NCBI RefSeq assembly: GCF_022701295.1
Contig: NZ_CP033204.1
Location: forward strand, 248,001 to 312,000
Source: Sphingopyxis sp. YF1
GTDB lineage: Bacteria > Pseudomonadota > Alphaproteobacteria > Sphingomonadales > Sphingomonadaceae
DNA length: 64,000 nucleotides
Direction: 5' to 3'
Translations under genes and position numbers: made by a program
In this document: piece after piece, positions 1-64,000 of the stretch
Layout of the letters: each line of letters starts with the position of its first letter
Numbering within the stretch: position 1 is the stretch's first letter
Notes under the pieces: generated by a model
Database searches by the model: none
What the model was told of the DNA's origin: nothing
What the model saw: only the letters and a program-made list of their open reading frames with translations

Positions 1-966
1 CTGCCGGTGACTTTCGCCGCGCTCCAGTCGATCGCCAAGGAATTGCCGCTCGAGGAACAGATTTCGGAGATGCGCAAGCAGAACGCCACGGGTGCGAACA
101 TCGTCGCGCAGATCGCGCTGCGCGGCAACGGCGTGATCATGGCGTGGCAGGGCACCGTCCACCCCTTCCGCTTCAAGCCGGCGTGGAACGAGATCATCGA
201 CCTGCCGTGGGAGCAGCAGCTCGCGCATCTGAAGGACCCGGCGTTCCGCACCCGCATGACGCAGGAACCGAATGTCTGGCCCGAAAGCGACATTCTCGAC
301 TTCCTGAAGGTCGTGGCCGAGGGCTGGCCCGTCCATTTCGAGATGGACCCCGATTTCAATTACGAACCGCGCATGGACGAAAGCATCGCGCACCGCGCCG
401 CGGCGGCGGGCGTGACGCCCGCCGAATATGCCTATGACCTCCTCATGAAGGACGACGGCAAGGGCTTCATCTATTTCCCGATCCTCAACTATCGTGACGG
501 CAACCTCAATTTCCTCGAGGATCTGCAGGCCGCCGACGACACGGTGAACAGCCTGTCCGACGGCGGCGCGCATTGCGGGACGATCTGTGACGCGGCCTCG
601 CCGACCTTCATGCTCCAGCATTGGGTGCGCGACCGCAACGGCAACCGCATCGGGCTCGAACATGCGATCAAGCGCCAGTGCCGCGACACCGCGGTGCTGT
701 ACGGGCTCGAGGATCGCGGCGTGCTTGCGCCCGGCTATCTCGCCGACCTCAACATCATCGACATGGACGCGATCAAGCTCGGCAAGCCGTGGCTCGCCTT
801 CGACCTGCCCGCGGGCGGCAAGCGCCTGCTGCAAAAGGCCGAAGGCTATGTCGCGACGATCAAGTCGGGGCTCGTGACCTTCCGCGACGGCGAAATGCAG
901 GGGCCGACCCCCGGCGGCGTCATCCGCGGTCCGCAGCGCGTCGAAATGGCGATGGCGGCCGAATGA
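1..966 (+). CDS. Amidohydrolase family 3 (D-aminoacylase-like), 3' part
   Basis: The reading frame is open from base 1, so this is the C-terminal ~321 residues of a gene that starts upstream of the window. The sequence resembles the large D-aminoacylase/N-acyl-D-amino-acid deacylase branch of amidohydrolase family 3: a SDGGAHCGTICDAASPTF stretch carries a metal-site aspartate and histidine region, and the C-terminal LEDRGVLAPGYLADLNIIDMDAI is the typical closing beta-sandwich of metal-dependent amidohydrolases. The family hydrolyses amide or cyclic amide bonds, but the substrate cannot be read from this part. Its stop overlaps the start of the next gene (ATGA at 963-966), so the two are translationally coupled. 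The N-terminal metal-binding HxH is outside the window. Confidence 0.85.
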   Translation: MPVTFAALQSIAKELPLEEQISEMRKQNATGANIVAQIALRGNGVIMAWQGTVHPFRFKPAWNEIIDLPWEQQLAHLKDPAFRTRMTQEPNVWPESDILDFLKVVAEGWPVHFEMDPDFNYEPRMDESIAHRAAAAGVTPAEYAYDLLMKDDGKGFIYFPILNYRDGNLNFLEDLQAADDTVNSLSDGGAHCGTICDAASPTFMLQHWVRDRNGNRIGLEHAIKRQCRDTAVLYGLEDRGVLAPGYLADLNIIDMDAIKLGKPWLAFDLPAGGKRLLQKAEGYVATIKSGLVTFRDGEMQGPTPGGVIRGPQRVEMAMAAE

Positions 967-1973
967 TGCGGGCCGTCCAGGTTCGCGCACCCGCCTCGCT
1001 CGATACGCTGACGACCGTCGATCTTCCCGACCCCGGTGCACCGGGGCCGGGCGAGATTCGCGTGCGGCTCGCGGCATCGTCGCTCAACTATCACGACTAT
1101 GCCGTGGTGTCGGGGATGATTCCCGCCGCCGACGGGCGCATCCCGATGTCCGACGGCGCGGGAACGGTCGAGGCGGTGGGCGAGGGAGTGACCGGCCTTT
1201 CCGTCGGCGATCTCGTGGTGTCGCTCTTCTTTCCCGAATGGAACGACGGCGAGCCGCCCGCGAGCGCGTTTCGCGGCGTGCCCGGCGACGGCATCGACGG
1301 TTATGCCCGCGACGTCGTGGTGACGCCGCAGCATTGGTTCACCCGCGTGCCGCAAGGCTGGTCGGCGGCCGAGGCCGCGACGCTGACCTGCGCCGGGCTC
1401 ACCGCGTGGCGCGCGCTGTTCGTCGACGGCGCGGTGCAACCGGGATCGACGGTGCTGGTGCAGGGCAGCGGCGGCGTCTCGGTGTTCGCGCTGCAATTCG
1501 CCAAGGCCGCTGGCGCGCGGGTGATCGCGACCAGCTCCTCCGATGCCAAGCTCGAAAAGCTCCGGGCGCTCGGCGCCGACGACCTGATCAACTACAAGGC
1601 GGTTCCCGCCTGGGGTGCGAAGGCGATGGAGCTGACCGGCGGACGCGGGGTCGACAGCGTGGTCGAGATCGGCGGCGCGGGAACGCTCGACCAGTCGATG
1701 GTCGCGGCGCGCGTCGGCGGGCATGTCGCGCTGATCGGCGTGCTCGCGGGTTTCGCGGGGCCGGTCCAGACCGCGCTCCTGATGGCGAAGAATCTGCGCG
1801 TTCAGGGGCTGACGGTGGGCAGCCGCAAGCAGCAGCTCGACATGATCGCGGGGATCGAGGCGAACGGTCTTCGCCCGGTGATCAGCGACCATTTCCCGCT
1901 CGATCGCCTCGCCGATGCCTTCCGCCACCAGGTCGCGAACGCGCATTTCGGAAAGATCGTCGTCGATATCTAG
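963..1973 (+). CDS. Zinc-independent NADPH:quinone reductase-like MDR dehydrogenase
   Basis: A 336-residue medium-chain dehydrogenase/reductase. The N-terminal GroES-like half contains ASSLNYHDYAVVSG and a GTVEAVGEGV turn. The Rossmann half has VLVQGSGGVSVFALQFAKAAGARVIATSSS, an NAD(P)-binding glycine motif (G-S-G-G-V-S), and ends in AFRHQVANAHFGKIVVDI, as in quinone oxidoreductase or crotonyl-CoA reductase-like members. I see no structural zinc cysteine cluster, which supports the zinc-free quinone reductase group. The start is the first of two adjacent ATGs, overlapping the upstream amidohydrolase stop by 4 bases, so the pair probably forms one operon. The substrate is unknown. Confidence 0.85.
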   Translation: MMRAVQVRAPASLDTLTTVDLPDPGAPGPGEIRVRLAASSLNYHDYAVVSGMIPAADGRIPMSDGAGTVEAVGEGVTGLSVGDLVVSLFFPEWNDGEPPASAFRGVPGDGIDGYARDVVVTPQHWFTRVPQGWSAAEAATLTCAGLTAWRALFVDGAVQPGSTVLVQGSGGVSVFALQFAKAAGARVIATSSSDAKLEKLRALGADDLINYKAVPAWGAKAMELTGGRGVDSVVEIGGAGTLDQSMVAARVGGHVALIGVLAGFAGPVQTALLMAKNLRVQGLTVGSRKQQLDMIAGIEANGLRPVISDHFPLDRLADAFRHQVANAHFGKIVVDI

Positions 1974-1997
1974 CGGCGACGCGTTCGGTGCGCCTCG

Positions 1998-2687
1998 TCA
2001 GAGCAGGGTCAGGAAGCGCGCGGCATTGTGCCAGTCGGCTTCGCGCCGGGCGCGCGCTTTCTGCGCCTCGCCGTCGGCGCCCCAGCGGCGTTCCTGATAC
2101 AGTTCGTCGAGGCTGACCGCGTCCCACAGCGCATCGGCCGCGAACGCCGTCTCGACGAGCGCGAGCGCCGCGACGAGCGAGCCGCCGATGGTGACGAGCG
2201 GTGCGAGTGCGGCGAGGCGGAACGGGTCGAGCGCAAGCACCGCGTCGCGCAGCGCCGCCTGCGTCGCTTCGGGCTGGTCGATCGGCAGCACGCCCTGCGC
2301 CAGCGCGAACTCGATCCCGTGGCGCGCTTCGGCCCAGGCGAGCAGCGGGTTCCACGCCGCGGCCTGTTCGCCCTGCAGCATCGCGTCGCGGTCGTCGCGG
2401 TAACAGAGGAGGTCGCTCTCGGCATAGGCCGCGATCGGCGCCGCGAAACCGGCGGGATCGGCGCGGGCCAGGTCGATCGCGGCGTTGGCGAGCCCGGTCA
2501 GCGGCATCGCGGCGGGATCGACGGTCTCGCCCTGCGCCTGCCACTCGGCGGCGATCGCTTCGGCGAGCGCGCGGCTTTCGACGACCAGCGGCGCGCGCGC
2601 CGGGGTGCGCACCGCGCGTCCGTCGAGCGCCACGCCCCAGCCGCCGTCGGCGGCGACGGCGGCGGCCTCTTTCCAGAAGCGCTTCAC
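1998..2687 (-). CDS. ATP12-family F1-ATPase assembly chaperone
   Basis: A 229-residue protein starting at a GTG (KRFWKEAAAVAADGGWGVALDGR after the start residue). KRFWK, the LDGRAVRTPARAPL strand and the later ALAEAIAAEWQAQGE, DLLCYRDD and WNPLLAWAEARHG blocks are the conserved landmarks of the ATP12 family, which binds the F1 alpha subunit during ATP synthase assembly. The GTG start overlaps the stop of the upstream small membrane protein by 4 bases (GTGA). That coupling, plus the fact that the KRFWK block is normally N-terminal, decides the start; a longer reading would place unrelated sequence in front. It is the last gene of a minus-strand run beginning at crcB. Confidence 0.88.
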   Translation of the reverse strand: MKRFWKEAAAVAADGGWGVALDGRAVRTPARAPLVVESRALAEAIAAEWQAQGETVDPAAMPLTGLANAAIDLARADPAGFAAPIAAYAESDLLCYRDDRDAMLQGEQAAAWNPLLAWAEARHGIEFALAQGVLPIDQPEATQAALRDAVLALDPFRLAALAPLVTIGGSLVAALALVETAFAADALWDAVSLDELYQERRWGADGEAQKARARREADWHNAARFLTLL

Positions 2688-2920
2688 AGCTCTTTGGGGG
2701 AGCGCCAGCGGCGCGCGAGAATGAGCGGGAAGACCGCAAAATCGAACGCGCCGACCAGCACCACGGCGACGCCGATCCAGCGGTCGGTCGGCTGGCCGGC
2801 GATCGCCAGCCCGCCGCTGATCAGCGCAAAGCCGCACAGGACGAACAGCGCGCCCATCAGGCGCATCAGCGTGATGGCGAAGAAGCGCTTCTTGGCGAGG
2901 GCGTCGTTGGCGGGGGTCAT
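2684..2920 (-). CDS. Small two-helix membrane protein
   Basis: A 78-residue protein with two hydrophobic segments (roughly residues 14-41 and 45-68) and a basic tail ending RRWRSPKEL. I do not recognise a named family. It sits between the PaiB-like gene (4-base overlap at 2917-2920) and the ATP12 chaperone gene (4-base overlap at 2684-2687), so it belongs to the same transcript. Neighbouring genes do not define its role. Conserved spacing and overlaps argue that it is a real gene and not a shadow. Confidence 0.75.
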   Translation of the reverse strand: MTPANDALAKKRFFAITLMRLMGALFVLCGFALISGGLAIAGQPTDRWIGVAVVLVGAFDFAVFPLILARRWRSPKEL

Positions 2921-3537
2921 GCCCGCTCCCTACCGCCGCCGAGGTGGCGCATCAATTGTGCGAGTGCGCCATGGCCGGTGGCCTCGACCCCGGCGATCAC
3001 GCGGTCGCGCTCGTCGGGCGCCTTGTTCTGCGACAGCTTGATCGTCGGCCGCCAGGCGGAGATGCGCAGCTCGAACGCGGCGATCGCGCCGGTCAGGCGG
3101 CCGAACAGCGCGGGGCTCATCTTGGCGCGCGTCCACGGCGGGGTCGCGCCGATGCGCGCCTCGTGAAGCGCCGACAGCGCGTCGAGCTGGTCGATCAGCG
3201 CGGCATCATCCAGCCGGTGCGCCGTGCCTTCCATTTCGACCGCCGCATAGTTCCACGTCGGCACCTGGTCGGCATCGGCGTACCAGCTCGCGCTGACATA
3301 GGCGTCGGGGCCCTGCACCACCGCGAGCGCGGTGGCGCCGTCGAGGTGCCTCGTGAGCGCGTTGCCGCGCGCGATGTGAAAGCGCAGCGCCGCGTCGTCG
3401 TCGCTCAGCAGCACCGGGACGTGCGCAACGCGCGGACCGTCGGGCGTGCCCGCAAAGATCGCCGCAAAGCCGATCTCGCGTACCAGCAGCGCGGCAAGGT
3501 CGTCATCCTTCGGCCGGAAGGCGGGATCGGGGTGCAT
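2917..3537 (-). CDS. PaiB-like FMN-binding protein
   Basis: A 206-residue protein of the PaiB/FMN-binding split-barrel family, often annotated as negative transcriptional regulator. Visible landmarks are MHPDPAFRPKDDDLAALLVRE at the N-terminus, LRFHIARGNALTRHL, YVSASWYADADQVPTWNYAAVE (the family's most conserved block) and KLSQNKAPDERDRVIAGVEA near the C-terminus. Despite the family name, no DNA-binding domain is seen, and a flavin-dependent or haem-related oxidoreductase role is equally possible. The start ATG shares one base with the stop of the upstream pseudouridine synthase (TGATG). Confidence 0.88.
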   Translation of the reverse strand: MHPDPAFRPKDDDLAALLVREIGFAAIFAGTPDGPRVAHVPVLLSDDDAALRFHIARGNALTRHLDGATALAVVQGPDAYVSASWYADADQVPTWNYAAVEMEGTAHRLDDAALIDQLDALSALHEARIGATPPWTRAKMSPALFGRLTGAIAAFELRISAWRPTIKLSQNKAPDERDRVIAGVEATGHGALAQLMRHLGGGRERA

Positions 3538-4745
3538 CAGCGCGTCTTGCGCGGGGAGGGTTTGCCGCCGCCGGGCTTCGCGGGGCCTCGCTTCGCCGCC
3601 GGCCTGCCCGTCTTCGCCCTGGGTTTGGGCTTGCCGACATGGTCGGTGGGCTTGCTCGTCGCGGTGCGCCCGCGCCGCTCGCCGCGCCGCGCCTTGCGGA
3701 TCTGCTTGCTGTGCGCCTTCGCCGCGGCCTTTTCGGCAGCCCTCGGGGAAGGCCCCTTGGCGCCATCGTCGATCGCGATCTCGCCGAGCAGCGTGTCGAA
3801 GCCGAGCGCGTCGAGGCTCGCGGCGAAGTGCTCGGGCACCTCGGCGCTGATATCGATCGCCCCGCCGTCGGGGTGGTCGATGCGCAGGCGGCGGCTGTGC
3901 AGGTGCATCTTGCGGCTGATCGTGCCGGTCAGGAACGCGCCCTTGCCGCCATATTTGCCGTCGCCGACGATCGGATGGCCGATCGCGGCCATATGGACGC
4001 GCAGCTGGTGCGTGCGCCCGGTCAGCGGCTGCAGTTCGACCCACGCCGCGCTGTTGCCCGCGCGCTCGATCACGCGATAGCGCGTCTTCGACGGCAGCCC
4101 CTTTTCGTCGACGTGCATCTTCTCGCCGCCCGATCCCGGCTGCTTGGCGAGCGGCAGGTCGATCTCGCCCTGCGCGATGTCGGGCACCCCGACGATGATC
4201 GCCCAATAGGTTTTCTTCGCGCTGCGATTCGAAAAGCTCTTGGCGAAATAGGCGGCGGCGCGCGGGGTGCGCGCGATCAGCAGCGCGCCCGACGTGTCCT
4301 TGTCGAGCCGGTGGACGAGCTTGGGCCGCACCGGCCCGTCGAATTTCAGCGCGTCGAGCAGGCCGTCGACATGCTGCTCGGTCTTCGTCCCGCCCTGCGT
4401 CGCGAGCCCGGGCAGCTTGTTGAGCACGATCGCGCTTGCGTCGCGGTGGATCACCATCCCCGTCGCCAGTTCGATATCGGCATCGGTCAGCGGGCGGCCC
4501 TTGCGCGCCGGGCGCGCCTCGGCCTCGACCGGCGGGGTCGGCATCACCAGCTTCTGCCCGGTCGCGATGCGGTCCGACACGTCGGCCTTTCTGCCGTCGA
4601 GCGTCAGCTGCCCCGAGCGCGCCCAGCGCGCGAGCAGCGCGTGCGGCGTGCCCTCGCGGTGGCGCTTGAACCAGCGGTCGAGCCGGATGCCGTCGTCCTC
4701 CTCGGCGATCGTGGCGCCGTCGAGCTTGGTTCCGGGCTCGCTCAT
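3537..4745 (-). CDS. RluA-family 23S/tRNA pseudouridine synthase with basic C-terminal tail
   Basis: A 402-residue enzyme that isomerises uridine to pseudouridine in RNA. It has an N-terminal S4-like segment (IRLDRWFKRHREGTPHALL...GQLTLDGRK) followed by the catalytic domain with the RluA signature HRLDKDTSGALLIART, where the Asp is the catalytic nucleophile, and the GRTHQLRVHMAAIGHPIVGD block. The last ~75 residues are a low-complexity Lys/Arg/Pro/Ala tail, probably an RNA-binding extension. It most resembles RluC/RluD-type enzymes, but the target uridine is not assignable. The start overlaps crcB's stop by 4 bases, so it is co-transcribed with crcB. Confidence 0.92.
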   Translation of the reverse strand: MSEPGTKLDGATIAEEDDGIRLDRWFKRHREGTPHALLARWARSGQLTLDGRKADVSDRIATGQKLVMPTPPVEAEARPARKGRPLTDADIELATGMVIHRDASAIVLNKLPGLATQGGTKTEQHVDGLLDALKFDGPVRPKLVHRLDKDTSGALLIARTPRAAAYFAKSFSNRSAKKTYWAIIVGVPDIAQGEIDLPLAKQPGSGGEKMHVDEKGLPSKTRYRVIERAGNSAAWVELQPLTGRTHQLRVHMAAIGHPIVGDGKYGGKGAFLTGTISRKMHLHSRRLRIDHPDGGAIDISAEVPEHFAASLDALGFDTLLGEIAIDDGAKGPSPRAAEKAAAKAHSKQIRKARRGERRGRTATSKPTDHVGKPKPRAKTGRPAAKRGPAKPGGGKPSPRKTR

Positions 4746-5119
4746 GCCGGCACCTGCCGCACGATGAACAGGCCGACGCCGCAAGCGGCGATCGCGCCGA
4801 TCATCGATGCGAAGACATAGGCGGCCGCCTGAGCGTTTTGACCGCGTTCGAAAAGCATCCAGAATTCCATGCTGAAAGAGGAGAATGTGGTGAAGCCGCC
4901 AAGGACGCCGACGCCGATGAACAGCCGCGCGGTATGGCCGCCGTCGCCGCGGGCGAGCGCGCCGATCAGCAGGCCCATCAACAGGCTGCCGGCGATATTG
5001 ATCGACAGCGTCCACCAGGGGAAGCCGGGGCCGAGGCGCGCAAGCATCGCCTGACCGACCAGATGGCGGGCGCCGGCGCCGATCGCGCCGCCGATCATCA
5101 CGGGAAAAAGGCCATTCAT
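4742..5119 (-). CDS. crcB: Fluoride channel CrcB/Fluc
   Basis: A 125-residue, four-helix membrane protein of the Fluc family, which exports fluoride as a dual-topology dimer. Diagnostic stretches are GGAIGAGARHLVGQ near the start, WTLSINIAGSLLMGLL (the N of the channel motif), and GVLGGFTTFSSFSMEFW, which contains the TTFSS break of helix 3 and the Phe residues lining the pore. Length and topology are normal for the family. It leads the minus-strand run crcB-rluA-paiB-like-small membrane protein-ATP12. I looked for a fluoride riboswitch in the short upstream gap (5120-5178) and saw none. Confidence 0.93.
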   Translation of the reverse strand: MNGLFPVMIGGAIGAGARHLVGQAMLARLGPGFPWWTLSINIAGSLLMGLLIGALARGDGGHTARLFIGVGVLGGFTTFSSFSMEFWMLFERGQNAQAAAYVFASMIGAIAACGVGLFIVRQVPA

Positions 5120-5178
5120 CCGCCCGCCCTAGCCGCAAAAGCCCGGCGCGGAAAGCGGTGGCATCGTCCGGCGGCGGG

Positions 5179-5754
5179 TCAGCGGTCGGGCGCGACGGTG
5201 CCGGTCGCGGCCGCGGGCCGGGCATGCGCCGCACGCCAGTCGGCGGGGCGCGCGAAATCGCCCTGCCAGAGGCCCCGTTTCGCCGCCTGCGCCCCGGCTT
5301 CTTCGGCCAGGTAGATATCGCCGGTCGCCACCGCCCAGCCGCCCCGGACCATTTCGGCGGCGATGTCGACCCCGTCGGGGGCGGGCGCGGTGCGGCAGGT
5401 GCCGAGCGTCCGGCCATATTTGTCGTGCGCGTTCAGGCTGCAATGGAGCGGGCCGGGGCCGGCGAGCGCGACCAGCGCCGCGCGCGCCTCGCGCCCGCAC
5501 GGCCAGCGGCTCGCGTCGGCGCGTCCACAATCCTGCCGATATTCGGCTGCGTCGATCCCGGTCAGCCGGACGGTCACGCCGATCCCGCCCTGCTTCACCT
5601 TCAGGCTGTCGCCGTCGATGACATGGACCAGCGGGACCGACTCGGTCGGGTCGGGGAGCGCGGTCCAGACCGCGATCGCCATCGCGGCGATCAGCAGCAG
5701 CGCGGCCAGCGAACGAAGGCGTCGGCGCCAGCGCAGGCGGGTTGTCGGGGACAT
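5179..5754 (-). CDS. Membrane-anchored staphylococcal-nuclease-like thermonuclease
   Basis: A 191-residue protein with an N-terminal basic stretch and one hydrophobic segment (about residues 10-30), then an SNase domain. Catalytic landmarks are present: VIDGDSLKV (calcium-binding Asp), VRLTGIDAAEYRQDCG (Arg, Asp and Glu of the active site) and KYGRTLGTC (second catalytic Arg). It likely cleaves phosphodiester bonds outside the cytoplasm. The ATG at 5754 was chosen because the hydrophobic anchor follows it directly and a GGCAGGGG stretch lies just upstream; the longer reading adds 25 residues without family resemblance. It is divergent from the regulator at 5985. Confidence 0.85.
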   Translation of the reverse strand: MSPTTRLRWRRRLRSLAALLLIAAMAIAVWTALPDPTESVPLVHVIDGDSLKVKQGGIGVTVRLTGIDAAEYRQDCGRADASRWPCGREARAALVALAGPGPLHCSLNAHDKYGRTLGTCRTAPAPDGVDIAAEMVRGGWAVATGDIYLAEEAGAQAAKRGLWQGDFARPADWRAAHARPAAATGTVAPDR

Positions 5755-5984
5755 GGTTCGCCCCTGCCGCGATGGCGGTCCGGCGGCAAGTGCGAAAGGG
5801 GATTGACGATGAGAACAAAACATGTCCAAAATGGATCAGCTTCTTCCGTTTTCGCAGGCCGCCGGCGCGAACGCTCGCGGCGGGCTCCGGAACGGCGGCA
5901 GCACGGAGCGAACAAGGGGCGAATGGGGTCGATTTGAAGGCATAAGGACACCAGAGCGGAGCGATCGCCTCCGGAAAGGGCAGG

Positions 5985-7019
5985 ATGATGGAGCAGGGCA
6001 GTTGGATTCGCATCGCAGAACCGGCGCCGGGCGCGGCGCCTGCTCCCGACCATGATGCGGCGAGGAACGTCTGGTGGCCGCGCGGCGGCGAGCGCCGCAT
6101 CGGCTGGCGGCTGCTGGTCGTCGGGCCGGAACATCCGCGCTGGGAAGCCGATGCCTGCGATGCGATGCGACGGACCGAACGGGCTGCGCCGCACCGGGCG
6201 GCCGCGCAGATCGGGTCATTGGCGCGCGGCGATGTCGTCTGGCTGACCGCGGCGGATACGGTCGAAAGCGAAACGCTCGCGCAGATTGTCCGCGCGGTCG
6301 GCGACAGCGATTGCGGATTGCTGTGCGAAACCTCGCTCGCCGCGCTCGATCGCGTTTCGGCGGCGATCCCCGATTCGCTGCGCGCCGAATATCTGGTCGA
6401 TGCCGATACGACCGATCGCCGGATCGCGCTGGCGGCGGCGCGGCGGATTCCGGCGTCGCACGTGAGCGAGGATGCCCGCGATGCGGCGATGGAGCGTATC
6501 GACCGGCTTCAGGACGAGGTCGCGCGAATCGCGCGCCTGCTCGATACGCTTGCGGGACAACGGGGGCTGGCGGGTACCCCGGTGGAACCGGGGCTGGCGC
6601 CAACCCGGCCGGGGGATGCGTTGCATTCGCCGCCGCGCGACTATGCCAGCATGCCGCACGGCTTCGAATGCGACGCGCGCACGATCGAGCGCCAGCGTGC
6701 CAAGACGGTGCGGCGCATGCTTCGCCAGCGGCGGATGCGCGATCAATATTTTCCCGCCGACCTGTTCGCCGATCCCTCGTGGGACATGCTGCTCGATCTG
6801 TATGCCGCGCGGCTCGAGCGTCAGCCGGTGTCGGTGTCGAGCCTGTGTATCGCCGCCGCGGTCCCCGCGACGACCGCGCTGCGATGGATCAAGACGATGA
6901 CCGACGCGGGGCTTTTCCTGCGCGAAGCCGACCCGCACGACGGCCGCCGCATCTTCATCGGCCTTGCCGAATCTGCATATGATGCGCTCGTGCGCTATTT
7001 CGAGGCCCTCGAAGAATAG
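5985..7019 (+). CDS. Winged-helix DNA-binding protein with N-terminal receiver-like region
   Basis: A 344-residue protein. Residues ~30-150 alternate hydrophobic strands and helices (WRLLVVGPEHPRW, GDVVWLTAADTVESETLAQIV, DCGLLCETSLAALD). They are followed by a short coiled stretch (MERIDRLQDEVARIARLLDTLAGQ) and a C-terminal winged helix (SWDMLLDLYAARLERQPVSVSSLCIAAAVPATTALRWIKTMTDAGLFLREADPHDGRR in sections) resembling MarR-like domains. It is probably a transcription factor; the N-terminal half may be a degenerate sensor domain, which is inference. AGGGCAG precedes the double ATG start. Its target genes are unknown; it is transcribed away from the nuclease gene. Confidence 0.7.
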   Translation: MMEQGSWIRIAEPAPGAAPAPDHDAARNVWWPRGGERRIGWRLLVVGPEHPRWEADACDAMRRTERAAPHRAAAQIGSLARGDVVWLTAADTVESETLAQIVRAVGDSDCGLLCETSLAALDRVSAAIPDSLRAEYLVDADTTDRRIALAAARRIPASHVSEDARDAAMERIDRLQDEVARIARLLDTLAGQRGLAGTPVEPGLAPTRPGDALHSPPRDYASMPHGFECDARTIERQRAKTVRRMLRQRRMRDQYFPADLFADPSWDMLLDLYAARLERQPVSVSSLCIAAAVPATTALRWIKTMTDAGLFLREADPHDGRRIFIGLAESAYDALVRYFEALEE

Positions 7020-7072
7020 GGGGCACGCTTGCCAGCGCGGGGAAGCTGTGGCAGGGGCGCGCTTCCCTTCGG

Positions 7073-7148
7073 GGGCGCTTAGCTCAGTTGGTAGAGCATC
7101 TCGTTTACACCGAGAGGGTCGGCGGTTCGAGCCCGTCAGCGCCCACCA
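7073..7148 (+). tRNA. tRNA-Val (anticodon UAC)
   Basis: A complete 76-base cloverleaf. Acceptor GGGCGCT (7073-7079) pairs with AGCGCCC (7138-7144), and discriminator A plus an encoded CCA end at 7148. The anticodon stem TCTCG/CGAGA encloses the loop TTTACAC, giving anticodon TAC, which decodes GUA and related Val codons. The D-arm AGCTCAGTTGGTAGAGC and T-arm GGCGGTTCGAGCCCGTC are canonical. Confidence 0.97.
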
Positions 7149-7212
7149 TTCCTCCCCTGTTGCGGAGCGGGCGATCGCGCTAAGGGCTTTCCGGTTCGGA
7201 AAGGTCGCCCCC

Positions 7213-8667
7213 ATGAAACATCTGCTTGCCGCTTTCGCTTCGCTTCTTTTTGTTGCGGGTTCGCCTGCGCTCGCCGCGCCGCGGCAGGGCGACGTCGTCA
7301 TCCGCCATGTGACGGTCATCGATGTCGAGAAGGCGAAGGCCGAGCCGGGGCAGGCGGTCGTCCTGCTGGGCGGCGATATCGTTGCGGTCGGCGCCGATGC
7401 GGCGATCGCAAAGGACTGGCGCGCCGCGCGAACGGTCGAGGGGGGCGGCAAATATCTGATCCCCGGCCTGTGGGACATGCACGTTCATTTCGGCGGCGGC
7501 CCCGATCTGATCGAAGAAAATCGCGCCCTGCTGCCGCTCTATGTCGCGAACGGCATCACGACGATCCGCGACGCATCGGGGGACCTGCCCGATCAGGTGC
7601 TCGCCTGGCGCGGCGAGATCGCCCGCGGCGCGCTGTTCGGGCCGCGGCTGCTGACCTCGGGAGCCAAGATCGAAGGGATTGCGCCGCTGTGGAAAGGCAC
7701 GATCGAGGTCGGCAGCACCGCCGACGTCGATGCCGCGCTCGACCGGCTGAAAAACCGCGACAAGGTCGATTTCGTCAAGATCACCGACAGCACGCTCAAG
7801 CCCGAATTGTTCCTCTATGCGCTCCAGCAGGCGAAGGCGCTCGGGCTGCGCACGTCGGGGCATATCCCGATGGCGCTGACCACCGAACAGGCGGTCGATG
7901 CCGGGATCAGCTCGATCGAGCATCTCGACTATGCCTATAATGCCGGGGCGAAGGACGAGGCCGCGATCGCTGCCGACTATGCCGCGGGGCGCATCGATCG
8001 CGCCGAGGCGAACCGCCGGCTCGACGCCGGCTTCGACCGCGACACCGCGATGGCGACCTATCGCCGCTTCGCTGCCAAGGGCGTGTCGGTCACGCCGACG
8101 CTCAACGGCAGCCGGATCATCGCCTGGCTCGACCGCGACGATCACAGCAAGGATGCGGGGCTCGCCTATATCGGGCCGAAACTGCGCCAGACCTATGCCT
8201 GGCGCGTCGAACGCGCGGCGAAGGCCGATGCCGCCACGATCGCGGCGCGGCACCAGCATATCGACGATATGGGCACGATCCTGCCGATGCTCGCCGAGGC
8301 GGGGGTGCCGATCATCGCCGGGACCGACGCGGGTTTCCTCAACAGTTTCAACTATCCGGGCTTCGGGTTGCACGACGAGATCGCGCTGTTCGTTGAAAAG
8401 GGGCTGACCCCGGCGCAGGCGCTCGCATCGGCGACGCGCGCGGGGCCGGCATGGTTCGGCTGGCTCGACCGTTACGGCGCGGTGAAGCCGGGCATGGCCG
8501 CCGACCTCGTGCTGCTGACGAAAAATCCGCTTCAGGATATCGCGGCGACGCGCGCGATCGATACGGTGGTGATGCGCGGCGAGGTGCTCGATCGCGCGGC
8601 GCTCGACGCGATGCTGGCCGATACGAAGGCCAGAGTCGCGGCATGGGATGCGGCGTCGCCGAAATAG
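7213..8667 (+). CDS. Secreted metal-dependent amidohydrolase (imidazolonepropionase-like)
   Basis: A 484-residue protein with a clear Sec signal peptide (KHLLAAFASLLFVAGSPALAAP, cleavage near residue 22), so it acts in the periplasm or beyond. The amidohydrolase fold is marked by LIPGLWDMHVHFGGGP (HxH metal ligands), VDFVKITDS (the bridging Lys position), LGLRTSGHIP and SSIEHLDYAYN (His ligands), PIIAGTDAGF (Asp) and the closing PGMAADLVLLTKNPLQDI. Related periplasmic enzymes hydrolyse dipeptides or other amides; the substrate is not readable. The start ATG is the only one directly before the signal peptide. It stands alone between the tRNA and a repeat-bearing gap. Confidence 0.88.
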   Translation: MKHLLAAFASLLFVAGSPALAAPRQGDVVIRHVTVIDVEKAKAEPGQAVVLLGGDIVAVGADAAIAKDWRAARTVEGGGKYLIPGLWDMHVHFGGGPDLIEENRALLPLYVANGITTIRDASGDLPDQVLAWRGEIARGALFGPRLLTSGAKIEGIAPLWKGTIEVGSTADVDAALDRLKNRDKVDFVKITDSTLKPELFLYALQQAKALGLRTSGHIPMALTTEQAVDAGISSIEHLDYAYNAGAKDEAAIAADYAAGRIDRAEANRRLDAGFDRDTAMATYRRFAAKGVSVTPTLNGSRIIAWLDRDDHSKDAGLAYIGPKLRQTYAWRVERAAKADAATIAARHQHIDDMGTILPMLAEAGVPIIAGTDAGFLNSFNYPGFGLHDEIALFVEKGLTPAQALASATRAGPAWFGWLDRYGAVKPGMAADLVLLTKNPLQDIAATRAIDTVVMRGEVLDRAALDAMLADTKARVAAWDAASPK

Positions 8668-8738
8668 CCATCGCCCCGCGCCCCCAGCGAGGGGGCTGTC
8701 CGGAAAGCGCCGTTGGAGCATCGTGCGTCTATTATGAA

Positions 8739-8825
8739 CCGTTCGCCCTGAGCTTGTCGAAGGGCCGTCCTTTCCTTTTGACGCCTCGGGAAAGAACGGT
8801 GCTTCGACAAGCTCAGCACAAACGG
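8739..8825. repeat. Interspersed palindromic repeat pair (CTGAGCTTGTCGAA type)
   Basis: The gap 8668-8892 carries two oppositely oriented repeat units. CTGAGCTTGTCGAA at 8748-8761 is the exact reverse complement of TTCGACAAGCTCAG at 8803-8816, each within a longer GTTCGCCCTGAGC or GTGCTTCGACAAGC context. Units of this kind recur between genes across sphingomonad genomes (general knowledge). A related fragment lies at about 48443-48497, and both share GAGCATCGTGCGT. On the transcript the pair would fold into one long hairpin, and it may serve as a terminator for the amidohydrolase. Confidence 0.8.
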
Positions 8826-8892
8826 ACTTGGGCATGATGCGAATTTTACGCGCGCTGCTTTGGAGGGCCCCGGGTCGCGGCGATGATCGCGT

Positions 8893-9168
8893 TCAGGGCA
8901 CCGCCGCGCGCGCGGCGACCCGCGCGCGCCATACGCTCCACAGCGTGAACAGCCCCATCGCGGCCCAGATCACGTTGAGCACTGCGGAGGGCAGCGCGCC
9001 ATTATACCCCGAATTGATGATGAAGCCGCCTGCGCCGACGACGTTCATCCACTGGTAGAGATAGCCGCGCGCTTCGAGCTTGCCGAGCGAGAGCAGGACA
9101 TAGGCGGCGAGGATGATCGCGGCGGCGGCCCAGCCGATGACCTCGATCGCGATGGAAAAGGGCGCCAT
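8893..9168 (-). CDS. Small CBU_0592-like membrane protein
   Basis: A 91-residue protein with three hydrophobic segments (about residues 6-25, 40-55 and 58-80). The pattern IGWAAAAIILAAYVLLSLGKLE, LYQWMNVVGAGGFIINSGYNGALPSAVLNVIWAAMG (in parts) matches small inner-membrane proteins of the CBU_0592 type, whose role is unknown. The ATG at 9168 was chosen because the upstream 24 residues of the longer frame are Arg-rich, low-complexity and unlike the family. It lies downstream of the L7/L12-like gene on the same strand with a 22-base gap. Confidence 0.75.
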   Translation of the reverse strand: MAPFSIAIEVIGWAAAAIILAAYVLLSLGKLEARGYLYQWMNVVGAGGFIINSGYNGALPSAVLNVIWAAMGLFTLWSVWRARVAARAAVP

Positions 9169-9190
9169 CCGGTGGGTTCGCTGCCGGCCG

Positions 9191-9496
9191 TCAGCGCATC
9201 TGGCGTTCGAGCGCCTCGACCGCGTCCTTCGCCTCGGCAAGGCCCAGTCCGGTGCGTTCGCGCATGCGCTTGATCGCCTCGATCTTGCGATTCTGGCGGA
9301 TCAGGTCGCGGATCTCGTCGTCGTCGATATGCGCGTCGCCGACGCGGGCCATCGGGGGCGGTGCAGGCGGACGCGGGGCCGCGCGCGGGGGCGGCGCGGT
9401 GAGGTCGCGCCGGTCCTCGCGCCTCTTGCGGAGCAGGAAGAGCGTCAGCGCGACCCCGATCAGCAGGCCGAGGACGAAGGGGATCAAGGCGCCCAT
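9191..9496 (-). CDS. Membrane-anchored protein with L7/L12 C-terminal-like domain
   Basis: A 101-residue protein. Residues 3-22 form one transmembrane helix (ALIPFVLGLLIGVALTLFLL), followed by a Pro/Arg-rich linker and a C-terminal ~45-residue segment. There, IRQNRKIEAIKRMRERTGLGL and AEAKDAVEALE match the C-terminal domain of ribosomal protein L7/L12, which recruits translation GTPases. In this membrane context it is not the ribosomal protein. Such fusions are annotated as L7/L12-like or hypothetical, and the function is unknown. It is 15 bases downstream of the aconitase gene on the same strand. Confidence 0.8.
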   Translation of the reverse strand: MGALIPFVLGLLIGVALTLFLLRKRREDRRDLTAPPPRAAPRPPAPPPMARVGDAHIDDDEIRDLIRQNRKIEAIKRMRERTGLGLAEAKDAVEALERQMR

Positions 9497-9511
9497 CGTC
9501 CCCGCCTTTCC

Positions 9512-12184
<2,673 letters not shown>

Positions 12185-12629
12185 AGACTTGCAGTCCCCT
12201 GTTGGGCGCGGCGGGGAAATGACGCCCGAAGCCCGATCGGGAGAGCGGGGCAAACGGGAGTCGCGCGCGCGGTTTTTGTTGGGGACGCCTTACGCCGGGG
12301 CGGGGGAATTGCAAGGGGGTGGGGGAGGTTCGTTCGCGCAGAGGCGGCGCGGAGATGGCGAGGGTGCGAAGATTTTTTCGCGCAAAGCCACGAAGCCACA
12401 AAGGGGTGTGGCTTTCTCCTATTCGTCACCCGGGACTTGATCCGGGGTCCAGCTTTTCGACGTTGCTGAGTTGGGCCCGGAATCAAGTGCTTGAGCTGAA
12501 TGAAGGCTGGAAATTGTCGCCGGTCGCCAAGTTGTGTCGAGCAAGGGGTGTTTTTTAGTCCCAGCTGTATGGCCGTATGCCCTTGTAGATGGCGCCGATA
12601 TTCGACACAGGTGTCGATGGAGGGGCGAG
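12185..12629. other. Gene-free gap with repeat arms, left edge of an accessory cassette
   Basis: This 445-base stretch holds the acnA leader and then repeat-like sequence. AAGCCACA (12393-12400) faces TGTGGCTT (12407-12414) across a 6-base loop, within a CGCAAAGCCACGAAGCCAC stretch of an interspersed type. From about 12427 comes a palindromic unit of the form CCCGGGACTTGATCCGGGG, also found at 14803-15037 on the far side of the ATPase gene. Base composition becomes visibly richer in A and T from about 12560, so the cassette boundary probably lies between 12455 and 12560. I see no gene here. Confidence 0.6.
12602..12617. promoter_or_regulatory. 16-bp palindrome directly upstream of the ATPase RBS
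   Basis: TCGACAC (12602-12608) and GTGTCGA (12611-12617) form a perfect 7-base inverted repeat with a 2-base spacer. It ends one base before the GGAGGGG ribosome-binding stretch of the ATPase gene. The position suits a repressor operator. No regulator is encoded next to it, so the binding protein is unknown. Confidence 0.5.
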
Positions 12630-14207
12630 ATGTCATACGCGTATTCACAATTGGACAAGCGGAACCTTAGATGGTTCGCGAATGACTATACGCGCCAGTC
12701 ACTTAGTAAGGTCCATCTTGTTTTTGGTAAAATGAGGGGGCTTAGTGCGTTTGAGATGGATTTTAAATATCCAATTACAGCAATTGCTGGCACAAATGGT
12801 TCTGGAAAGTCAACTATACTAGCTATAGCTGCTTGTGCATTCCATAATGGATCAGATGGATTTAGGCTGCCAGGCAGGGTTCAGTCGTATTATACTTTTA
12901 GTGACTTTTTTATCCAATCTATTGGCGAGGTGGGGCCGCAAGGTGTCGCAATTGCGTACAGCATCCGACATGACCGATGGAAGAGCGGCGTTCCGAGGGA
13001 GGGGCTGCAAGTTCGAAAGAAGAAGCAGGGGGGGAAATGGAACAACTATGATAAGCGTGTTAAGCGCACAGTGATATATCATGGTGTTCAGAGAGTGGTT
13101 CCATATTATGAACGATCCGCTCACAAGTCATATAGAACATACTTTAAGCCAAATGATTTGGATGTTTCTGTAAGGGAGAAGATTGCAAGCATAGCTGGAA
13201 GAATACTGGGGAAAAAGTATTCTGATTTTGAGCATCTTGAACACTCAAGATACTCTCTTCCCAGGGTGAAGTCTGGAGATCTCGCTTATTCTGGTTTCAA
13301 TATGGGGGCCGGAGAAAGTGCTGTTTTGGAAATTCTTTCGACAATATTCTCTTCTGGAAGTGGAAGTCTAATAATTATTGATGAGATTGAGCTTGGCCTT
13401 CACGAATTGGCTCAGGTTCGTCTTGTGAAGGAATTAAAAGAGCTATGCTTAGAGATGAAGTGTCAAATAATATGCACGACTCATGCCTATGAGGTGCTCG
13501 CTGCTCTGCCTCCTGAGGCGCGAATCTTTGTTGAGCCAATAGGAGGGAAAACGAACGTTCTCCCTGAAATATCAGCGGATTACGCTTGCGGTCGGATGGG
13601 GCGTAGTGGTTCCGAAGAGATAGATATATTTGTGGAAGATGAGGTTGCGATGGCAATGGTCCAAGCGAGTATGGACCAAAGTTTGAGAGGGCGTACTCGG
13701 CTAATGGAAATTGGCTCCTATTCAAGCTTGAAGCGTCTGATGGCTGCGCGATACATGGAAAACCGGCGCCGTTGTCTTTGCATAATGGACGGTGACCAGC
13801 GCAGCGGGAAAGTCGGAATCGCGGGTGATGTCGCTGATATGTGTGACGGAAAATTCTCAACCCAAAGCGAAGCTATTCGCGAATGGGTGGCGGCACGTTT
13901 GTCATTTTTACCCGGTGACGAATGGCCAGAAAAATGGCTATTTGAAAAAGCGATATCCCTATGCAGTCAAGATGAAGGCTGGGAGCAATCACCGGCCGAC
14001 GTTTGGGGCGTTCCAAATGCGGCGTCGCTCCGCGAGATGTTCGAGCAATGCTTGGCTGCTGGAAAGCACTGTGAGTTTCCTGCTCTGGCAGAGGTGTTAA
14101 CGTTACCCGAAGAGAACGTTAGGCGAGAACTCATTTCCGCGCTTAGAGTAAGTCTTCCAGACGATTTCAACAAAATTGCCGAATTCGTGGCCGGTGCTAT
14201 GGCTTGA
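12630..14207 (+). CDS. OLD-like AAA/ABC ATPase with TOPRIM-like C-terminus (putative defence protein)
   Basis: A 525-residue protein in AT-rich sequence unlike its neighbours. Walker A is GTNGSGKST (54-62), an ABC-type signature is MGAGES (225-230), Walker B is LIIIDE (247-252), and a switch His follows in CTTHAYE (H285). After the ATPase comes EIDIFVEDEVAMAMV (E336) and CLCIMDGDQRS (D387xD389), which fit the Glu and DxD of a TOPRIM nuclease centre. The architecture is that of overcoming-lysogenization-defect (OLD) family nucleases, several of which act in phage defence. A strong AGGGG precedes the ATG. It stands alone: no partner gene, its 3' end abuts a truncated parE, and repeats flank the patch. 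A defence role is inferred from architecture and context. An uncharacterised SMC-like ATPase is the alternative. Confidence 0.8.
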   Translation: MSYAYSQLDKRNLRWFANDYTRQSLSKVHLVFGKMRGLSAFEMDFKYPITAIAGTNGSGKSTILAIAACAFHNGSDGFRLPGRVQSYYTFSDFFIQSIGEVGPQGVAIAYSIRHDRWKSGVPREGLQVRKKKQGGKWNNYDKRVKRTVIYHGVQRVVPYYERSAHKSYRTYFKPNDLDVSVREKIASIAGRILGKKYSDFEHLEHSRYSLPRVKSGDLAYSGFNMGAGESAVLEILSTIFSSGSGSLIIIDEIELGLHELAQVRLVKELKELCLEMKCQIICTTHAYEVLAALPPEARIFVEPIGGKTNVLPEISADYACGRMGRSGSEEIDIFVEDEVAMAMVQASMDQSLRGRTRLMEIGSYSSLKRLMAARYMENRRRCLCIMDGDQRSGKVGIAGDVADMCDGKFSTQSEAIREWVAARLSFLPGDEWPEKWLFEKAISLCSQDEGWEQSPADVWGVPNAASLREMFEQCLAAGKHCEFPALAEVLTLPEENVRRELISALRVSLPDDFNKIAEFVAGAMA

Positions 14208-14474
14208 TGGGGCGACGAAATCATAGGCCGGAACTACGACGGCAAGTGCAATAGCCGTCCGCCCCGGAAAGTTCAGCGTGCGGACGCCCGGCGCGAGGTC
14301 GTCGCGCGGGGTGCCGCGGTTCGGGTAGGTGGCGAGGTCGGCCGCGTGGGCTTCGATGGCGCTGGTGTAGGCGAAGGCGGTGTCGGGATCGGCGCGGTCG
14401 GCGATCCAGTCGTAGAGGCGGTAGAGGTCGTCGGTGGCGGTCTGGCGCCAGACGACCCGGACGCTTGCCGTCAA
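14103..14474 (-). pseudogene. ParE/RelE-family toxin with replaced C-terminus
   Basis: The first ~79 residues match ParE toxins (VWRQTATDDLYRLYDWIADR, then TYPNRGTPRDDLAPGVRTLNF). The family's usual last 15-20 residues (a final strand with a GG[RQ]D-like ending) are missing. Instead the frame runs on through about 14237 into antisense of the ATPase gene, giving a foreign tail up to the stop at 14103. I read this as a toxin gene whose 3' end was removed when the ATPase cassette arrived. Whether the chimera is still toxic cannot be told. Its start overlaps the parD antitoxin stop by 4 bases, as in intact parDE operons. Confidence 0.7.
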
Positions 14475-14743
14475 GCGCCTTTGCCCGTCCGTTTGGCGTG
14501 GCGGGCGGCAAGGCCGCTGCGGACCTCTTCGGCGGGCTGGACGGGGCGGGGGTCGGCGAGGGCTTCGGCGACGCGGGCCTTGAGCAGTTCGTCGAGCAGC
14601 GCTTCCTCGCGGTCGAGCGCGCGCAGACCGGCGCGGACGACTTCGCTGACCGAGGCGTAGCGCCCCGATTTGACGCGATCCTGCGCGGCGGCGGTGAGCG
14701 GGCCGAGGGTGACGGTGACGGGCTTTTCGGCGCGCGATGCCAT
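14471..14743 (-). CDS. ParD/CopG-family antitoxin
   Basis: A 90-residue type II antitoxin. The N-terminus PVTVTLGPL...AAAQDRVKSGRYASVSEVVRAGLRALDREEA (in parts) is a ribbon-helix-helix DNA-binding domain. The C-terminal acidic/basic part (LLDELLKARVAEALADPR) is the toxin-wrapping segment. It would repress its own operon and neutralise the adjacent ParE. It appears intact even though its toxin partner is altered, so it may persist as a repressor or be decaying. Confidence 0.88.
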   Translation of the reverse strand: MASRAEKPVTVTLGPLTAAAQDRVKSGRYASVSEVVRAGLRALDREEALLDELLKARVAEALADPRPVQPAEEVRSGLAARHAKRTGKGA

Positions 14744-15303
14744 GGCGGGTTCTCCTATGACAATGTCATATCATGGGGCGGAAGGGGTGGTCAATGTCGG
14801 CTTCGTCACCCCGGACTTGATCGGCGTTTATCCCGCTCGCATCCGTATGGCGTCATTGCGAGCGAAGCGAAGCAATCTCCAGCTATCGCTCTGCCTTGCC
14901 GATGGCTGGAGATTGCTTCGTCGCTCCGCTCCTCGCAATGACGATAAAGGAGCCACGGATGCCAAGGGGATAAATGCCGACTTGATCCGGGGTCCATTAC
15001 GCCGCCACAGCCTGGACCCCGGATCAAGTCCGGGGTGACGGAACAGGGAAAATTTCGCTTTCCTAAATTGTCCAAATAGGTTCAAAATTCTTCCGATTCG
15101 TTCCGGGTGATTCGGGAGATGGGGTTATGGGGCGTAAGGCGGCGCGGGGCTCGCGGGGGGAAGCGGTTGTGGTTTCGGGCGGTGGTGAGGGGCGCAACAG
15201 GCCCTCCCGTGGTCGGAGCCACGGGGCTCCGACCACCCCCTCCCGCCTGCGGGAGGGGAGTAACGATGGCGCGGCCGTTTGCGCGCGGGACGCCAATCCC
15301 TTG
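14744..15303. repeat. Array of four palindromic repeat elements
   Basis: A 560-base gene-free stretch made of nested hairpins. (1) A half unit GTCACCCCGGACTTGATC lies near 14806. (2) A long imperfect inverted repeat spans 14851-14943, with arms of CATTGCGAGCG...GCAATCTCCAGC type. (3) An 18-base perfect inverted repeat, GACTTGATCCGGGGTCCA (14979-14996) with its complement at 15013-15030, has a 16-base loop. (4) Two tandem perfect hairpins follow: GTGGTCGGAGCC 15209-15220 with 15225-15236, then CCCCTCCCGC 15237-15246 with 15249-15258. I see no coding gene here; candidate start codons lead to no plausible protein. Confidence 0.85.
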
Positions 15304-15993
15304 ATGCCCGGCCTGCGTATTCGCGAGGACGGGTGGACGGCGGCGCGGACGCGGGTGTTCTTGGCCACGCTGACGCAGACGGGGTGCGTCGCCGATGCGG
15401 CGCGGATCGCGGGGGTCAGCACGACATCGGTCAATCGCTCGCGCGCGCTGTTCCCGCGCTTCGATGCGGCGTGCGCCGAGGCGCTGGCGAAGGCGCTGCG
15501 CGGGCTGGAGGCGGTCGCCTATCAGCGCGCGGTCGAGGGGCGCGAGACGATCATCTATCGCGGCGGCAAGGAGTTTGAGCGGCGGGTGACGCCGTCGGAC
15601 AATCTGTTGCGGCTGCTGATCAAGCGCGGCGACCTGTCGGGCGCGCTGGGACGGGTGATGACCCCCGCCGAGGCCGCGGCGTTCGTGCTGCCCGAGGCGG
15701 TGCGGCACCGTTTCATCGACCGCGCCGAATTTGAAAGCGGGATCGTGTTCGACGACGGGGTCAAGCAGCAGCGCCGCATCGTCACGCAGCAGGAGGTCGA
15801 CGCGATCCTGATCCAGCGCATCAACCTGGTGCGGCGGCGGCGCGCGATGCGGCGGAACGAGCCCGAGCGGCCGCGCTGCCCCGCGTGCGGCGGCCCCGCG
15901 CCGCCGACCGAGACCGAACTCGACGAAGCCTGGGCGGCCGAAGCGCCGCTGCGCGCCGCACTGCCCGCGCCCGCCGGGGACGACGCCGGCTGA
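15304..15993 (+). CDS. HTH-bearing protein, terminase small-subunit-like N-terminus
   Basis: A 229-residue protein of unknown function. The N-terminal TAARTRVFLATLTQTGCVADAARIAGVSTTSVNRSR region (quoted only in its outline) is a helix-turn-helix of the type seen in phage terminase small subunits and some regulators. The middle has RETIIYRGGKEFERRVTPSDNLL-like and FIDRAEFESGIVFDDGVKQQRR segments. A CPACGGPAPP motif near the C-terminus is half of a possible metal site. There is no large terminase or other phage gene nearby, so this is probably a domesticated or independent DNA-binding protein. The ATG at 15304 precedes the first structured segment; the upstream frame runs through repeat hairpins and is unlikely to be translated. 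Confidence 0.6.
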   Translation: MPGLRIREDGWTAARTRVFLATLTQTGCVADAARIAGVSTTSVNRSRALFPRFDAACAEALAKALRGLEAVAYQRAVEGRETIIYRGGKEFERRVTPSDNLLRLLIKRGDLSGALGRVMTPAEAAAFVLPEAVRHRFIDRAEFESGIVFDDGVKQQRRIVTQQEVDAILIQRINLVRRRRAMRRNEPERPRCPACGGPAPPTETELDEAWAAEAPLRAALPAPAGDDAG

Positions 15994-16015
15994 TCTCGCG
16001 CCGGCGCCGCGGCGC

Positions 16016-16342
16016 TCAGCGCCCGACGGTCAGCGTCCCGGTCATGCCCGGATGATAGACGCAGTAGAAGGCGATGCGCCCCGCGCGTTTGAGTATCGTC
16101 CGGCCGCTCTTGCCCGGGGGCAGGTCGACGTTGAAGCTGCGGTCGCGCGCGGTCGCGGTGTGGCGGAACATGTCCCGGTTGACCCACAGGATCGTGTCGC
16201 CGACGCGCGCGCCGGGCGGCACCGCGCCGAACTTCATCTGGTCGATCACCACATTGTAGACTTTGGGCGCGGGCGCGGGGGCCGCGCCGCCGATCAGCGG
16301 CGCGGCGGCCAGCGCGGCGGCGGCGAGCAGCGCCCGGGTCAC
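16016..16342 (-). CDS. Small periplasmic cupredoxin
   Basis: A 108-residue secreted blue-copper-type protein. A signal peptide (TRALLAAAALAAAPLIGGAAP after the start residue, quoted here in outline) precedes a single cupredoxin domain. Type 1 copper ligands are in place: a His in DMFRHTAT, then the Cys-His-Met set in FYCVYHPGMTGTL. It could carry electrons in the periplasm or buffer copper. The start is a GTG overlapping the upstream DUF4142 gene stop by 4 bases (GTGA). The two proteins are therefore made together. Confidence 0.87.
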   Translation of the reverse strand: MTRALLAAAALAAAPLIGGAAPAPAPKVYNVVIDQMKFGAVPPGARVGDTILWVNRDMFRHTATARDRSFNVDLPPGKSGRTILKRAGRIAFYCVYHPGMTGTLTVGR

Positions 16343-16866
16343 TTGAGGCTCGCGGCCAGATGTTCGGCGTGCGCCTGATGCTCGCTGAACAGCGTCAGCC
16401 CGGTTTCGAGCAGCGCTTTCAGCTCGCCGTTGGTCGCCGACGGGATCAGCAGGTCGCGCAGCGCGTCGTTGACCGTGCGATGATAGGCGACCTCGTTCGC
16501 GACATAGGCGCGGTCGAAGGCGGCGCCGTCGAGCCCCGCGAGTTCGGCGTGTTTCTGCGCCGCCTGCGCCGACAGCGCGCTGCTCGTCGCATTCGCCTGC
16601 GGCGTCACGCCGAGCCGCGCGACCAGCGCCAGCGCCTTGTCGTTCACCGCGGCATGATCGCGCACCATCGCCTCGGCAAAGCTGCGCACCGCGGGGTTGT
16701 GCGACCTGGCGAGCGCCTGCTTGCCCGCGTCGACGTCGATTTGCCCTGCGGTGTAGGCGACATGCGCGATCTGCGCGTCGTCGGGCTTGGCGGCTTCGTG
16801 CGCCGATAGCGGCGCGCTGATGATCAGCGCGGTCGCCGCGCCGAACCACAGGATCGTCTTGAGCAT
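16339..16866 (-). CDS. DUF4142 ferritin-like periplasmic protein
   Basis: A protein of ~175 residues with a signal peptide (LKTILWFGAATALIISAPLSAH) and a four-helix DUF4142 region: DDAQIAHVAYTAGQIDVDAG, SFAEAMVRDHAAVNDKALAL and FDRAYVANEVAYHRTVND are the conserved helices. DUF4142 proteins are ferritin-like bundles of unknown activity, often linked with envelope stress. Two ATGs lie at 16869 and 16866; GGAG is 4 bases from the first and 7 from the second, so I chose the second. It is transcribed with the cupredoxin and divergently from folE and the sigma factor. Confidence 0.82.
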   Translation of the reverse strand: MLKTILWFGAATALIISAPLSAHEAAKPDDAQIAHVAYTAGQIDVDAGKQALARSHNPAVRSFAEAMVRDHAAVNDKALALVARLGVTPQANATSSALSAQAAQKHAELAGLDGAAFDRAYVANEVAYHRTVNDALRDLLIPSATNGELKALLETGLTLFSEHQAHAEHLAASLK

Positions 16867-16979
16867 CATATATCTCCTTTGTGTCGTTGCGCCCCCTTGG
16901 ATGGCGCCGCGGCAAAAAGGTGCCCGGGAACCTGCGGCGCGGCGCGGCATCCAATGCACGCCCCATGCAGGAGACGCCC

Positions 16980-17648
16980 ATGTCCATGTACGACCTCGCC
17001 CCCGAACCCGCCGCGAACGCCCCCGACGCGACCGCCTTTGCCGGGGCCGCGCGGCCGCGCCCCGGCGCGGCCGAGATCGAGGCGGCGGTGCGCACGCTGA
17101 TCGCGGCGGCGGGCGACGACCCGGGGCGCGAGGGGCTGCTCGAAACCCCGGCGCGCGTGGCGCGCGCGTGGCGCGAATGGTTCGCGGGCTATGCGGTCGA
17201 TCCCGGCGGCCTGCTCCGCCGCACCTTCGGCGAGGCGGCGGGCTATGACGACACCGTGCTGCTCCGCTCGATCCCGCTCGTGTCGACGTGCGAACATCAT
17301 CTTGCGCCGATCACGGGGGTGGCGCATCTTGCCTATCGCCCCCGCGACCGGGTGGTCGGGATTTCGAAACTGTCGCGGCTGGTCGACGCCTATGCGCGGC
17401 GCCTGCAGCTTCAGGAACGGCTGACGCGCCAGATCGCCGCCGCGCTCGACGCGGCGTTGCAGCCGCGCGGCGTCGCGGTGATCATCGAGGCGCGGCACGG
17501 CTGCATGTCGTCGCGCGGGGTCAGGCAGCACGGCGTGTCGATGGTGACGCGGTGCTGGCTGGGCGAATTTGGCGACGATGCGGGGCTGCGCCGCGAATTG
17601 CTGGACGCGCTGCCGCGCCGCGGCGGGGATCGGGGGCTGGACGCATGA
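16980..17648 (+). CDS. folE: GTP cyclohydrolase I
   Basis: A 222-residue FolE1 enzyme converting GTP to 7,8-dihydroneopterin triphosphate, the first step to folate and other pterins. Zinc ligands are visible in STCEHHLAPI (Cys and His) and HGCMSSRG (Cys). The RPRDRVVGISKLSRLVDAYARRLQ block (in outline) is the conserved substrate region. The ATG at 16980 was chosen because GCAGGAG sits 6 bases upstream; an ATG at 16965 lies before that site and has none of its own. Its stop overlaps the start of a sigma factor gene (ATGA), an unusual partner for a folate enzyme. Confidence 0.93.
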   Translation: MSMYDLAPEPAANAPDATAFAGAARPRPGAAEIEAAVRTLIAAAGDDPGREGLLETPARVARAWREWFAGYAVDPGGLLRRTFGEAAGYDDTVLLRSIPLVSTCEHHLAPITGVAHLAYRPRDRVVGISKLSRLVDAYARRLQLQERLTRQIAAALDAALQPRGVAVIIEARHGCMSSRGVRQHGVSMVTRCWLGEFGDDAGLRRELLDALPRRGGDRGLDA

Positions 17649-18331
17649 CGACGCAGGCATCGATCGACCCCGCCGGACTGTCCGACCTCGAACTCGCGGC
17701 GCGGATCGCGGCGCGCGATCGCGCGGCGGCGCGCGTCGTCACCGAACGCAACAACCAGCGGCTGTTCCGCGCCGCGTGGAGCGTGCTGCGCGAGCGCGAG
17801 GAGGCCGAGGATGTCGTGCAGAGCACCTATATGCGCGGCTTTGCGGCGATCGGCAGCTTTGCCGGGCGCTCGTCGCTGTCGACCTGGCTGACGCGGATCG
17901 CGATCAACGAGGCGCTGGGCCGCGCGCGGGCGCGCGAGCGGCGGCGGCGGCGCTTCGACGCGGCGTCGGTCGCCGACCTCAACGACTATCGCGAGCGGCT
18001 GATGCGCGGATCGATGGCGGGCGGAAAGCCCGACGCCGAGCTCGCGCGCGGCCAGATCCGCGCGACGCTCGAGGCCGCGATCGCCCAGCTGCCGTCCGAA
18101 TTCCGCACCGCCTTCGTGCTGCGCGAGGTCGAAGGCCTGTCGGTCGACGAAACCGCGGCGCTGCTGGGCATCGCGCCGGCGACGGTCAAGACGCGCTGCC
18201 TGCGCGCGCGGCGGCGGTTGCAGCAGCTGCTGGCGCCCGAACTCCGCTCGGCGCTGAGCGGCAGCTTTCCGTTCGCGGGCGCCGATTGCCACGCGCTGAC
18301 CGCGCGCGTGCTCGCCGGCTGGTGCGGCTGA
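17645..18331 (+). CDS. ECF-type sigma-70 family RNA polymerase sigma factor
   Basis: A 228-residue sigma factor. Region 2 is LFRAAWSVLREREEAEDVVQSTYMRGFAAIGSF (in outline; the EDVVQ-type motif is clear), and region 4 is LPSEFRTAFVLREVEGLSVDETAALLGIAPATVKTRCLRARR (in outline), with the expected helix-turn-helix. It should redirect RNA polymerase to a small stress regulon. No anti-sigma gene is adjacent, and the C-terminus has extra residues with a Cys (ADCHALTARVLAGWCG), which might sense redox state or metal; that is inference. It is coupled to folE by a 4-base overlap and lies opposite the cupredoxin/DUF4142 pair, which could be its target. Confidence 0.88.
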   Translation: MTTQASIDPAGLSDLELAARIAARDRAAARVVTERNNQRLFRAAWSVLREREEAEDVVQSTYMRGFAAIGSFAGRSSLSTWLTRIAINEALGRARARERRRRRFDAASVADLNDYRERLMRGSMAGGKPDAELARGQIRATLEAAIAQLPSEFRTAFVLREVEGLSVDETAALLGIAPATVKTRCLRARRRLQQLLAPELRSALSGSFPFAGADCHALTARVLAGWCG

Positions 18332-18358
18332 CCGCGTCGGAGGCGTTGGCCGCGGGTC

Positions 18359-20695
18359 TCAGCCCTCCGAGCGCGTCTTGTCCGACAGCGCACCGGCGAA
18401 GGGATTGGCTTCGGGGCGCCCGAAATAGAAGCCCTGCGCCTGCGGGCAGCCCTCGTCGAGCAGCATCTGGCGCTGTGCCTCGGTTTCGACCCCCTCGGCG
18501 ACGATCGGCATGTTGAAGCTGCGCCCCAGCCCGATGATCGCGCGGACGATCGATCGCGCCGCGGCATCGTCGTCGATCGACGAGACGAAGCTCTTGTCGA
18601 TCTTGATCTTGTCGAAGGGAAAGGCCTTGAGGTTCGACAGCGACGAATAGCCGGTGCCGAAATCGTCCATCGCGACGCGCACCCCCATCGCGCGGATCTC
18701 GTGCAGCGCCTTGAGCGCGCTCTGGCGGTTGCGCAGGAAGGCGGTTTCGGTGATCTCGAGCTCGAGCCGGTGCGCCGCGAGCCCCGCGCGGTCGAGCGCG
18801 TCGCGGACGATCGCGGGCAGGTTGGGCACCTGGAACTGGATCGTCGAGACGTTGACCGCGACCGAGATATTCTCGGGCCAGCCCGCCGCGATCGTGCACG
18901 CCTCGCGCAGCACCCATTCGCCGATCTGGACGATCGCGCCGATATCCTCGGCGATCGGGATGAAATCGTCGGGCGGCACCTCGCCGCGGGTCGCATGGTC
19001 CCAGCGCAGCAGCGCTTCATAGCCGACGATCGAGCCGAAGGCGGTGGCGACGAGCGGCTGGAAGACGAGGCGCAGCTCGCCGCGGGTGATCGCGTGGCGC
19101 AGGTCATGCTCGAGCGCGCGGCGCTCGCGCGCGACGGCGTCCATTTCCTGGTCGAAAAAGGCGGCGCCGCCGCGGCCGTTGTTCTTGGCGCGGTAGAGCG
19201 CGGTGTCGGCGTTGCGCTGGAGCGTTTCGGCATCGTCGCCGTCCTGCGGATACAGCGCGACGCCGATGCTGATCCCGACCGCCATCGGATCGCGCGCGAC
19301 GTCCATCTCGACCGCGAGATTTTCGAGGATGCGGCTCGCGAGGCGGCGCGCGTCGTCGGGGGTGGATACCGCCGACTGGATGATCAGGAATTCGTCGCCG
19401 CCGACGCGCGCGACGACGTCGTCGCCGCGCACCGCGGCGCGCAGCAGGTCGGCGACGCGGCACAGGATGTCGTCGCCCGCGGCGTGCCCGAAAATGTCGT
19501 TCACCGCCTTGAAGCGGTCGAGGTCGAGCGCGAGCAGCGCAAAGGGCTCGCGCGCGGCGATCGCGCGGTCGAGCGCGTGGACGAACCACGCGCGGTTCGC
19601 GAGGTCGGTGAGCGGGTCGTGCGACGCCATATGCTCGATCGCGCGCTGCGCGCGCTTGCGGTCGGACAGGTCGCGGATCGCGAGCACCTGGCAGCCGCGC
19701 CCGCGATATTCGATCGTCTGCGTCGCGATTTCGAGGATCTGGTCCTCGTCGACGCTGCTGCGCAGCCGGGCCTCGACCGAATGGCCGTTGGGCGCCGCGA
19801 AGGGGGTGCCGTCGAGGCGCACGAACCAGTCGGCGGGGGCGCTGCCGATCAGTGCTCCGGGGCTGACCCCGAGCAGCGCCGCGAGCTGGTGGTTGACCTC
19901 GACGATGCGGCCGTCGTGGGTGATCGCGAGCGCCTCGAGCGTCGCTTCGGCGAGGCCGTGCGCGTCGGTGAGCCAGCGGTCGATCAGCGAGCCGAACAGC
20001 GCGAGGACGATCAGCGCGAGATTGGCGAAGACGATCGCGGGGACGAGCCATTCGCGGCTGCCCGCGGCGTCGAGCGCGGCGCCGCGCGTCGGATCGGGGA
20101 CGAGCGTCGTCGCCGACATGGCGGTGAAGTGGAGGATGACCACCGCGAGCACGCCGAAGGTCGCGGGCGCGATCACCCGCCGCCAGCCGCTGGTCCGGGC
20201 AAAGGCCGCGAAGGAGGCCCAGAAGCAGAGCCCGCACAGCAGCAGCGCGACGAGCGCGGTGCCATGGTCGATCGTGACGCGCGCGGGCGCGATGATCGAC
20301 GCCATGCCGGTCGAGTGCATCGCGCCGACCCCGGCGGCGGCGATCGCCGCGGCGGCGGCGCTGCGCCGCAGCGTCGGCGCCTTGCCGAGCAGGCGGAAGC
20401 TGCACCAGAAAAAGCCGATCGCGATCGCCACCGACAGCAGGGTGAGCGACATGTCGAAGCGGATCGGCATCGACCCGCGATAGGCGAGCATCGCGACGAA
20501 ATGCGTCGCCCACACCCCGACTCCCTGCGCGATCGCGGCGACCACGAGCCAGTGGCGGCGGCGCGTCTCGACGCAGAAGGTCGACCGGTTGAGGACGACG
20601 AAGAGGCAGATGTTGCCGAGGATGCAGACGAGCGCGGCGATCAGGACCAGCCGCGGATCATGTTGGTACACCACGCATTCGAGGACGCTGAACAT
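18359..20695 (-). CDS. MHYT-GGDEF-EAL c-di-GMP signalling protein
   Basis: A 778-residue inner-membrane protein. Seven hydrophobic helices in residues ~10-240 form an MHYT sensor domain, with conserved Met/His motifs THFVAMLA, GAMHSTGM and LHFTAMSA, which is thought to bind copper and sense gases. A PAS-like segment follows, then a GGDEF cyclase domain with intact ARVGGDEFLII, then an EAL phosphodiesterase domain with GYEALLRW, NVST, EITE, DDFGTGYSS and EGVE motifs. Both c-di-GMP synthesis and breakdown are therefore possible. The ATG at 20695 follows a CAGGGGGAA ribosome site. It is divergent from a MarR gene. Confidence 0.94.
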   Translation of the reverse strand: MFSVLECVVYQHDPRLVLIAALVCILGNICLFVVLNRSTFCVETRRRHWLVVAAIAQGVGVWATHFVAMLAYRGSMPIRFDMSLTLLSVAIAIGFFWCSFRLLGKAPTLRRSAAAAAIAAAGVGAMHSTGMASIIAPARVTIDHGTALVALLLCGLCFWASFAAFARTSGWRRVIAPATFGVLAVVILHFTAMSATTLVPDPTRGAALDAAGSREWLVPAIVFANLALIVLALFGSLIDRWLTDAHGLAEATLEALAITHDGRIVEVNHQLAALLGVSPGALIGSAPADWFVRLDGTPFAAPNGHSVEARLRSSVDEDQILEIATQTIEYRGRGCQVLAIRDLSDRKRAQRAIEHMASHDPLTDLANRAWFVHALDRAIAAREPFALLALDLDRFKAVNDIFGHAAGDDILCRVADLLRAAVRGDDVVARVGGDEFLIIQSAVSTPDDARRLASRILENLAVEMDVARDPMAVGISIGVALYPQDGDDAETLQRNADTALYRAKNNGRGGAAFFDQEMDAVARERRALEHDLRHAITRGELRLVFQPLVATAFGSIVGYEALLRWDHATRGEVPPDDFIPIAEDIGAIVQIGEWVLREACTIAAGWPENISVAVNVSTIQFQVPNLPAIVRDALDRAGLAAHRLELEITETAFLRNRQSALKALHEIRAMGVRVAMDDFGTGYSSLSNLKAFPFDKIKIDKSFVSSIDDDAAARSIVRAIIGLGRSFNMPIVAEGVETEAQRQMLLDEGCPQAQGFYFGRPEANPFAGALSDKTRSEG

Positions 20696-20762
20696 ATATT
20701 CCCCCTGGTCCCCGTGCGAGATGTCGCCAAAACGCGTTAATACATGCTTATTTTTCCGCGCC

Positions 20763-20788
20763 CCGGAAAGTAGTTTCCGGCATTTTTT
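20763..20788 (+). terminator. Rho-independent terminator-like hairpin in a divergent region
   Basis: CCGGAAA (20763-20769), loop GTAG, TTTCCGG (20774-20780), then CATTTTTT read on the plus strand. The geometry is that of an intrinsic terminator. It lies between the start codons of two divergent genes, so on the plus strand it could act in the leader of the MarR gene or insulate it. No clear ligand-binding fold surrounds it. Confidence 0.6.
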
Positions 20789-20945
20789 CGGGGACCCCAA
20801 ATAATATCGAATGAATACAGCGGGGCCGTTACTTGCCGGCGCCGCCGCCCCGCGGCCGCGGCGCCCGCCGCCGGCGCGATGCATCGGGCTTGCGCCGCCG
20901 CCGGCTTGTCGGCAACAGTCGCGCGATCGGGGGGAAGGAGCGCGC

Positions 20946-21416
20946 GTGCAGGCGGTCGACGACGACAAGGCGCTGGGCATGAAGGTGATGAAGCTGTCGC
21001 GCATGTTGCGGCTGCGCTTCGACCGGCGCGCCCGCGCGCTGGGGCTCACGCGCGCGCAGTGGCAGACGATCGCGTGCGTGCGGCGGCGCCCCGGCGCGAC
21101 GCAGCGGCAGGTCGCCGAACTGCTCGAGGTGGGCGAGGTGACCGTCGGCCGCTCGATCGACAAGCTGGTCGAGGCGGGGCTGGTCGAACGGCGCCCCGAT
21201 CCTGCCGACCGGCGCGCGCATCGCATCTGGCTGACCGCCGCGATCGATCCGGTGATCGACGAACTGACGCGCATCGGCGCCGAGGAAGAGGAAGCCGCCT
21301 TCGCGGGTTTCGACGCGGCGGAGCAGGCGCTGCTCCACGCGATGCTGGGCCGCATCACCGCCAATCTGGGCGGCGACGCGATTGATGCAGTGGCCTGCCG
21401 TCCCGATCCGGATTGA
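20946..21416 (+). CDS. MarR-family transcriptional regulator
   Basis: A 156-residue MarR protein. The winged helix is marked by GLTRAQWQTIACVRRRPGATQRQVAELLEV (in outline), GEVTVGRSIDKLVEAGLVERRPDPADRRAHRIWLT (in outline), where the DxRxxR-type wing is present. It would bind DNA as a dimer. The GTG at 20946 is chosen because AAGGAG ends at 20940, five bases upstream; an upstream ATG at 20811 would add 45 Pro/Arg/Ala-rich residues lacking any family match. The ligand and targets are unknown. Confidence 0.85.
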   Translation: MQAVDDDKALGMKVMKLSRMLRLRFDRRARALGLTRAQWQTIACVRRRPGATQRQVAELLEVGEVTVGRSIDKLVEAGLVERRPDPADRRAHRIWLTAAIDPVIDELTRIGAEEEEAAFAGFDAAEQALLHAMLGRITANLGGDAIDAVACRPDPD

Positions 21417-21490
21417 GAGGGGAGACCGGCGGGACCGGCAGGCCGCGCCGCCCCGTTTCGCATCGCCCGAAACGGGACGGGCTTGGAGCC

Positions 21491-21787
21491 TTATTTGCGC
21501 TTGAGCGCCTCGGCCTTGGTCAGCGAGGTGACCAGCTTGCCGTCGACGATGCTCAGCGTGTCGGCGGGGATGCGCACCGTTTCGCGGTTGACGATCGCGA
21601 GCACGCCGCCCGACGGCTGTACCCGATAGACCTTGCCGACGATGCGCGCCTTGGCGTCGCGCAGCACCTCGCCCTCGCGCGGCGCACGTTCGAGCGCGGC
21701 GGCGGCGGGTGCCGCGGTGTCGGTCGCCAGCGCGGGCGGGGCCGCGGCAAGCAGCGCGAGCGGAGCGAGGATGGTGGCGATACGCAT
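21491..21787 (-). CDS. Secreted 98-residue protein, sphingomonad hypothetical
   Basis: A signal peptide (RIATILAPLALLAAAPPALAT) is followed by a ~75-residue mature part with a beta-rich segment: DAKARIVGKVYRVQPSGGVLA and ETVRIPADTLSIVDGKLVTS. This resembles PRC-barrel-like small periplasmic proteins. I cannot assign a function. A promoter-like pair lies upstream on the minus strand: TTGCAC (21845-21850), 17 bases, then TAATAT (21822-21827). The gene stands alone. Confidence 0.72.
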   Translation of the reverse strand: MRIATILAPLALLAAAPPALATDTAAPAAAALERAPREGEVLRDAKARIVGKVYRVQPSGGVLAIVNRETVRIPADTLSIVDGKLVTSLTKAEALKRK

Positions 21788-21821
21788 GATGAAAACCCCT
21801 TCGAAGCCTAGATACTAAGCT

Positions 21822-21850
21822 ATATTATTATATGGATGGTTAGTGTGCAA
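21822..21850 (-). promoter_or_regulatory. Candidate sigma-70 promoter of the secreted 98-residue protein
   Basis: On the minus strand, TTGCAC (21850-21845) and TAATAT (21827-21822) are separated by exactly 17 bases and lie 35-63 bases upstream of the start codon. The -35 box sits in a small palindrome, GTGCAATGCAC. The assignment rests on consensus matching only. Confidence 0.45.
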
Positions 21851-21944
21851 TGCACAAAAGCTCCGCGCCGCGAAAGCGCGGCTTTGCGGCGAAGGGGCTG
21901 CAAGGGAGGGCGGGGATGCGTGCCCGCGACCGGGGCTTGCCCGA

Positions 21945-23135
21945 TCAGGAGGCGGCGGCGATGCGCGGGTCGTCGATTGCCGCGGGGGTGAAGGTGCGGA
22001 CGCGGTCGCGCCCGGCGCGTTTGGCGGCATAAAGCGCCTGGTCGGCCTCGCGCATCAGGCGCGACAGCCCCGCGCCAGGCACCGCGACCGCGAGCCCGAT
22101 GCTCACCGTCGGGCGCAGCCCGGCGGGCAGCCGGTCGGTGCACGCGGCGGCGAGGCCGGTGCGGATCGTCTCGGCCAGCGCGCGTGCGGCCTCGATCGCG
22201 GTGCCGGGCAACAGCAGCGCGAATTCCTCGCCGCCGATGCGGCCCGCGATCGTCCCCGCGGGGGCGGTCGCGCGCGCGTGCGCGCCGAACGCGGCGATGA
22301 TCGCATCGCCGACGGCGTGGCCATAGGTGTCGTTGACCGCCTTGAAATCGTCGAGGTCGGCGATCAGCAGCGCCGCGGCGCGCCCGTCGTCGGCGCAGGC
22401 GCGGACCGCGCGGCCCGCCGCCGCTTCGAAACCGCGGCGGTTGAGCAGGCCCGACAGCTCGTCGCTTTCGGCCTGCTGGCGCAGCTCGGCGGTCAGGTCG
22501 ATCGCCGCCGCGACCATCAGGCTGAGCGCGAAGATCACCGAGATCATCGCCTGGCTGAACTGGACCGTGGTCCAGTAGACCGACTGCTGGAACCCGTCAT
22601 AATTGGCGAAGCCGCCGGTCAGCGCGACGATCAGCAGCGGACGGATCAGGAAATTGGCCGCCGACAGCACCCCGACCCAGAACAGGATATGGTCGATCAG
22701 GTGCGCGCGCGGCGCGCGGCGCAGCGCGAGCGGAATCTGCGCGGCGATGAGGCCGAGCCCGATGCTGATCGTCAGGATGCGGCCGGTGATGCTCGGCATG
22801 GCGAGCAGGAACCACAGGAAGATCGCCGTCGCGACCGTCGACAGCATTGCCAGCGTCCGCCACGGCACGGGGAGGTCGTAGCGCCCGATCGTCGCGGCGA
22901 CGAGCAGGCAGCCGGTGGCGAGGAAGGCGAGGTTCGAGGGCAGCCGCTGCAACTCGTGCGGCAGCGCGGGGACCAGGTCCTGGATCAGGAATCCCGCCGC
23001 CATCGCGGCATAGCTCCACGCGGCGAGCAGCAGATAGTGCTGGTCGCGGCGGTGGCGCCACAGCAGCAGGAAGGCGACCGACAGCAGGACGCCGATGCCC
23101 GGGTTGAGCAGGGATATGAAAAGCTGTCCCGACAA
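21945..23135 (-). CDS. Membrane-bound GGDEF diguanylate cyclase
   Basis: A protein of ~396 residues with about seven hydrophobic helices in its first 240 residues, then a GGDEF domain. The active loop reads RIGGEEFALLLP (a functional GGEEF variant), with the preceding DLDDFKAVNDTYGHAVGD block intact. It should make c-di-GMP from GTP in response to an unknown membrane signal. No ATG exists near the N-terminus. I chose a TTG at 23135 because the first helix (FISLLNPGIGVLLSVAFLLLW) begins just after it; a TTG at 23213 would add 26 residues of uncertain value. Confidence 0.85.
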   Translation of the reverse strand: MSGQLFISLLNPGIGVLLSVAFLLLWRHRRDQHYLLLAAWSYAAMAAGFLIQDLVPALPHELQRLPSNLAFLATGCLLVAATIGRYDLPVPWRTLAMLSTVATAIFLWFLLAMPSITGRILTISIGLGLIAAQIPLALRRAPRAHLIDHILFWVGVLSAANFLIRPLLIVALTGGFANYDGFQQSVYWTTVQFSQAMISVIFALSLMVAAAIDLTAELRQQAESDELSGLLNRRGFEAAAGRAVRACADDGRAAALLIADLDDFKAVNDTYGHAVGDAIIAAFGAHARATAPAGTIAGRIGGEEFALLLPGTAIEAARALAETIRTGLAAACTDRLPAGLRPTVSIGLAVAVPGAGLSRLMREADQALYAAKRAGRDRVRTFTPAAIDDPRIAAAS

Positions 23136-23275
23136 ATCCTCGCTGCCTCTCTGCCCCGACCCTTGCCAGCGCAAGGCTAACGACTGGTTACGAGCGCCCG
23201 GTGCGCGCCGCAAGGCGCGCGGGTGGGTGGGTAGGGGCGGCGCTGAGCGCGGAGGTCGGGCAGGGGCCGCGGCGG

Positions 23276-24295
23276 TCAGGCGGTCCCGCGCAGCGCGAGC
23301 CGGACGGGGACGCGCGTGCCGTCGCGGGCATGCAGGTCGTCCTCGAGCGCCATCGCGACGAGCGCTTCGCCCGCGGCCTCGAGGTCGGGCTCGATCGTCG
23401 TGAGCGCCGGGTCGGCGAGGGTGCCGGCGCGGATGCCGTCGAAACCGATCAGCGCGACATCCTCGGGCACGCGGCGGCCGCTTTCCTTGAGGCCCTGCAG
23501 CACGCCGAGCGCGAGCATGTCGGTCGCGGCGAAGATCGCGTCGACGTCGGGGTGCGCGGCGATCAGCTCACGCGCGCCGGTAACGCCCTGCGCATGGCGG
23601 TCGGCGGCGGGGATCGCGGGCCAGACGATCGGCGCCAGCCCGTGATCAGCGAGCGCGGCGGTCAGCCCCTCGCGCCGCTCGTCGAACTGGCGCTGCGCCG
23701 AATCGGCGGGGCCGATGAAGGCGATGCGGCGGCGTCCCTGCGCGACCAGGTGCGCGGCGGCAAGGCGGCCGCCCGCGTCATTGTCGCTGCGCATCCAGTG
23801 GAAGGGATCGCCGGGGCTGCCCCAGCACACGAAGTCGAGGCCCGACGCCTGCGCCTGCGCAAAATAATCCCACGCCGCGTCGTTGCTGGTGGTGCCGATG
23901 ACGATCATCGCGTCGGCGAGCCCCGAGGCGACGAAATCGGCGCGGAAGTTGTCGGGGCCTTCCTGGAAACTGACGAGCAGGTTGAAGCGCCGCGCCGAGG
24001 TCGCCTCGGCGATGCTGCCGAGCAGCGCGAAATAAAAGGGGTTGATCGCGCTGCGATCCTCGCCGGGGCGGCAGATGGTGACGAGCGCGATCGTCTCGCT
24101 GCTTTTCAGGCGCAGGCTGGAGGCGTGGCGGTCGACGACATAGCCGAGCGCACGCGCCGCCTCCGACACGCGCGCGCGCGTCTCGGCGTTGACCCCGGGG
24201 CTGCCGCGCAGCGCGCGCGACACGGTCGATTGCGACACCCCCGCGCGCTCGGCGACGTCGAACGATGTCGGGCGCAGCATCTTGGCCGTGACCAT
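23276..24295 (-). CDS. LacI-family transcriptional regulator
   Basis: A 339-residue repressor-type protein. The N-terminal HTH is SFDVAERAGVSQSTVSRALRG followed by the hinge helix region (in outline). The C-terminal two-lobed sugar-binding-like domain shows ALVTICRPGED, NPFYFALLGSIAEAT, RRRIAFIGPADSAQRQFDERREG (in outline) and DAIFAATDMLALGVLQGL. It lies 60 bases downstream of the block of sulfotransferase genes on the same strand, so it may be read through from the lasso cluster, or it may regulate neighbouring genes. The effector is unknown. Confidence 0.92.
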   Translation of the reverse strand: MVTAKMLRPTSFDVAERAGVSQSTVSRALRGSPGVNAETRARVSEAARALGYVVDRHASSLRLKSSETIALVTICRPGEDRSAINPFYFALLGSIAEATSARRFNLLVSFQEGPDNFRADFVASGLADAMIVIGTTSNDAAWDYFAQAQASGLDFVCWGSPGDPFHWMRSDNDAGGRLAAAHLVAQGRRRIAFIGPADSAQRQFDERREGLTAALADHGLAPIVWPAIPAADRHAQGVTGARELIAAHPDVDAIFAATDMLALGVLQGLKESGRRVPEDVALIGFDGIRAGTLADPALTTIEPDLEAAGEALVAMALEDDLHARDGTRVPVRLALRGTA

Positions 24296-24355
24296 CCCTT
24301 GTTTCCCTTTCCGCGCGTCTGTCGGGCGCGGCTCTCGCCCGCGCCGCCGCCGCTG

Positions 24356-25111
24356 TCAATCGGCGGCGGACCAGCCGTGCGCGCGCACCCATGCGACCAG
24401 CGCGACGTCGCCCGGCGAATCGGCGTGGATGCGCGCGCGCAGCGCGTCGTCGAGCGTGACGCGGCGCGCGAGCGCTTCGTCGCGCGCCGGGTGCGACTCC
24501 GGGAGCGTCGAGGCCGCGTCGGCGGTGCGGTGGCGGCGCCAGCCGGCGGGAATGCCCATCGCGTCGCACAGGAAATCGAGCCCCGCGTTCCAATGTTCGG
24601 TCGTCGTGACGAACCAGCAGCGGCCGAGCATCTGCTGCGCCATCGCCAGTTGCTGTGCGGGGTCGGCGGGCAGGTCGGCGCCATAGAGCGTTTCGGCGAA
24701 GAAACGCACCATGAAGTCCGATTGGCGCTCGCGATACCAGCCCTCGTACCAGCGCTCGAAATCGTCGGGCGCATGCCCCCGGCTCCAGCGGAAATTATAC
24801 AGCGAGACGCAGCGTTCGGCGGGGTCGCGCAGCACCGTGATGAAGCGCGCCTCGCGCGGCCCGGGAACAAGCTGGCGGATGCGCAGGTCGAGGTGGTGCC
24901 CCGCCAGCACCTCGGCGCGCGCGCGCTCGGCGGCGGGGCGGTCGGCGAAGTCGGGGCGGCCGTGCCTTGTGCGATAGCTGCGCCCCCAGTGGGTGAAGTC
25001 GACGAGTTGCTCGTCCATCGTGAAATGGCGCTCGAGGTGCGCCTTCAGCGTCGTGCCGCCGCATTTGGGCACGTGGAGGAAGATCCAGAGCGGGCGGCCG
25101 GGATCGCTCAT
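24356..25111 (-). CDS. Sulfotransferase family protein 1 (lasso cluster flank)
   Basis: A 251-residue PAPS-dependent sulfotransferase-like protein, of the family-2 (carbohydrate-type) appearance. The 5'-phosphosulfate loop is FLHVPKCGGTTLKAHLERHF and the 3'-phosphate binding segment is VLRDPAERCVSLYN. It overlaps the next upstream gene by 4 bases (25108-25111) and so belongs to the long minus-strand chain running from the lasso cyclase. The acceptor is unknown: a cell-surface glycan or the lasso peptide are both possible. Confidence 0.82.
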   Translation of the reverse strand: MSDPGRPLWIFLHVPKCGGTTLKAHLERHFTMDEQLVDFTHWGRSYRTRHGRPDFADRPAAERARAEVLAGHHLDLRIRQLVPGPREARFITVLRDPAERCVSLYNFRWSRGHAPDDFERWYEGWYRERQSDFMVRFFAETLYGADLPADPAQQLAMAQQMLGRCWFVTTTEHWNAGLDFLCDAMGIPAGWRRHRTADAASTLPESHPARDEALARRVTLDDALRARIHADSPGDVALVAWVRAHGWSAAD

Positions 25112-25908
25112 GCCGCGCCGGCGGCATAGCCGAAGCCGGCGAGCAGGTCGCGCCGGGCATCGAAGACGGCATCGAGGTCGGCGATCTCGCCGGGGGTCAG
25201 CCGCGCGATCTGTTCGGCGTTCATGTCGCGCAGCGGTTCGTCATAGCGCCCCTTGACCGCGCGCGGACGGGCAAGGTCGAGGTCGTCGAAGCCCGGCACG
25301 AGCGCGGCGATACGCGCCGCGACCGCCGCGGGATCGGCGCACATTTCTTCATAGGTAAAGACGGCGGCGCGGTCGCCGAGCGCCGCGATATTCGCCGCCT
25401 GCGCGGCGAGCGCGGCGACGATGTGCCGCGCCGCGGCGGTCGCGAGGCTGTCGCCCGGCGCGACGGGGCCCGCGGCGGCGGCGCGGCGCAGGATGCCCTC
25501 GGCGACGGCATGGGGGTTGCGGACCATGATCAGGAAGGCGGCGCCCGGAAATTCGGCGGCGAGCGCGTCGGCGATCAGCAGGAAGGGCGGCGAGGCGACG
25601 ACGAGCGTGTCGGCGTCGGCCTGCGCGGCGCGGGCGTGGAAATCCCATGCGCGGCGGGTGCGCGTCCAGTCATAGGCGGCGGGGTCGCGAAAGGCGGCGA
25701 TCGACGCGGGGGTCGCCGCCCACAGCAGGCGGGTGCCGGTGCCGCGCGAGCTGGGGCCGTGGAAACCCGCGACATGCTGTCCCTCGCGCGGCAGCGACCA
25801 GGCGCGCGCGCAGCCGGCGAGCGCGGCGGCAAGGAAGGTCGAGCCGCTGTTGTTCGGCGCGAGCAGGAAGAGGTGGCGCCGCACCGCGCCCGCCGCGCCG
25901 GCGATCAT
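25108..25908 (-). CDS. Sulfotransferase-like protein 2
   Basis: A 266-residue protein with a sulfotransferase-like P-loop, HLFLLAPNNSGSTFLAAALAG, and a second segment FLIMVRNPHAVAEGILRR that corresponds to the 3'-phosphate-binding Arg/Asn region. The Lys of the classical PKSG loop is not present (PNNSGST instead), as in several divergent bacterial members. That makes catalytic activity less certain than for its neighbours. Start and stop overlap neighbouring genes by 4 bases on both sides, so it is co-translated with the GT8 gene upstream. Confidence 0.72.
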   Translation of the reverse strand: MIAGAAGAVRRHLFLLAPNNSGSTFLAAALAGCARAWSLPREGQHVAGFHGPSSRGTGTRLLWAATPASIAAFRDPAAYDWTRTRRAWDFHARAAQADADTLVVASPPFLLIADALAAEFPGAAFLIMVRNPHAVAEGILRRAAAAGPVAPGDSLATAAARHIVAALAAQAANIAALGDRAAVFTYEEMCADPAAVAARIAALVPGFDDLDLARPRAVKGRYDEPLRDMNAEQIARLTPGEIADLDAVFDARRDLLAGFGYAAGAA

Positions 25909-26753
25909 CGCCGCGCCCGCAGCCACGCGGCGCGCGCCGCGATCCACAGGTCGAACGCCTCGGCATAGGCGGGGTCGCGCGCGATCGCGTCGGCGTGGCG
26001 GTCGGGGCGCCACGGCTTGGCGGGGCCGTTGAAATGTAGGACGCGCGCGGCATCGACCGCCACCGGCTCGTGCGCGAAGCTCGTCCGGCGGTGCGTCATC
26101 ATCAGGTTGAATTCGGTGCCGACAAGGTGGACGCGGTCGCGCAGCAGCAGGTTCCACACGGCCTGGTCGGTGTGCTGCGACGCGATGCGCGACCAGGCTT
26201 CGGGATCGAGCAGCGGCCAGAGCGCGTCGGCCGTCGCGGCGCCCGCGGCGGCGGGGTCGTGGACGAGCAGCCCGGCGTTGAAGCTCGCGGCGCGCGCGCC
26301 GTCGGCCGGCGCGACCTCGGCGAGCGTGCCGGGGGCGCGGACATTGCCGCGCAGCATCGCGGCGTCGGGTGCGGCGACGAGCGGCGCGTCGATCGCGAGC
26401 AGCGGCGCGATGTCGCCGCGGAACAGCATGTCGCTGTCGCAGAAGAGCGCCTTGCCGCCGGGCGGAAGCAGCAGCGTCTCGAGGCTGAGGAAGCGGTCGC
26501 GGCGCGTGGCGAGATGTGGGTGTGCGGCGACGAGCGTGTCGATCGCGGCGGCGAGCCGCGGGCTCGCGCGGCGGCACGACAGGCGCGGGAAGGCGGCGGC
26601 GAGCGCGGCTTCGTCGGCGGCGGTCAGCCGGCTGTGGAGGATCAGTATCTCGCCGTCGAACCAGGCGTTGGCGGCGAGGAAGCTCGCCAGCATCACCTCG
26701 GTCCCGACGCGGAAGTCGGGCGATGAGACGGTGACGAGCGTCGCGGCGCTCAC
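25905..26753 (-). CDS. GT8-like glycosyltransferase
   Basis: A 282-residue retaining glycosyltransferase of GT8 type. The nucleotide-sugar metal motif is ALFCDSDMLFRGD (DSD at 106-108), the middle contains ASFNAGLLVHDP, and the C-terminal HFNGPAKPWRPD is the HxxGxxKPW motif of GT8 enzymes. It would transfer a sugar from a nucleotide donor to an unknown acceptor. It lies in an overlapping chain with three sulfotransferase-type genes and the lasso cyclase, which points to a shared product or a shared surface-modification pathway. Confidence 0.8.
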   Translation of the reverse strand: MSAATLVTVSSPDFRVGTEVMLASFLAANAWFDGEILILHSRLTAADEAALAAAFPRLSCRRASPRLAAAIDTLVAAHPHLATRRDRFLSLETLLLPPGGKALFCDSDMLFRGDIAPLLAIDAPLVAAPDAAMLRGNVRAPGTLAEVAPADGARAASFNAGLLVHDPAAAGAATADALWPLLDPEAWSRIASQHTDQAVWNLLLRDRVHLVGTEFNLMMTHRRTSFAHEPVAVDAARVLHFNGPAKPWRPDRHADAIARDPAYAEAFDLWIAARAAWLRARR

Positions 26754-27382
26754 GGCGCCGCCGCGGGGTCGTAGCCGAACAGCGCGAAGTCGCGCGCATA
26801 GCGGGTGCGGATCAGCTCGGCGAGTTCGGCGTCGAGCACGGCGCCCGGGGTTTCGGGCGAGACATTGACCGCTTCGAGCGGCGCCAGCGGGGCGCCGAGC
26901 GCCGCCGACAGGCGCACCATCTCCGCCGCGAGGCTTTCGTGGCGGAGGAGGAGCGTCGTGCGGACGCGGCCCTCGGCGTCGCAGACGAATTCATGCTGCG
27001 GGCGCAGCAGGATATGGTCGCGGCGCGCGGGGTCGGTGAGCGCCGCCTTCATCGTGCCGAGCGGGTCGCGCGTCATCGCGTCGCCGCCGCGCCACGCGAA
27101 GCGCGCGAAGGAGAGGAAGCGGTCGAAGGGCGAGCGGACGACCGCGAAGCTCGTCATGCGGTCCCACTGCCCGGGCAGAAGGAAGGGTTCGACGTCGCGA
27201 AACGACAAATGACCATGGCCAAATGCTGCAAGTGGTGCGACGGGGAAAAAGCGCTTTTCAAACAAAGTGCACTGTTCCCAGTCATTTGGCGCCAGCAAAG
27301 GACGCAATGTCGTGCGCAGTGCATGCCCCCCAGTCTTCGGCACCGCAATAAAGGCGAAATCGCGGCTGAACGAAAGGATCAT
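26750..27382 (-). CDS. Sulfotransferase family protein 3
   Basis: A 210-residue family-2-type sulfotransferase: FAFIAVPKTGGHALRTTLRPLL (PAPS loop with PKTGG), then SFAVVRSPFDRFLSFARFA (3'-phosphate-binding Arg-Ser) and LRPQHEFVCDAEGRV, a layout seen in PF03567-like proteins. The ATG at 27382 overlaps the stop of the lasso cyclase gene by 4 bases, so it is translated directly after the cyclase. This tight coupling makes it the sulfotransferase most likely to be part of lasso maturation. Confidence 0.83.
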   Translation of the reverse strand: MILSFSRDFAFIAVPKTGGHALRTTLRPLLAPNDWEQCTLFEKRFFPVAPLAAFGHGHLSFRDVEPFLLPGQWDRMTSFAVVRSPFDRFLSFARFAWRGGDAMTRDPLGTMKAALTDPARRDHILLRPQHEFVCDAEGRVRTTLLLRHESLAAEMVRLSAALGAPLAPLEAVNVSPETPGAVLDAELAELIRTRYARDFALFGYDPAAAP

Positions 27383-29202
27383 GGCTTCGGTGCGGCCGGG
27401 TCGGTGGGGATGTCGAGAAACTGGATCGCGATACGTAGCGCCGCATCGCGGTTCGTACCGGTGCGGCGCGTGTCGGCGAGGCGGGCGCGGAGTGCCTCCA
27501 TGTCGATGTATCGTGCGCGCGTCGGCGGCGTTGGCGCCGCGTCGAGGCGGTCGGCGATGCGCGCGATCGCTTCGCCCATCGCCTTTTCGATCCATGCGAC
27601 GCGCAGCGGCTCCTTCTTGCTGTTGTTGAGGCGAACGAGGTCGGGGAGAAGCCCTTCGCTGGCTTGGCGGATCAGCCACCGCCGCATCGGACCGCGGCGG
27701 AACATGCGCGGGGGAAGCGTGTAGAGAAATTCGAGCAGGCGGCGGTCGAGCAGCGGGAAGCGATAGTCGATGCCATGTGCTGCACCGCTGATCGCCCAGT
27801 CTTCAAGCCGTGCCGTGGTTGAGCTGTAGCGGAGCAGATCATGCTGCGTCCGGCGCACCCCGAATTCGCGCAGGCGCGGGATGGGAAGCAACCGGGTCTG
27901 GCGCAGGAAGCCCCGATCAATGAGACTCTTGCCCGCCCGCGCGCGCCAGCGCAGCGGCAATTCTGGCCGGAATTCGCGAATCAAACGGCGGCCGGCGTGA
28001 TAGATGGTCCGCAGCCCGGCCTTGATCCCCGGCGCGCCGCGGTCGCGGTAAAGCGTGCGCCAGCGGCCGGTCGCGAAAAGCCATGGATGATAGCCGCGGC
28101 CGTTGAAGGATGCGCCTTCGTCACCTCCCCAGCCCGACAGGATGACCTCTGTGCCCTGCGCTGCCGCATCGCGCTGGATAGCACCCTCGTGCAGCAGATT
28201 GCGGATGTCCGGACCGCGCGTCCAGTCCTGCGCGAAGAGGGCCGCGATTTCCTCGATGGACAGCGCGGGCGCGTGGAGTTCGAGCCCGAGACGCTCGCGA
28301 ATCGATTCGCTCCAGCCCGGCTCGGTGTCGGGAACCGCGTCGGGGTCAACGAGATGCCAACTGTAACCGCGCGGATCGGCAAGTCCGCGCGCGCGCAGTT
28401 CGGGAACCGCTAGCGCCGCAATGAGCGAGGAATCGAGGCCGCCACTGAGATGGACGGCAAAGCTGGTTGCGCCGGCCATACGGTCGGTCACCGCCTGGGT
28501 AACCAACATGCGGTAGCGCGCGATGGTTTCGGCATCGCCGGCGGTGTTGTCGACCGCAATGCTTTCGGGCCCCCACCAGCGGTCAATCCGCGCGTGACCG
28601 TTCGAAACATGAAGGTAATGACCGGGCTCGAGGCGGCGCATGGCACGGATGAAGCTGCGGCCGAGCGGTTCGAAGGTGCGATGGATCAAGGTTGATGCTA
28701 CGAATTCTTCATCGAAATCGAGGGGAATGTCGGGAAGCGCCAGCAACGCCGCTGGGTCGCTCGCGAAGGCGAGACGGTCGTCGGCGAGGGCGTAGAAGAA
28801 AGGGCGCGCGCCGACATGGTCGCGCGCTGCGAAGCCGTCACCGCTGTGCAGGTCGTGCAGTGCGAAGGCGTAGTCACCGTAGAGATGCAAGGGGCAGTCG
28901 ACGCCCCAACGGCGCCATGCGGCAGCGATGAGTGCGGTCGCGGGTGCGCCGACGTCCGGTGCGTCTTCGGCGAGCGCGGCGCGCAATTCGGCTTGGCCAT
29001 CAATGCGCGCGTCGGCCACGAGAATCAGTCTGTCGTCGACATGGAGCGCGCCGCGCGATGTGATCGACCCCGTCGTCGCCAGTGCTGCGAAGCGTGCTTC
29101 GCCGCCAGTCAGGATCGCGGCGTCAGCGCTGAGCGCTTCGGCGATGAAATTCTCGCCCGCTCGGATTCCGCGCCGGTCAATGATGCCGCAAAACCGATGC
29201 AT
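27379..29202 (-). CDS. Lasso peptide macrolactam synthetase (C protein, asparagine synthetase-like)
   Basis: A 607-residue asparagine-synthetase homologue. An N-terminal glutaminase-like domain (HRFCGIIDRRG...ILVADARIDGQAEL) lacks a catalytic Cys at position 2, as is usual for lasso cyclases. The C-terminal domain has the ATP pyrophosphatase motif HLSGGLDSSL (253-259) and VILSGWGGDEGASFNGRGYH. In lasso pathways this enzyme adenylates the ring Asp/Glu side chain and closes the isopeptide bond to the core N-terminus. Context confirms the role: precursor and B1 lie upstream, B2 and exporter on the divergent arm. I chose the ATG at 29202 because it starts the glutaminase fold; a TTG at 29319 would add 39 residues. 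Confidence 0.9.
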   Translation of the reverse strand: MHRFCGIIDRRGIRAGENFIAEALSADAAILTGGEARFAALATTGSITSRGALHVDDRLILVADARIDGQAELRAALAEDAPDVGAPATALIAAAWRRWGVDCPLHLYGDYAFALHDLHSGDGFAARDHVGARPFFYALADDRLAFASDPAALLALPDIPLDFDEEFVASTLIHRTFEPLGRSFIRAMRRLEPGHYLHVSNGHARIDRWWGPESIAVDNTAGDAETIARYRMLVTQAVTDRMAGATSFAVHLSGGLDSSLIAALAVPELRARGLADPRGYSWHLVDPDAVPDTEPGWSESIRERLGLELHAPALSIEEIAALFAQDWTRGPDIRNLLHEGAIQRDAAAQGTEVILSGWGGDEGASFNGRGYHPWLFATGRWRTLYRDRGAPGIKAGLRTIYHAGRRLIREFRPELPLRWRARAGKSLIDRGFLRQTRLLPIPRLREFGVRRTQHDLLRYSSTTARLEDWAISGAAHGIDYRFPLLDRRLLEFLYTLPPRMFRRGPMRRWLIRQASEGLLPDLVRLNNSKKEPLRVAWIEKAMGEAIARIADRLDAAPTPPTRARYIDMEALRARLADTRRTGTNRDAALRIAIQFLDIPTDPAAPKP

Positions 29203-29357
29203 CGCCGAGATTGCTTCCGTCCTGAAAATGGCGCACGATTCGATGCGCGCGGCGCGCGAGCCATCAGTCCCGATCCCGGTGTTGTATCCGGTCCGTTGCC
29301 GCCATTCGAAACTCGCCAAATATCACATTTTGACAACGAACATCGTTCGCTGTCGAA

Positions 29358-29396
29358 GCGATACTGCGCGAGGCGACGAAGTGAAAGCAGTATCGC
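29358..29396 (-). promoter_or_regulatory. Perfect stem-loop between lasso precursor and cyclase
   Basis: GCGATACTGC (29358-29367) and GCAGTATCGC (29387-29396) are exact complements around a 19-base loop. The hairpin lies in the 245-base gap after the precursor stop and before the cyclase start. No U-tract follows, so it is more likely an RNA stabiliser or partial attenuator than a full terminator. Such a hairpin raises precursor mRNA relative to enzyme mRNA in other lasso operons. Confidence 0.65.
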
Positions 29397-29447
29397 GCGC
29401 GGTCTTCGCCGGATTCATTCCAGCAGTTTCCGCAGTCGGGACGGCAA

Positions 29448-29588
29448 TCAGGAAGGGTCGTAGAAGGCGTCGTCCTGGTCGTTCTGACCGAAGGCACCGC
29501 CGCGGGTGCGCGCCGCCGGAACGACAGAGCGCAGTTCGGGCTTTTTCCATTCCTTGCGCGGCACTTGCTTGTTCACGGTCTTGGTCAT
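29448..29588 (-). CDS. Lasso peptide precursor (A)
   Basis: A 46-residue peptide gene, too short for a usual ORF cutoff. The leader contains WKKPEL (W14-P17-L19), which matches the YxxPxL recognition motif bound by B1 proteins with Trp in place of Tyr, and a Thr at the penultimate leader position (T28). The predicted core is GGAFGQNDQDDAFYDPS (30-46). Gly1 can be cyclised to Asp8, the only acidic residue at ring positions 7-9, leaving a nine-residue tail with one Tyr and a C-terminal Ser. The ATG is preceded by GGGGGT nine bases upstream. An in-frame ATG at 29624 would lengthen the leader by 12 residues. It lies between B1 and C on the same strand. Leader, ring residue and context agree; the product itself is inferred. 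Confidence 0.9.
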   Translation of the reverse strand: MTKTVNKQVPRKEWKKPELRSVVPAARTRGGAFGQNDQDDAFYDPS

Positions 29589-29662
29589 GTCCCACTTACC
29601 CCCAATTTTGCGTGATCCGTCCATTCGCGACGATCGCCGGAGACCGTGCGAAAAACGCCGGG

Positions 29663-29691
29663 ATGATGGGGCATAAAGTCCGTCCAGTCAA
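29663..29691 (-). promoter_or_regulatory. Candidate promoter of the lasso precursor
   Basis: On the minus strand TTGACT (29691-29686) is followed after 17 bases by CATCAT (29668-29663). The -35 box is close to consensus; the -10 is weak (four of six). It lies 75-103 bases upstream of the precursor start, in the gap after B1. An internal promoter here would let precursor be made in excess of B1 and the tailoring genes. Confidence 0.4.
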
Positions 29692-29718
29692 GGCGCCGGG
29701 CGGTTCGTTTCACGGCCC

Positions 29719-30003
29719 TTATTGAAGCGTAACCAGTCCCTTGTCCGCGAGTTCGGCAATGAACGTCCCCGTTTCATCGCGACAGGCGTTTGAATCGACC
29801 GAGTATTCGGCGAGCAGCGCTTCGCATATCTGGTCGAGCGTGGCCGGCGATTCGAGCAGGGCCCAGATCCGGCCGCCCACCGAATCGATGTCGAAATAAT
29901 TGCCGCTATCGATGTCCATCATCATCAGCCCGTCGTCGAAATCGTTGAACAGGACCGACGGATTGCGTGTGATCAAAGTATTGCCAGCGATTGCGGCCAT
30001 CAT
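29719..30003 (-). CDS. Lasso peptide B1 protein (PqqD-like RiPP recognition element)
   Basis: A 94-residue PqqD-family protein. The core LFNDFDDGLMMMDIDSGNYFDIDSVGGRIWALLESP (in outline: MDIDSGNYFDID is the typical PqqD turn) and the helical LDQICEALLAEYSVD segment form a RiPP recognition element. This element binds the precursor leader and delivers it to the B2 peptidase. A GGGGGTAAG ribosome site resembling the precursor's precedes two adjacent ATGs; the first is used here. It lies 130 bases upstream of the precursor gene and downstream of the sulfotransferase and kinase. B1 and B2 are separate proteins and lie on opposite arms of this cluster. Confidence 0.9.
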   Translation of the reverse strand: MMAAIAGNTLITRNPSVLFNDFDDGLMMMDIDSGNYFDIDSVGGRIWALLESPATLDQICEALLAEYSVDSNACRDETGTFIAELADKGLVTLQ

Positions 30004-30055
30004 TCTTACCCCCAATGATATCCTTCGCCGCGATAGCGAGGCGGGCTGCGGTGCG

Positions 30056-30910
30056 TCAAGCGAACAGGTCGGGAAGATAATCGAGGCGGCGCATCTGTTC
30101 GCGATGATCGGCGACGATGCGTTCAATCTGTGCCGACGTCAGCGCTTCGGCTCCTTCGCCGGCGCGGCCGCTGCGAAAGAAGGCAGGCATGTTGGCGGGC
30201 TTCTCGGCAAACCCCTCGGAAGCTTCGCGCGCCTGTAGCGCCGCGATGCTGCTCGCCGCCGCTGCAGCGGCGATCGCGGCGGGCGACGCGTCGATCCCCG
30301 CCGCCGTCGCGACGCGCGTCAACGCCGCCGCGGGATCGGCGAGCATGTCCTCGTAGCGCAGCAGGCATAGCGGAATTGCGTCCTGAGCGGTCCAGCTTGC
30401 GACATGGTCGTTCCAGCGACCGAGATGGACGGGCAGGAAGTCGCTGATCCGGTCGGGCCACGCGTTGAGCATCGCACCCGGGTCGGACATGCGCGCGATC
30501 GTCGCATCGATATCCTTCTGGCCGTGGTGCGCAAAGGACAGCGCGACGTCGAGCGGGTTGCGGACGATATACACGACGGCACGGCTGGTATCGGTCGGGA
30601 AGAGCGCGGTGCCGTCGGGGGCCAGCGCATATTGGTCGTGCGTCTTGATGAAGAAGGGCGCGCGGGCTTCTGCAGCGATCTGGCGGTGGAGCATGGCGCG
30701 ATACCGAATGAGTTCGGCGGTCGTCATTTCGGCCGAAGCAATGCCGCAGGCGTCGTCGAGCGTGTGGCGATCGCCCCCCTCGATCCCGCCGTCGAGCGCG
30801 TTGAGGCTGAAATTCTCGCCGGGCGTATGGAGCAGGTGGGTAAGCATCACGCGCAACCAAGTGTTCCCAGATTTGGGGTAGGATGCGAGCCAGACGATGC
30901 TTCCGGTCAT
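30056..30910 (-). CDS. Sulfotransferase family 1 protein in the lasso operon
   Basis: A 284-residue PAPS sulfotransferase. The 5'-phosphosulfate loop is WLASYPKSGNTWLRVML (YPKSGNTW 11-18), the 3'-phosphate site is YIVRNPLDVALSFAHHG, and FFIKTHDQY carries a possible catalytic His. The C-terminal FFRSGRAGE corresponds to the G-x-x-G segment that closes over PAPS. These signatures are complete, so the enzyme is probably active. It lies 3 bases after the kinase gene and 52 bases before B1, inside the lasso operon proper. Tyr43 or Ser46 of the precursor are candidate acceptors by inference only. Confidence 0.9.
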   Translation of the reverse strand: MTGSIVWLASYPKSGNTWLRVMLTHLLHTPGENFSLNALDGGIEGGDRHTLDDACGIASAEMTTAELIRYRAMLHRQIAAEARAPFFIKTHDQYALAPDGTALFPTDTSRAVVYIVRNPLDVALSFAHHGQKDIDATIARMSDPGAMLNAWPDRISDFLPVHLGRWNDHVASWTAQDAIPLCLLRYEDMLADPAAALTRVATAAGIDASPAAIAAAAAASSIAALQAREASEGFAEKPANMPAFFRSGRAGEGAEALTSAQIERIVADHREQMRRLDYLPDLFA

Positions 30911-30913
30911 CGG

Positions 30914-31843
30914 TCAGCCGGCGCGCGTGAGCTCGGCGCCGAGCGCGAAATGGTCGATTACCGCGCCCGCCATGGCGGCGGGCGTCGTGCCGAGCCCGGG
31001 GCGGCCGATCGCGACCATCTCGATCGATTGCGCGAGGCGGACCACTGCGTCGAACGCCCATGGCTGGAGACCGAGTCCGCGCAGGAAATTCTTGCGATGG
31101 ACATAGCGGGCGAGCGCCTCGACCCGGTTTGCCATCGGCACGTCGCGCCGCGTAATCGCGCTGCCATTATGCCCCTGGAGCAGCACCACGCCGCGGATCG
31201 GCATCGGTGCGGCGCGAAAGCGCGGGACGGCGACATAATATTTTTCCATGTCCTCGCGGACGCGGACCCTGGCGTCGTCGTCGCGGCCGAGCAGCGAGAG
31301 GCTGTCGCGCCAGAGCCGCATCGCGGGGAAGGCGGGGATGGCGGTCGCGCCCGCGGTGTCGACGGTCACCCCGGTGACATCGTCGGCGAGCATCGTGCAA
31401 CCCGCGGCGACCAGCCCGCCGAGCGTCGTCGACTTGCCCGCGCCCGAACGGCCGATGACGAGGATCGCGCCGCGGTCGCTGGCGATCGAACAACTGTGTA
31501 CCGGCAGGATGTGCCGCTGCATCAGAAGCGCCGAAATGCCGGTGCCGAGCAGGATCGAGACGAGCGCGGCATCGGTCGCGCCGGCTTCGCGATCGACGAG
31601 GATCGTCGTGCCGCCCGACACGAGCAGGCGGCAGATGCCGAAGGCGTGGAAAAGGAGTTCGCCGGGTTCGGCGCGCCAGTTGCGGAAATGCATCGCGTCG
31701 GCAAGCCGGTCGTCGGCGATGGAGGCAAGACGGATGTCGACGTCGGCGGGTGCGGCGGGATCGCCGGGCAGCAGATGCGGCAGCGCGAGATCGGAGCGCA
31801 GGGCAAGGCCGTAGTGGCTGTAGAAGAAGGGTGCGGCGCTCAT
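30914..31843 (-). CDS. HPr-kinase-like lasso peptide tailoring kinase
   Basis: A 309-residue protein with an HprK/P-like C-terminal fold: LPVHSCSIAS (H116), ILVIGRSGAGKSTTLGGL (Walker A, 131-139) and CTMLADDVTGV with acidic pair D154-D155. The N-terminal ~100 residues are a variable domain typical of this branch. In paeninodin-type lasso clusters such kinases phosphorylate the hydroxyl of a C-terminal Ser of the precursor. The precursor here ends in Ser, so the same reaction is likely. It overlaps the hydroxylase gene by 4 bases upstream and is followed by the sulfotransferase after 3 bases. Confidence 0.88.
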   Translation of the reverse strand: MSAAPFFYSHYGLALRSDLALPHLLPGDPAAPADVDIRLASIADDRLADAMHFRNWRAEPGELLFHAFGICRLLVSGGTTILVDREAGATDAALVSILLGTGISALLMQRHILPVHSCSIASDRGAILVIGRSGAGKSTTLGGLVAAGCTMLADDVTGVTVDTAGATAIPAFPAMRLWRDSLSLLGRDDDARVRVREDMEKYYVAVPRFRAAPMPIRGVVLLQGHNGSAITRRDVPMANRVEALARYVHRKNFLRGLGLQPWAFDAVVRLAQSIEMVAIGRPGLGTTPAAMAGAVIDHFALGAELTRAG

Positions 31844-32433
31844 GTCGCGGGGGCCGCGCCGGGGGCGTCCCGGGTCGCGGCGCGATCGAAGACTTCGAAG
31901 ATGAAATGGATGCGGTCGGCGTCGCCTTCGTTCACCCCGCCGTGCGGCGCGATATTATTGACTTCCCATGCATGACCCGAGGCGAGGTGATGGCGATTGG
32001 GTCCGCAGAGGAAGAAAGCGCCGGGGTTGGTGACGAGCGGCACATGGATCTTGTGCGTGCGTAGATTCGATCCGGCGCCGTCGCGGTGAAGATCAATGAT
32101 TTGCCCTGCTTCGAGCCGCGCGAGCATCGCTTTCGGGAAGGCGGGATCGACAAAGCCATAGGGGGCGACCGCAGCATCCATCACCGGTTGCAGCAACGGG
32201 CGCCAGACGTGCCAGGCGGGGTTGTCGTAGCTGTCCTCGGGGTCGCGGTTGCCCGGGGTGAAGCGGAAGACGATGTGGCGCGTGTGGTGGAAGACCTCGA
32301 AATCATTTTCCTTGAGGGCATCCTCGCCCGCCCAGGCGCGCTCACCGACCGCGACCACGCGGTCGCGGAGCGCCGACGCATCGACCGGCCCGAGGTCGCG
32401 CACGGTCGTAGGTTTGGTGACGATGACGGCCAT
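31840..32433 (-). CDS. Aspartyl/asparaginyl beta-hydroxylase-like Fe(II)/2OG oxygenase
   Basis: A 197-residue protein with the double-stranded beta-helix of aspartyl/asparaginyl hydroxylases. IIDLHRDGAGSNLRTHKIHVP carries the first metal His (H116), and EVNNIAPHGGVNEGDADRIHFIFE (in outline) carries the second (H164) and the 2-oxoglutarate Arg (R174). It is first in the minus-strand lasso operon, overlapping the kinase gene by 4 bases. The core has one Asn and four Asp outside any ring-bond residue, so peptide Asp/Asn hydroxylation is a reasonable inference; other lasso pathways are known to use such hydroxylases. Confidence 0.85.
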   Translation of the reverse strand: MAVIVTKPTTVRDLGPVDASALRDRVVAVGERAWAGEDALKENDFEVFHHTRHIVFRFTPGNRDPEDSYDNPAWHVWRPLLQPVMDAAVAPYGFVDPAFPKAMLARLEAGQIIDLHRDGAGSNLRTHKIHVPLVTNPGAFFLCGPNRHHLASGHAWEVNNIAPHGGVNEGDADRIHFIFEVFDRAATRDAPGAAPAT

Positions 32434-32584
32434 GATGTGCTTGGTTCCCCCGAACGGCTGATTCCTATTGGCGGCTGCACGCGCGGGCGGCAAGCGCGAA
32501 GTGCCGGGCTAGCCGTGCGCATTGAACCCGCCGCCGCGGCTGGCTAAAGGTCGCGCGGGGTGTATCGGTTGAGGGGAGTGCCGG
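32434..32584. promoter_or_regulatory. Divergent promoter region of the lasso cluster
   Basis: The 151-base gap separates the two arms. Plus strand: TTGAAC (32522-32527), 17 bases, TAAAGG (32545-32550), 35 bases before the JmjC start. Minus strand: TTGCCG, 17 bases, CAATAG is a weaker candidate for the hydroxylase-kinase arm. Both rest on spacing and consensus only; no repressor site is obvious. Confidence 0.5.
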
Positions 32585-33814
32585 ATGGCGGACGAAGAGC
32601 ACGCGCGGAAGGGTCCCGGCGACGCGGTGCCGTCGCTCGCCGACCTCGTCGCGCCGCTCGACGCTGGCACCTTTCTGGACGAATATTGGAACCGTGGCTT
32701 TCGCGCCTGGCCCGGCCGGCCGGAACAATTCGCGGGCCTGATCGGCTGGGACGAGATCAACCATGTGCTGACGACGCAGCGGCTCGAACCGCCGCGCATC
32801 CAGCTCGTTCGCGGCGGCAAGAAGGTCGAGGCTGGGGCGTTCGTGCATGCGACGGGGAGCAACCGACGGCTCGACGCGGGGGCGGTGACGGCGCAACTGG
32901 CGCAGGGCGCCACGCTGGTGCTGAGCTTCGTCGACGAGATGATTGCACGGGTAGGCGATCTGGCCGACGGGATCGGCCGCGACCTCGGCGTGCGTTGCAA
33001 CGTCAACCTCTATGCCGGATGGCGCGCCGACCACGGGTTCGACCTGCACTGGGACCATCACGACGTGTTCATCCTGCAGGTTGCGGGCCGCAAGCACTGG
33101 CGCGTCCAGCGGCCGACGCGCGACAGGCCCGCGCGCGGCGAGACGGTGCCCCCGCCGGCGGCGGACGATGTTCCGGTCCATGACGAAATCCTCGAGGAAG
33201 GCGGCCTCCTCTATATCCCGCGCGGCTGGTGGCACGTCGCGACCCCGGTCGAGGAACCGAGCCTGCACCTGACGCTGGCGCTGACGCCGCCGACGGGGCA
33301 GGATTATCTGCGCTGGCTGACGGGCAAGGCGGCAAGCCTGCCGCTGTTTCGCGCCGACTGGCCGGTGGCGGGCGGGGCGAGTGCGACCGACGCGCACTGG
33401 CGCGCGCTGGGCGCGGCGCTGGCCGATTTGCACGCGGCCTGTCCCCCGGAGCAATTCCTTGCCGAGCAGGAAGCGTCGCGCGCCGCGCGACCGGTGTTCA
33501 CCCTGCCCGATTTCGCGGCGGGGCGGATGGTGCGGCTGTCGGACGGCAGCCGCCTGCGGCTCGCGAGCGCGCGGGCGCTGGTGCCTGAACACGACGCGGT
33601 GAGCAGCGAGAGCGGGATTGAGGCGAACGGCCGTTTCTTTGCCTGCGGCGCCGAGGCGGGCGCCGTGCTCGGCCGGTTGACGAGCGCCGGCGATACGCCG
33701 TTCGCGGCGCTGGCCGAGGGGCTCGACCCGGCCGTGCGCGCCGAGGTCGAGCAATTGCTGATCCGGCTGGTCGCGGCGGGCGCGGTTTTCGTCGACCTCG
33801 GCTCGCCGCCATGA
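32585..33814 (+). CDS. JmjC-domain Fe(II)/2OG oxygenase (RoxA-like)
   Basis: A 409-residue oxygenase. The cupin core reads NLYAGWRADHGFDLHWDHHDVFILQVAGRKHW (in outline), with metal ligands H155 and D157 (HWD), and LLYIPRGWWHVATP supplies the distal His (H217). This matches JmjC ribosomal-oxygenase-like proteins, which hydroxylate side chains in proteins. The remaining ~190 residues form a winged-helix-like C-terminal region (ALAEGLDPAVRAEVEQLLIRLVAAGAVF in part). It opens the plus-strand arm, and its stop overlaps the B2 start by 4 bases, so it is co-translated with the leader peptidase. A peptide substrate is likely by context, but unproven. Confidence 0.85.
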   Translation: MADEEHARKGPGDAVPSLADLVAPLDAGTFLDEYWNRGFRAWPGRPEQFAGLIGWDEINHVLTTQRLEPPRIQLVRGGKKVEAGAFVHATGSNRRLDAGAVTAQLAQGATLVLSFVDEMIARVGDLADGIGRDLGVRCNVNLYAGWRADHGFDLHWDHHDVFILQVAGRKHWRVQRPTRDRPARGETVPPPAADDVPVHDEILEEGGLLYIPRGWWHVATPVEEPSLHLTLALTPPTGQDYLRWLTGKAASLPLFRADWPVAGGASATDAHWRALGAALADLHAACPPEQFLAEQEASRAARPVFTLPDFAAGRMVRLSDGSRLRLASARALVPEHDAVSSESGIEANGRFFACGAEAGAVLGRLTSAGDTPFAALAEGLDPAVRAEVEQLLIRLVAAGAVFVDLGSPP

Positions 33815-34296
33815 GCCGCCTTGGCCTGGCCCGGCGCAAGCTGGCGAGCGCGTGGCGGCTCGGCGGACCGCGCGTACTGCTGGTCGCCGAAGCGGGGGTG
33901 CTGTTGCTGGCGGCGCGGATCGCGGTGGCGATGCTGCCCTTTCGCCGCGTCGCGCGCTGGCTGGGACAGCCCGTCGCACCGTCGGCGCTGCCGCCGGTGC
34001 CGTCACGTTCGGGCCCGGACGACGCCGCGACGCGGGTCGGCTGGGCGGTGCGCTTCGCCGCCGGACGCTTGCCGGTCGAGGCGGTATGCCTGCCGCAAGC
34101 GATGGCGGCGCGCGCGATGCTGCGACGGCGGGGCATCGCGTCGACGGTGCATCTGGGCGTGATGCGCGACCATGGGGCCGCGCTGGCGATCGATCCCGAC
34201 GCGCCGCCGGCGCATGCGTGGCTCGATGCGTCGGGGCAGCGGATCACCGGCTATCCGGTCGACCCCGCGCTGGTCGAGGTGGCGGCTTTTGTCTGA
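33811..34296 (+). CDS. Lasso peptide B2 leader peptidase (transglutaminase-like)
   Basis: A 161-residue protein of the lasso B2 (transglutaminase core 3) family. The catalytic triad is visible: Cys93 in EAVCLPQAMAARAML, His135 in PPAHAWLDASG and Asp139 in the same motif. Together with B1 it cuts the leader from the core before cyclisation. An N-terminal hydrophobic stretch (VLLVAEAGVLLLAARIAVAML) may keep it near the membrane. It overlaps the JmjC gene by 4 bases and is directly followed by the exporter gene. Confidence 0.92.
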   Translation: MSRLGLARRKLASAWRLGGPRVLLVAEAGVLLLAARIAVAMLPFRRVARWLGQPVAPSALPPVPSRSGPDDAATRVGWAVRFAAGRLPVEAVCLPQAMAARAMLRRRGIASTVHLGVMRDHGAALAIDPDAPPAHAWLDASGQRITGYPVDPALVEVAAFV

Positions 34297-34303
34297 CCCG
34301 GCG

Positions 34304-36025
34304 ATGCCCGTCGCGCCCCGCGCGCTGCTGATGGCGATGTTCGCCGCCGCCGACCGGCGCCGGCTGATCGTCGTGCTGACGCTGATGACCCTCGCGGCGC
34401 TTACCGAGGGGGTTGGCATCATGATGCTGGTGCCGATGCTGGCGCTGGTCGGCGGCGAAGGCGCAGGGCTGGGCGGGAGCGGGGGCTTCGGCGGGCTGCT
34501 GACGCGCGTTGCGGGCAGCCTTTCGCTCGGACAGGTGCTGCTGATCTTCCTCGCGCTGCTGGTCGTGCGCGCCGCGGTCAAGCATGCGCAGACGATCCAT
34601 GCGCTCGAGCTTCAGCATGTCGTTGTCGACCGGTTGCGCGAAACGCTCTTCGCCGGGCTGGTGTCGGCCGAGTGGCGCTGGTTGACGGCGCAGCGCGCGT
34701 CGGACCATGCGAGCCTGCTGATCACCGACATCGGACGGATCGGGGGCGCATTCCAGCAGTTACTGACGCTCGCGGCGACGCTGATCACCGTCATCGCCTA
34801 TCTTGCCGCGGCGTTCCTGCTGTCGTGGCAGGTGGCGCTTGTCGCCATGCTCGGCGGCGCGATCATCCTGTTCGGCTTTGCCGGCCACCGCCGCCGCGCG
34901 GTCGCGCTCGGCCGTTCGCTGAGCGGCGCGAACAAGGCGTTGCAGGCTGAAGTGGGCGAGAGCTTCGACGCGATACGCATCACCAAGATGCTGGGCAGCG
35001 AGGCGCGTCAGCGCGCGCGCTTCGCCGCCGTGTTGCAGTCGCTGCGCGTGCGGCAGATCGATTTCGCCGCGAGCGCGAGCCACGGGCGGATCGCTTTGCA
35101 GCTCGCGGGCGGAGCGTTGATGGCAGCGCTCGTCTATGTCGGGCTGGCGTTGCTCGACCTGCCGCTCGCAGCGCTGCTGCCGATCCTGCTCGTCTTTGCG
35201 CGGCTGGTGCCGATGCTGGGGATCATCCAGCAGAGCTGGCATGCTTGGCTGCACGCGGCGCCCGCGATGGCCGAGGCCGACGGGTTGCGGCGCACGGTCG
35301 CGACCGTGGCCGAGGCGCCGGCGCCGGTGGACGCGCTGCCGATCGGCCTCGCGCACGCCGTGACGTTGCGCGGCGTCGGCTTTACCTATGCCGGGCGCGC
35401 CGGTGCGGCGCTGGCGGACATCGACCTCGACCTGCCGGCGCGGACCACGACCGCGATCGTCGGACCCTCGGGCGCGGGCAAGAGCAGCCTTGCCGACATA
35501 TTGATGGGGCTGCTGTCGCCCGACACGGGCACGATGCGCGTCGACGATATGGCGATCGCGGGCGCGACGCGGCAATTGTGGCGGCGTTCGGTTGCCTATG
35601 TGCAGCAGCAGCCCTTTCTGCTGGGCGGCAGCATCCGCGACAATCTGTTGTGGGCGGCGCCTGGCGCCGACGCGGCGGCGCTCCGCGCGGCGCTCGAAAA
35701 GGCGTCGGCCGAGTTCGTCTTTGCGTTGCCGCAGGGGATCGACACTGCGGTGGGTGACCGCGGGCAGCAATTGTCGGGGGGCGAACGGCAGCGCATCGCG
35801 CTTGCGCGCGCGCTGCTCCTGTCGCCCGAGCTGCTCGTGCTCGACGAGCCGACGAGCGCGCTCGACCCCGCGAACGAGGCGGCGATCCGCCGCGCGATCG
35901 CGGGGCTGCACGGCGCGGTGACGCTGGTGATCATCGGCCATCGCCGCACGATGCTCGACCTTGCCGACCAGATTGTGCGGATCGAACATGGGCGGGTCGT
36001 TCCGGCGGCGGAGGCGGCCGAATGA
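34304..36025 (+). CDS. Lasso peptide ABC exporter (D)
   Basis: A 573-residue half-transporter with six membrane helices (residues ~20-300) fused to an ABC ATPase. Walker A is VGPSGAGKSSLAD, the Q-loop is AYVQQQPFLLGGSI, the signature is QLSGGERQRIALARAL and Walker B is LLVLDEPTSALDP. It should export the mature lasso peptide and give immunity. The ATG at 34304 was used; a TTG at 34289, which overlaps the B2 stop and has GAGGTGG upstream, is an alternative adding five residues. The following gene overlaps its stop by 4 bases. Confidence 0.92.
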   Translation: MPVAPRALLMAMFAAADRRRLIVVLTLMTLAALTEGVGIMMLVPMLALVGGEGAGLGGSGGFGGLLTRVAGSLSLGQVLLIFLALLVVRAAVKHAQTIHALELQHVVVDRLRETLFAGLVSAEWRWLTAQRASDHASLLITDIGRIGGAFQQLLTLAATLITVIAYLAAAFLLSWQVALVAMLGGAIILFGFAGHRRRAVALGRSLSGANKALQAEVGESFDAIRITKMLGSEARQRARFAAVLQSLRVRQIDFAASASHGRIALQLAGGALMAALVYVGLALLDLPLAALLPILLVFARLVPMLGIIQQSWHAWLHAAPAMAEADGLRRTVATVAEAPAPVDALPIGLAHAVTLRGVGFTYAGRAGAALADIDLDLPARTTTAIVGPSGAGKSSLADILMGLLSPDTGTMRVDDMAIAGATRQLWRRSVAYVQQQPFLLGGSIRDNLLWAAPGADAAALRAALEKASAEFVFALPQGIDTAVGDRGQQLSGGERQRIALARALLLSPELLVLDEPTSALDPANEAAIRRAIAGLHGAVTLVIIGHRRTMLDLADQIVRIEHGRVVPAAEAAE

Positions 36026-37257
36026 CCGAGCGCGCGGCGCTGGCCCGGCTGCTGCTCGACATGCTTGCCAAGACGCGCACGGTCGATCGCGCCGCCCTCG
36101 CCGCGCTGTCCGATGGTGCGTGGGAAACGATCGCCGACATGGCGAAGCAGCACCGTCTTGCCCCTCTGCTGCACCGCCAGATGGCGGATCGCGGCGCCGA
36201 CTGGCCGGTACCCGCCGACTTGCGGGCGCGCTGGACGCGCGGCTGGCGCGCGGCGAGCGAACGGTCGCTGAGCGTCCAGCAGGCGCTGATCGCGGTCGGC
36301 GGAATCGCCGATCGGGCGGGGCTGCCGTGGGCCGCACTCAAGGGCGCGTGGCTCGCGTGGCAGGCCTATCCGCACCCCGCGATGCGGCCGATGCGCGACA
36401 TCGACCTTTTGCTGAGCGAAGAGGATGCGCTGCGCCTGTTTGCGTTGATGCAGGACGCCGGCGCGGCGGCGGGTCCGGTGTCGCACACCCCGGTCGATTA
36501 TGCGCGCGCGCACCACAAGCATTTGCCGCCGCTGCACTGGGGACCGCGCCATATCGCGTTCGAAATCCACTGGCGCCTGTCGAACCCGGCGCCGGGCGAG
36601 GATCGCGCGGCGGTGGCGGCGACCACCGCCGGACTGCTCGCGCGGCGCATGCGCGCGCGCATGGGGCCGGCCGAGATCGCCTATCTGGACCCCACCGACA
36701 CGCTGCTGCATCTGGTCGTGCACGCGGCCTATGGACGCCAGCCGTTCGATAACGGGCCGCAACTGCTGCCCGACATCGCGGGCGCGGTGCGCGCGGCGAC
36801 GATCGACTGGCCGCGCTTCTGGCGCGTGGCGGACGCGCAGGGCTGGGCGGGCGGCGCGCGGCTGATTTTCGCTTTGACCGCGAAATATATGGGGCCGCTG
36901 GCAGGCGCGGGTGTCGAAGTCGCGCGGGTGCCTGGTGCGCTGATCGCCAAGGCCGAAGCGCTGATGCTGCAGGACATGGACGCGCGCGCCGAGCGCGGCT
37001 TTGCGACGTACATGGCCGAAGCCGACGGGGCCGGCGGCCGCGCCGCGCTGTTGCTGCGGCGCGCCTTTCCGCCGCGTCACATCGTCGCGCATTATGCCGG
37101 GGTGCCGGTGGGCGACTGGCGCGTATGGCCGGCCTATCCGCTGCGCATGGCCGACAATGCCTGGCAATGGCTGCGCCGGCGCGGCGATGCCGGGCTGGAC
37201 GCCGAGGTGGACGACATGCGCGCGATGCGCGCCTGGCTGGGCACCGGGAAGTCCTAG
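36022..37257 (+). CDS. Lasso-cluster nucleotidyltransferase (NTP_transf_5-like)
   Basis: A 411-residue protein of the nucleotidyltransferase family seen next to lasso genes. LPWAALKGAWLAWQAYP and MRPMRDIDLLLSEEDA contain the Lys and the DxD pair of the catalytic site, and FEIHWRLSN supplies a further acidic/His strand. In the pseudomycoidin pathway a related protein adds hexose to the phosphorylated C-terminal residue of the lasso peptide. With the kinase in the same cluster, a follow-on modification of phospho-Ser is plausible. It closes the plus-strand arm; the next gene is convergent with a 4-base overlap. Confidence 0.83.
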   Translation: MTERAALARLLLDMLAKTRTVDRAALAALSDGAWETIADMAKQHRLAPLLHRQMADRGADWPVPADLRARWTRGWRAASERSLSVQQALIAVGGIADRAGLPWAALKGAWLAWQAYPHPAMRPMRDIDLLLSEEDALRLFALMQDAGAAAGPVSHTPVDYARAHHKHLPPLHWGPRHIAFEIHWRLSNPAPGEDRAAVAATTAGLLARRMRARMGPAEIAYLDPTDTLLHLVVHAAYGRQPFDNGPQLLPDIAGAVRAATIDWPRFWRVADAQGWAGGARLIFALTAKYMGPLAGAGVEVARVPGALIAKAEALMLQDMDARAERGFATYMAEADGAGGRAALLLRRAFPPRHIVAHYAGVPVGDWRVWPAYPLRMADNAWQWLRRRGDAGLDAEVDDMRAMRAWLGTGKS

Positions 37258-38246
37258 AACCCGTCGAGGGCGAGCAAAGCGAAGCTCGCGAGCCAGTGTT
37301 CGCCCATACAGTCGCCGGTGACGTGGGGGAGGGCGGCGGCGAGGTGGTGCTGCGCCGCATCCTCGGCGATGGGCGCGGTGGGGTGTGCCGGGCCGAGCGC
37401 GGAGGCGATCGCGCGCCAGCTCCACGCACGGCTGAGGTTGAGGCCGTCGAGATGCGCGATCTTGCCGTCGCTGCGGTCAGAGACCGAGGCGGGGGTGAAG
37501 AGCGTCGCGGGTTGCTGCTGCGCGGCGCGCGGGAGGAAGGCGTCGAACCAGCCGGTGAATTCGCTGCCGAGGACGGCAGCCATCAGATGCGCTTCGGTGA
37601 GCGCCGAGGAGAGGAATTCGTCGCCGCCGGGCTCCCACGCCTGACAGTCGCGATCGTGCCCGAACCAGTCGCGGGCGCGGGTGTCGATCAGCGCGACGAG
37701 ATCGGCGTCGCGGGTTTCGGTCCAGTGGCGTGCGAGGAGGAGCGCGAAGGCGATGTTGAAATGGGTGCCGACGCGCAGCGGGTAGGTGAGCTTGGGCAGG
37801 AAGGCGTGGAAGCGCGCGGCGAAAGCGAGCGCGAGCGGTTCGAGCGCGGCCGCCCATGGCGCGTCGTGACGCTCGGCCTCGGCGTGGAGCGCGAGGAGCC
37901 ACGCCCAGCCATAGGGACGTTCGAAGCCTGCCGCATAGGGACGCGCGAGGAAGGCGAGTTCGCCCGCGACCTTGTCGGGGACGAGCATGGCGTCGGCGCG
38001 CGCGCGGATGTCAGCGGCGACGGGCAGATCGGGGAAGCGGCGCGCGAGGCGGAGGATCTGCCACCAGCCATGGACGCAGCTATGCCAGTCGAAACTGCCG
38101 TGGAAGATCGGGTGATGCTCGCGCGGGGGCTTCGCATCCTCGGGGTCGTTCAGGACGAGGTCCATCTTGTACGGATATTCGCGGCCGAGGTGCGACAGGG
38201 TCGCGGTCGCGAAGCGCGTGGCATGATCGGGGGTGAGCTGGGTCAT
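37254..38246 (-). CDS. DUF2891 protein
   Basis: A 330-residue protein of the DUF2891 family. Landmarks are HPIFHGSFDWHSCVHGWWQI, RPYGWAWLLALHAEA, RVGTHFNIAFALLLA and GDCMGEHWLASFALLAL. The repeated helices and conserved Trp/His residues suggest an alpha/alpha-toroid fold like glycoside-processing enzymes, but activity is not known. It is the last gene of the 5-oxoprolinase operon: its start lies 1 base after the DUF979 stop. It converges with the lasso arm. Confidence 0.85.
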   Translation of the reverse strand: MTQLTPDHATRFATATLSHLGREYPYKMDLVLNDPEDAKPPREHHPIFHGSFDWHSCVHGWWQILRLARRFPDLPVAADIRARADAMLVPDKVAGELAFLARPYAAGFERPYGWAWLLALHAEAERHDAPWAAALEPLALAFAARFHAFLPKLTYPLRVGTHFNIAFALLLARHWTETRDADLVALIDTRARDWFGHDRDCQAWEPGGDEFLSSALTEAHLMAAVLGSEFTGWFDAFLPRAAQQQPATLFTPASVSDRSDGKIAHLDGLNLSRAWSWRAIASALGPAHPTAPIAEDAAQHHLAAALPHVTGDCMGEHWLASFALLALDGF

Positions 38247-38247
38247 G

Positions 38248-39186
38248 TCAGAATGCAAACAGCCAGATGAAGAGGATGTTCACCGCGAGCAGCGGCAGCG
38301 CGGTACCGATCTGCGCGCGGATCACGCCATAGGGGTTTTTGAGTTCGAGCAGCGCTGCGGGGACGAGGTTGAAGTTCGCCGCCATCGGGGTCATCAGCGT
38401 GCCGCAGAAGCCCGCGAGCATGCCGATCGCCGCGACGACCGCGGGATCGCCGTCATATTGCCTGATCAGCAGCGGCAGGCCGACCGCCGCCATCATCACC
38501 GGGAAGGCGGCGAAGGCGTTGCCCATCACCATCGTGAACAGCGCCATGCCGAGCCCGAAGGCGAGCGTCGCGCCGAACAGGCTGCCCGCGGGGATCGCGG
38601 TGCCGATGAGGGTGCCGACGACTTCGCCGACCCCGGCGAGCGCGAACACCGCGCCGAGGCTGGCGAGCATCTGCGGCAGGATCGCCGCCCAGCCGACCGC
38701 GTCGAGGAGGCGGCGCCCCTGCTGGAGCGGGAGCAAAGGCGGGGGCTTCAGCCGCGCCATGCCGACCGCGAGCGCGATGAGGACGCCGATCGCGAGTGAG
38801 ATCAAGGTCGCCTGCTTGGGGTCGGCGAGGCCTGGGACCCATTTGAACAGGAAGGTCCCCGCGAGCGCGGCGGCGGGGATGATCAGCGCGACGAGGAGCA
38901 GGAAGGGACCGTGCTTCGCGGCGCGTTCGGCCTGTGTTTCGGCCGGAACGTCGCCGCCGGGCACGCGCCCGATCTGGCCGGTGCCAGCAATCGCGACGAG
39001 TGCGAGGACGAGCAGGCCGTTGCCGAAGTCGCCGAGATGATTTCCAGCGAGCATCGACAGCGCGAGCAGGCTCCAGAAGGCGGCATTGCCGAAGCGCTTC
39101 GGATTGCTGCGGTCGGCCAGGCCGAGCGCCGCGAAGGCCGCGAAGGTGAGGCCCGCGAGGAAATAGACGAAGCCGAGCGTGATCAT
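38248..39186 (-). CDS. DUF979 family transporter subunit
   Basis: A 312-residue membrane protein with about ten hydrophobic helices and the DUF979 landmarks FVYFLAGLTFAAFA, GFCGTLMTPMAANFN and LVPAALLELKNPYGVIRAQ. DUF979 and DUF969 genes are habitually paired and linked with 5-oxoprolinase or pyroglutamyl peptidase, and are considered a two-part 5-oxoproline transporter. That fits here, because both lie directly downstream of a 5-oxoprolinase. Its ATG at 39186 overlaps the DUF969 stop by 4 bases. Confidence 0.88.
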   Translation of the reverse strand: MITLGFVYFLAGLTFAAFAALGLADRSNPKRFGNAAFWSLLALSMLAGNHLGDFGNGLLVLALVAIAGTGQIGRVPGGDVPAETQAERAAKHGPFLLLVALIIPAAALAGTFLFKWVPGLADPKQATLISLAIGVLIALAVGMARLKPPPLLPLQQGRRLLDAVGWAAILPQMLASLGAVFALAGVGEVVGTLIGTAIPAGSLFGATLAFGLGMALFTMVMGNAFAAFPVMMAAVGLPLLIRQYDGDPAVVAAIGMLAGFCGTLMTPMAANFNLVPAALLELKNPYGVIRAQIGTALPLLAVNILFIWLFAF

Positions 39187-39854
39187 GCGCCCGCCCCCCG
39201 CTTCGCCATCCGCTGTTCGAGGCGCCGGAGGCGGAAGCCGTGGATCACGAAGGCGGCGATCGCGGTCGGGATTGCCCACAGCGAGAAATGCAAGGGCTCG
39301 ATCTGGTACCCATAGCCCTCAAGCACGCCTTTCATCAGCAGGATCGAGCCGATCGCGAGGAAGATATCCTCGCCGAAGAAGAGGCCGATATTGTCGGTCG
39401 CGGCTGCGAAGGCCTTGACCTCCTCGCGCTGGTCGTCGGTGAGCGCGTCGTTTTTCGCTTCGGCGGCCGCCTCCGCCATCGGGGCGACGAGCGGGCGGAC
39501 GGTCTGCGGATGGCCTGCGACCGAGGTGAGGCCGACCGCGGCCATCGCCTGACGGAGCAGCAGGTAGGAGGTGAGCAGGCGGCCGAGCGTCGCGCCCCTC
39601 ATGTGGTCGATCAGGCTGCGCGCATGCTGTTGCAGCCCGTATGCTTCGAGCAGGCCGATGACGGGGAGGACGATCCAGACGATCGAGACATAGCGCGTGT
39701 CGTTGAACGCCTTGCCGAAGGCGGCGATGATCGCGGTGAGGTCGAGTCCGGCGGCAAGCCCGGTGGCGAGCGCCGAGGCCATGATCACGAGCAGCGGATT
39801 GAAGCGGAGCAGGAAGCCCGCGATGATGATGGCGATGCCGATCAGGACGAACAT
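39183..39854 (-). CDS. DUF969 family transporter subunit
   Basis: A 223-residue membrane protein paired with DUF979. The helices include FVLIGIAIIIAGFLLRFNPL and IVWIVLPVIGLLEAYGLQQHA, followed by SVAGHPQTVRPLVAPMAEAAA, the family's conserved stretch. DUF969/DUF979 pairs are assigned to 5-oxoproline uptake by gene linkage. The ATG at 39854 directly precedes the first helix; a TTG at 39923 would add 23 residues without support. It lies 81 bases downstream of the 5-oxoprolinase gene. Confidence 0.87.
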   Translation of the reverse strand: MFVLIGIAIIIAGFLLRFNPLLVIMASALATGLAAGLDLTAIIAAFGKAFNDTRYVSIVWIVLPVIGLLEAYGLQQHARSLIDHMRGATLGRLLTSYLLLRQAMAAVGLTSVAGHPQTVRPLVAPMAEAAAEAKNDALTDDQREEVKAFAAATDNIGLFFGEDIFLAIGSILLMKGVLEGYGYQIEPLHFSLWAIPTAIAAFVIHGFRLRRLEQRMAKRGAGA

Positions 39855-39935
39855 CAGGCGCGCGCTCGCGGTGTCTGCGATAAAATGGGTTCGCACGAAG
39901 ACGCGAACAAAAATTCTTCCCAAACCCGCATCGCT

Positions 39936-43562
<3,627 letters not shown>

Positions 43563-43575
43563 GTCCGGGACGCGG

Positions 43576-45246
43576 TCAGCTCATCGGGCCCTGATCGGGC
43601 CAACGGATGACGATCGTCAGGCGGTTGTCCGACGCTTCGCGCATCCAGCTTCCTTTCAATTGCCGTTCGATCAGCGACCGGATGAAGCGGGTGCCGAAAC
43701 TTTCGTTCGCGACGTCGGGGGCGGCGGCGAGACCGGCCTCGACCCAGCGCAGTTCGACGTCATCGGACTCGCGTGTCCAACGGACTTGGAGATCGCCGGT
43801 GCCGCCGAGCGCACCATATTTTATGCTGTTGGTGACGAATTCGTGGACCGCGAGCGATAGCGCCTGTGCACCTTCGTCGTCGAGACGGACATCGGGGCCG
43901 GTCACTGCCGCGAGTTGATCAGCCGCGAGACCGCCGAGTTCGAGTTCGCGGCGGAGGATCTGCCCGAGATCGACGGTATCGTGCGCGCCGGTGACGAGCA
44001 TCTGCTTTGCGTCCGACAGCGCGCGCATACGCCCGTCGAATTTGGTTTCGAAATCCGCGAGGCTGTCCGATTCGCGCAGCGTGATGCGCGCCAGCGCGCC
44101 GATGCGCGCGAAGGCGTTTTTCATCCTGTGCGCCATTTCGCCCATCATCAGTTCGCGGTCTTCGGCGTGGCGTGCCTGCTCTTCGGCGAGGGCCTGCGCG
44201 GCATCGATCCGCCGCCGCTGCAGCCGGTGGAGTTGCGTCGCGAGTACGGCGAGCGCAATGCCGAAGAGCAGGATGCCAAGCGGGCGGCCGAGCCGGTCGA
44301 TGAAGCGGCCGTAGGAAATGCGAATTGTCCATTGGCGGTCGGCGACGCGGAGCTTTTGTTCGTGGGAATCCCAGCCGATGCGGCCGTGTCGGAATACGAG
44401 CGGCGCCGACGGACCCTGCCCGGCGCGGACCTCGACCCCGTCCATCGTCTTCAACTGTTCGCCTAGCACCGCCGTCATCAGGTCGTGAGTGCGGAAGGGC
44501 GCATAGACGAACGCTTCGATCGGCCGTGCGCCGGGGGCGGTGGCGACGGTCGGCGCATCAGTCGGCGCGTCGGTCGGTGTGGCGGGAGGAACTGATTTGG
44601 AGGCCGCTGGCGGGGGCGTAGCGGCGCGGGCATAGACCGGGACATAGATGAGGAAACCCGGCTGCTTGTGCTGGGCTGCGCGTTCCTGTGCGAGGTGGAC
44701 GATACCGCTCGCGGCCGGACGTCCTGTTTGCCAGGCGCGGCGCATCGCCTCGCGTCGTACCGGTTCGCTGTACATGTCGAAGCCAAGCGCGACGTTGCGG
44801 CGCGGCGTATAGGGTTCGACGAGCACGACGCCGAAGCTGATGGGCTGGTTTGTCGTCGTGGGCCAGATCTGGATGTCGCGGCCGTAGTTGGTGCGCAGCT
44901 GCGCTTCAAGCCCAGCGGGCGCGCCGGCGCGCATCGCCGCGGCGATGCCTACCCCTTCCATGCCCGGCGAATGGACATTGGGCTGGAGCGCGGCGAGATA
45001 GGCGCGGATACCGGGGCCGCTCGCCGCGGTGTCGGACTGGTAGAGGGCGCGGACACCCTCGAGCACGCCGACATGGTCGCGCAGGCGCATGTTGACTTGC
45101 ATCGCGACGCGGCTGGCTTGATCGGCTTCCTGCGCCTGGTTGTAGAAGAAGCTGGCGGCGGCGGCGATCAGCGTTGCGATCAGGATCACCAGCCCAACGA
45201 AGCGGACCAGAAGTCCCATCAACCGATCTGCCAAAGCAGAGCGCAT
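43576..45246 (-). CDS. CHASE-domain sensor histidine kinase (HWE/HisKA_2 type)
   Basis: A 556-residue membrane kinase. One N-terminal helix (LLVRFVGLVILIATLIAAAAS) leads to a ~270-residue periplasmic CHASE domain (GIRAYLAALQPNVHSPGMEGVGIA, VVLVEPYTPRRNVALGFDMYSEP as outlines). A second helix (PLGILLFGIALAVLATQL) leads to the kinase core. The phospho-acceptor motif GEMAHRMKNAFARIGALARI is of HisKA_2/HWE type, and the ATPase has ALSLAVHEFVTNSIKYGAL as N-box. A Pro/Ala/Thr-rich insert (PPAASKSVPPATPTDAPTD) interrupts the sensor region. No response regulator is adjacent, so it is an orphan kinase. AGGAAAACAAG precedes the ATG at 45246. Confidence 0.9.
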   Translation of the reverse strand: MRSALADRLMGLLVRFVGLVILIATLIAAAASFFYNQAQEADQASRVAMQVNMRLRDHVGVLEGVRALYQSDTAASGPGIRAYLAALQPNVHSPGMEGVGIAAAMRAGAPAGLEAQLRTNYGRDIQIWPTTTNQPISFGVVLVEPYTPRRNVALGFDMYSEPVRREAMRRAWQTGRPAASGIVHLAQERAAQHKQPGFLIYVPVYARAATPPPAASKSVPPATPTDAPTDAPTVATAPGARPIEAFVYAPFRTHDLMTAVLGEQLKTMDGVEVRAGQGPSAPLVFRHGRIGWDSHEQKLRVADRQWTIRISYGRFIDRLGRPLGILLFGIALAVLATQLHRLQRRRIDAAQALAEEQARHAEDRELMMGEMAHRMKNAFARIGALARITLRESDSLADFETKFDGRMRALSDAKQMLVTGAHDTVDLGQILRRELELGGLAADQLAAVTGPDVRLDDEGAQALSLAVHEFVTNSIKYGALGGTGDLQVRWTRESDDVELRWVEAGLAAAPDVANESFGTRFIRSLIERQLKGSWMREASDNRLTIVIRWPDQGPMS

Positions 45247-45352
45247 CGTCTTGTTTTCCTGTGATTTAGATGCCGACGGTGGCGCTCCTCCCGCGCGACA
45301 TTCCCACGCGGCGCGGCAGGTGGCAAGCGCAATATGGTGCACGCACGACATC

Positions 45353-45385
45353 AAGCGACGGGTTGCGGATCGCAACCCGTCGCTT
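45353..45385. promoter_or_regulatory. Perfect 33-bp palindrome between divergent genes
   Basis: AAGCGACGGGTTGCG (45353-45367) and its exact complement (45371-45385) flank the trinucleotide GAT. It lies 107 bases before the histidine kinase start and 43 bases before the GST start, so it sits in both promoter regions. It may be a protein-binding operator or a strong RNA hairpin; no U-tract supports a terminator. Confidence 0.6.
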
Positions 45386-45427
45386 AGTGTCGGTCGCGAC
45401 GGCAGTAACTCAGACGGGAGCGGTTAG

Positions 45428-46078
45428 ATGATCATATACGGTTCGGTGGTGTCGCCCTTCGTGCGCAAATTGCTCGGTTATCTGGGTGAGAAGGGGGTTG
45501 CGTTCGAATTGAAGGGCGTCGGTATCGGCGATCCCGACCCCGGCTTCCGGGCGGCTTCGCCGCTCGGCAAGATGCCCGCGATGGATGACGATGGTTTCCG
45601 GCTCGCCGATTCGAGCGCGATCATCCAGTATCTGGAGGCGAAATATCCCGAGCCTGCCCTGATTCCCGCCGACCCGCGGGCGCGCGGGCAGGTGATCTGG
45701 TGGGAGGAGTTTGGCGATACGGTATTCGCGGCGTGCAGCGGCAAGATGTTCTTCAACCGCATCGTCGCCCCGAAATTTCTCGGCCGCGAGGGCGACCTCG
45801 CCGCCGCGACGCTCGCCGAAAGCGAAGAACTGCCGAAGCTACTCGACTATCTGGAAGGCGCGATCCCCGATTCGGGGTATCTGGTCGGCGATCGGCTGAC
45901 GCTTGCCGACCTTGCGGTCGCGTCGCCGCTGATGAATTTCCGCCACTGCGGCGCAGCCGTCGATCCCGCGGAGCACCCCCGGATCGCGGCGTGGAGCACG
46001 GCGATCCTGTCGCGGCCGAGCATGGCGCCGTGGATCGAAAAGGAAGAGCGGATGATGGCGAAGGTGCTGGCCGCCTGA
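45428..46078 (+). CDS. Glutathione S-transferase family protein
   Basis: A 216-residue cytosolic GST. The N-terminal thioredoxin-like half is IIYGSVVSPFVRKLLGYLGEKGVAFEL (in outline), with Ser-Pro-Phe at the catalytic position, then LGKMPAMDDDGFRLADSSAIIQYLE, which has the cis-Pro and the glutathione-binding Asp-Ser. The C-terminal helical half includes YLVGDRLTLADLAVASPL with the conserved N-capping Asp. It would conjugate or reduce an unknown electrophile. A 33-bp palindrome lies 43 bases upstream. Confidence 0.9.
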   Translation: MIIYGSVVSPFVRKLLGYLGEKGVAFELKGVGIGDPDPGFRAASPLGKMPAMDDDGFRLADSSAIIQYLEAKYPEPALIPADPRARGQVIWWEEFGDTVFAACSGKMFFNRIVAPKFLGREGDLAAATLAESEELPKLLDYLEGAIPDSGYLVGDRLTLADLAVASPLMNFRHCGAAVDPAEHPRIAAWSTAILSRPSMAPWIEKEERMMAKVLAA

Positions 46079-46082
46079 CGCG

Positions 46083-46259
46083 ATGCGGACGCGGGCGAGC
46101 ATCTGTGCGCGCAAGGCACGCTACGCGACGGCGGAGGAAGCAGTGGTCGCGGCGCAGCGGAGCGGGCTGGTGCTGCGGCCCTATCGCTGCGACCGTTGTC
46201 GTCGCTTTCACCTGACCAGCCGGACCAGGGGCAAGTGGACGCCGAAGACGGCGGAGTGA
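46083..46259 (+). CDS. Small Cys/His zinc-ribbon-like protein (58 aa)
   Basis: A 58-residue basic protein five bases after the GST stop. Cysteines at 8, 36 and 39 and His43 (ASICARKARY ... YRCDRCRRFHLTSR) form a likely zinc-binding site. Short proteins of this form (a Cys followed by KxxY, then CxxC-x-x-x-H-LTS) recur in sphingomonads and are annotated as hypothetical. The spacing suggests co-transcription with the GST gene. It may bind RNA or DNA. Confidence 0.75.
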   Translation: MRTRASICARKARYATAEEAVVAAQRSGLVLRPYRCDRCRRFHLTSRTRGKWTPKTAE

Positions 46260-46276
46260 TCCGGCGCCTGTCGTGG

Positions 46277-47248
46277 CTACAGCCAGCCGATATGCTTGAA
46301 GCGCCAGAAGACAAGCGCCGAGCCGCCGAAGATCAGCCCGAGCGCGTAGGGGTAGCCGAGTTTCCAGCCGAGTTCGGGCATGAAGTCGAAGTTCATGCCG
46401 TAGATGCCGGCGATCGCGGTCGGCACCGCGAGGATCGCGGCCCAAGCGGCGAGCTGGCGGGTGATGACGCCCTGGCGCTGCTGTTCGAGCAGCCCGTTGG
46501 TCTCGATCACCGAAGCTGCGATGTCGCGCAGACTGGTCAGGCGGAATTCGGCGCGCTGGACATGATCCCATATGTCGCGAAAGAAGGGGCGCACCGCGGC
46601 GTCGATATTGGGCAGGTCGTCGTCGGTCGCGAGCCGCCCCGCGACTTCCTTCATCAGGCCGACGAGCCGCTGGAAGCGGATGATCTCGTGCCGCTGGGCG
46701 TAGAGATGGCGGATTTCGACTGCGTCGAGCGGGGTGTCCATCACGCTTTCCTCAAGCAGCAGCATCCGGTCCTCGATTGCGTCGATGACCGGGAAATAGC
46801 CGTCGATGATGAAATCGAGGATCGCATAGAGGACATAGTCGGGGCCGTGCGCGAGCTTGGCGGGCAGGCTTTCGAGCCGCGAGCGCACGGCCGTGTGGGT
46901 ACGCGCCGAGCCGTGGCGGACGCTGACGAGGAAGTGCGGTCCCGCGAAGATCGCGGTCTCGCCGGGCTCGATCGTGTCGCCTTCGAGGTTGGCGGTGCGC
47001 GCGATGACGAAGAGCTGGTCGCCATAGGCCTCGACCTTGGGCAGCTGGTTCGCCTTCAGCGCATCCTCGACCGCGAGCGGATGAAGGCCGAAGCGCTTCG
47101 CGATGGCCTCGAGTTCGCCGGGCGTCGGTTCGTAGAGGCCGAGCCAGAAGAAGTCGTCGGCGTCGCAATTGTCGGAGACGATGTCGTCGGGACCGAGCTC
47201 GCGCACGAGCTGGCCATTGTTGTAGTGGCGGGCGGCCATGATCGGCAT
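46277..47248 (-). CDS. corA: CorA-family magnesium/cobalt transporter
   Basis: A 323-residue CorA channel. The large cytoplasmic N-terminal domain (AARHYNNGQLVRELGP...LKANQLPKVEAYGDQLFVIARTA) precedes two C-terminal helices. The pore motif YGMNF lies at the end of helix 1 (AIAGIYGMNFDFMPELGW) and a basic C-terminus (FWRFKHIGWL) follows helix 2. It forms pentamers and takes up Mg2+ or exports/imports related divalent ions. A start nine bases downstream (MAARHY) is an alternative. It is convergent with the GST operon. Confidence 0.93.
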   Translation of the reverse strand: MPIMAARHYNNGQLVRELGPDDIVSDNCDADDFFWLGLYEPTPGELEAIAKRFGLHPLAVEDALKANQLPKVEAYGDQLFVIARTANLEGDTIEPGETAIFAGPHFLVSVRHGSARTHTAVRSRLESLPAKLAHGPDYVLYAILDFIIDGYFPVIDAIEDRMLLLEESVMDTPLDAVEIRHLYAQRHEIIRFQRLVGLMKEVAGRLATDDDLPNIDAAVRPFFRDIWDHVQRAEFRLTSLRDIAASVIETNGLLEQQRQGVITRQLAAWAAILAVPTAIAGIYGMNFDFMPELGWKLGYPYALGLIFGGSALVFWRFKHIGWL

Positions 47249-47339
47249 CGGCAGGGCTTCCGTGGCTGGGGTCCGGTCCTAGATAGGCTGCCCGGCCGGG
47301 AAGGAAAGTGGGCGCGTCGCGTCTACGTGCGCGCGGACG

Positions 47340-48254
47340 TCAGAATTTGACGGTGAAGCCCGTTGCGGCGAGGAAATGAAAATCATCCTTGTCGCGCGCC
47401 GGATCGTTCGAATCGCGCCACTGGCGGCGCAGTTCGAAATCGAGCGTCAGATCTTTGTGCAACCTGCTGACGAGCGGGGTGAAATTCGCCCCGACGCCGG
47501 CGCGAACACGCCATTCCTTGCGCTTTTCGGTCCCGACCAGAACATGGTCGAAGTGCGACCGGTCGGCGCGCAGCCGGACGCCGAAGCGCACGGCCCGCGC
47601 GACGGTGCGGCCAATCAGGTCGGCCCGCAGCGTATATTGGGTGAGTTCGCGTGCATCGTCCGACGACCAGCCGTGCATCACCTCGGCGCGCACGTCCCAG
47701 CTGACACCCGGGGTGTTGCTGCACGCGCCAACTATCGACGCCGGGCGTGCGGCATGGTCGCACATGATCGTACGGACGTCGACGAAGCGCAGGCCGACGG
47801 TGAGGTCCTGCCCTTGGCGCGCCCGCGAGTCGAAAAAGCCATCGTAGAAGACCGAATGGCGGAACTTGGCATAGGGGCGCCACTGGTCGTTCACCGCGGC
47901 GTCGGCGAGATCGTTCGTTTCGGCAAGCGTGAGCTTGTGCAGCGACCGGATCGCGTCGCCGCCGACCCGGATTTCGTAGAAGCGCGCGCTGGTCGGGGCC
48001 TGATCGTCGAACTTCTGGGGCGCCGAGCTGACCCCCATAGCGAGCGCGATTCCCTGACTGTGCCAGATATTCTTCTTCGACACCTCGAGCGTCGCGACAT
48101 ATTCGCCCTCGTCGACGATATCCTCGTCGAGGTCGAACGCATCATCCTGGGCAAAGGCGGGTGTGGCATCGAGCTTCAACTGGACCTGAAGCGGGTCGGC
48201 GAGAGCCGGCACGGGTGCGAGGCACATCAAGGAAATGAGCGCAATAATACGCAT
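47340..48254 (-). CDS. Secreted beta-rich protein, probable outer-membrane hypothetical
   Basis: A 304-residue protein with a signal peptide (RIIALISLMCLAPVPALAD). The mature part is rich in alternating hydrophobic strands (GQDLTVGLRFVDVRTIMCD, YTLRADLIGRTVARAVRFGVRLRAD as outlines) and ends in FLAATGFTVKF, a C-terminal aromatic typical of outer-membrane beta-barrels. I recognise no named family. A purine-rich AGGGGGAGAA stretch precedes the start. It is monocistronic, 90 bases upstream of corA on the same strand. Confidence 0.7.
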   Translation of the reverse strand: MRIIALISLMCLAPVPALADPLQVQLKLDATPAFAQDDAFDLDEDIVDEGEYVATLEVSKKNIWHSQGIALAMGVSSAPQKFDDQAPTSARFYEIRVGGDAIRSLHKLTLAETNDLADAAVNDQWRPYAKFRHSVFYDGFFDSRARQGQDLTVGLRFVDVRTIMCDHAARPASIVGACSNTPGVSWDVRAEVMHGWSSDDARELTQYTLRADLIGRTVARAVRFGVRLRADRSHFDHVLVGTEKRKEWRVRAGVGANFTPLVSRLHKDLTLDFELRRQWRDSNDPARDKDDFHFLAATGFTVKF

Positions 48255-48516
48255 GTGAATTTCTCCCCCTGCTTGTTGCCGACCCCAATTTTTTTGAATG
48301 CGGTAAATATAGGAGGGATGATTTGCAGCGAAAATGCAAAATAATATTGGGCGTATCGCGCGCCTTTTCGGGCCCGGTCAGGCGCACGAGGTTTTGCGGC
48401 GAGGCGGGATCGCGGGCGTTCGGTCGCGCTACCGAACGAAGGTCCGGAGCATCGTGCGTTCAGTTCGCATCGCGCTCGGGCTCAGGGCGAACGGGTGATA
48501 TGAAACGCGCGCCGCC
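48255..48516. other. Gap with an interspersed repeat fragment
   Basis: A 262-base gap between the 3' end of the MocR gene and the start of the beta-rich secreted protein. The first ~80 bases are AT-rich leader. From 48443 to 48497 a fragment with GGAGCATCGTGCGT and CTCAGGGCGAACGG matches the repeat unit at 8713-8765. I see no gene. Confidence 0.55.
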
Positions 48517-49878
48517 TTAGATCACGCCGGCCCCGCGGTTGCCGGCCGACAGCTGCATTTCGAGCATCGTCAGTCCGCGCGCGAGGTCTTCGCGGGTGAT
48601 CGCGCCGCCCAGAGAGACGCGCAGCGCCGATCCGCCGTCCTCACCCGCAGCGAAGGCGTCGGCGGTGATCGCGGTCAGCCCCGCGGCGCGCAGCACGCCC
48701 GCGAGTTGCCCCTGATCGATCCCCGCGGGCAACGGAACCCACAGATGATAGCCGCACGGGTGCGCGGCATAGCTGCCGCCGGGCAGGATCGACGCGGCGA
48801 TCGCCTGCCGGGCCTTCGCCTCGGCGCGCGTTTCGGCGACCAGCCGGTCGTAGCTGCCGTTGTCGAGCCAGTGGGTGACGAGCGCGGCGTCGAGCGGCGG
48901 CGCCATCACGCTGGTTGCATGGACTTCCGCTGCGAGCGCGAGCGCGTCGCGCATCGACGGCGCGCGGACATGTGCGACGCGCAGAGCGGGCGACAGGATC
49001 TTCGACAGGCTGGCGACGTAGAAGCCGAGGTCGGGGGCGAAGCTGGTCACCGGCGCGAGCGGCTGTTCGGGCAACTGGCCGTAGGCGTCGTCCTCGATCA
49101 GCCGCACGCCGTGCCGCCGCGCGACCGCCGCGAGGGCACGGCGTTCGTCGGGATCGAGCGTGTGCGTCGTGGGATTGTCGATGGTCGGCACCAGATAGAG
49201 TGCGGCGACCCGGGTGGTGCGGCACAGCGCGTCGAGCGCATCGGCACCGACGCGATCGAGCGGCGCGAGGCGCAGCCCGGCCTTTCGCGCGAGCGCGAGA
49301 AAGACCGAATAGACATGCGTGCCGCAGGCGACGACATCGCCGGGCCGCAGCGTCGCGGCGACGATGGCGTGCAGCGCGTTCTGCGCTCCTGCGGTGACGA
49401 TCACCTGATCGGGGTCGCTCGCAAGGCCGAGCCGGTCGAAGATCGCCGCACCCGCGGCGCGGTCGGCGGCGCGCCCGCCCGCCGGCGTATAATGGAGCCG
49501 CGCGCCGGCCCCCGGCGCGCGCAGCAGCGCGCTTGCCGTGCGTTCCCATGTCGCGAGCAGCGAGCCGCCGGCGACCTCGGGGGGCATGTTCATCCCGGTA
49601 TCGAGCGGGGGGGCGCCAGCGGGGATCATTTCCTGCGCCAGCACGAAGCTTCCCGCGCGGCCGCGCGCGCCGATCAGCCCGCGCCCGCGCGCCCGGTCAT
49701 AAGCCTTGGTGACGGTGGTGAGGTCGACCCCGAGTCGCGCGGCCATGTCGCGCTGCGGCAGCAGCCGGTCGCCGGCGCGCAGCCGCCCGCTTTCGATCGC
49801 AGCCGCCATCGCCTCGGCGATCGCAAGATATTTGGCGCCCGTGGTCCGGGCGAGGTCGGGAACCCATGCCTCAGCCAT
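48517..49878 (-). CDS. MocR-family GntR/aminotransferase-like regulator
   Basis: A 453-residue fusion. An N-terminal GntR winged helix (ARTTGAKYLAIAEAMAAAIES, LLPQRDMAARLGVDLTTVTKAYDRARGRGL as outlines) is joined to a class-I aminotransferase fold that binds PLP. The PLP Lys lies in FYVASLSKILSPALRVAH, and the Asp/Tyr of the cofactor pocket in VAALYLVPTIDNPT and IEDDAYGQL. MocR proteins use PLP or its amino-acid adducts as effector rather than as a catalyst. Its start overlaps the DUF983 stop by 8 bases. Target genes may include this operon. Confidence 0.9.
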   Translation of the reverse strand: MAEAWVPDLARTTGAKYLAIAEAMAAAIESGRLRAGDRLLPQRDMAARLGVDLTTVTKAYDRARGRGLIGARGRAGSFVLAQEMIPAGAPPLDTGMNMPPEVAGGSLLATWERTASALLRAPGAGARLHYTPAGGRAADRAAGAAIFDRLGLASDPDQVIVTAGAQNALHAIVAATLRPGDVVACGTHVYSVFLALARKAGLRLAPLDRVGADALDALCRTTRVAALYLVPTIDNPTTHTLDPDERRALAAVARRHGVRLIEDDAYGQLPEQPLAPVTSFAPDLGFYVASLSKILSPALRVAHVRAPSMRDALALAAEVHATSVMAPPLDAALVTHWLDNGSYDRLVAETRAEAKARQAIAASILPGGSYAAHPCGYHLWVPLPAGIDQGQLAGVLRAAGLTAITADAFAAGEDGGSALRVSLGGAITREDLARGLTMLEMQLSAGNRGAGVI

Positions 49879-50326
49879 CGCTGTCGCCGACTGCCTCCCC
49901 TCTCGTGCGCGAATCCTTCACGCGCGCGTTGAGCTCGGCCCACAGCGCGCCGGTGCCGGCTTCCTGCGCCTTGTTCACATATTGCGAGGCGACGAGCCAG
50001 CCCTTGATCGGCTGCAGCGCGAGCAGGCAGGGGACGATCATCAGCGGCCCCGACACGATCAGGTGCCCCCACCAGGGCGGATTGAGCGCGACCTCGAACC
50101 AGACGACGAGGAAGAGCAGCGGAAAGGCGATGAAGCAGAGCGAAAAGAAGGCCGGGCCATCGTCGGGGGTCGCGAACTCATAGTCGAGTCCGCAAACCTC
50201 GCAGCGGTCCGCGACCTTGAGCCAGCGCCGGAACATCTTCCCCTCGCCACAGCGCGGACAATGACCATGGAGCCCGGTCCGGTAGATCCAGAGCCATTTG
50301 TCGCGTCCTTCGAGTTCGGTCGTCAT
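49871..50326 (-). CDS. DUF983 membrane protein with two zinc-ribbon CxxC motifs
   Basis: A 151-residue protein. HGHCPRCGEGKMFRRWLKV and DRCEVCGLDYEF are two CxxC knuckles forming a rubredoxin-like zinc ribbon, followed by two membrane helices (FFSLCFIAFPLLFLVVWFEVAL and LIVSGPLMIVPCLLALQPI). DUF983 proteins are widespread in alphaproteobacteria; a role near cytochrome oxidase assembly has been suggested only by linkage elsewhere. Here it is the first gene of a two-gene operon with the MocR regulator. Confidence 0.87.
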   Translation of the reverse strand: MTTELEGRDKWLWIYRTGLHGHCPRCGEGKMFRRWLKVADRCEVCGLDYEFATPDDGPAFFSLCFIAFPLLFLVVWFEVALNPPWWGHLIVSGPLMIVPCLLALQPIKGWLVASQYVNKAQEAGTGALWAELNARVKDSRTRGEAVGDSDG

Positions 50327-50338
50327 CGTCCGATGTCC

Positions 50339-50367
50339 TGCATGATACCGTGCATAAATCCATGCAC
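50339..50367. promoter_or_regulatory. TGCAT repeat/palindrome upstream of the DUF983-MocR operon
   Basis: GTGCAT (50350-50355) and ATGCAC (50362-50367) form an inverted repeat with a 6-base spacer, and another TGCAT lies at 50339-50343, 12 bases before. The cluster is 13-41 bases upstream of the DUF983 start, in an AT-rich window. MocR regulators bind paired short repeats near their own promoters, so this is a candidate operator. Confidence 0.45.
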
Positions 50368-50426
50368 ATTACCATACATAATATTCCAGCGACGCGAAGT
50401 CCAGAGGCGAACGCAAAAGCGCGCGG

Positions 50427-51485
50427 TCAGCAGGCGGGCACGGGTACCGTCGCCGCGGGCCAGCGCAGCTCGTAGGTGACGAGGAAACCGTCATGGTCCG
50501 ACAATCGCGGGCTGTCGGGGCGGCCGTCGAACATCGCCTCGACGCGCAGCGGCCGGATCGCCAGCCGTTCGCCGTTCGCGAAAAATTGCAGGTCCTGCGT
50601 GTCCATCCAGGGTTCGTCGCCGTCCCATGACAGCGCGACCTGGCATCCCGATGCGGGATCGATGCACACCTCGTGCACCAGCGCGAGCGGATGATGCGCC
50701 GAAAATCCCTCCCACCGCGCCTCCGAATGGCGCATGTTGAAATCGCCGCCGAGGATCAGCGGGTTTTCGGGCGCCTGCGTCCGTGCGATGAAATCCGACG
50801 CAGCGAGCGCCTGCCGTGCATGCGCCGCGAGGTTGCGCGGCTCGGCGACGCCCGACGCCGCGCGCGAATTCATGTGGGTGTTGTAGACGTCGACGAGCCC
50901 GGGCACGCCGGGGAGATGGAGGCGCGCGAGCATGACGCCCTTGTTCGCGAGACAGTCGAGCCCCGCGCAGGCGCGGCGGCCATAGGCGTCGGTTTCGACC
51001 GCGACGATCGGGTAGCGCGATGCGATCGCGATCCCGCTGCCGAGCAGGCGGATGCCGACCTCGCCCTTCAGCGGCTTCGCTGACCCCGGCATCCGTCCGT
51101 TGACGGCGTCGGGCGGGTCGAGACGGCGCGGCCCGGGCGCGATGGCGGGATAGCCGCTCGCCGCGACCGCGCGCTTGGCGGCGGGGCTGAACATCTCCTG
51201 GAACAGCACGACGTCGGGGGCGGTGCCTGCGGCGTTCATCGCCGCCAGCCGCGATCCGATCTGTGCCAATTGGCGCGCGCGGCCCTTGCGCGCCGGCCAG
51301 CCGAGGCCTTCCAGATTGTAGGTCAGGACCGACAGCGTCGCGGTCCGGCTTTCGCCGTCGCTCCGCACCGGCGCGGCGGGCGCGTCGGCGCACGCCATCA
51401 CGCGCAGCGGCGGCGTGGAGCCGCAGGCGCCGAGCAGCAGGGCGCTGGCGATGATCGCGATCGTCGGGGATTGCTTTCGGGTCAC
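50427..51485 (-). CDS. Lipoprotein endonuclease/exonuclease/phosphatase family protein
   Basis: A 352-residue protein with a lipobox (IASALLLGACGS), so it is probably anchored to a membrane outside the cytoplasm. The DNase I-like (EEP) fold is seen in LSVLTYNLEGLGWPARKGRA, DVVLFQEMFS (metal Glu), VYNTHMNSRA, PLILGGDFNMRHSEARW (Asp and Asn) and RLSDHDGFLVTYELRW (catalytic His in SDH). Phosphodiester or phosphomonoester substrates are possible, including lipids. A GTG codon starts the gene. It is divergent from the phosphoribosyltransferase. Confidence 0.87.
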   Translation of the reverse strand: MTRKQSPTIAIIASALLLGACGSTPPLRVMACADAPAAPVRSDGESRTATLSVLTYNLEGLGWPARKGRARQLAQIGSRLAAMNAAGTAPDVVLFQEMFSPAAKRAVAASGYPAIAPGPRRLDPPDAVNGRMPGSAKPLKGEVGIRLLGSGIAIASRYPIVAVETDAYGRRACAGLDCLANKGVMLARLHLPGVPGLVDVYNTHMNSRAASGVAEPRNLAAHARQALAASDFIARTQAPENPLILGGDFNMRHSEARWEGFSAHHPLALVHEVCIDPASGCQVALSWDGDEPWMDTQDLQFFANGERLAIRPLRVEAMFDGRPDSPRLSDHDGFLVTYELRWPAATVPVPAC

Positions 51486-51572
51486 CGGACCGGCCTTTAT
51501 CGCGGCCGATGCGATCCGTCACCGGTTGCGAGACGGATTGGCGGCGCCGCGTCGCGGGTCTATGTCTCCGCC

Positions 51573-53166
<1,594 letters not shown>

Positions 53167-53186
53167 ACCTGCTGGCGCCGCCGGGT

Positions 53187-53717
53187 TCAGCGTTGCCGGG
53201 CCGGGACTCGCAATTTCAGCCCGTGGAGCCTGACGACGCGGTCGTCGACGCACACCGGCGCGGCGATCAGGCGGATCCATCGCCGCCGGCCCCGTGCCGG
53301 CTGGATCTGCGCATCGAGCGTGAAGCCACGCCGGTGGCGGATCGCGTAGGCGCGAAGCCGTTCCATCGCGACGCGCGAATCGGTGCAATAGAGCGCCGCC
53401 GTTTCGTCGCGCGAGATGCGCGCGCCGTCGGGCAGGCCGAACAGCGCATAGACTTCGGGCGACCAGCTCAGGCTGGCGGTGTCGAAGTCATAGGCCCAGG
53501 TACCCGGTGCGGGCAGCGACGGCAGCGCGCGGCGGGCATGATCGGCCATCGCCGAACTGGCGTCGAGAACGGCGTCGGGCAGCAGCTGGCCGAGCGCGAA
53601 GTGACGCTCGCGCTCGTAGATCGGCCAGCTGTGATGGATCGGCAATGGTTCGGTATGTTTCACAGCCTCGCTATCCCCCGGGCGACGCAGCCTGATCGCT
53701 GCGCCATAACAAGACAT
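53187..53717 (-). CDS. Single-PAS-domain protein
   Basis: A protein of about 176 residues with one PAS-like sensor domain: GTWAYDFDTASLSWSPEVYALFGLPDG, then a PAC-like GFTLDAQIQPARGRRRWIRLIAAPV (as outlines). There is no output domain, so it must act through a partner or be a remnant. The ATG at 53717 gives an 11-base gap from the MFS gene; a GTG at 53663 is an alternative giving 158 residues. It lies downstream of the efflux operon on the same strand but shares no obvious function with it. Confidence 0.65.
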   Translation of the reverse strand: MSCYGAAIRLRRPGDSEAVKHTEPLPIHHSWPIYERERHFALGQLLPDAVLDASSAMADHARRALPSLPAPGTWAYDFDTASLSWSPEVYALFGLPDGARISRDETAALYCTDSRVAMERLRAYAIRHRRGFTLDAQIQPARGRRRWIRLIAAPVCVDDRVVRLHGLKLRVPARQR

Positions 53718-53728
53718 GCGGATCCGCT

Positions 53729-55282
53729 CTAGTGCGACGCGCCCATCGACACTTGCTTGGGCAGCGGCGCGCACCAGACCGAGGCGGCGGCGATCAGGAA
53801 GACGACGCCCGCGGCGAGGAACAGGTGGAGCACCCCGATCGTCGATGCCTGTACCTCGACCAGCCGCTCGATCGCGGCGCGCGCCTGTTCGAGCGTCAGC
53901 CCGGCGCGCTGGAGCATGTCCATCGTGCCGCCGGTGTCGTTCATGCTGCTCACCATTTCGGATCGCGCGACGCGGCTCTGGCTGTCCCACGCGGTCGTCG
54001 CGACCGCGGTGCCGATCGCGCCCGACAGGGTGCGCAGGAAGCTCATCAGCCCCGCCGCCGAGGTCTGCTTGTCGGCGGGCACGCTCGACAGCGCGAGCGC
54101 GGTCAGCCCGACGAAGAAGAAGGGCATGCCCATGCCCTGGAGCAGGTGCGGCAGCGCGAGCGTCCAGTAATCGACGTCGGCGTTCCAGCTGGCGCGCAGG
54201 ATCGAGACAAAGGCCATCCACAAGATGCCCGCGCTGATCGAGATGCGGATGTCGATCTTGCCGATCAGCCCCGCCGCGACCGGCGACAGCAGCACCGCGA
54301 ACACCCCGATCCATGCGACGATATAACCCGTATCGGTCGCGGTATAGCCCGCGACCTGCTGGAGCCAGAGCGGCGTCAGCACGACCTGCGAGAAAAAGGC
54401 GCCGAAGCCGAGCGAGATGGCGATCGTCGCGAAGCTGAACCCCCGGAAGCGGAAGACGCGCAGGTCGACGACCGGATTGGCGTCGGTGAGTTCCCAGATG
54501 ACGAAGGCGACGAAGCTGAGCGCGGCGACGATCGCCAGCGTCACGATCCACGCCGACCCGAACCAGTCGTGCTCGCGCCCGGTGTCGAGCATCAGCTGGA
54601 AAGCGCCGACCGACAGCACGAGCAGGATCAGTCCGACGGTGTCGATCCGTGCCTTGGCGCGTTTGGTCTCGAACGGCCCGAGCAGGCTCGCGACGCCGAA
54701 GAAGCAGATCGCGACGACGGGCAGGTTGATGAAGAAGATCCACGGCCAGCTCCAGTTGTCGCTGATCAGCCCGCCCAGGATCGGCCCGAGAATCGGTGCC
54801 GTCGTCGTCGTCATCGCCCAGATGGCAAGGCCTATCCCGGCCTTTTCCTTGGGAAAGATGCGCAGTAGCAGGATCTGCGACAGCGGCATCAGTGGACCGC
54901 CGGCGAGCCCCTGGAGGATACGGAAAAAGATCAGCGCATCGAGCGTACGCGATATACCGCAAAGGAAGGAGAAGAGGCCGAAGCCGACGATCGACCAGAG
55001 GAACCAGCGCACGGTGCCGAAACGCATCGCGAGCCAGCCGGTGAGCGGCACGCTGATCGCGTCGGCGACCGCATAGCTGGTGATCACCCACGTCCCCTGG
55101 GTCGGCGACACCGCGAGCCCGCCCGCGATATGCGGCACCGACACATTGGCGATCGTCGAATCGAGCACCACGACGAAGTTGGCGAGTGCGAGCGCAAAGG
55201 CCGCCGCGATCAGCCTGGCCCCGCGCAGCGGCGCGGGGTCGTCCGCCAGGAGCGCGGATGGCGGCGCGGCGGCGCTAGCCAT
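53729..55282 (-). CDS. DHA2-family (EmrB/QacA) MFS drug exporter
   Basis: A 517-residue proton-driven transporter with 14 predicted helices. Motif A and C features are visible: VVLDSTIANVSVPHIAGGL in helix 1 (DHA2-type motif D1), GWLAMRFGTVRWFLWS (motif A), and LGPILGGLISDNWSWPWIFFIN (motif C with the post-helix SWPWIF). Together with the periplasmic adaptor and outer-membrane protein encoded upstream it forms a tripartite pump for hydrophobic toxicants. The adaptor gene ends 109 bases upstream. Confidence 0.93.
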   Translation of the reverse strand: MASAAAPPSALLADDPAPLRGARLIAAAFALALANFVVVLDSTIANVSVPHIAGGLAVSPTQGTWVITSYAVADAISVPLTGWLAMRFGTVRWFLWSIVGFGLFSFLCGISRTLDALIFFRILQGLAGGPLMPLSQILLLRIFPKEKAGIGLAIWAMTTTTAPILGPILGGLISDNWSWPWIFFINLPVVAICFFGVASLLGPFETKRAKARIDTVGLILLVLSVGAFQLMLDTGREHDWFGSAWIVTLAIVAALSFVAFVIWELTDANPVVDLRVFRFRGFSFATIAISLGFGAFFSQVVLTPLWLQQVAGYTATDTGYIVAWIGVFAVLLSPVAAGLIGKIDIRISISAGILWMAFVSILRASWNADVDYWTLALPHLLQGMGMPFFFVGLTALALSSVPADKQTSAAGLMSFLRTLSGAIGTAVATTAWDSQSRVARSEMVSSMNDTGGTMDMLQRAGLTLEQARAAIERLVEVQASTIGVLHLFLAAGVVFLIAAASVWCAPLPKQVSMGASH

Positions 55283-55390
55283 GATTCAGCTGCCGAATCC
55301 CGTCGCGGCAGACAAAGCGAAGCGATCGCACGCCGGCGATCACCGCATCGCCTTCGGCCCGGCGCGGCGACGGATTGGCGCGATGCACGG

Positions 55391-56527
55391 TCACGTTCCG
55401 CCGCGCGTGTCGATCGTTGCTTCCATCGACAGGCCGACACGCAGCGGATGCGCCTTCAGCTGCTTCGGATCGAGCGCGATGCGCACCGGCAGGCGCTGCA
55501 CCACTTTCACCCAGTTGCCCGTCGCATTCTGCGCCGGGATCAGCGAAAAGGCGGCGCCGGTCCCGCCGGCGATGCCGACGACCCGGCCGCGATAGACGAC
55601 GTCGTCGCCATAATAGTCCGACACAAGCTCGACCGGCTGGCCGATCCGGATCTTGCCGAACTGGCTTTCCTTGTAATTGGCATCGACATAGGCGGTGTCG
55701 ATCGGGACGATCGTCATGATCGGCGCCCCGGCGGCGATGCGCTGCCCCACCTGCACCTGCTTGTTGGTGACGATACCGCCGACCGGCGCGCGGATCACGG
55801 TGCGCGCCAGGTCGAGCCGGGCCTTGTCGAGCCGCGCCTGCGCCGCTGCGACGTCGGGGGCGGTGTCGATCGTCGTTCCGCGCACGAGCGCCTCGGCGGC
55901 GCCAAGGTCGCCGCTCGCCGAACCCTGCGTCGCCTGTGCCGCGGCTATTCCCGCTCCGGCCAGGTCGCGCGCCGCGCGCGCCGATTGCAGCGCCGCGCGC
56001 GCGGCGGTCAGTTCCTCGCCCGACACCGCGCCGGTTCCCGCCAGGCTTTCGCGCCGCGCGAGCTCGCTCTGCGCGCGGGCGACCGCCGCGTCGGCGTCGC
56101 GCAGCCGCGCGCGCGCCTGATTCACATCGGCTCCGCGTGCCGTCACGCGCGCACGGGCGGCGTCGGCGCTGGCGCCCGCCTGGCCGTAACGCTGACGCGC
56201 CTGGCGCAGCGCCGCCTCGGCATCGGCGACCGCGATGCGGGCGTCGGCGTCATCAAGAATGACCAGAATGTCGCCCTTTTTCACCGCCTGCGTGCCCGCG
56301 ACGCGAACCTCGTGGACCGGGCCGGCGATCAGCGCGGTGACGACCGCCGAATCGGCGCCGACATAGGCGTTGTCGGTGTGTACGCGCCCCGCCTGCGTCA
56401 GAACGTACCAGATGCCCCAGCCGGCCGCGATGACGACCAGCGCGATGCCGAAGATGCGGAACAGCTTCCTGCGCTTGGCGCCGCGCGCCGCGTCGGTCTC
56501 GGTCGCCGCCGTATCGTCGGCCATCAT
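55391..56527 (-). CDS. EmrA-like HlyD-family membrane fusion protein
   Basis: A 378-residue periplasmic adaptor. One membrane helix (LFRIFGIALVVIAAGWGIWYVL) is followed by the biotinyl-lipoyl part (RVHTDNAYVGADSAVVTALIAG, VKKGDILVILDDADARIAVAD as outlines), a long alpha-helical hairpin (many Ala/Arg/Gln heptads to ~220), and a second barrel half (TVIRAPVGGIVTNKQVQVGQRI). It links the MFS exporter to the outer-membrane channel. Two ATGs start it; the first overlaps the outer-membrane gene's stop by 4 bases. Confidence 0.93.
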   Translation of the reverse strand: MMADDTAATETDAARGAKRRKLFRIFGIALVVIAAGWGIWYVLTQAGRVHTDNAYVGADSAVVTALIAGPVHEVRVAGTQAVKKGDILVILDDADARIAVADAEAALRQARQRYGQAGASADAARARVTARGADVNQARARLRDADAAVARAQSELARRESLAGTGAVSGEELTAARAALQSARAARDLAGAGIAAAQATQGSASGDLGAAEALVRGTTIDTAPDVAAAQARLDKARLDLARTVIRAPVGGIVTNKQVQVGQRIAAGAPIMTIVPIDTAYVDANYKESQFGKIRIGQPVELVSDYYGDDVVYRGRVVGIAGGTGAAFSLIPAQNATGNWVKVVQRLPVRIALDPKQLKAHPLRVGLSMEATIDTRGGT

Positions 56528-57951
56528 AGCTCTCCTGTTGAAGTCTGCGCGGCATAGCCGCCGCCGAGGGCGCGGATCAGCGCGACGTCGAGCGCGCGCT
56601 GGCGCGCCTCGAGCTCGGCGACCGCGCGCGCAAGCGCGACCATGCCGTCCTCGGCGGTCAGGGCAACGATCTGGTTCGAAAGCCCCGCGCGATAGCGCAG
56701 TCCGGCGAGCTTCGCCGCCTCTTCGGCGGCGGCGAGCGCGGCGCGCCGTTCGGCGAGCTGCCGCGCGTTGGCGGCGCGGCTCGCCACCGTGTCGGCGACC
56801 TCGCGCAGCGCCGCGACCAGCGTGCGGTCATAGGAAGCGACCGCCAGGTCATAATCGGCGCGCGCGCCGCGATAGCGGCCCTGGAGCCGCCCGCCGTCGA
56901 AGATCGGCAGGCTGAGCGCGACGCCACCATTGCCATAGCCGGAGCCCTTGTCGAACAGGTGCGACAGCCCCAGCGATTGCAGCCCGACCAGCGCCGACAG
57001 GCTGATGTTCGGATAGAAATCGGCGCGCGCCACGTCGATGCGCCGCCCTGCGGCGTCGGCGCGCAGCCGCGCCGCGACAATGTCGGGGCGCCGCCCGATC
57101 AGGCCGATGCCGGCGTCGGCGGGCAGACCGACGGTCGGCGCCGCGAGCGCGGGTCGAGCCAGCGCGAGTCCGCGATCGGGACCGGCGCCGAGCAGCGCGG
57201 CAATGCGGTGCCGCGTCAGCGCGATCGCCTCCTCCAGCGCGACGACATCGGCGCGCGCAGCGGCCGACCGGCTTTCGGCCTGGCGCTCGCTCGCCCGGTT
57301 GTCGAGCCCGGCGCGGGTGCGCTCCGCAGCCAGTTCGGCGCTCGCCGCGCGGATCCGCGCCGCATTCTCGGCGACAGTGAGCGCGTCATATTGCCCCGCA
57401 AGATCGGCATAGGCCGCCGCGATTCCGGTGGCCAGCATCAGCCGTGCCTGCGCCGCATCGACGCGCGCCGCCTCGGCCTCCGACGTCGCGGCGGCAAGCG
57501 CCGCGCGGTTGCGGCCCCACAGGTCGAGGTCGAAGGCAAAGGTCGCGGCGACACGCCCCGTATCCTCGACCCCGTCGGGCACGAACTGCGGCGGGATGCC
57601 CATGGTCTTGCTTTGCTGGACGCCGCCGGCACTCGCCTCGACGGCGGCCCGCGGGCCGAGCGCGGCGCCCGCCTGCTGGGCGAACGCGTCGGCGGCGCGC
57701 ACCCGCGCCGCGGCGATCGCGACGTCGGGCGCGTTCGCCAGCCCCTCGGCGATCAGCGTGTCGAACTGGGGATCGCCCCATGCGCGCCACCAGCCCTCGG
57801 CCGGCCATTCGCCCGACGCGTCGGCAAAGGCCTGCCGCGTTTCGAGCGTCGCGGGCGACGCCGGCACGGGTTTCGGCCCAAGGTCGGGAACCGCGGCGCA
57901 TCCCGCCAGCAGGGCCAGAACCGCGGAGGAGAGAAACAATGATCGGGGCAT
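56524..57951 (-). CDS. NodT-family outer-membrane efflux lipoprotein
   Basis: A 475-residue TolC-like protein with a lipobox (FLSSAVLALLAGCAAVPD), GWWRAWGDPQFDTLIAEGLANAPDVAIAAARVRAA (as an outline), and two repeated alpha-hairpin/beta halves. PNISLSALVGLQSLG and LSLPIFDGGRLQGRYR mark the second. It opens the tripartite pump at the outer membrane. The ATG at 57951 is the first that produces a signal peptide. It leads the operon (outer-membrane, adaptor, MFS) and lies 66 bases from the divergent TetR gene. Confidence 0.93.
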   Translation of the reverse strand: MPRSLFLSSAVLALLAGCAAVPDLGPKPVPASPATLETRQAFADASGEWPAEGWWRAWGDPQFDTLIAEGLANAPDVAIAAARVRAADAFAQQAGAALGPRAAVEASAGGVQQSKTMGIPPQFVPDGVEDTGRVAATFAFDLDLWGRNRAALAAATSEAEAARVDAAQARLMLATGIAAAYADLAGQYDALTVAENAARIRAASAELAAERTRAGLDNRASERQAESRSAAARADVVALEEAIALTRHRIAALLGAGPDRGLALARPALAAPTVGLPADAGIGLIGRRPDIVAARLRADAAGRRIDVARADFYPNISLSALVGLQSLGLSHLFDKGSGYGNGGVALSLPIFDGGRLQGRYRGARADYDLAVASYDRTLVAALREVADTVASRAANARQLAERRAALAAAEEAAKLAGLRYRAGLSNQIVALTAEDGMVALARAVAELEARQRALDVALIRALGGGYAAQTSTGEL

Positions 57952-57961
57952 GGCGTCCAAC

Positions 57962-58026
57962 GATACTAGCTGGTATCATGCGCCCTTGAACGGCGGAGAA
58001 TGCGTTGTCAATTGAAATGATACCAG
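57962..58026. promoter_or_regulatory. TetR operator between efflux operon and tetR
   Basis: GATACTAGCTGGTATC (57962-57977) is a 16-bp palindrome with one mismatched pair. A half-site GATACCAG lies at 58019-58026, overlapping the TetR start codon. The palindrome sits 11 bases from the outer-membrane gene start and 40 bases from the tetR start. This placement allows repression of both genes by TetR. Confidence 0.75.
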
Positions 58027-58667
58027 ACAGTACGGCCGAAGGCCGGAGCGCACCCGACGATGCCGCCGCGGCGCGGCGCCAGGCGTTCGTCGATGCCGCG
58101 CGCGAGCTGTTTTTCGCCAACGGCTATGCCGGCACGACGATGTCGGCGGTCGCGGGCAAGGTCGGCGGTTCGAAAACCACGCTGTGGAGCTATTTCCCGT
58201 CGAAGGAGGAGCTGTTCGCGGCGGTCGCCGACGACCTCGTCGAACATTATGGTACCGCCTTGCAGGTCGAGCTGCCGGTCGACGAACCCGTGCCCGAGGT
58301 GCTGCGGCGGTTCGGTTATGTGCTGATATCGACGCTGCTGTCGACGCCGCTGCTTTCGCTCTATCGCCTCGTCGTCGGCGAGGCCGAGCGCTTTCCGCAC
58401 CTCGCCGAGACCTTTTACGAGCGCGGGCCGCGCCGGGGCAAGGCGCGCCTCGCCGCGTGGATGGGAGAAAAGATGGTGCGCGGCGAACTGCGCATGGGCG
58501 ACCCGATGCAGGCGGTCTATCATTTCGCGGGCCTCTGCCAGTCGGGGGTCTATTATCATGCCGTGCTGGGCCTGCCCGAGGGGCGCGACCATAGCCGCCT
58601 GCCGCGCGACATCGACGCGGCGGTCGATACCTTTCGCCGCGCATGGGGAATCGCCGCGACCGACTGA
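58017..58667 (+). CDS. TetR-family regulator of the efflux operon
   Basis: A 216-residue TetR repressor. The N-terminal HTH reads RQAFVDAARELFFANGYAGTTMSAVAGKVGGSKTTLWSYFPSKEELF (as an outline), and the rest is the helical ligand-binding domain. It is divergent from the tripartite pump and shares an operator with it, so it likely represses the pump until a toxic ligand binds. The ATG at 58017 was chosen; a TTG 12 bases earlier is possible. An upstream ATG at 58000 opens only six codons. Confidence 0.92.
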   Translation: MIPDSTAEGRSAPDDAAAARRQAFVDAARELFFANGYAGTTMSAVAGKVGGSKTTLWSYFPSKEELFAAVADDLVEHYGTALQVELPVDEPVPEVLRRFGYVLISTLLSTPLLSLYRLVVGEAERFPHLAETFYERGPRRGKARLAAWMGEKMVRGELRMGDPMQAVYHFAGLCQSGVYYHAVLGLPEGRDHSRLPRDIDAAVDTFRRAWGIAATD

Positions 58668-58838
58668 CCCGGCCGCCGATATGGGTCCGTTGCGGACTCA
58701 CCGGTGTGGCGCGGCGGCGCAGCCGTGTGGGGGATAGCCACCGATCCGGACCAAAAATGCATCCGTTGCGGAGGCGCTCGCCGTTGCCGTCGCAAGGCCG
58801 CCCACCCAGTCTGCGCGGTGGATATCGGGAGGGTGGGG

Positions 58839-60125
58839 ATGCCGCAGGCGGACCAGCAGCTGCGATCGGACCGGGATGCGCCGGCCCACGCCCTTGCGGC
58901 GTTCCTGCCGCCGCACGCCGGCGCGCTCATCGGCCTGCTGACACCGCAAGACCGCGAAACGCTGGACCGCATCGCGCTGTCGCCGCCTGCGCGCTCGGCC
59001 TTCCCCGCGGCGTCGATGACGGCGATCATGAAGGCGACGCGCCTGTGCAACCTGCGCTGTACCTATTGCCATTCGTGGCGCGGCGCGCCGAGCCGCCCTA
59101 TGACGTTCGAGGTGATGGCGCGGGCGACCCGCGATCTGCTGTCGTCGCCGGCGGTGCGCGAGGTCGATTTCGTCTGGCACGGCGGCGAAGTCACGCTGCT
59201 CCCGGTCGCCTTCTTTGCCAAGGCGGTCTATCTTCAGCTGCTCTTCAAGCGGACCGGACAGACGGTGCGCAACGCGATCCAGACCAATGCGACGCTGATT
59301 TCGGACGCGTGGATCGACTTTTGGCAGGCGCATGATTTCGAGGTCGGCGTCAGCATCGACGCCACCCCCGAACTGCACGACAGCCGCCGTCTCGACAAGG
59401 CCGGGCGCGGCAGCTGGGCCGCGGTGCAGCGGGGGATCGCGCGGCTGAAGGCGGGCGGAATCCGCTTCGGCGGGCTGGCGGTGCTGACCGAGGATGTGCT
59501 GGCGGTCGACCCCGCCCGCTATCTGGAATCGCTCGCCGAATGCGGGCTGACGGGGGTCGCGCTGCTCAACGCGATCCCCGATGCGTCGGGAGAGCGGCGC
59601 GACGGCGATTCCTACCTTCCGTTCGATGCTTTTGTCGATTTCATGGTCCGGCTCTATGCGGTGTGGGACGACCGGTTTCGTGGCGTGCTGAGCATTCGCG
59701 AGTTCGAATCGCTCGAGAATAATGTCGCGGGCGGCAAGCCGCTGATCTGCGTGCATTCGGCGTCGTGCATGGGGCGGTTCATCACCGTCGAGCCGACGGG
59801 CGAGGTCGCTCCCTGCGACAAATATGACGGCGGTGCGGGCTTCCACTTCGGCCGCCTCGGCGTGCGGTCGCTCGCCGACCAGATTGCCGATGCGCCGGGC
59901 ATGGCGGCGCTGCGCGCCGAAGAAGCGTCGCTGAAGGCGGCGATGGCGCCCTGTCCGTTCGTCGGGGTTTGCCGGGGCGGCTGTCCGCACGATGCGCGCA
60001 TGCGCGCCGCGGCCGGTCTGCCCGGGGGATGCTGCGGGCTGCGGCCGCTGATCGAGGAAGTTCAGGCAAGGAAGAGGAGGAAGAGCGATGGCACGTCAAG
60101 TCGAACTGACCGAGGAAGAATTTAA
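58839..60125 (+). CDS. Radical SAM/SPASM RiPP maturase
   Basis: A 428-residue radical SAM enzyme. The SAM-binding cluster motif CNLRCTYCHSW places C70, C74 and C77 on the [4Fe-4S]. VWHGGEVTLLP and NAIQTNATLI are the usual GGE and glycyl-turn motifs. The C-terminal SPASM domain carries many cysteines: LICVHSASCMGRF, APCDKYD and CPFVGVCRGGCPHD, ending in GGCCGLRP. Such enzymes crosslink peptide side chains. A GGGAGGG stretch lies 5 bases before the ATG. Its last 38 bases overlap a small peptide gene with aromatic C-terminus, the likely substrate. It is not near the lasso cluster. Confidence 0.9.
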   Translation: MPQADQQLRSDRDAPAHALAAFLPPHAGALIGLLTPQDRETLDRIALSPPARSAFPAASMTAIMKATRLCNLRCTYCHSWRGAPSRPMTFEVMARATRDLLSSPAVREVDFVWHGGEVTLLPVAFFAKAVYLQLLFKRTGQTVRNAIQTNATLISDAWIDFWQAHDFEVGVSIDATPELHDSRRLDKAGRGSWAAVQRGIARLKAGGIRFGGLAVLTEDVLAVDPARYLESLAECGLTGVALLNAIPDASGERRDGDSYLPFDAFVDFMVRLYAVWDDRFRGVLSIREFESLENNVAGGKPLICVHSASCMGRFITVEPTGEVAPCDKYDGGAGFHFGRLGVRSLADQIADAPGMAALRAEEASLKAAMAPCPFVGVCRGGCPHDARMRAAAGLPGGCCGLRPLIEEVQARKRRKSDGTSSRTDRGRI

Positions 60126-60273
60126 GCAGCTGAGCGCCGAGCTTTCGGGCGGCAAGCTTGAAGGCGACGGCAAGGTCTTTGCGCAGATCCTGGTCGATCA
60201 TGCGCAGCAGGCGCGGATGGCGCAGAGCCTCGACGATCCGGGCTGGTACTTCAGCTGGACCTATCGTTTCTGA
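60088..60273 (+). CDS. Candidate RiPP precursor with aromatic tail (61 aa)
   Basis: A 61-residue peptide starting inside the radical SAM gene (overlap 60088-60125) with a strong AGGAGG seven bases before its ATG. Residues 1-48 are charged and helical (VELTEEEFKQLSAELSGGK, VFAQILVDHAQQARMAQSL), as expected of a leader. The end, DDPGWYFSWTYRF (49-61), packs two Trp, two Tyr and two Phe into eleven residues after P51-G52. That tail offers several three-residue Trp/Tyr/Phe sites for side-chain crosslinks. The pairing by overlap argues it is the substrate of the adjacent maturase. I cannot place it in a named precursor family. Confidence 0.78.
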   Translation: MARQVELTEEEFKQLSAELSGGKLEGDGKVFAQILVDHAQQARMAQSLDDPGWYFSWTYRF

Positions 60274-60317
60274 CCGGCTGGCTGCGGGTTCCACACCGGC
60301 GCTCGCCAGTGCGGTCC

Positions 60318-60332
60318 CGCGGCACTGCCGCG
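60318..60332. terminator. GC-rich hairpin between convergent genes
   Basis: CGCGGC (60318-60323), loop ACT, GCCGCG (60327-60332) lies in the 85-base gap between the peptide stop and the convergent mreB-like gene's stop. Location suits a bidirectional terminator, but no U-tract is seen on either strand. Confidence 0.4.
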
Positions 60333-60358
60333 TCCCGGCTACGCCGCGGCGTCGGGCT

Positions 60359-61552
<1,194 letters not shown>

Positions 61553-61574
61553 TCAAGTCCGGCCGAGCCGGTAA

Positions 61575-61958
61575 TCAGCGGCCGTGGAGGCGTGCGAGCG
61601 CGATCCCGGCGAGATTCTGCGCCCGCCCGATGTGGCGGATTCGCGGCGCTGGCCCCTCGGCGGCGAGCGCGCGGAAGACGGCGAGATGATCCGCCGCCGC
61701 GCCGCGCGCGCGAACGGTGCCGTTCGCCTGTGCGATCACCGTCGCGGCGTCACCCAGAAGCACATAATTGGCGAGCCCGCGCGCCCGCGCGAGCCGCAGC
61801 GCGGCGATCAGCGCGAGCCATTCGGCATCAAGGCTGCCCCCGGTGCCGATATTCCGGTCGATCGCGGCGATCCCGCCGGTCACCACCGCGATCTCGATCG
61901 GGCCGGGATTGGGGCGGCAGCCGCCGTCGAAATAGATTTTGGTGCGGCGGCGCGGCAT
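61575..61958 (-). CDS. RNase H-like fold protein
   Basis: A 127-residue protein of the RNase HI-like fold. TKIYFDGGCRPNPGPIEIAVV carries the first catalytic Asp and the GGxRxNPG motif, LDAEWLALIAALRLA the Glu, and YVLLGDAATVIAQ the second Asp. A His near the end (IRHIGRAQN) may correspond to the flexible active-site His. It could cleave RNA in RNA-DNA hybrids, but the short length suggests a divergent or accessory member. The ATG at 61958 starts just before the first strand; upstream codons are unsupported. mreB lies 176 bases downstream. Confidence 0.83.
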   Translation of the reverse strand: MPRRRTKIYFDGGCRPNPGPIEIAVVTGGIAAIDRNIGTGGSLDAEWLALIAALRLARARGLANYVLLGDAATVIAQANGTVRARGAAADHLAVFRALAAEGPAPRIRHIGRAQNLAGIALARLHGR

Positions 61959-62063
61959 GGGGCCAGCATTAGCCGGTTTGCCGTGGCTGGGTATCGGCTT
62001 TCTTCGCCACGGGGAACGGGGTGAGGCCGTTTTTAACCGCGGAGGGCCGTTCACTCCGGAGGT

Positions 62064-64000
62064 TTAGATTTTTCCGCGTACCGAAAAGGCGAAGATCGGG
62101 CCGATGCGGCGGTTGCGCTCCTCGACGAAGGCGATGGGGCTTACGCCGCGTACCTCGGTGTAAACGATGCGGTCGCGGCGCGAGCGTGCGCCGACCGCGT
62201 TCGAGATCGAGGCGCGCACCGTCAATCCCATCACATCCTTGTGCTCGACGAAGACATTGGCCCACACCGGGCCTTCCCAAATGCGGTCGACCTGGTTGCG
62301 GCGGTAGTTGGGCTGGTTGTGCGAATATTCGGCGCCCGCGCCCCACGCCCAGTCGGTGCCCGCGACATCGTGGCGGACGTCGGCACTGATGATCCTGTCG
62401 GTAAAACCGCTCCACTGACGTTTTTCGCCGGTGAAGGGATCGCGCAACGTCGATTCCTGAAGCAACGCACGCGTTTCGAGCTTGACCCCCTTGAGCCCCG
62501 CGGGGTCGAGATTGATCGTCGCGGTCCAGTCGATCGCGCCTGCCTTGGCCCTCGCGATATTGCCCACCGCCTCGCCGGTGCCGACCGGCACGATGTCGAC
62601 CCGATCCTCGACGTCGCGGTAGATGAGGATGATCTTGGTCGAGCCCCACGCGCCGAATTTCTTGTTGATCTCGGCCTCGTAGCTCCAGTCCTGTTGCGGT
62701 CGGAGATCGAAATTGGTCTCGTTCTGATTGCCGTCGTTGAGGAAGGCGCGGCCGAGGAAGTCGTAGAAGGACAGCTGGAGCACGCGGCGGCGGATCTTGA
62801 GCGAGGCGTCGAAATCGGGCGACGGCGTCCACGACAGCGTCAGCGACCCTTTCGGCCGCGCGAAGCTGCGCTCGACGCCGTTCGGGCCCGCCTGCGTGAT
62901 CGTCGAATGTTCGGCGCCGGCGACCAGCTGGAACGAGAATGTGTCGGTGAGCTTGCGCCCGAAGCTGAGCAGCCCCTCGTAGCGGTCTTCGCTCACCCCG
63001 CCCGTGCCGCCCGGAAAGGGCTGGTTGACGAATTCGCCGTCGGTGAGCAGCCCGATCGAGGCGATATTGTCGAGCGTGTTGAACGCGGCCTCGCCCGACA
63101 ATTGCCAGTCGCCGCCCCACATCTTCCACTGATATTCGCCGCGCGCGATCGTCTCGCCGAGGTCGCCGACCTGCGCGAAGCGATCGCCTTCCGCGGGCCG
63201 GCCGTCGGCGAAGCGGGTCACGATCTCCTGCGAATAGGGTTCGTGGCTGAAGCGGCGCAGCCCGATCAGCTTGAGCTTGCCGGGGCCGGCGCCGAACTGC
63301 CAGTCGCCGCCGACCTCGTAGTTCCAGCTGTCGTTGTCGGTGCGCACGGTCCGGTAGCGATCGGCGGTATCGGGGCTCGTGCGGATGCCGTTTTCGAAAT
63401 AGCGGTCATATTTGCGCTGATAGTGTGCGCCGAGGTTCGCGACGCTGCCCCCCGGTCCGTCCCATTTGATCCGGCCCGACAGCTTGGGTGTATCGTAGTG
63501 CGTGTTCCAGATGTCGTTGCGCCGTTCGACGATGTCGCCATCCTCGTCCCTGATCAGTGTCGGGCCGCCCGCACCGCTGCGCGCCGAATCGTCGTTGTCG
63601 AGCGCGGCTTCATATTCGATGGTGCCGGCGCGGCCGCGTACCGAGACGCTGCCGCGGGTGAACAGCCGGTCGGTGTAATAGGCGCGAAATTCGGGGCGCC
63701 ACGAAAATTGCCCCGAGAAATTGTCCGCGCGATAGACGATGTTGGCGACCTGCCCCGACAGCCCGGGGAGGTCGAGCGTCGCGCCGTCGACGATCTCGAT
63801 CCGCTCGACGTCGCCCGCGGGGATGCGCGATAATTGGGTGTACATGTCGTCGGCCTTGTTTGACGGCCGCTCGCCGTTGAACAGGACATTGCCCGTGGCG
63901 ACCCCCAGGCCGCGCAGATTTTCATTGTCGCGGATCGAAAAACCCGGGACCTGAATCAGCATGTCATAGGCATTCTTCGGCGCGTAGCGGGCGAAGTCGG
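62064..64000 (-). CDS. TonB-dependent receptor, N-terminus beyond the window
   Basis: The frame is open to the right edge of the window, so the N-terminal signal and TonB box are missing. About 645 residues are present. The plug domain includes APKNAYDMLIQVPGFSIRDN, GVATGNVLFNGERPSNKADD and IPAGDVERIEIVDGATLDLPG, and a 22-strand-type barrel ends in IFAFSVRGKI with the terminal aromatic lost (Ile end). The plug resembles receptors without a clear siderophore signature, and the substrate is unknown. It is on the minus strand, downstream of any genes beyond the window edge. Confidence 0.9.
   Translation of the reverse strand, partial: DFARYAPKNAYDMLIQVPGFSIRDNENLRGLGVATGNVLFNGERPSNKADDMYTQLSRIPAGDVERIEIVDGATLDLPGLSGQVANIVYRADNFSGQFSWRPEFRAYYTDRLFTRGSVSVRGRAGTIEYEAALDNDDSARSGAGGPTLIRDEDGDIVERRNDIWNTHYDTPKLSGRIKWDGPGGSVANLGAHYQRKYDRYFENGIRTSPDTADRYRTVRTDNDSWNYEVGGDWQFGAGPGKLKLIGLRRFSHEPYSQEIVTRFADGRPAEGDRFAQVGDLGETIARGEYQWKMWGGDWQLSGEAAFNTLDNIASIGLLTDGEFVNQPFPGGTGGVSEDRYEGLLSFGRKLTDTFSFQLVAGAEHSTITQAGPNGVERSFARPKGSLTLSWTPSPDFDASLKIRRRVLQLSFYDFLGRAFLNDGNQNETNFDLRPQQDWSYEAEINKKFGAWGSTKIILIYRDVEDRVDIVPVGTGEAVGNIARAKAGAIDWTATINLDPAGLKGVKLETRALLQESTLRDPFTGEKRQWSGFTDRIISADVRHDVAGTDWAWGAGAEYSHNQPNYRRNQVDRIWEGPVWANVFVEHKDVMGLTVRASISNAVGARSRRDRIVYTEVRGVSPIAFVEERNRRIGPIFAFSVRGKI

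Follow-up and report, generated by a model that had tools for sequence, protein, structure and literature searches.

The stretch of DNA analysed here (64,000 nucleotides of Sphingopyxis sp. YF1, positions 248001–312000 of a single 4.37 Mb contig, hereafter the window) carries a 46-residue reading frame on the minus strand between genes for a lasso-type recognition element (B1) and a lasso-type cyclase (C), and raises the question of whether this frame encodes the precursor of a lasso peptide, and what the genes around it would make of that precursor. The frame, at positions 29448–29588, translates as MTKTVNKQVPRKEWKKPELRSVVPAARTRGGAFGQNDQDDAFYDPS*. A sequence-only reading had placed it between the B1 and cyclase genes and had noted a WKKPEL leader motif, a Thr at the penultimate leader position, and a core with four Asp residues of which Asp8 is the sole acid at positions 7–9; all of this is borne out by translation and by the Pfam and NCBIfam assignments of the neighbours. 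The predicted core has 17 residues, with Asp at positions 8, 10, 11 and 15, and the leader shows the pattern of lasso precursors, [Y/W]xxP with Thr, Ile or Val at −2, which here is Thr. The motif had been taken as a variant of YxxPxL, and it is present as described, but WxxP is no oddity, Trp being reported as nearly invariant in the paeninodin-like lasso leaders of Bacillota (PMC13381572).

ORF 29448–29588 is very probably the real precursor (precursor A) of a lasso-type peptide. There are four grounds for counting it as more than chance. First, a protein search recovers eight distinct relatives with 65–89% identity, together with the same peptide with a longer start. Second, it scores 76.6 bits (E 1.1e-21) against the family profile, which contained precursor A itself. 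Third, a homologous cyclase adjoins its relatives in other genomes. Fourth, a G-rich stretch lies directly upstream and is a possible ribosome-binding site. A chance reading frame is ruled out by the relatives and the profile score. No Pfam or NCBIfam family matches the peptide, which fits its earlier description as unlisted, and its assignment to the adjacent B1, B2 and C agrees with the leader motif, Thr(−2), the resemblance of B1 to TbiB1, the presence of B2 and the ATP motif of the cyclase. An in-frame ATG upstream would give an alternative form of 58 aa; the shorter, 46-aa start matches several relatives. The closest named relatives of the window are Sphingopyxis. A DNA motif shared upstream of A and B1 was dropped, being present only in the window among the eight sequences scanned.

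The genes around the precursor are listed in Table 1. Read along the minus strand from 32433 to 24356, their order is AspH, K, ST_d, B1, A, C, ST_c, GT8, ST_b and ST_a, and on the plus strand, from 32585, JmjC_2, B2, the ABC exporter and NTP_transf_5.

Table 1. Features of the gene row in the window, with the number of loci carrying each gene among the 32 compared (counts include reading frames running off contig ends).
Feature	Positions	Strand	Matches and remarks	Loci of 32
LacI-type regulator, end of gene row, possible regulator	23276–24295	−	also in L061, L063, L064, L085	
ST_a, sulfotransferase-like, variable member	24356–25111	−	21.5 bits, just under cut-off of 22	8
ST_b, Sulfotransfer_3	25108–25908	−	42.1 bits, cut-off 27	27
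GT8, glycosyltransferase	25905–26753	−	Glyco_transf_8, 53.1 bits	29
ST_c, Sulfotransfer_2-like, variable member	26750–27382	−	27.3 bits, cut-off 22	9
C, asparagine-synthetase-like lasso-type cyclase	27379–29202	−	Asn_synthase (Pfam)	29
A, precursor peptide	29448–29588	−	leader MTKTVNKQVPRKEWKKPELRSVVPAARTR; predicted core GGAFGQNDQDDAFYDPS; translation, relatives, family profile	
B1, discrete PqqD-like recognition element, predicted binder of WxxP leader	29719–30003	−	PqqD, 63 bits	31
ST_d, Sulfotransfer_1, cassette core, candidate Tyr sulfotransferase	30056–30910	−	79.7 bits	29
K, HprK-type peptide kinase, predicted C-terminal Ser phosphorylation	30914–31843	−	weak HprK-related matches, below cut-offs	32
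AspH-fold Fe(II)/2-oxoglutarate oxygenase, predicted peptide hydroxylase	31840–32433	−	Asp_Arg_Hydrox, 39.4 bits	32 (uninformative, loci mostly picked by AspH)
JmjC_2 oxygenase-like, variable member	32585–33814	+	94.1 bits	6
B2, leader peptidase	33811–34296	+	Transglut_core3; lasso_biosyn_B2, 77.3 bits, cut-off 33	22
D, ABC exporter (start chosen by eye)	34304–36025	+	ABC_tran, 108.6 bits	13
N, nucleotidyltransferase-family protein	36022–37257	+	NTP_transf_5, 153.2 bits	16

By its gene content (A, B1, B2, C, D, K and N) the window holds a kinase-type lasso cluster. B1 scores 69.8 bits against the NCBIfam model lasso_PqqD_Bac, below the cut-off of 80, and its best PDB sequence match is the lasso recognition element TbiB1 (E 1.6e-12); for the cyclase, the top NCBIfam match is the lasso cyclase model, at 203.8 bits with a cut-off of 525. 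Both shortfalls were counted against a lasso reading. The cyclase ATP motif [ST]GGLDSS is intact in all ten aligned sequences, and B2 carries CLPQ and HAW motifs. The SYxKSG and RxPxD signatures of ST_d are kept in ten sequences, and its PDB matches include TEG12, Teg14, StaL and SULT enzymes, the first three of which sulfate glycopeptides. The AspH-fold oxygenase is 52–67% identical to nine relatives with its HxD invariant, and its predicted structure (pLDDT 89) resembles proline cis-4-hydroxylase and human AspH; as to its target, no single position is occupied by Asp/Asn, or by Pro, in every core. The His, GxxGxGKS and Asp-Asp of the kinase are invariant in 10 of 10 sequences, with the motif spacing listed for BsfK (PMC10368454).

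A cyclase-only search of 298 genomes of the host's taxonomic family, at a threshold of E 1e-60, matched ten, Sphingopyxis sp. YF1 included. In all nine others AspH, K, ST_d, B1 and GT8 surround the cyclase, with ST_b in eight; a precursor is found at eight of these nine loci and lies between B1 and C in seven. Scanning species genomes with the AspH alignment gave 128 loci, and among the best 80 of them 26 have the cassette or a partial cassette, six being genomes already seen; the other 54 are without the cassette or most of it (L076, L078, L081 and L092 included), and most of these, from Lysobacter and Caulobacter-type records, pair AspH with a single sulfotransferase-like gene and have no lasso genes. 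In G205 the AspH gene stands alone, the 19.5 kb examined there containing nothing else of the cassette. AspH was therefore rejected as a pathway marker by itself, and its matches were counted only together with other cassette genes. The pairing of AspH-like and sulfotransferase-like genes without lasso genes is seen in L086, L088–L091 and many of L094–L140 (Lysobacter, Caulobacter-type and other records), and the same pair occurs in Sphingopyxis sp. YF1 (L216, G000:C1:3646000-3665500).

The 32 loci of Table 1 consist of the window, the nine other cyclase loci, 20 of the 80 AspH-scan loci and two from G089; L065, L066, L067, L070, L073 and L080 were left out as duplicate genomes, and several of the loci end at contig ends. 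The conserved cassette comprises B1, B2, the lasso-type cyclase, the HprK-type kinase, two sulfotransferases, the AspH-fold oxygenase and the GT8 glycosyltransferase. It occurs in Sphingomonadales and in records labelled Pyrinomonadaceae, Acidobacteria (Acidobacteriota), Saprospiraceae, Chitinophagales, Rhodobacteraceae and Anaerolineales. Nearly all of those outside Sphingomonadales come from metagenome bins, and their taxonomic labels may be mistaken.

That precursor A is the only precursor of its genome had to be rejected, as a profile search found three more in Sphingopyxis sp. YF1, at contig positions 95526, 425721 and 1200427, with the cores GGIFQGRFTENPFYTVS, GGPLSPRFVENGIYGIS and GGGGTANDQDDATYDLS. 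In 24 cassette genomes the search gave 48 precursor matches at E 1e-3, using profiles that include many of the sequences they recover, and eight of these genomes have more than one precursor (8, 5, 4, 4, 3, 3, 3 and 2 copies). The dispersed siblings carry the same leader and tail. One other genome has seven further precursors far from its cassette, and in G222 none lies beside the cassette, all four being some 1.2 Mb distant from it on that contig. Of 396 Sphingomonadales genomes sampled across the order, eight gave precursors, and all eight have the cassette; the other 388 gave no precursor at E 1e-4 (at most 17 candidates per genome scored). The same eight genomes, and G205 besides, gave AspH matches at E 1e-80 or better (at most eight candidates per genome scored). 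On the strength of this co-occurrence we propose that the unlinked precursors would be served in trans by one cassette. A similar logic is known from the prochlorosins, lanthipeptides in which one enzyme set serves many precursors, some of them unlinked, with enzymes unrelated to those of the window; several lasso peptides have also reportedly been obtained from one cluster, in the case of the caulosegnins. The larger finding is the precursor family, beyond the single ORF, and we think it likely that precursor A is the resident representative of a group of lasso-type RiPP precursors which have a single modification cassette in common and are often encoded at several places in a genome.

The conserved part of this family is the C-terminal tail, rather than an acid at core positions 7–9. 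First, 54 of 55 unique cores end in Tyr-x1-3-Ser, namely 28 of the 29 resident ones and all 26 orphans (the L128 core ends in Thr); a resident core is one from a locus fetched for its cassette, and these include L092, where most of the cassette is absent, and L197, beside another C/B1/ST_d/K set. Second, Trp, Pro and Tyr are invariant in the 36 precursors of alignment A2, from which L092, L072, the orphans of G298, G300, G308 and G316 and the C1:425721 copy of Sphingopyxis sp. YF1 are absent; L072 and one L193 copy have the leader W..L. Third, nearly all leaders share a Trp–Thr spacing of 14, and this fixes the predicted start of the core (for L125, with Ile at −2, the register was set by hand from the standard spacing, which puts its acid at 9). 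Finally, there is no Asp or Glu at positions 7–9 in 22 of the 55 unique cores (10 of 29 resident, 12 of 26 orphan), which is odd for ordinary lasso peptides and counts against a lasso-type product.

The position of the acid varies further among the 28 cores with a single acid before the Tyr, where it is at 8 in three, 9 in ten, 10 in twelve and 11 in three, so that positions 10 and 11 together account for 15 of 28. In most Sphingomonadales cores the acids that align with one another lie four residues before the Tyr, at the place of Asp10 in precursor A. In 20 single-acid cores from the closer cassettes the distance from acid to end is 8 or 9, and its standard deviation is 0.40, compared with 0.79 for the distance from the N-terminus; with the Sphingomonadales cores L197 and L199 added these become 0.71 and 0.84, and over all 28 cores the N-terminal position is the tighter (0.82, with 1.39 to the end), which weakens the idea that the acid is fixed only by its distance to the tail.

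These positions bear directly on the ring. The product could be an ordinary kinase-type lasso peptide with Asp8 as the acceptor of an eight-residue ring, the rest of the Asp-rich tail only serving tail-modifying enzymes. Asp8 is indeed present, and it is kept in six of the eight distinct relatives (P0003–P0008); an acid stands at 7–9 in 33 of 55 cores; four of the six single-acid cores from loci not labelled Sphingomonadales (L087, L092, L093 and L125) have it at 9, a usual lasso place, the others at 10 and 11; and structurally characterised lasso peptides have rings of 7, 8 and 9 (June 2026 review, PMC13352647). However, the cassette-resident precursor of Sphingopyxis sp. KK2 (L064) has no acid before position 13, and the residents of four cassettes (L050, L051, L052 and L074, three distinct cores) have their only acid at 10. 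The Asp8 acceptor of the sequence-only reading is thus not secure, given the many cores without an acid at 7–9 and the single acids at 10 or 11, and both Asp8 and Asp10/11 are candidates in precursor A; that the peptide is an ordinary lasso peptide of this kind is quite possible, and we stop short of calling it probable. A ten-residue ring is chemically feasible, as an engineered fusilassin/fuscanodin analogue shows (PMC8498205). Lasso rings of this size are not known from nature.

It seems unlikely that the product is linear, or cyclised without threading, with the asparagine-synthetase-like enzyme acting in some other way and the whole system nearer to LPP. The LPP systems do show that a kinase and a recognition element can occur without a lasso ring, and they share with the window the recognition element, HprK kinase, NTP transferase and exporter (PMC13381572); the cyclase is divergent, and the acid closest to the Tyr is found anywhere between positions 8 and 13. 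Yet LPP is described with a YxxP leader, a signal-peptidase-like protease and no cyclase (PMC13381572), whereas the window has both a cyclase and a B2 with their catalytic motifs kept. A shift of register, with cleavage one residue later, after the first Gly, would turn the acid-10 cores into ordinary nine-residue rings, and most cores do begin Gly-Gly, so that the start could slide by one; this is nevertheless rather improbable, since the Trp–Thr spacing anchors the standard start and a slide of one is no help for acids at 11 or 13. Very improbable, finally, is that the sulfotransferases and GT8 serve a polysaccharide and are mere neighbours of the peptide pathway: paeninodin and LPP loci are often near capsular polysaccharide genes (PMC13381572), but K, B1 and AspH are accompanied by ST_d in 29, by ST_b in 27 and by GT8 in 29 of 32 loci, some from distant groups.

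Among known systems the paeninodin type (paeninodin; kinases PadeK, ThcoK and SyanK) shares with the window a discrete B1, B2, C and ABC exporter, as well as an HprK-type kinase, a C-terminal Ser and a WxxP leader (PMC9266682; PMC8498205; PMC13381572); in the window the kinase is recognised by its motif and weak profile matches, and the C-terminal Ser and WxxP leader are both present. The window cassette differs in adding AspH, two core sulfotransferases and GT8, and its family in having the acid at 8–13 and siblings of the precursor scattered over the genome. That some lasso clusters of Firmicutes contain a sulfotransferase gene had already been noted (Zhu 2016, as told in PMC8498205). The Bsf lasso cluster of Bradymonas and the pseudomycoidin (psm) cluster have A, B1, B2, C, D, K and N, all with counterparts here (PMC10368454), N being equated with PsmN/BsfN by annotation only, without alignment; PsmN has been linked to a hexose on phospho-Ser (PMC9266682). 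The descriptions consulted for these clusters mention no sulfotransferase or AspH set (PMC10368454, PMC9266682), and Bsf further differs in that its leader has Ile(−2) and BsfK acts on Ser3 (PMC10368454). Canucin A resembles the pathway proposed below in that the Fe/2OG enzyme CanE beta-hydroxylates Asp14 on the linear precursor with the assistance of B1, and differs in coming from Streptomyces and in that the description consulted mentions no kinase or sulfotransferase (PMC9266682). The sulfatyrotides, a RiPP class defined by Tyr sulfation, share the predicted sulfation of Tyr in a ribosomal peptide; their description mentions no lasso machinery, and they are set apart here by that description, not by sequence (PMC9484694).

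The analysis observed the gene set with its conservation and linkage, the leader and tail motifs, the scattered siblings and the co-occurrence of precursors with the cassette; we infer the chemical steps and their order, the ring, its threading and export. The product is most likely a macrolactam of lasso or lasso-like form that carries phosphate on the C-terminal Ser and also sulfate, probably on Tyr. B1 would bind the constant WxxP leader, and while the peptide is still linear K would phosphorylate the C-terminal Ser, the AspH-fold oxygenase would hydroxylate the core, and one or more sulfotransferases would place sulfate on the conserved Tyr, or on a group that GT8 or an oxygenase had introduced. 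B2 would then cleave after the residue next to Thr(−2), the cyclase would join Gly1 to an Asp or Glu side chain, in precursor A that of Asp8 (a ring of 8) or Asp10 (a ring of 10), and the ABC transporter would export the product; the single-acid relatives would give ring sizes from 8 to 11. The C-terminal Ser is the residue on which known lasso kinases act (PMC8498205), whereas BsfK phosphorylates Ser3, which counts against the proposed site (PMC10368454). The Thr end of the L128 core, the cassette of G222 with no precursor next to it, and a second lasso-type locus of Sphingopyxis sp. YF1 (L059, below) also weigh against the proposed pathway. Sulfation of Tyr is the simplest guess, because this residue is invariant in the 36 aligned precursors; a sugar or a new hydroxyl could be sulfated instead. 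The masses calculated for the core are 1802.702 when linear, 1784.691 when cyclised, 1864.648 for the cyclised form with SO3, 1864.658 with HPO3 (9.5 mDa apart) and 1944.615 with both. The earlier expectation of a product with the mass of the core minus one water is incomplete, as it ignores the kinase, the four sulfotransferase-like and two oxygenase-type genes, the glycosyltransferase and the nucleotidyltransferase-family gene of the cluster, and the three sibling precursors elsewhere; the conserved tail had likewise been missed.

More tentatively, the family may represent a cross-phylum class of lasso-like RiPPs with multiple modifications, in which one cassette matures unlinked precursors (up to eight per genome) with a constant leader and tail and a variable middle, with natural rings of at least ten residues and perhaps a sulfated Tyr as a bulkier stopper. 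An engineered ten-residue ring, a Tyr-sulfated RiPP class and a sulfotransferase gene in lasso clusters are already in print. In the open-licence papers searched we did not find the AspH/ST_d/ST_b/GT8 set as a conserved cassette, lasso precursors dispersed away from their cluster, or natural cores with their only acid at 10–11, each of which may have been described elsewhere, nor did we find there sulfation as a tailoring step of a lasso-type peptide. If the proposal is correct, sulfation would join the tailoring steps of such peptides, and the family would provide many natural lasso-type precursors handled in trans by one pathway, useful for studying cyclase tolerance, and a direct test of whether natural rings exceed nine residues. 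In that case, mining that expects an acid at 7–9, or a precursor adjacent to the cyclase, would miss such peptides; specific mining tools have rules of this kind.

Several further observations concern the variable genes and the dispersed precursors. In five of the six loci with JmjC_2 a precursor was found, and these cores are of the Asp-Asp type, most other loci having Glu-type cores; five of the six (the window included) are Sphingopyxis or close to it, so the link with core type may be kinship only. Sphingopyxis sp. YF1 has a second lasso-type locus (L059, G000:C1:1853000-1872900), in which genes resembling B2, B1 and the cyclase lie at about 9500–16075, together with a weak match to the kinase and a divergent gene that begins like a sulfotransferase (SHPRSGST, by eye); no precursor was recognised in this stretch, and the locus could also serve orphan precursors. 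A third B2-family (PF13471) match in this genome (L060, G000:C1:3932000-3951900) lies in a stretch with no match to the B1 or cyclase of the window. In three related genomes (L044, L048 and L049) the orphan precursors are divergent to a gene of the S9 prolyl-oligopeptidase family, the broad family to which known lasso isopeptidases belong. The S9 protein is a possible isopeptidase; acyl-peptide and prolyl peptidases head the best 60 of its 128 PDB matches, and the gene neighbourhood has the look of synteny shared among these genomes. One clustered precursor of Pontixanthobacter aquaemixtae (L193, about 8914–9072) has a weakened leader (W..L, with no Thr at −2) and is perhaps a decaying copy.
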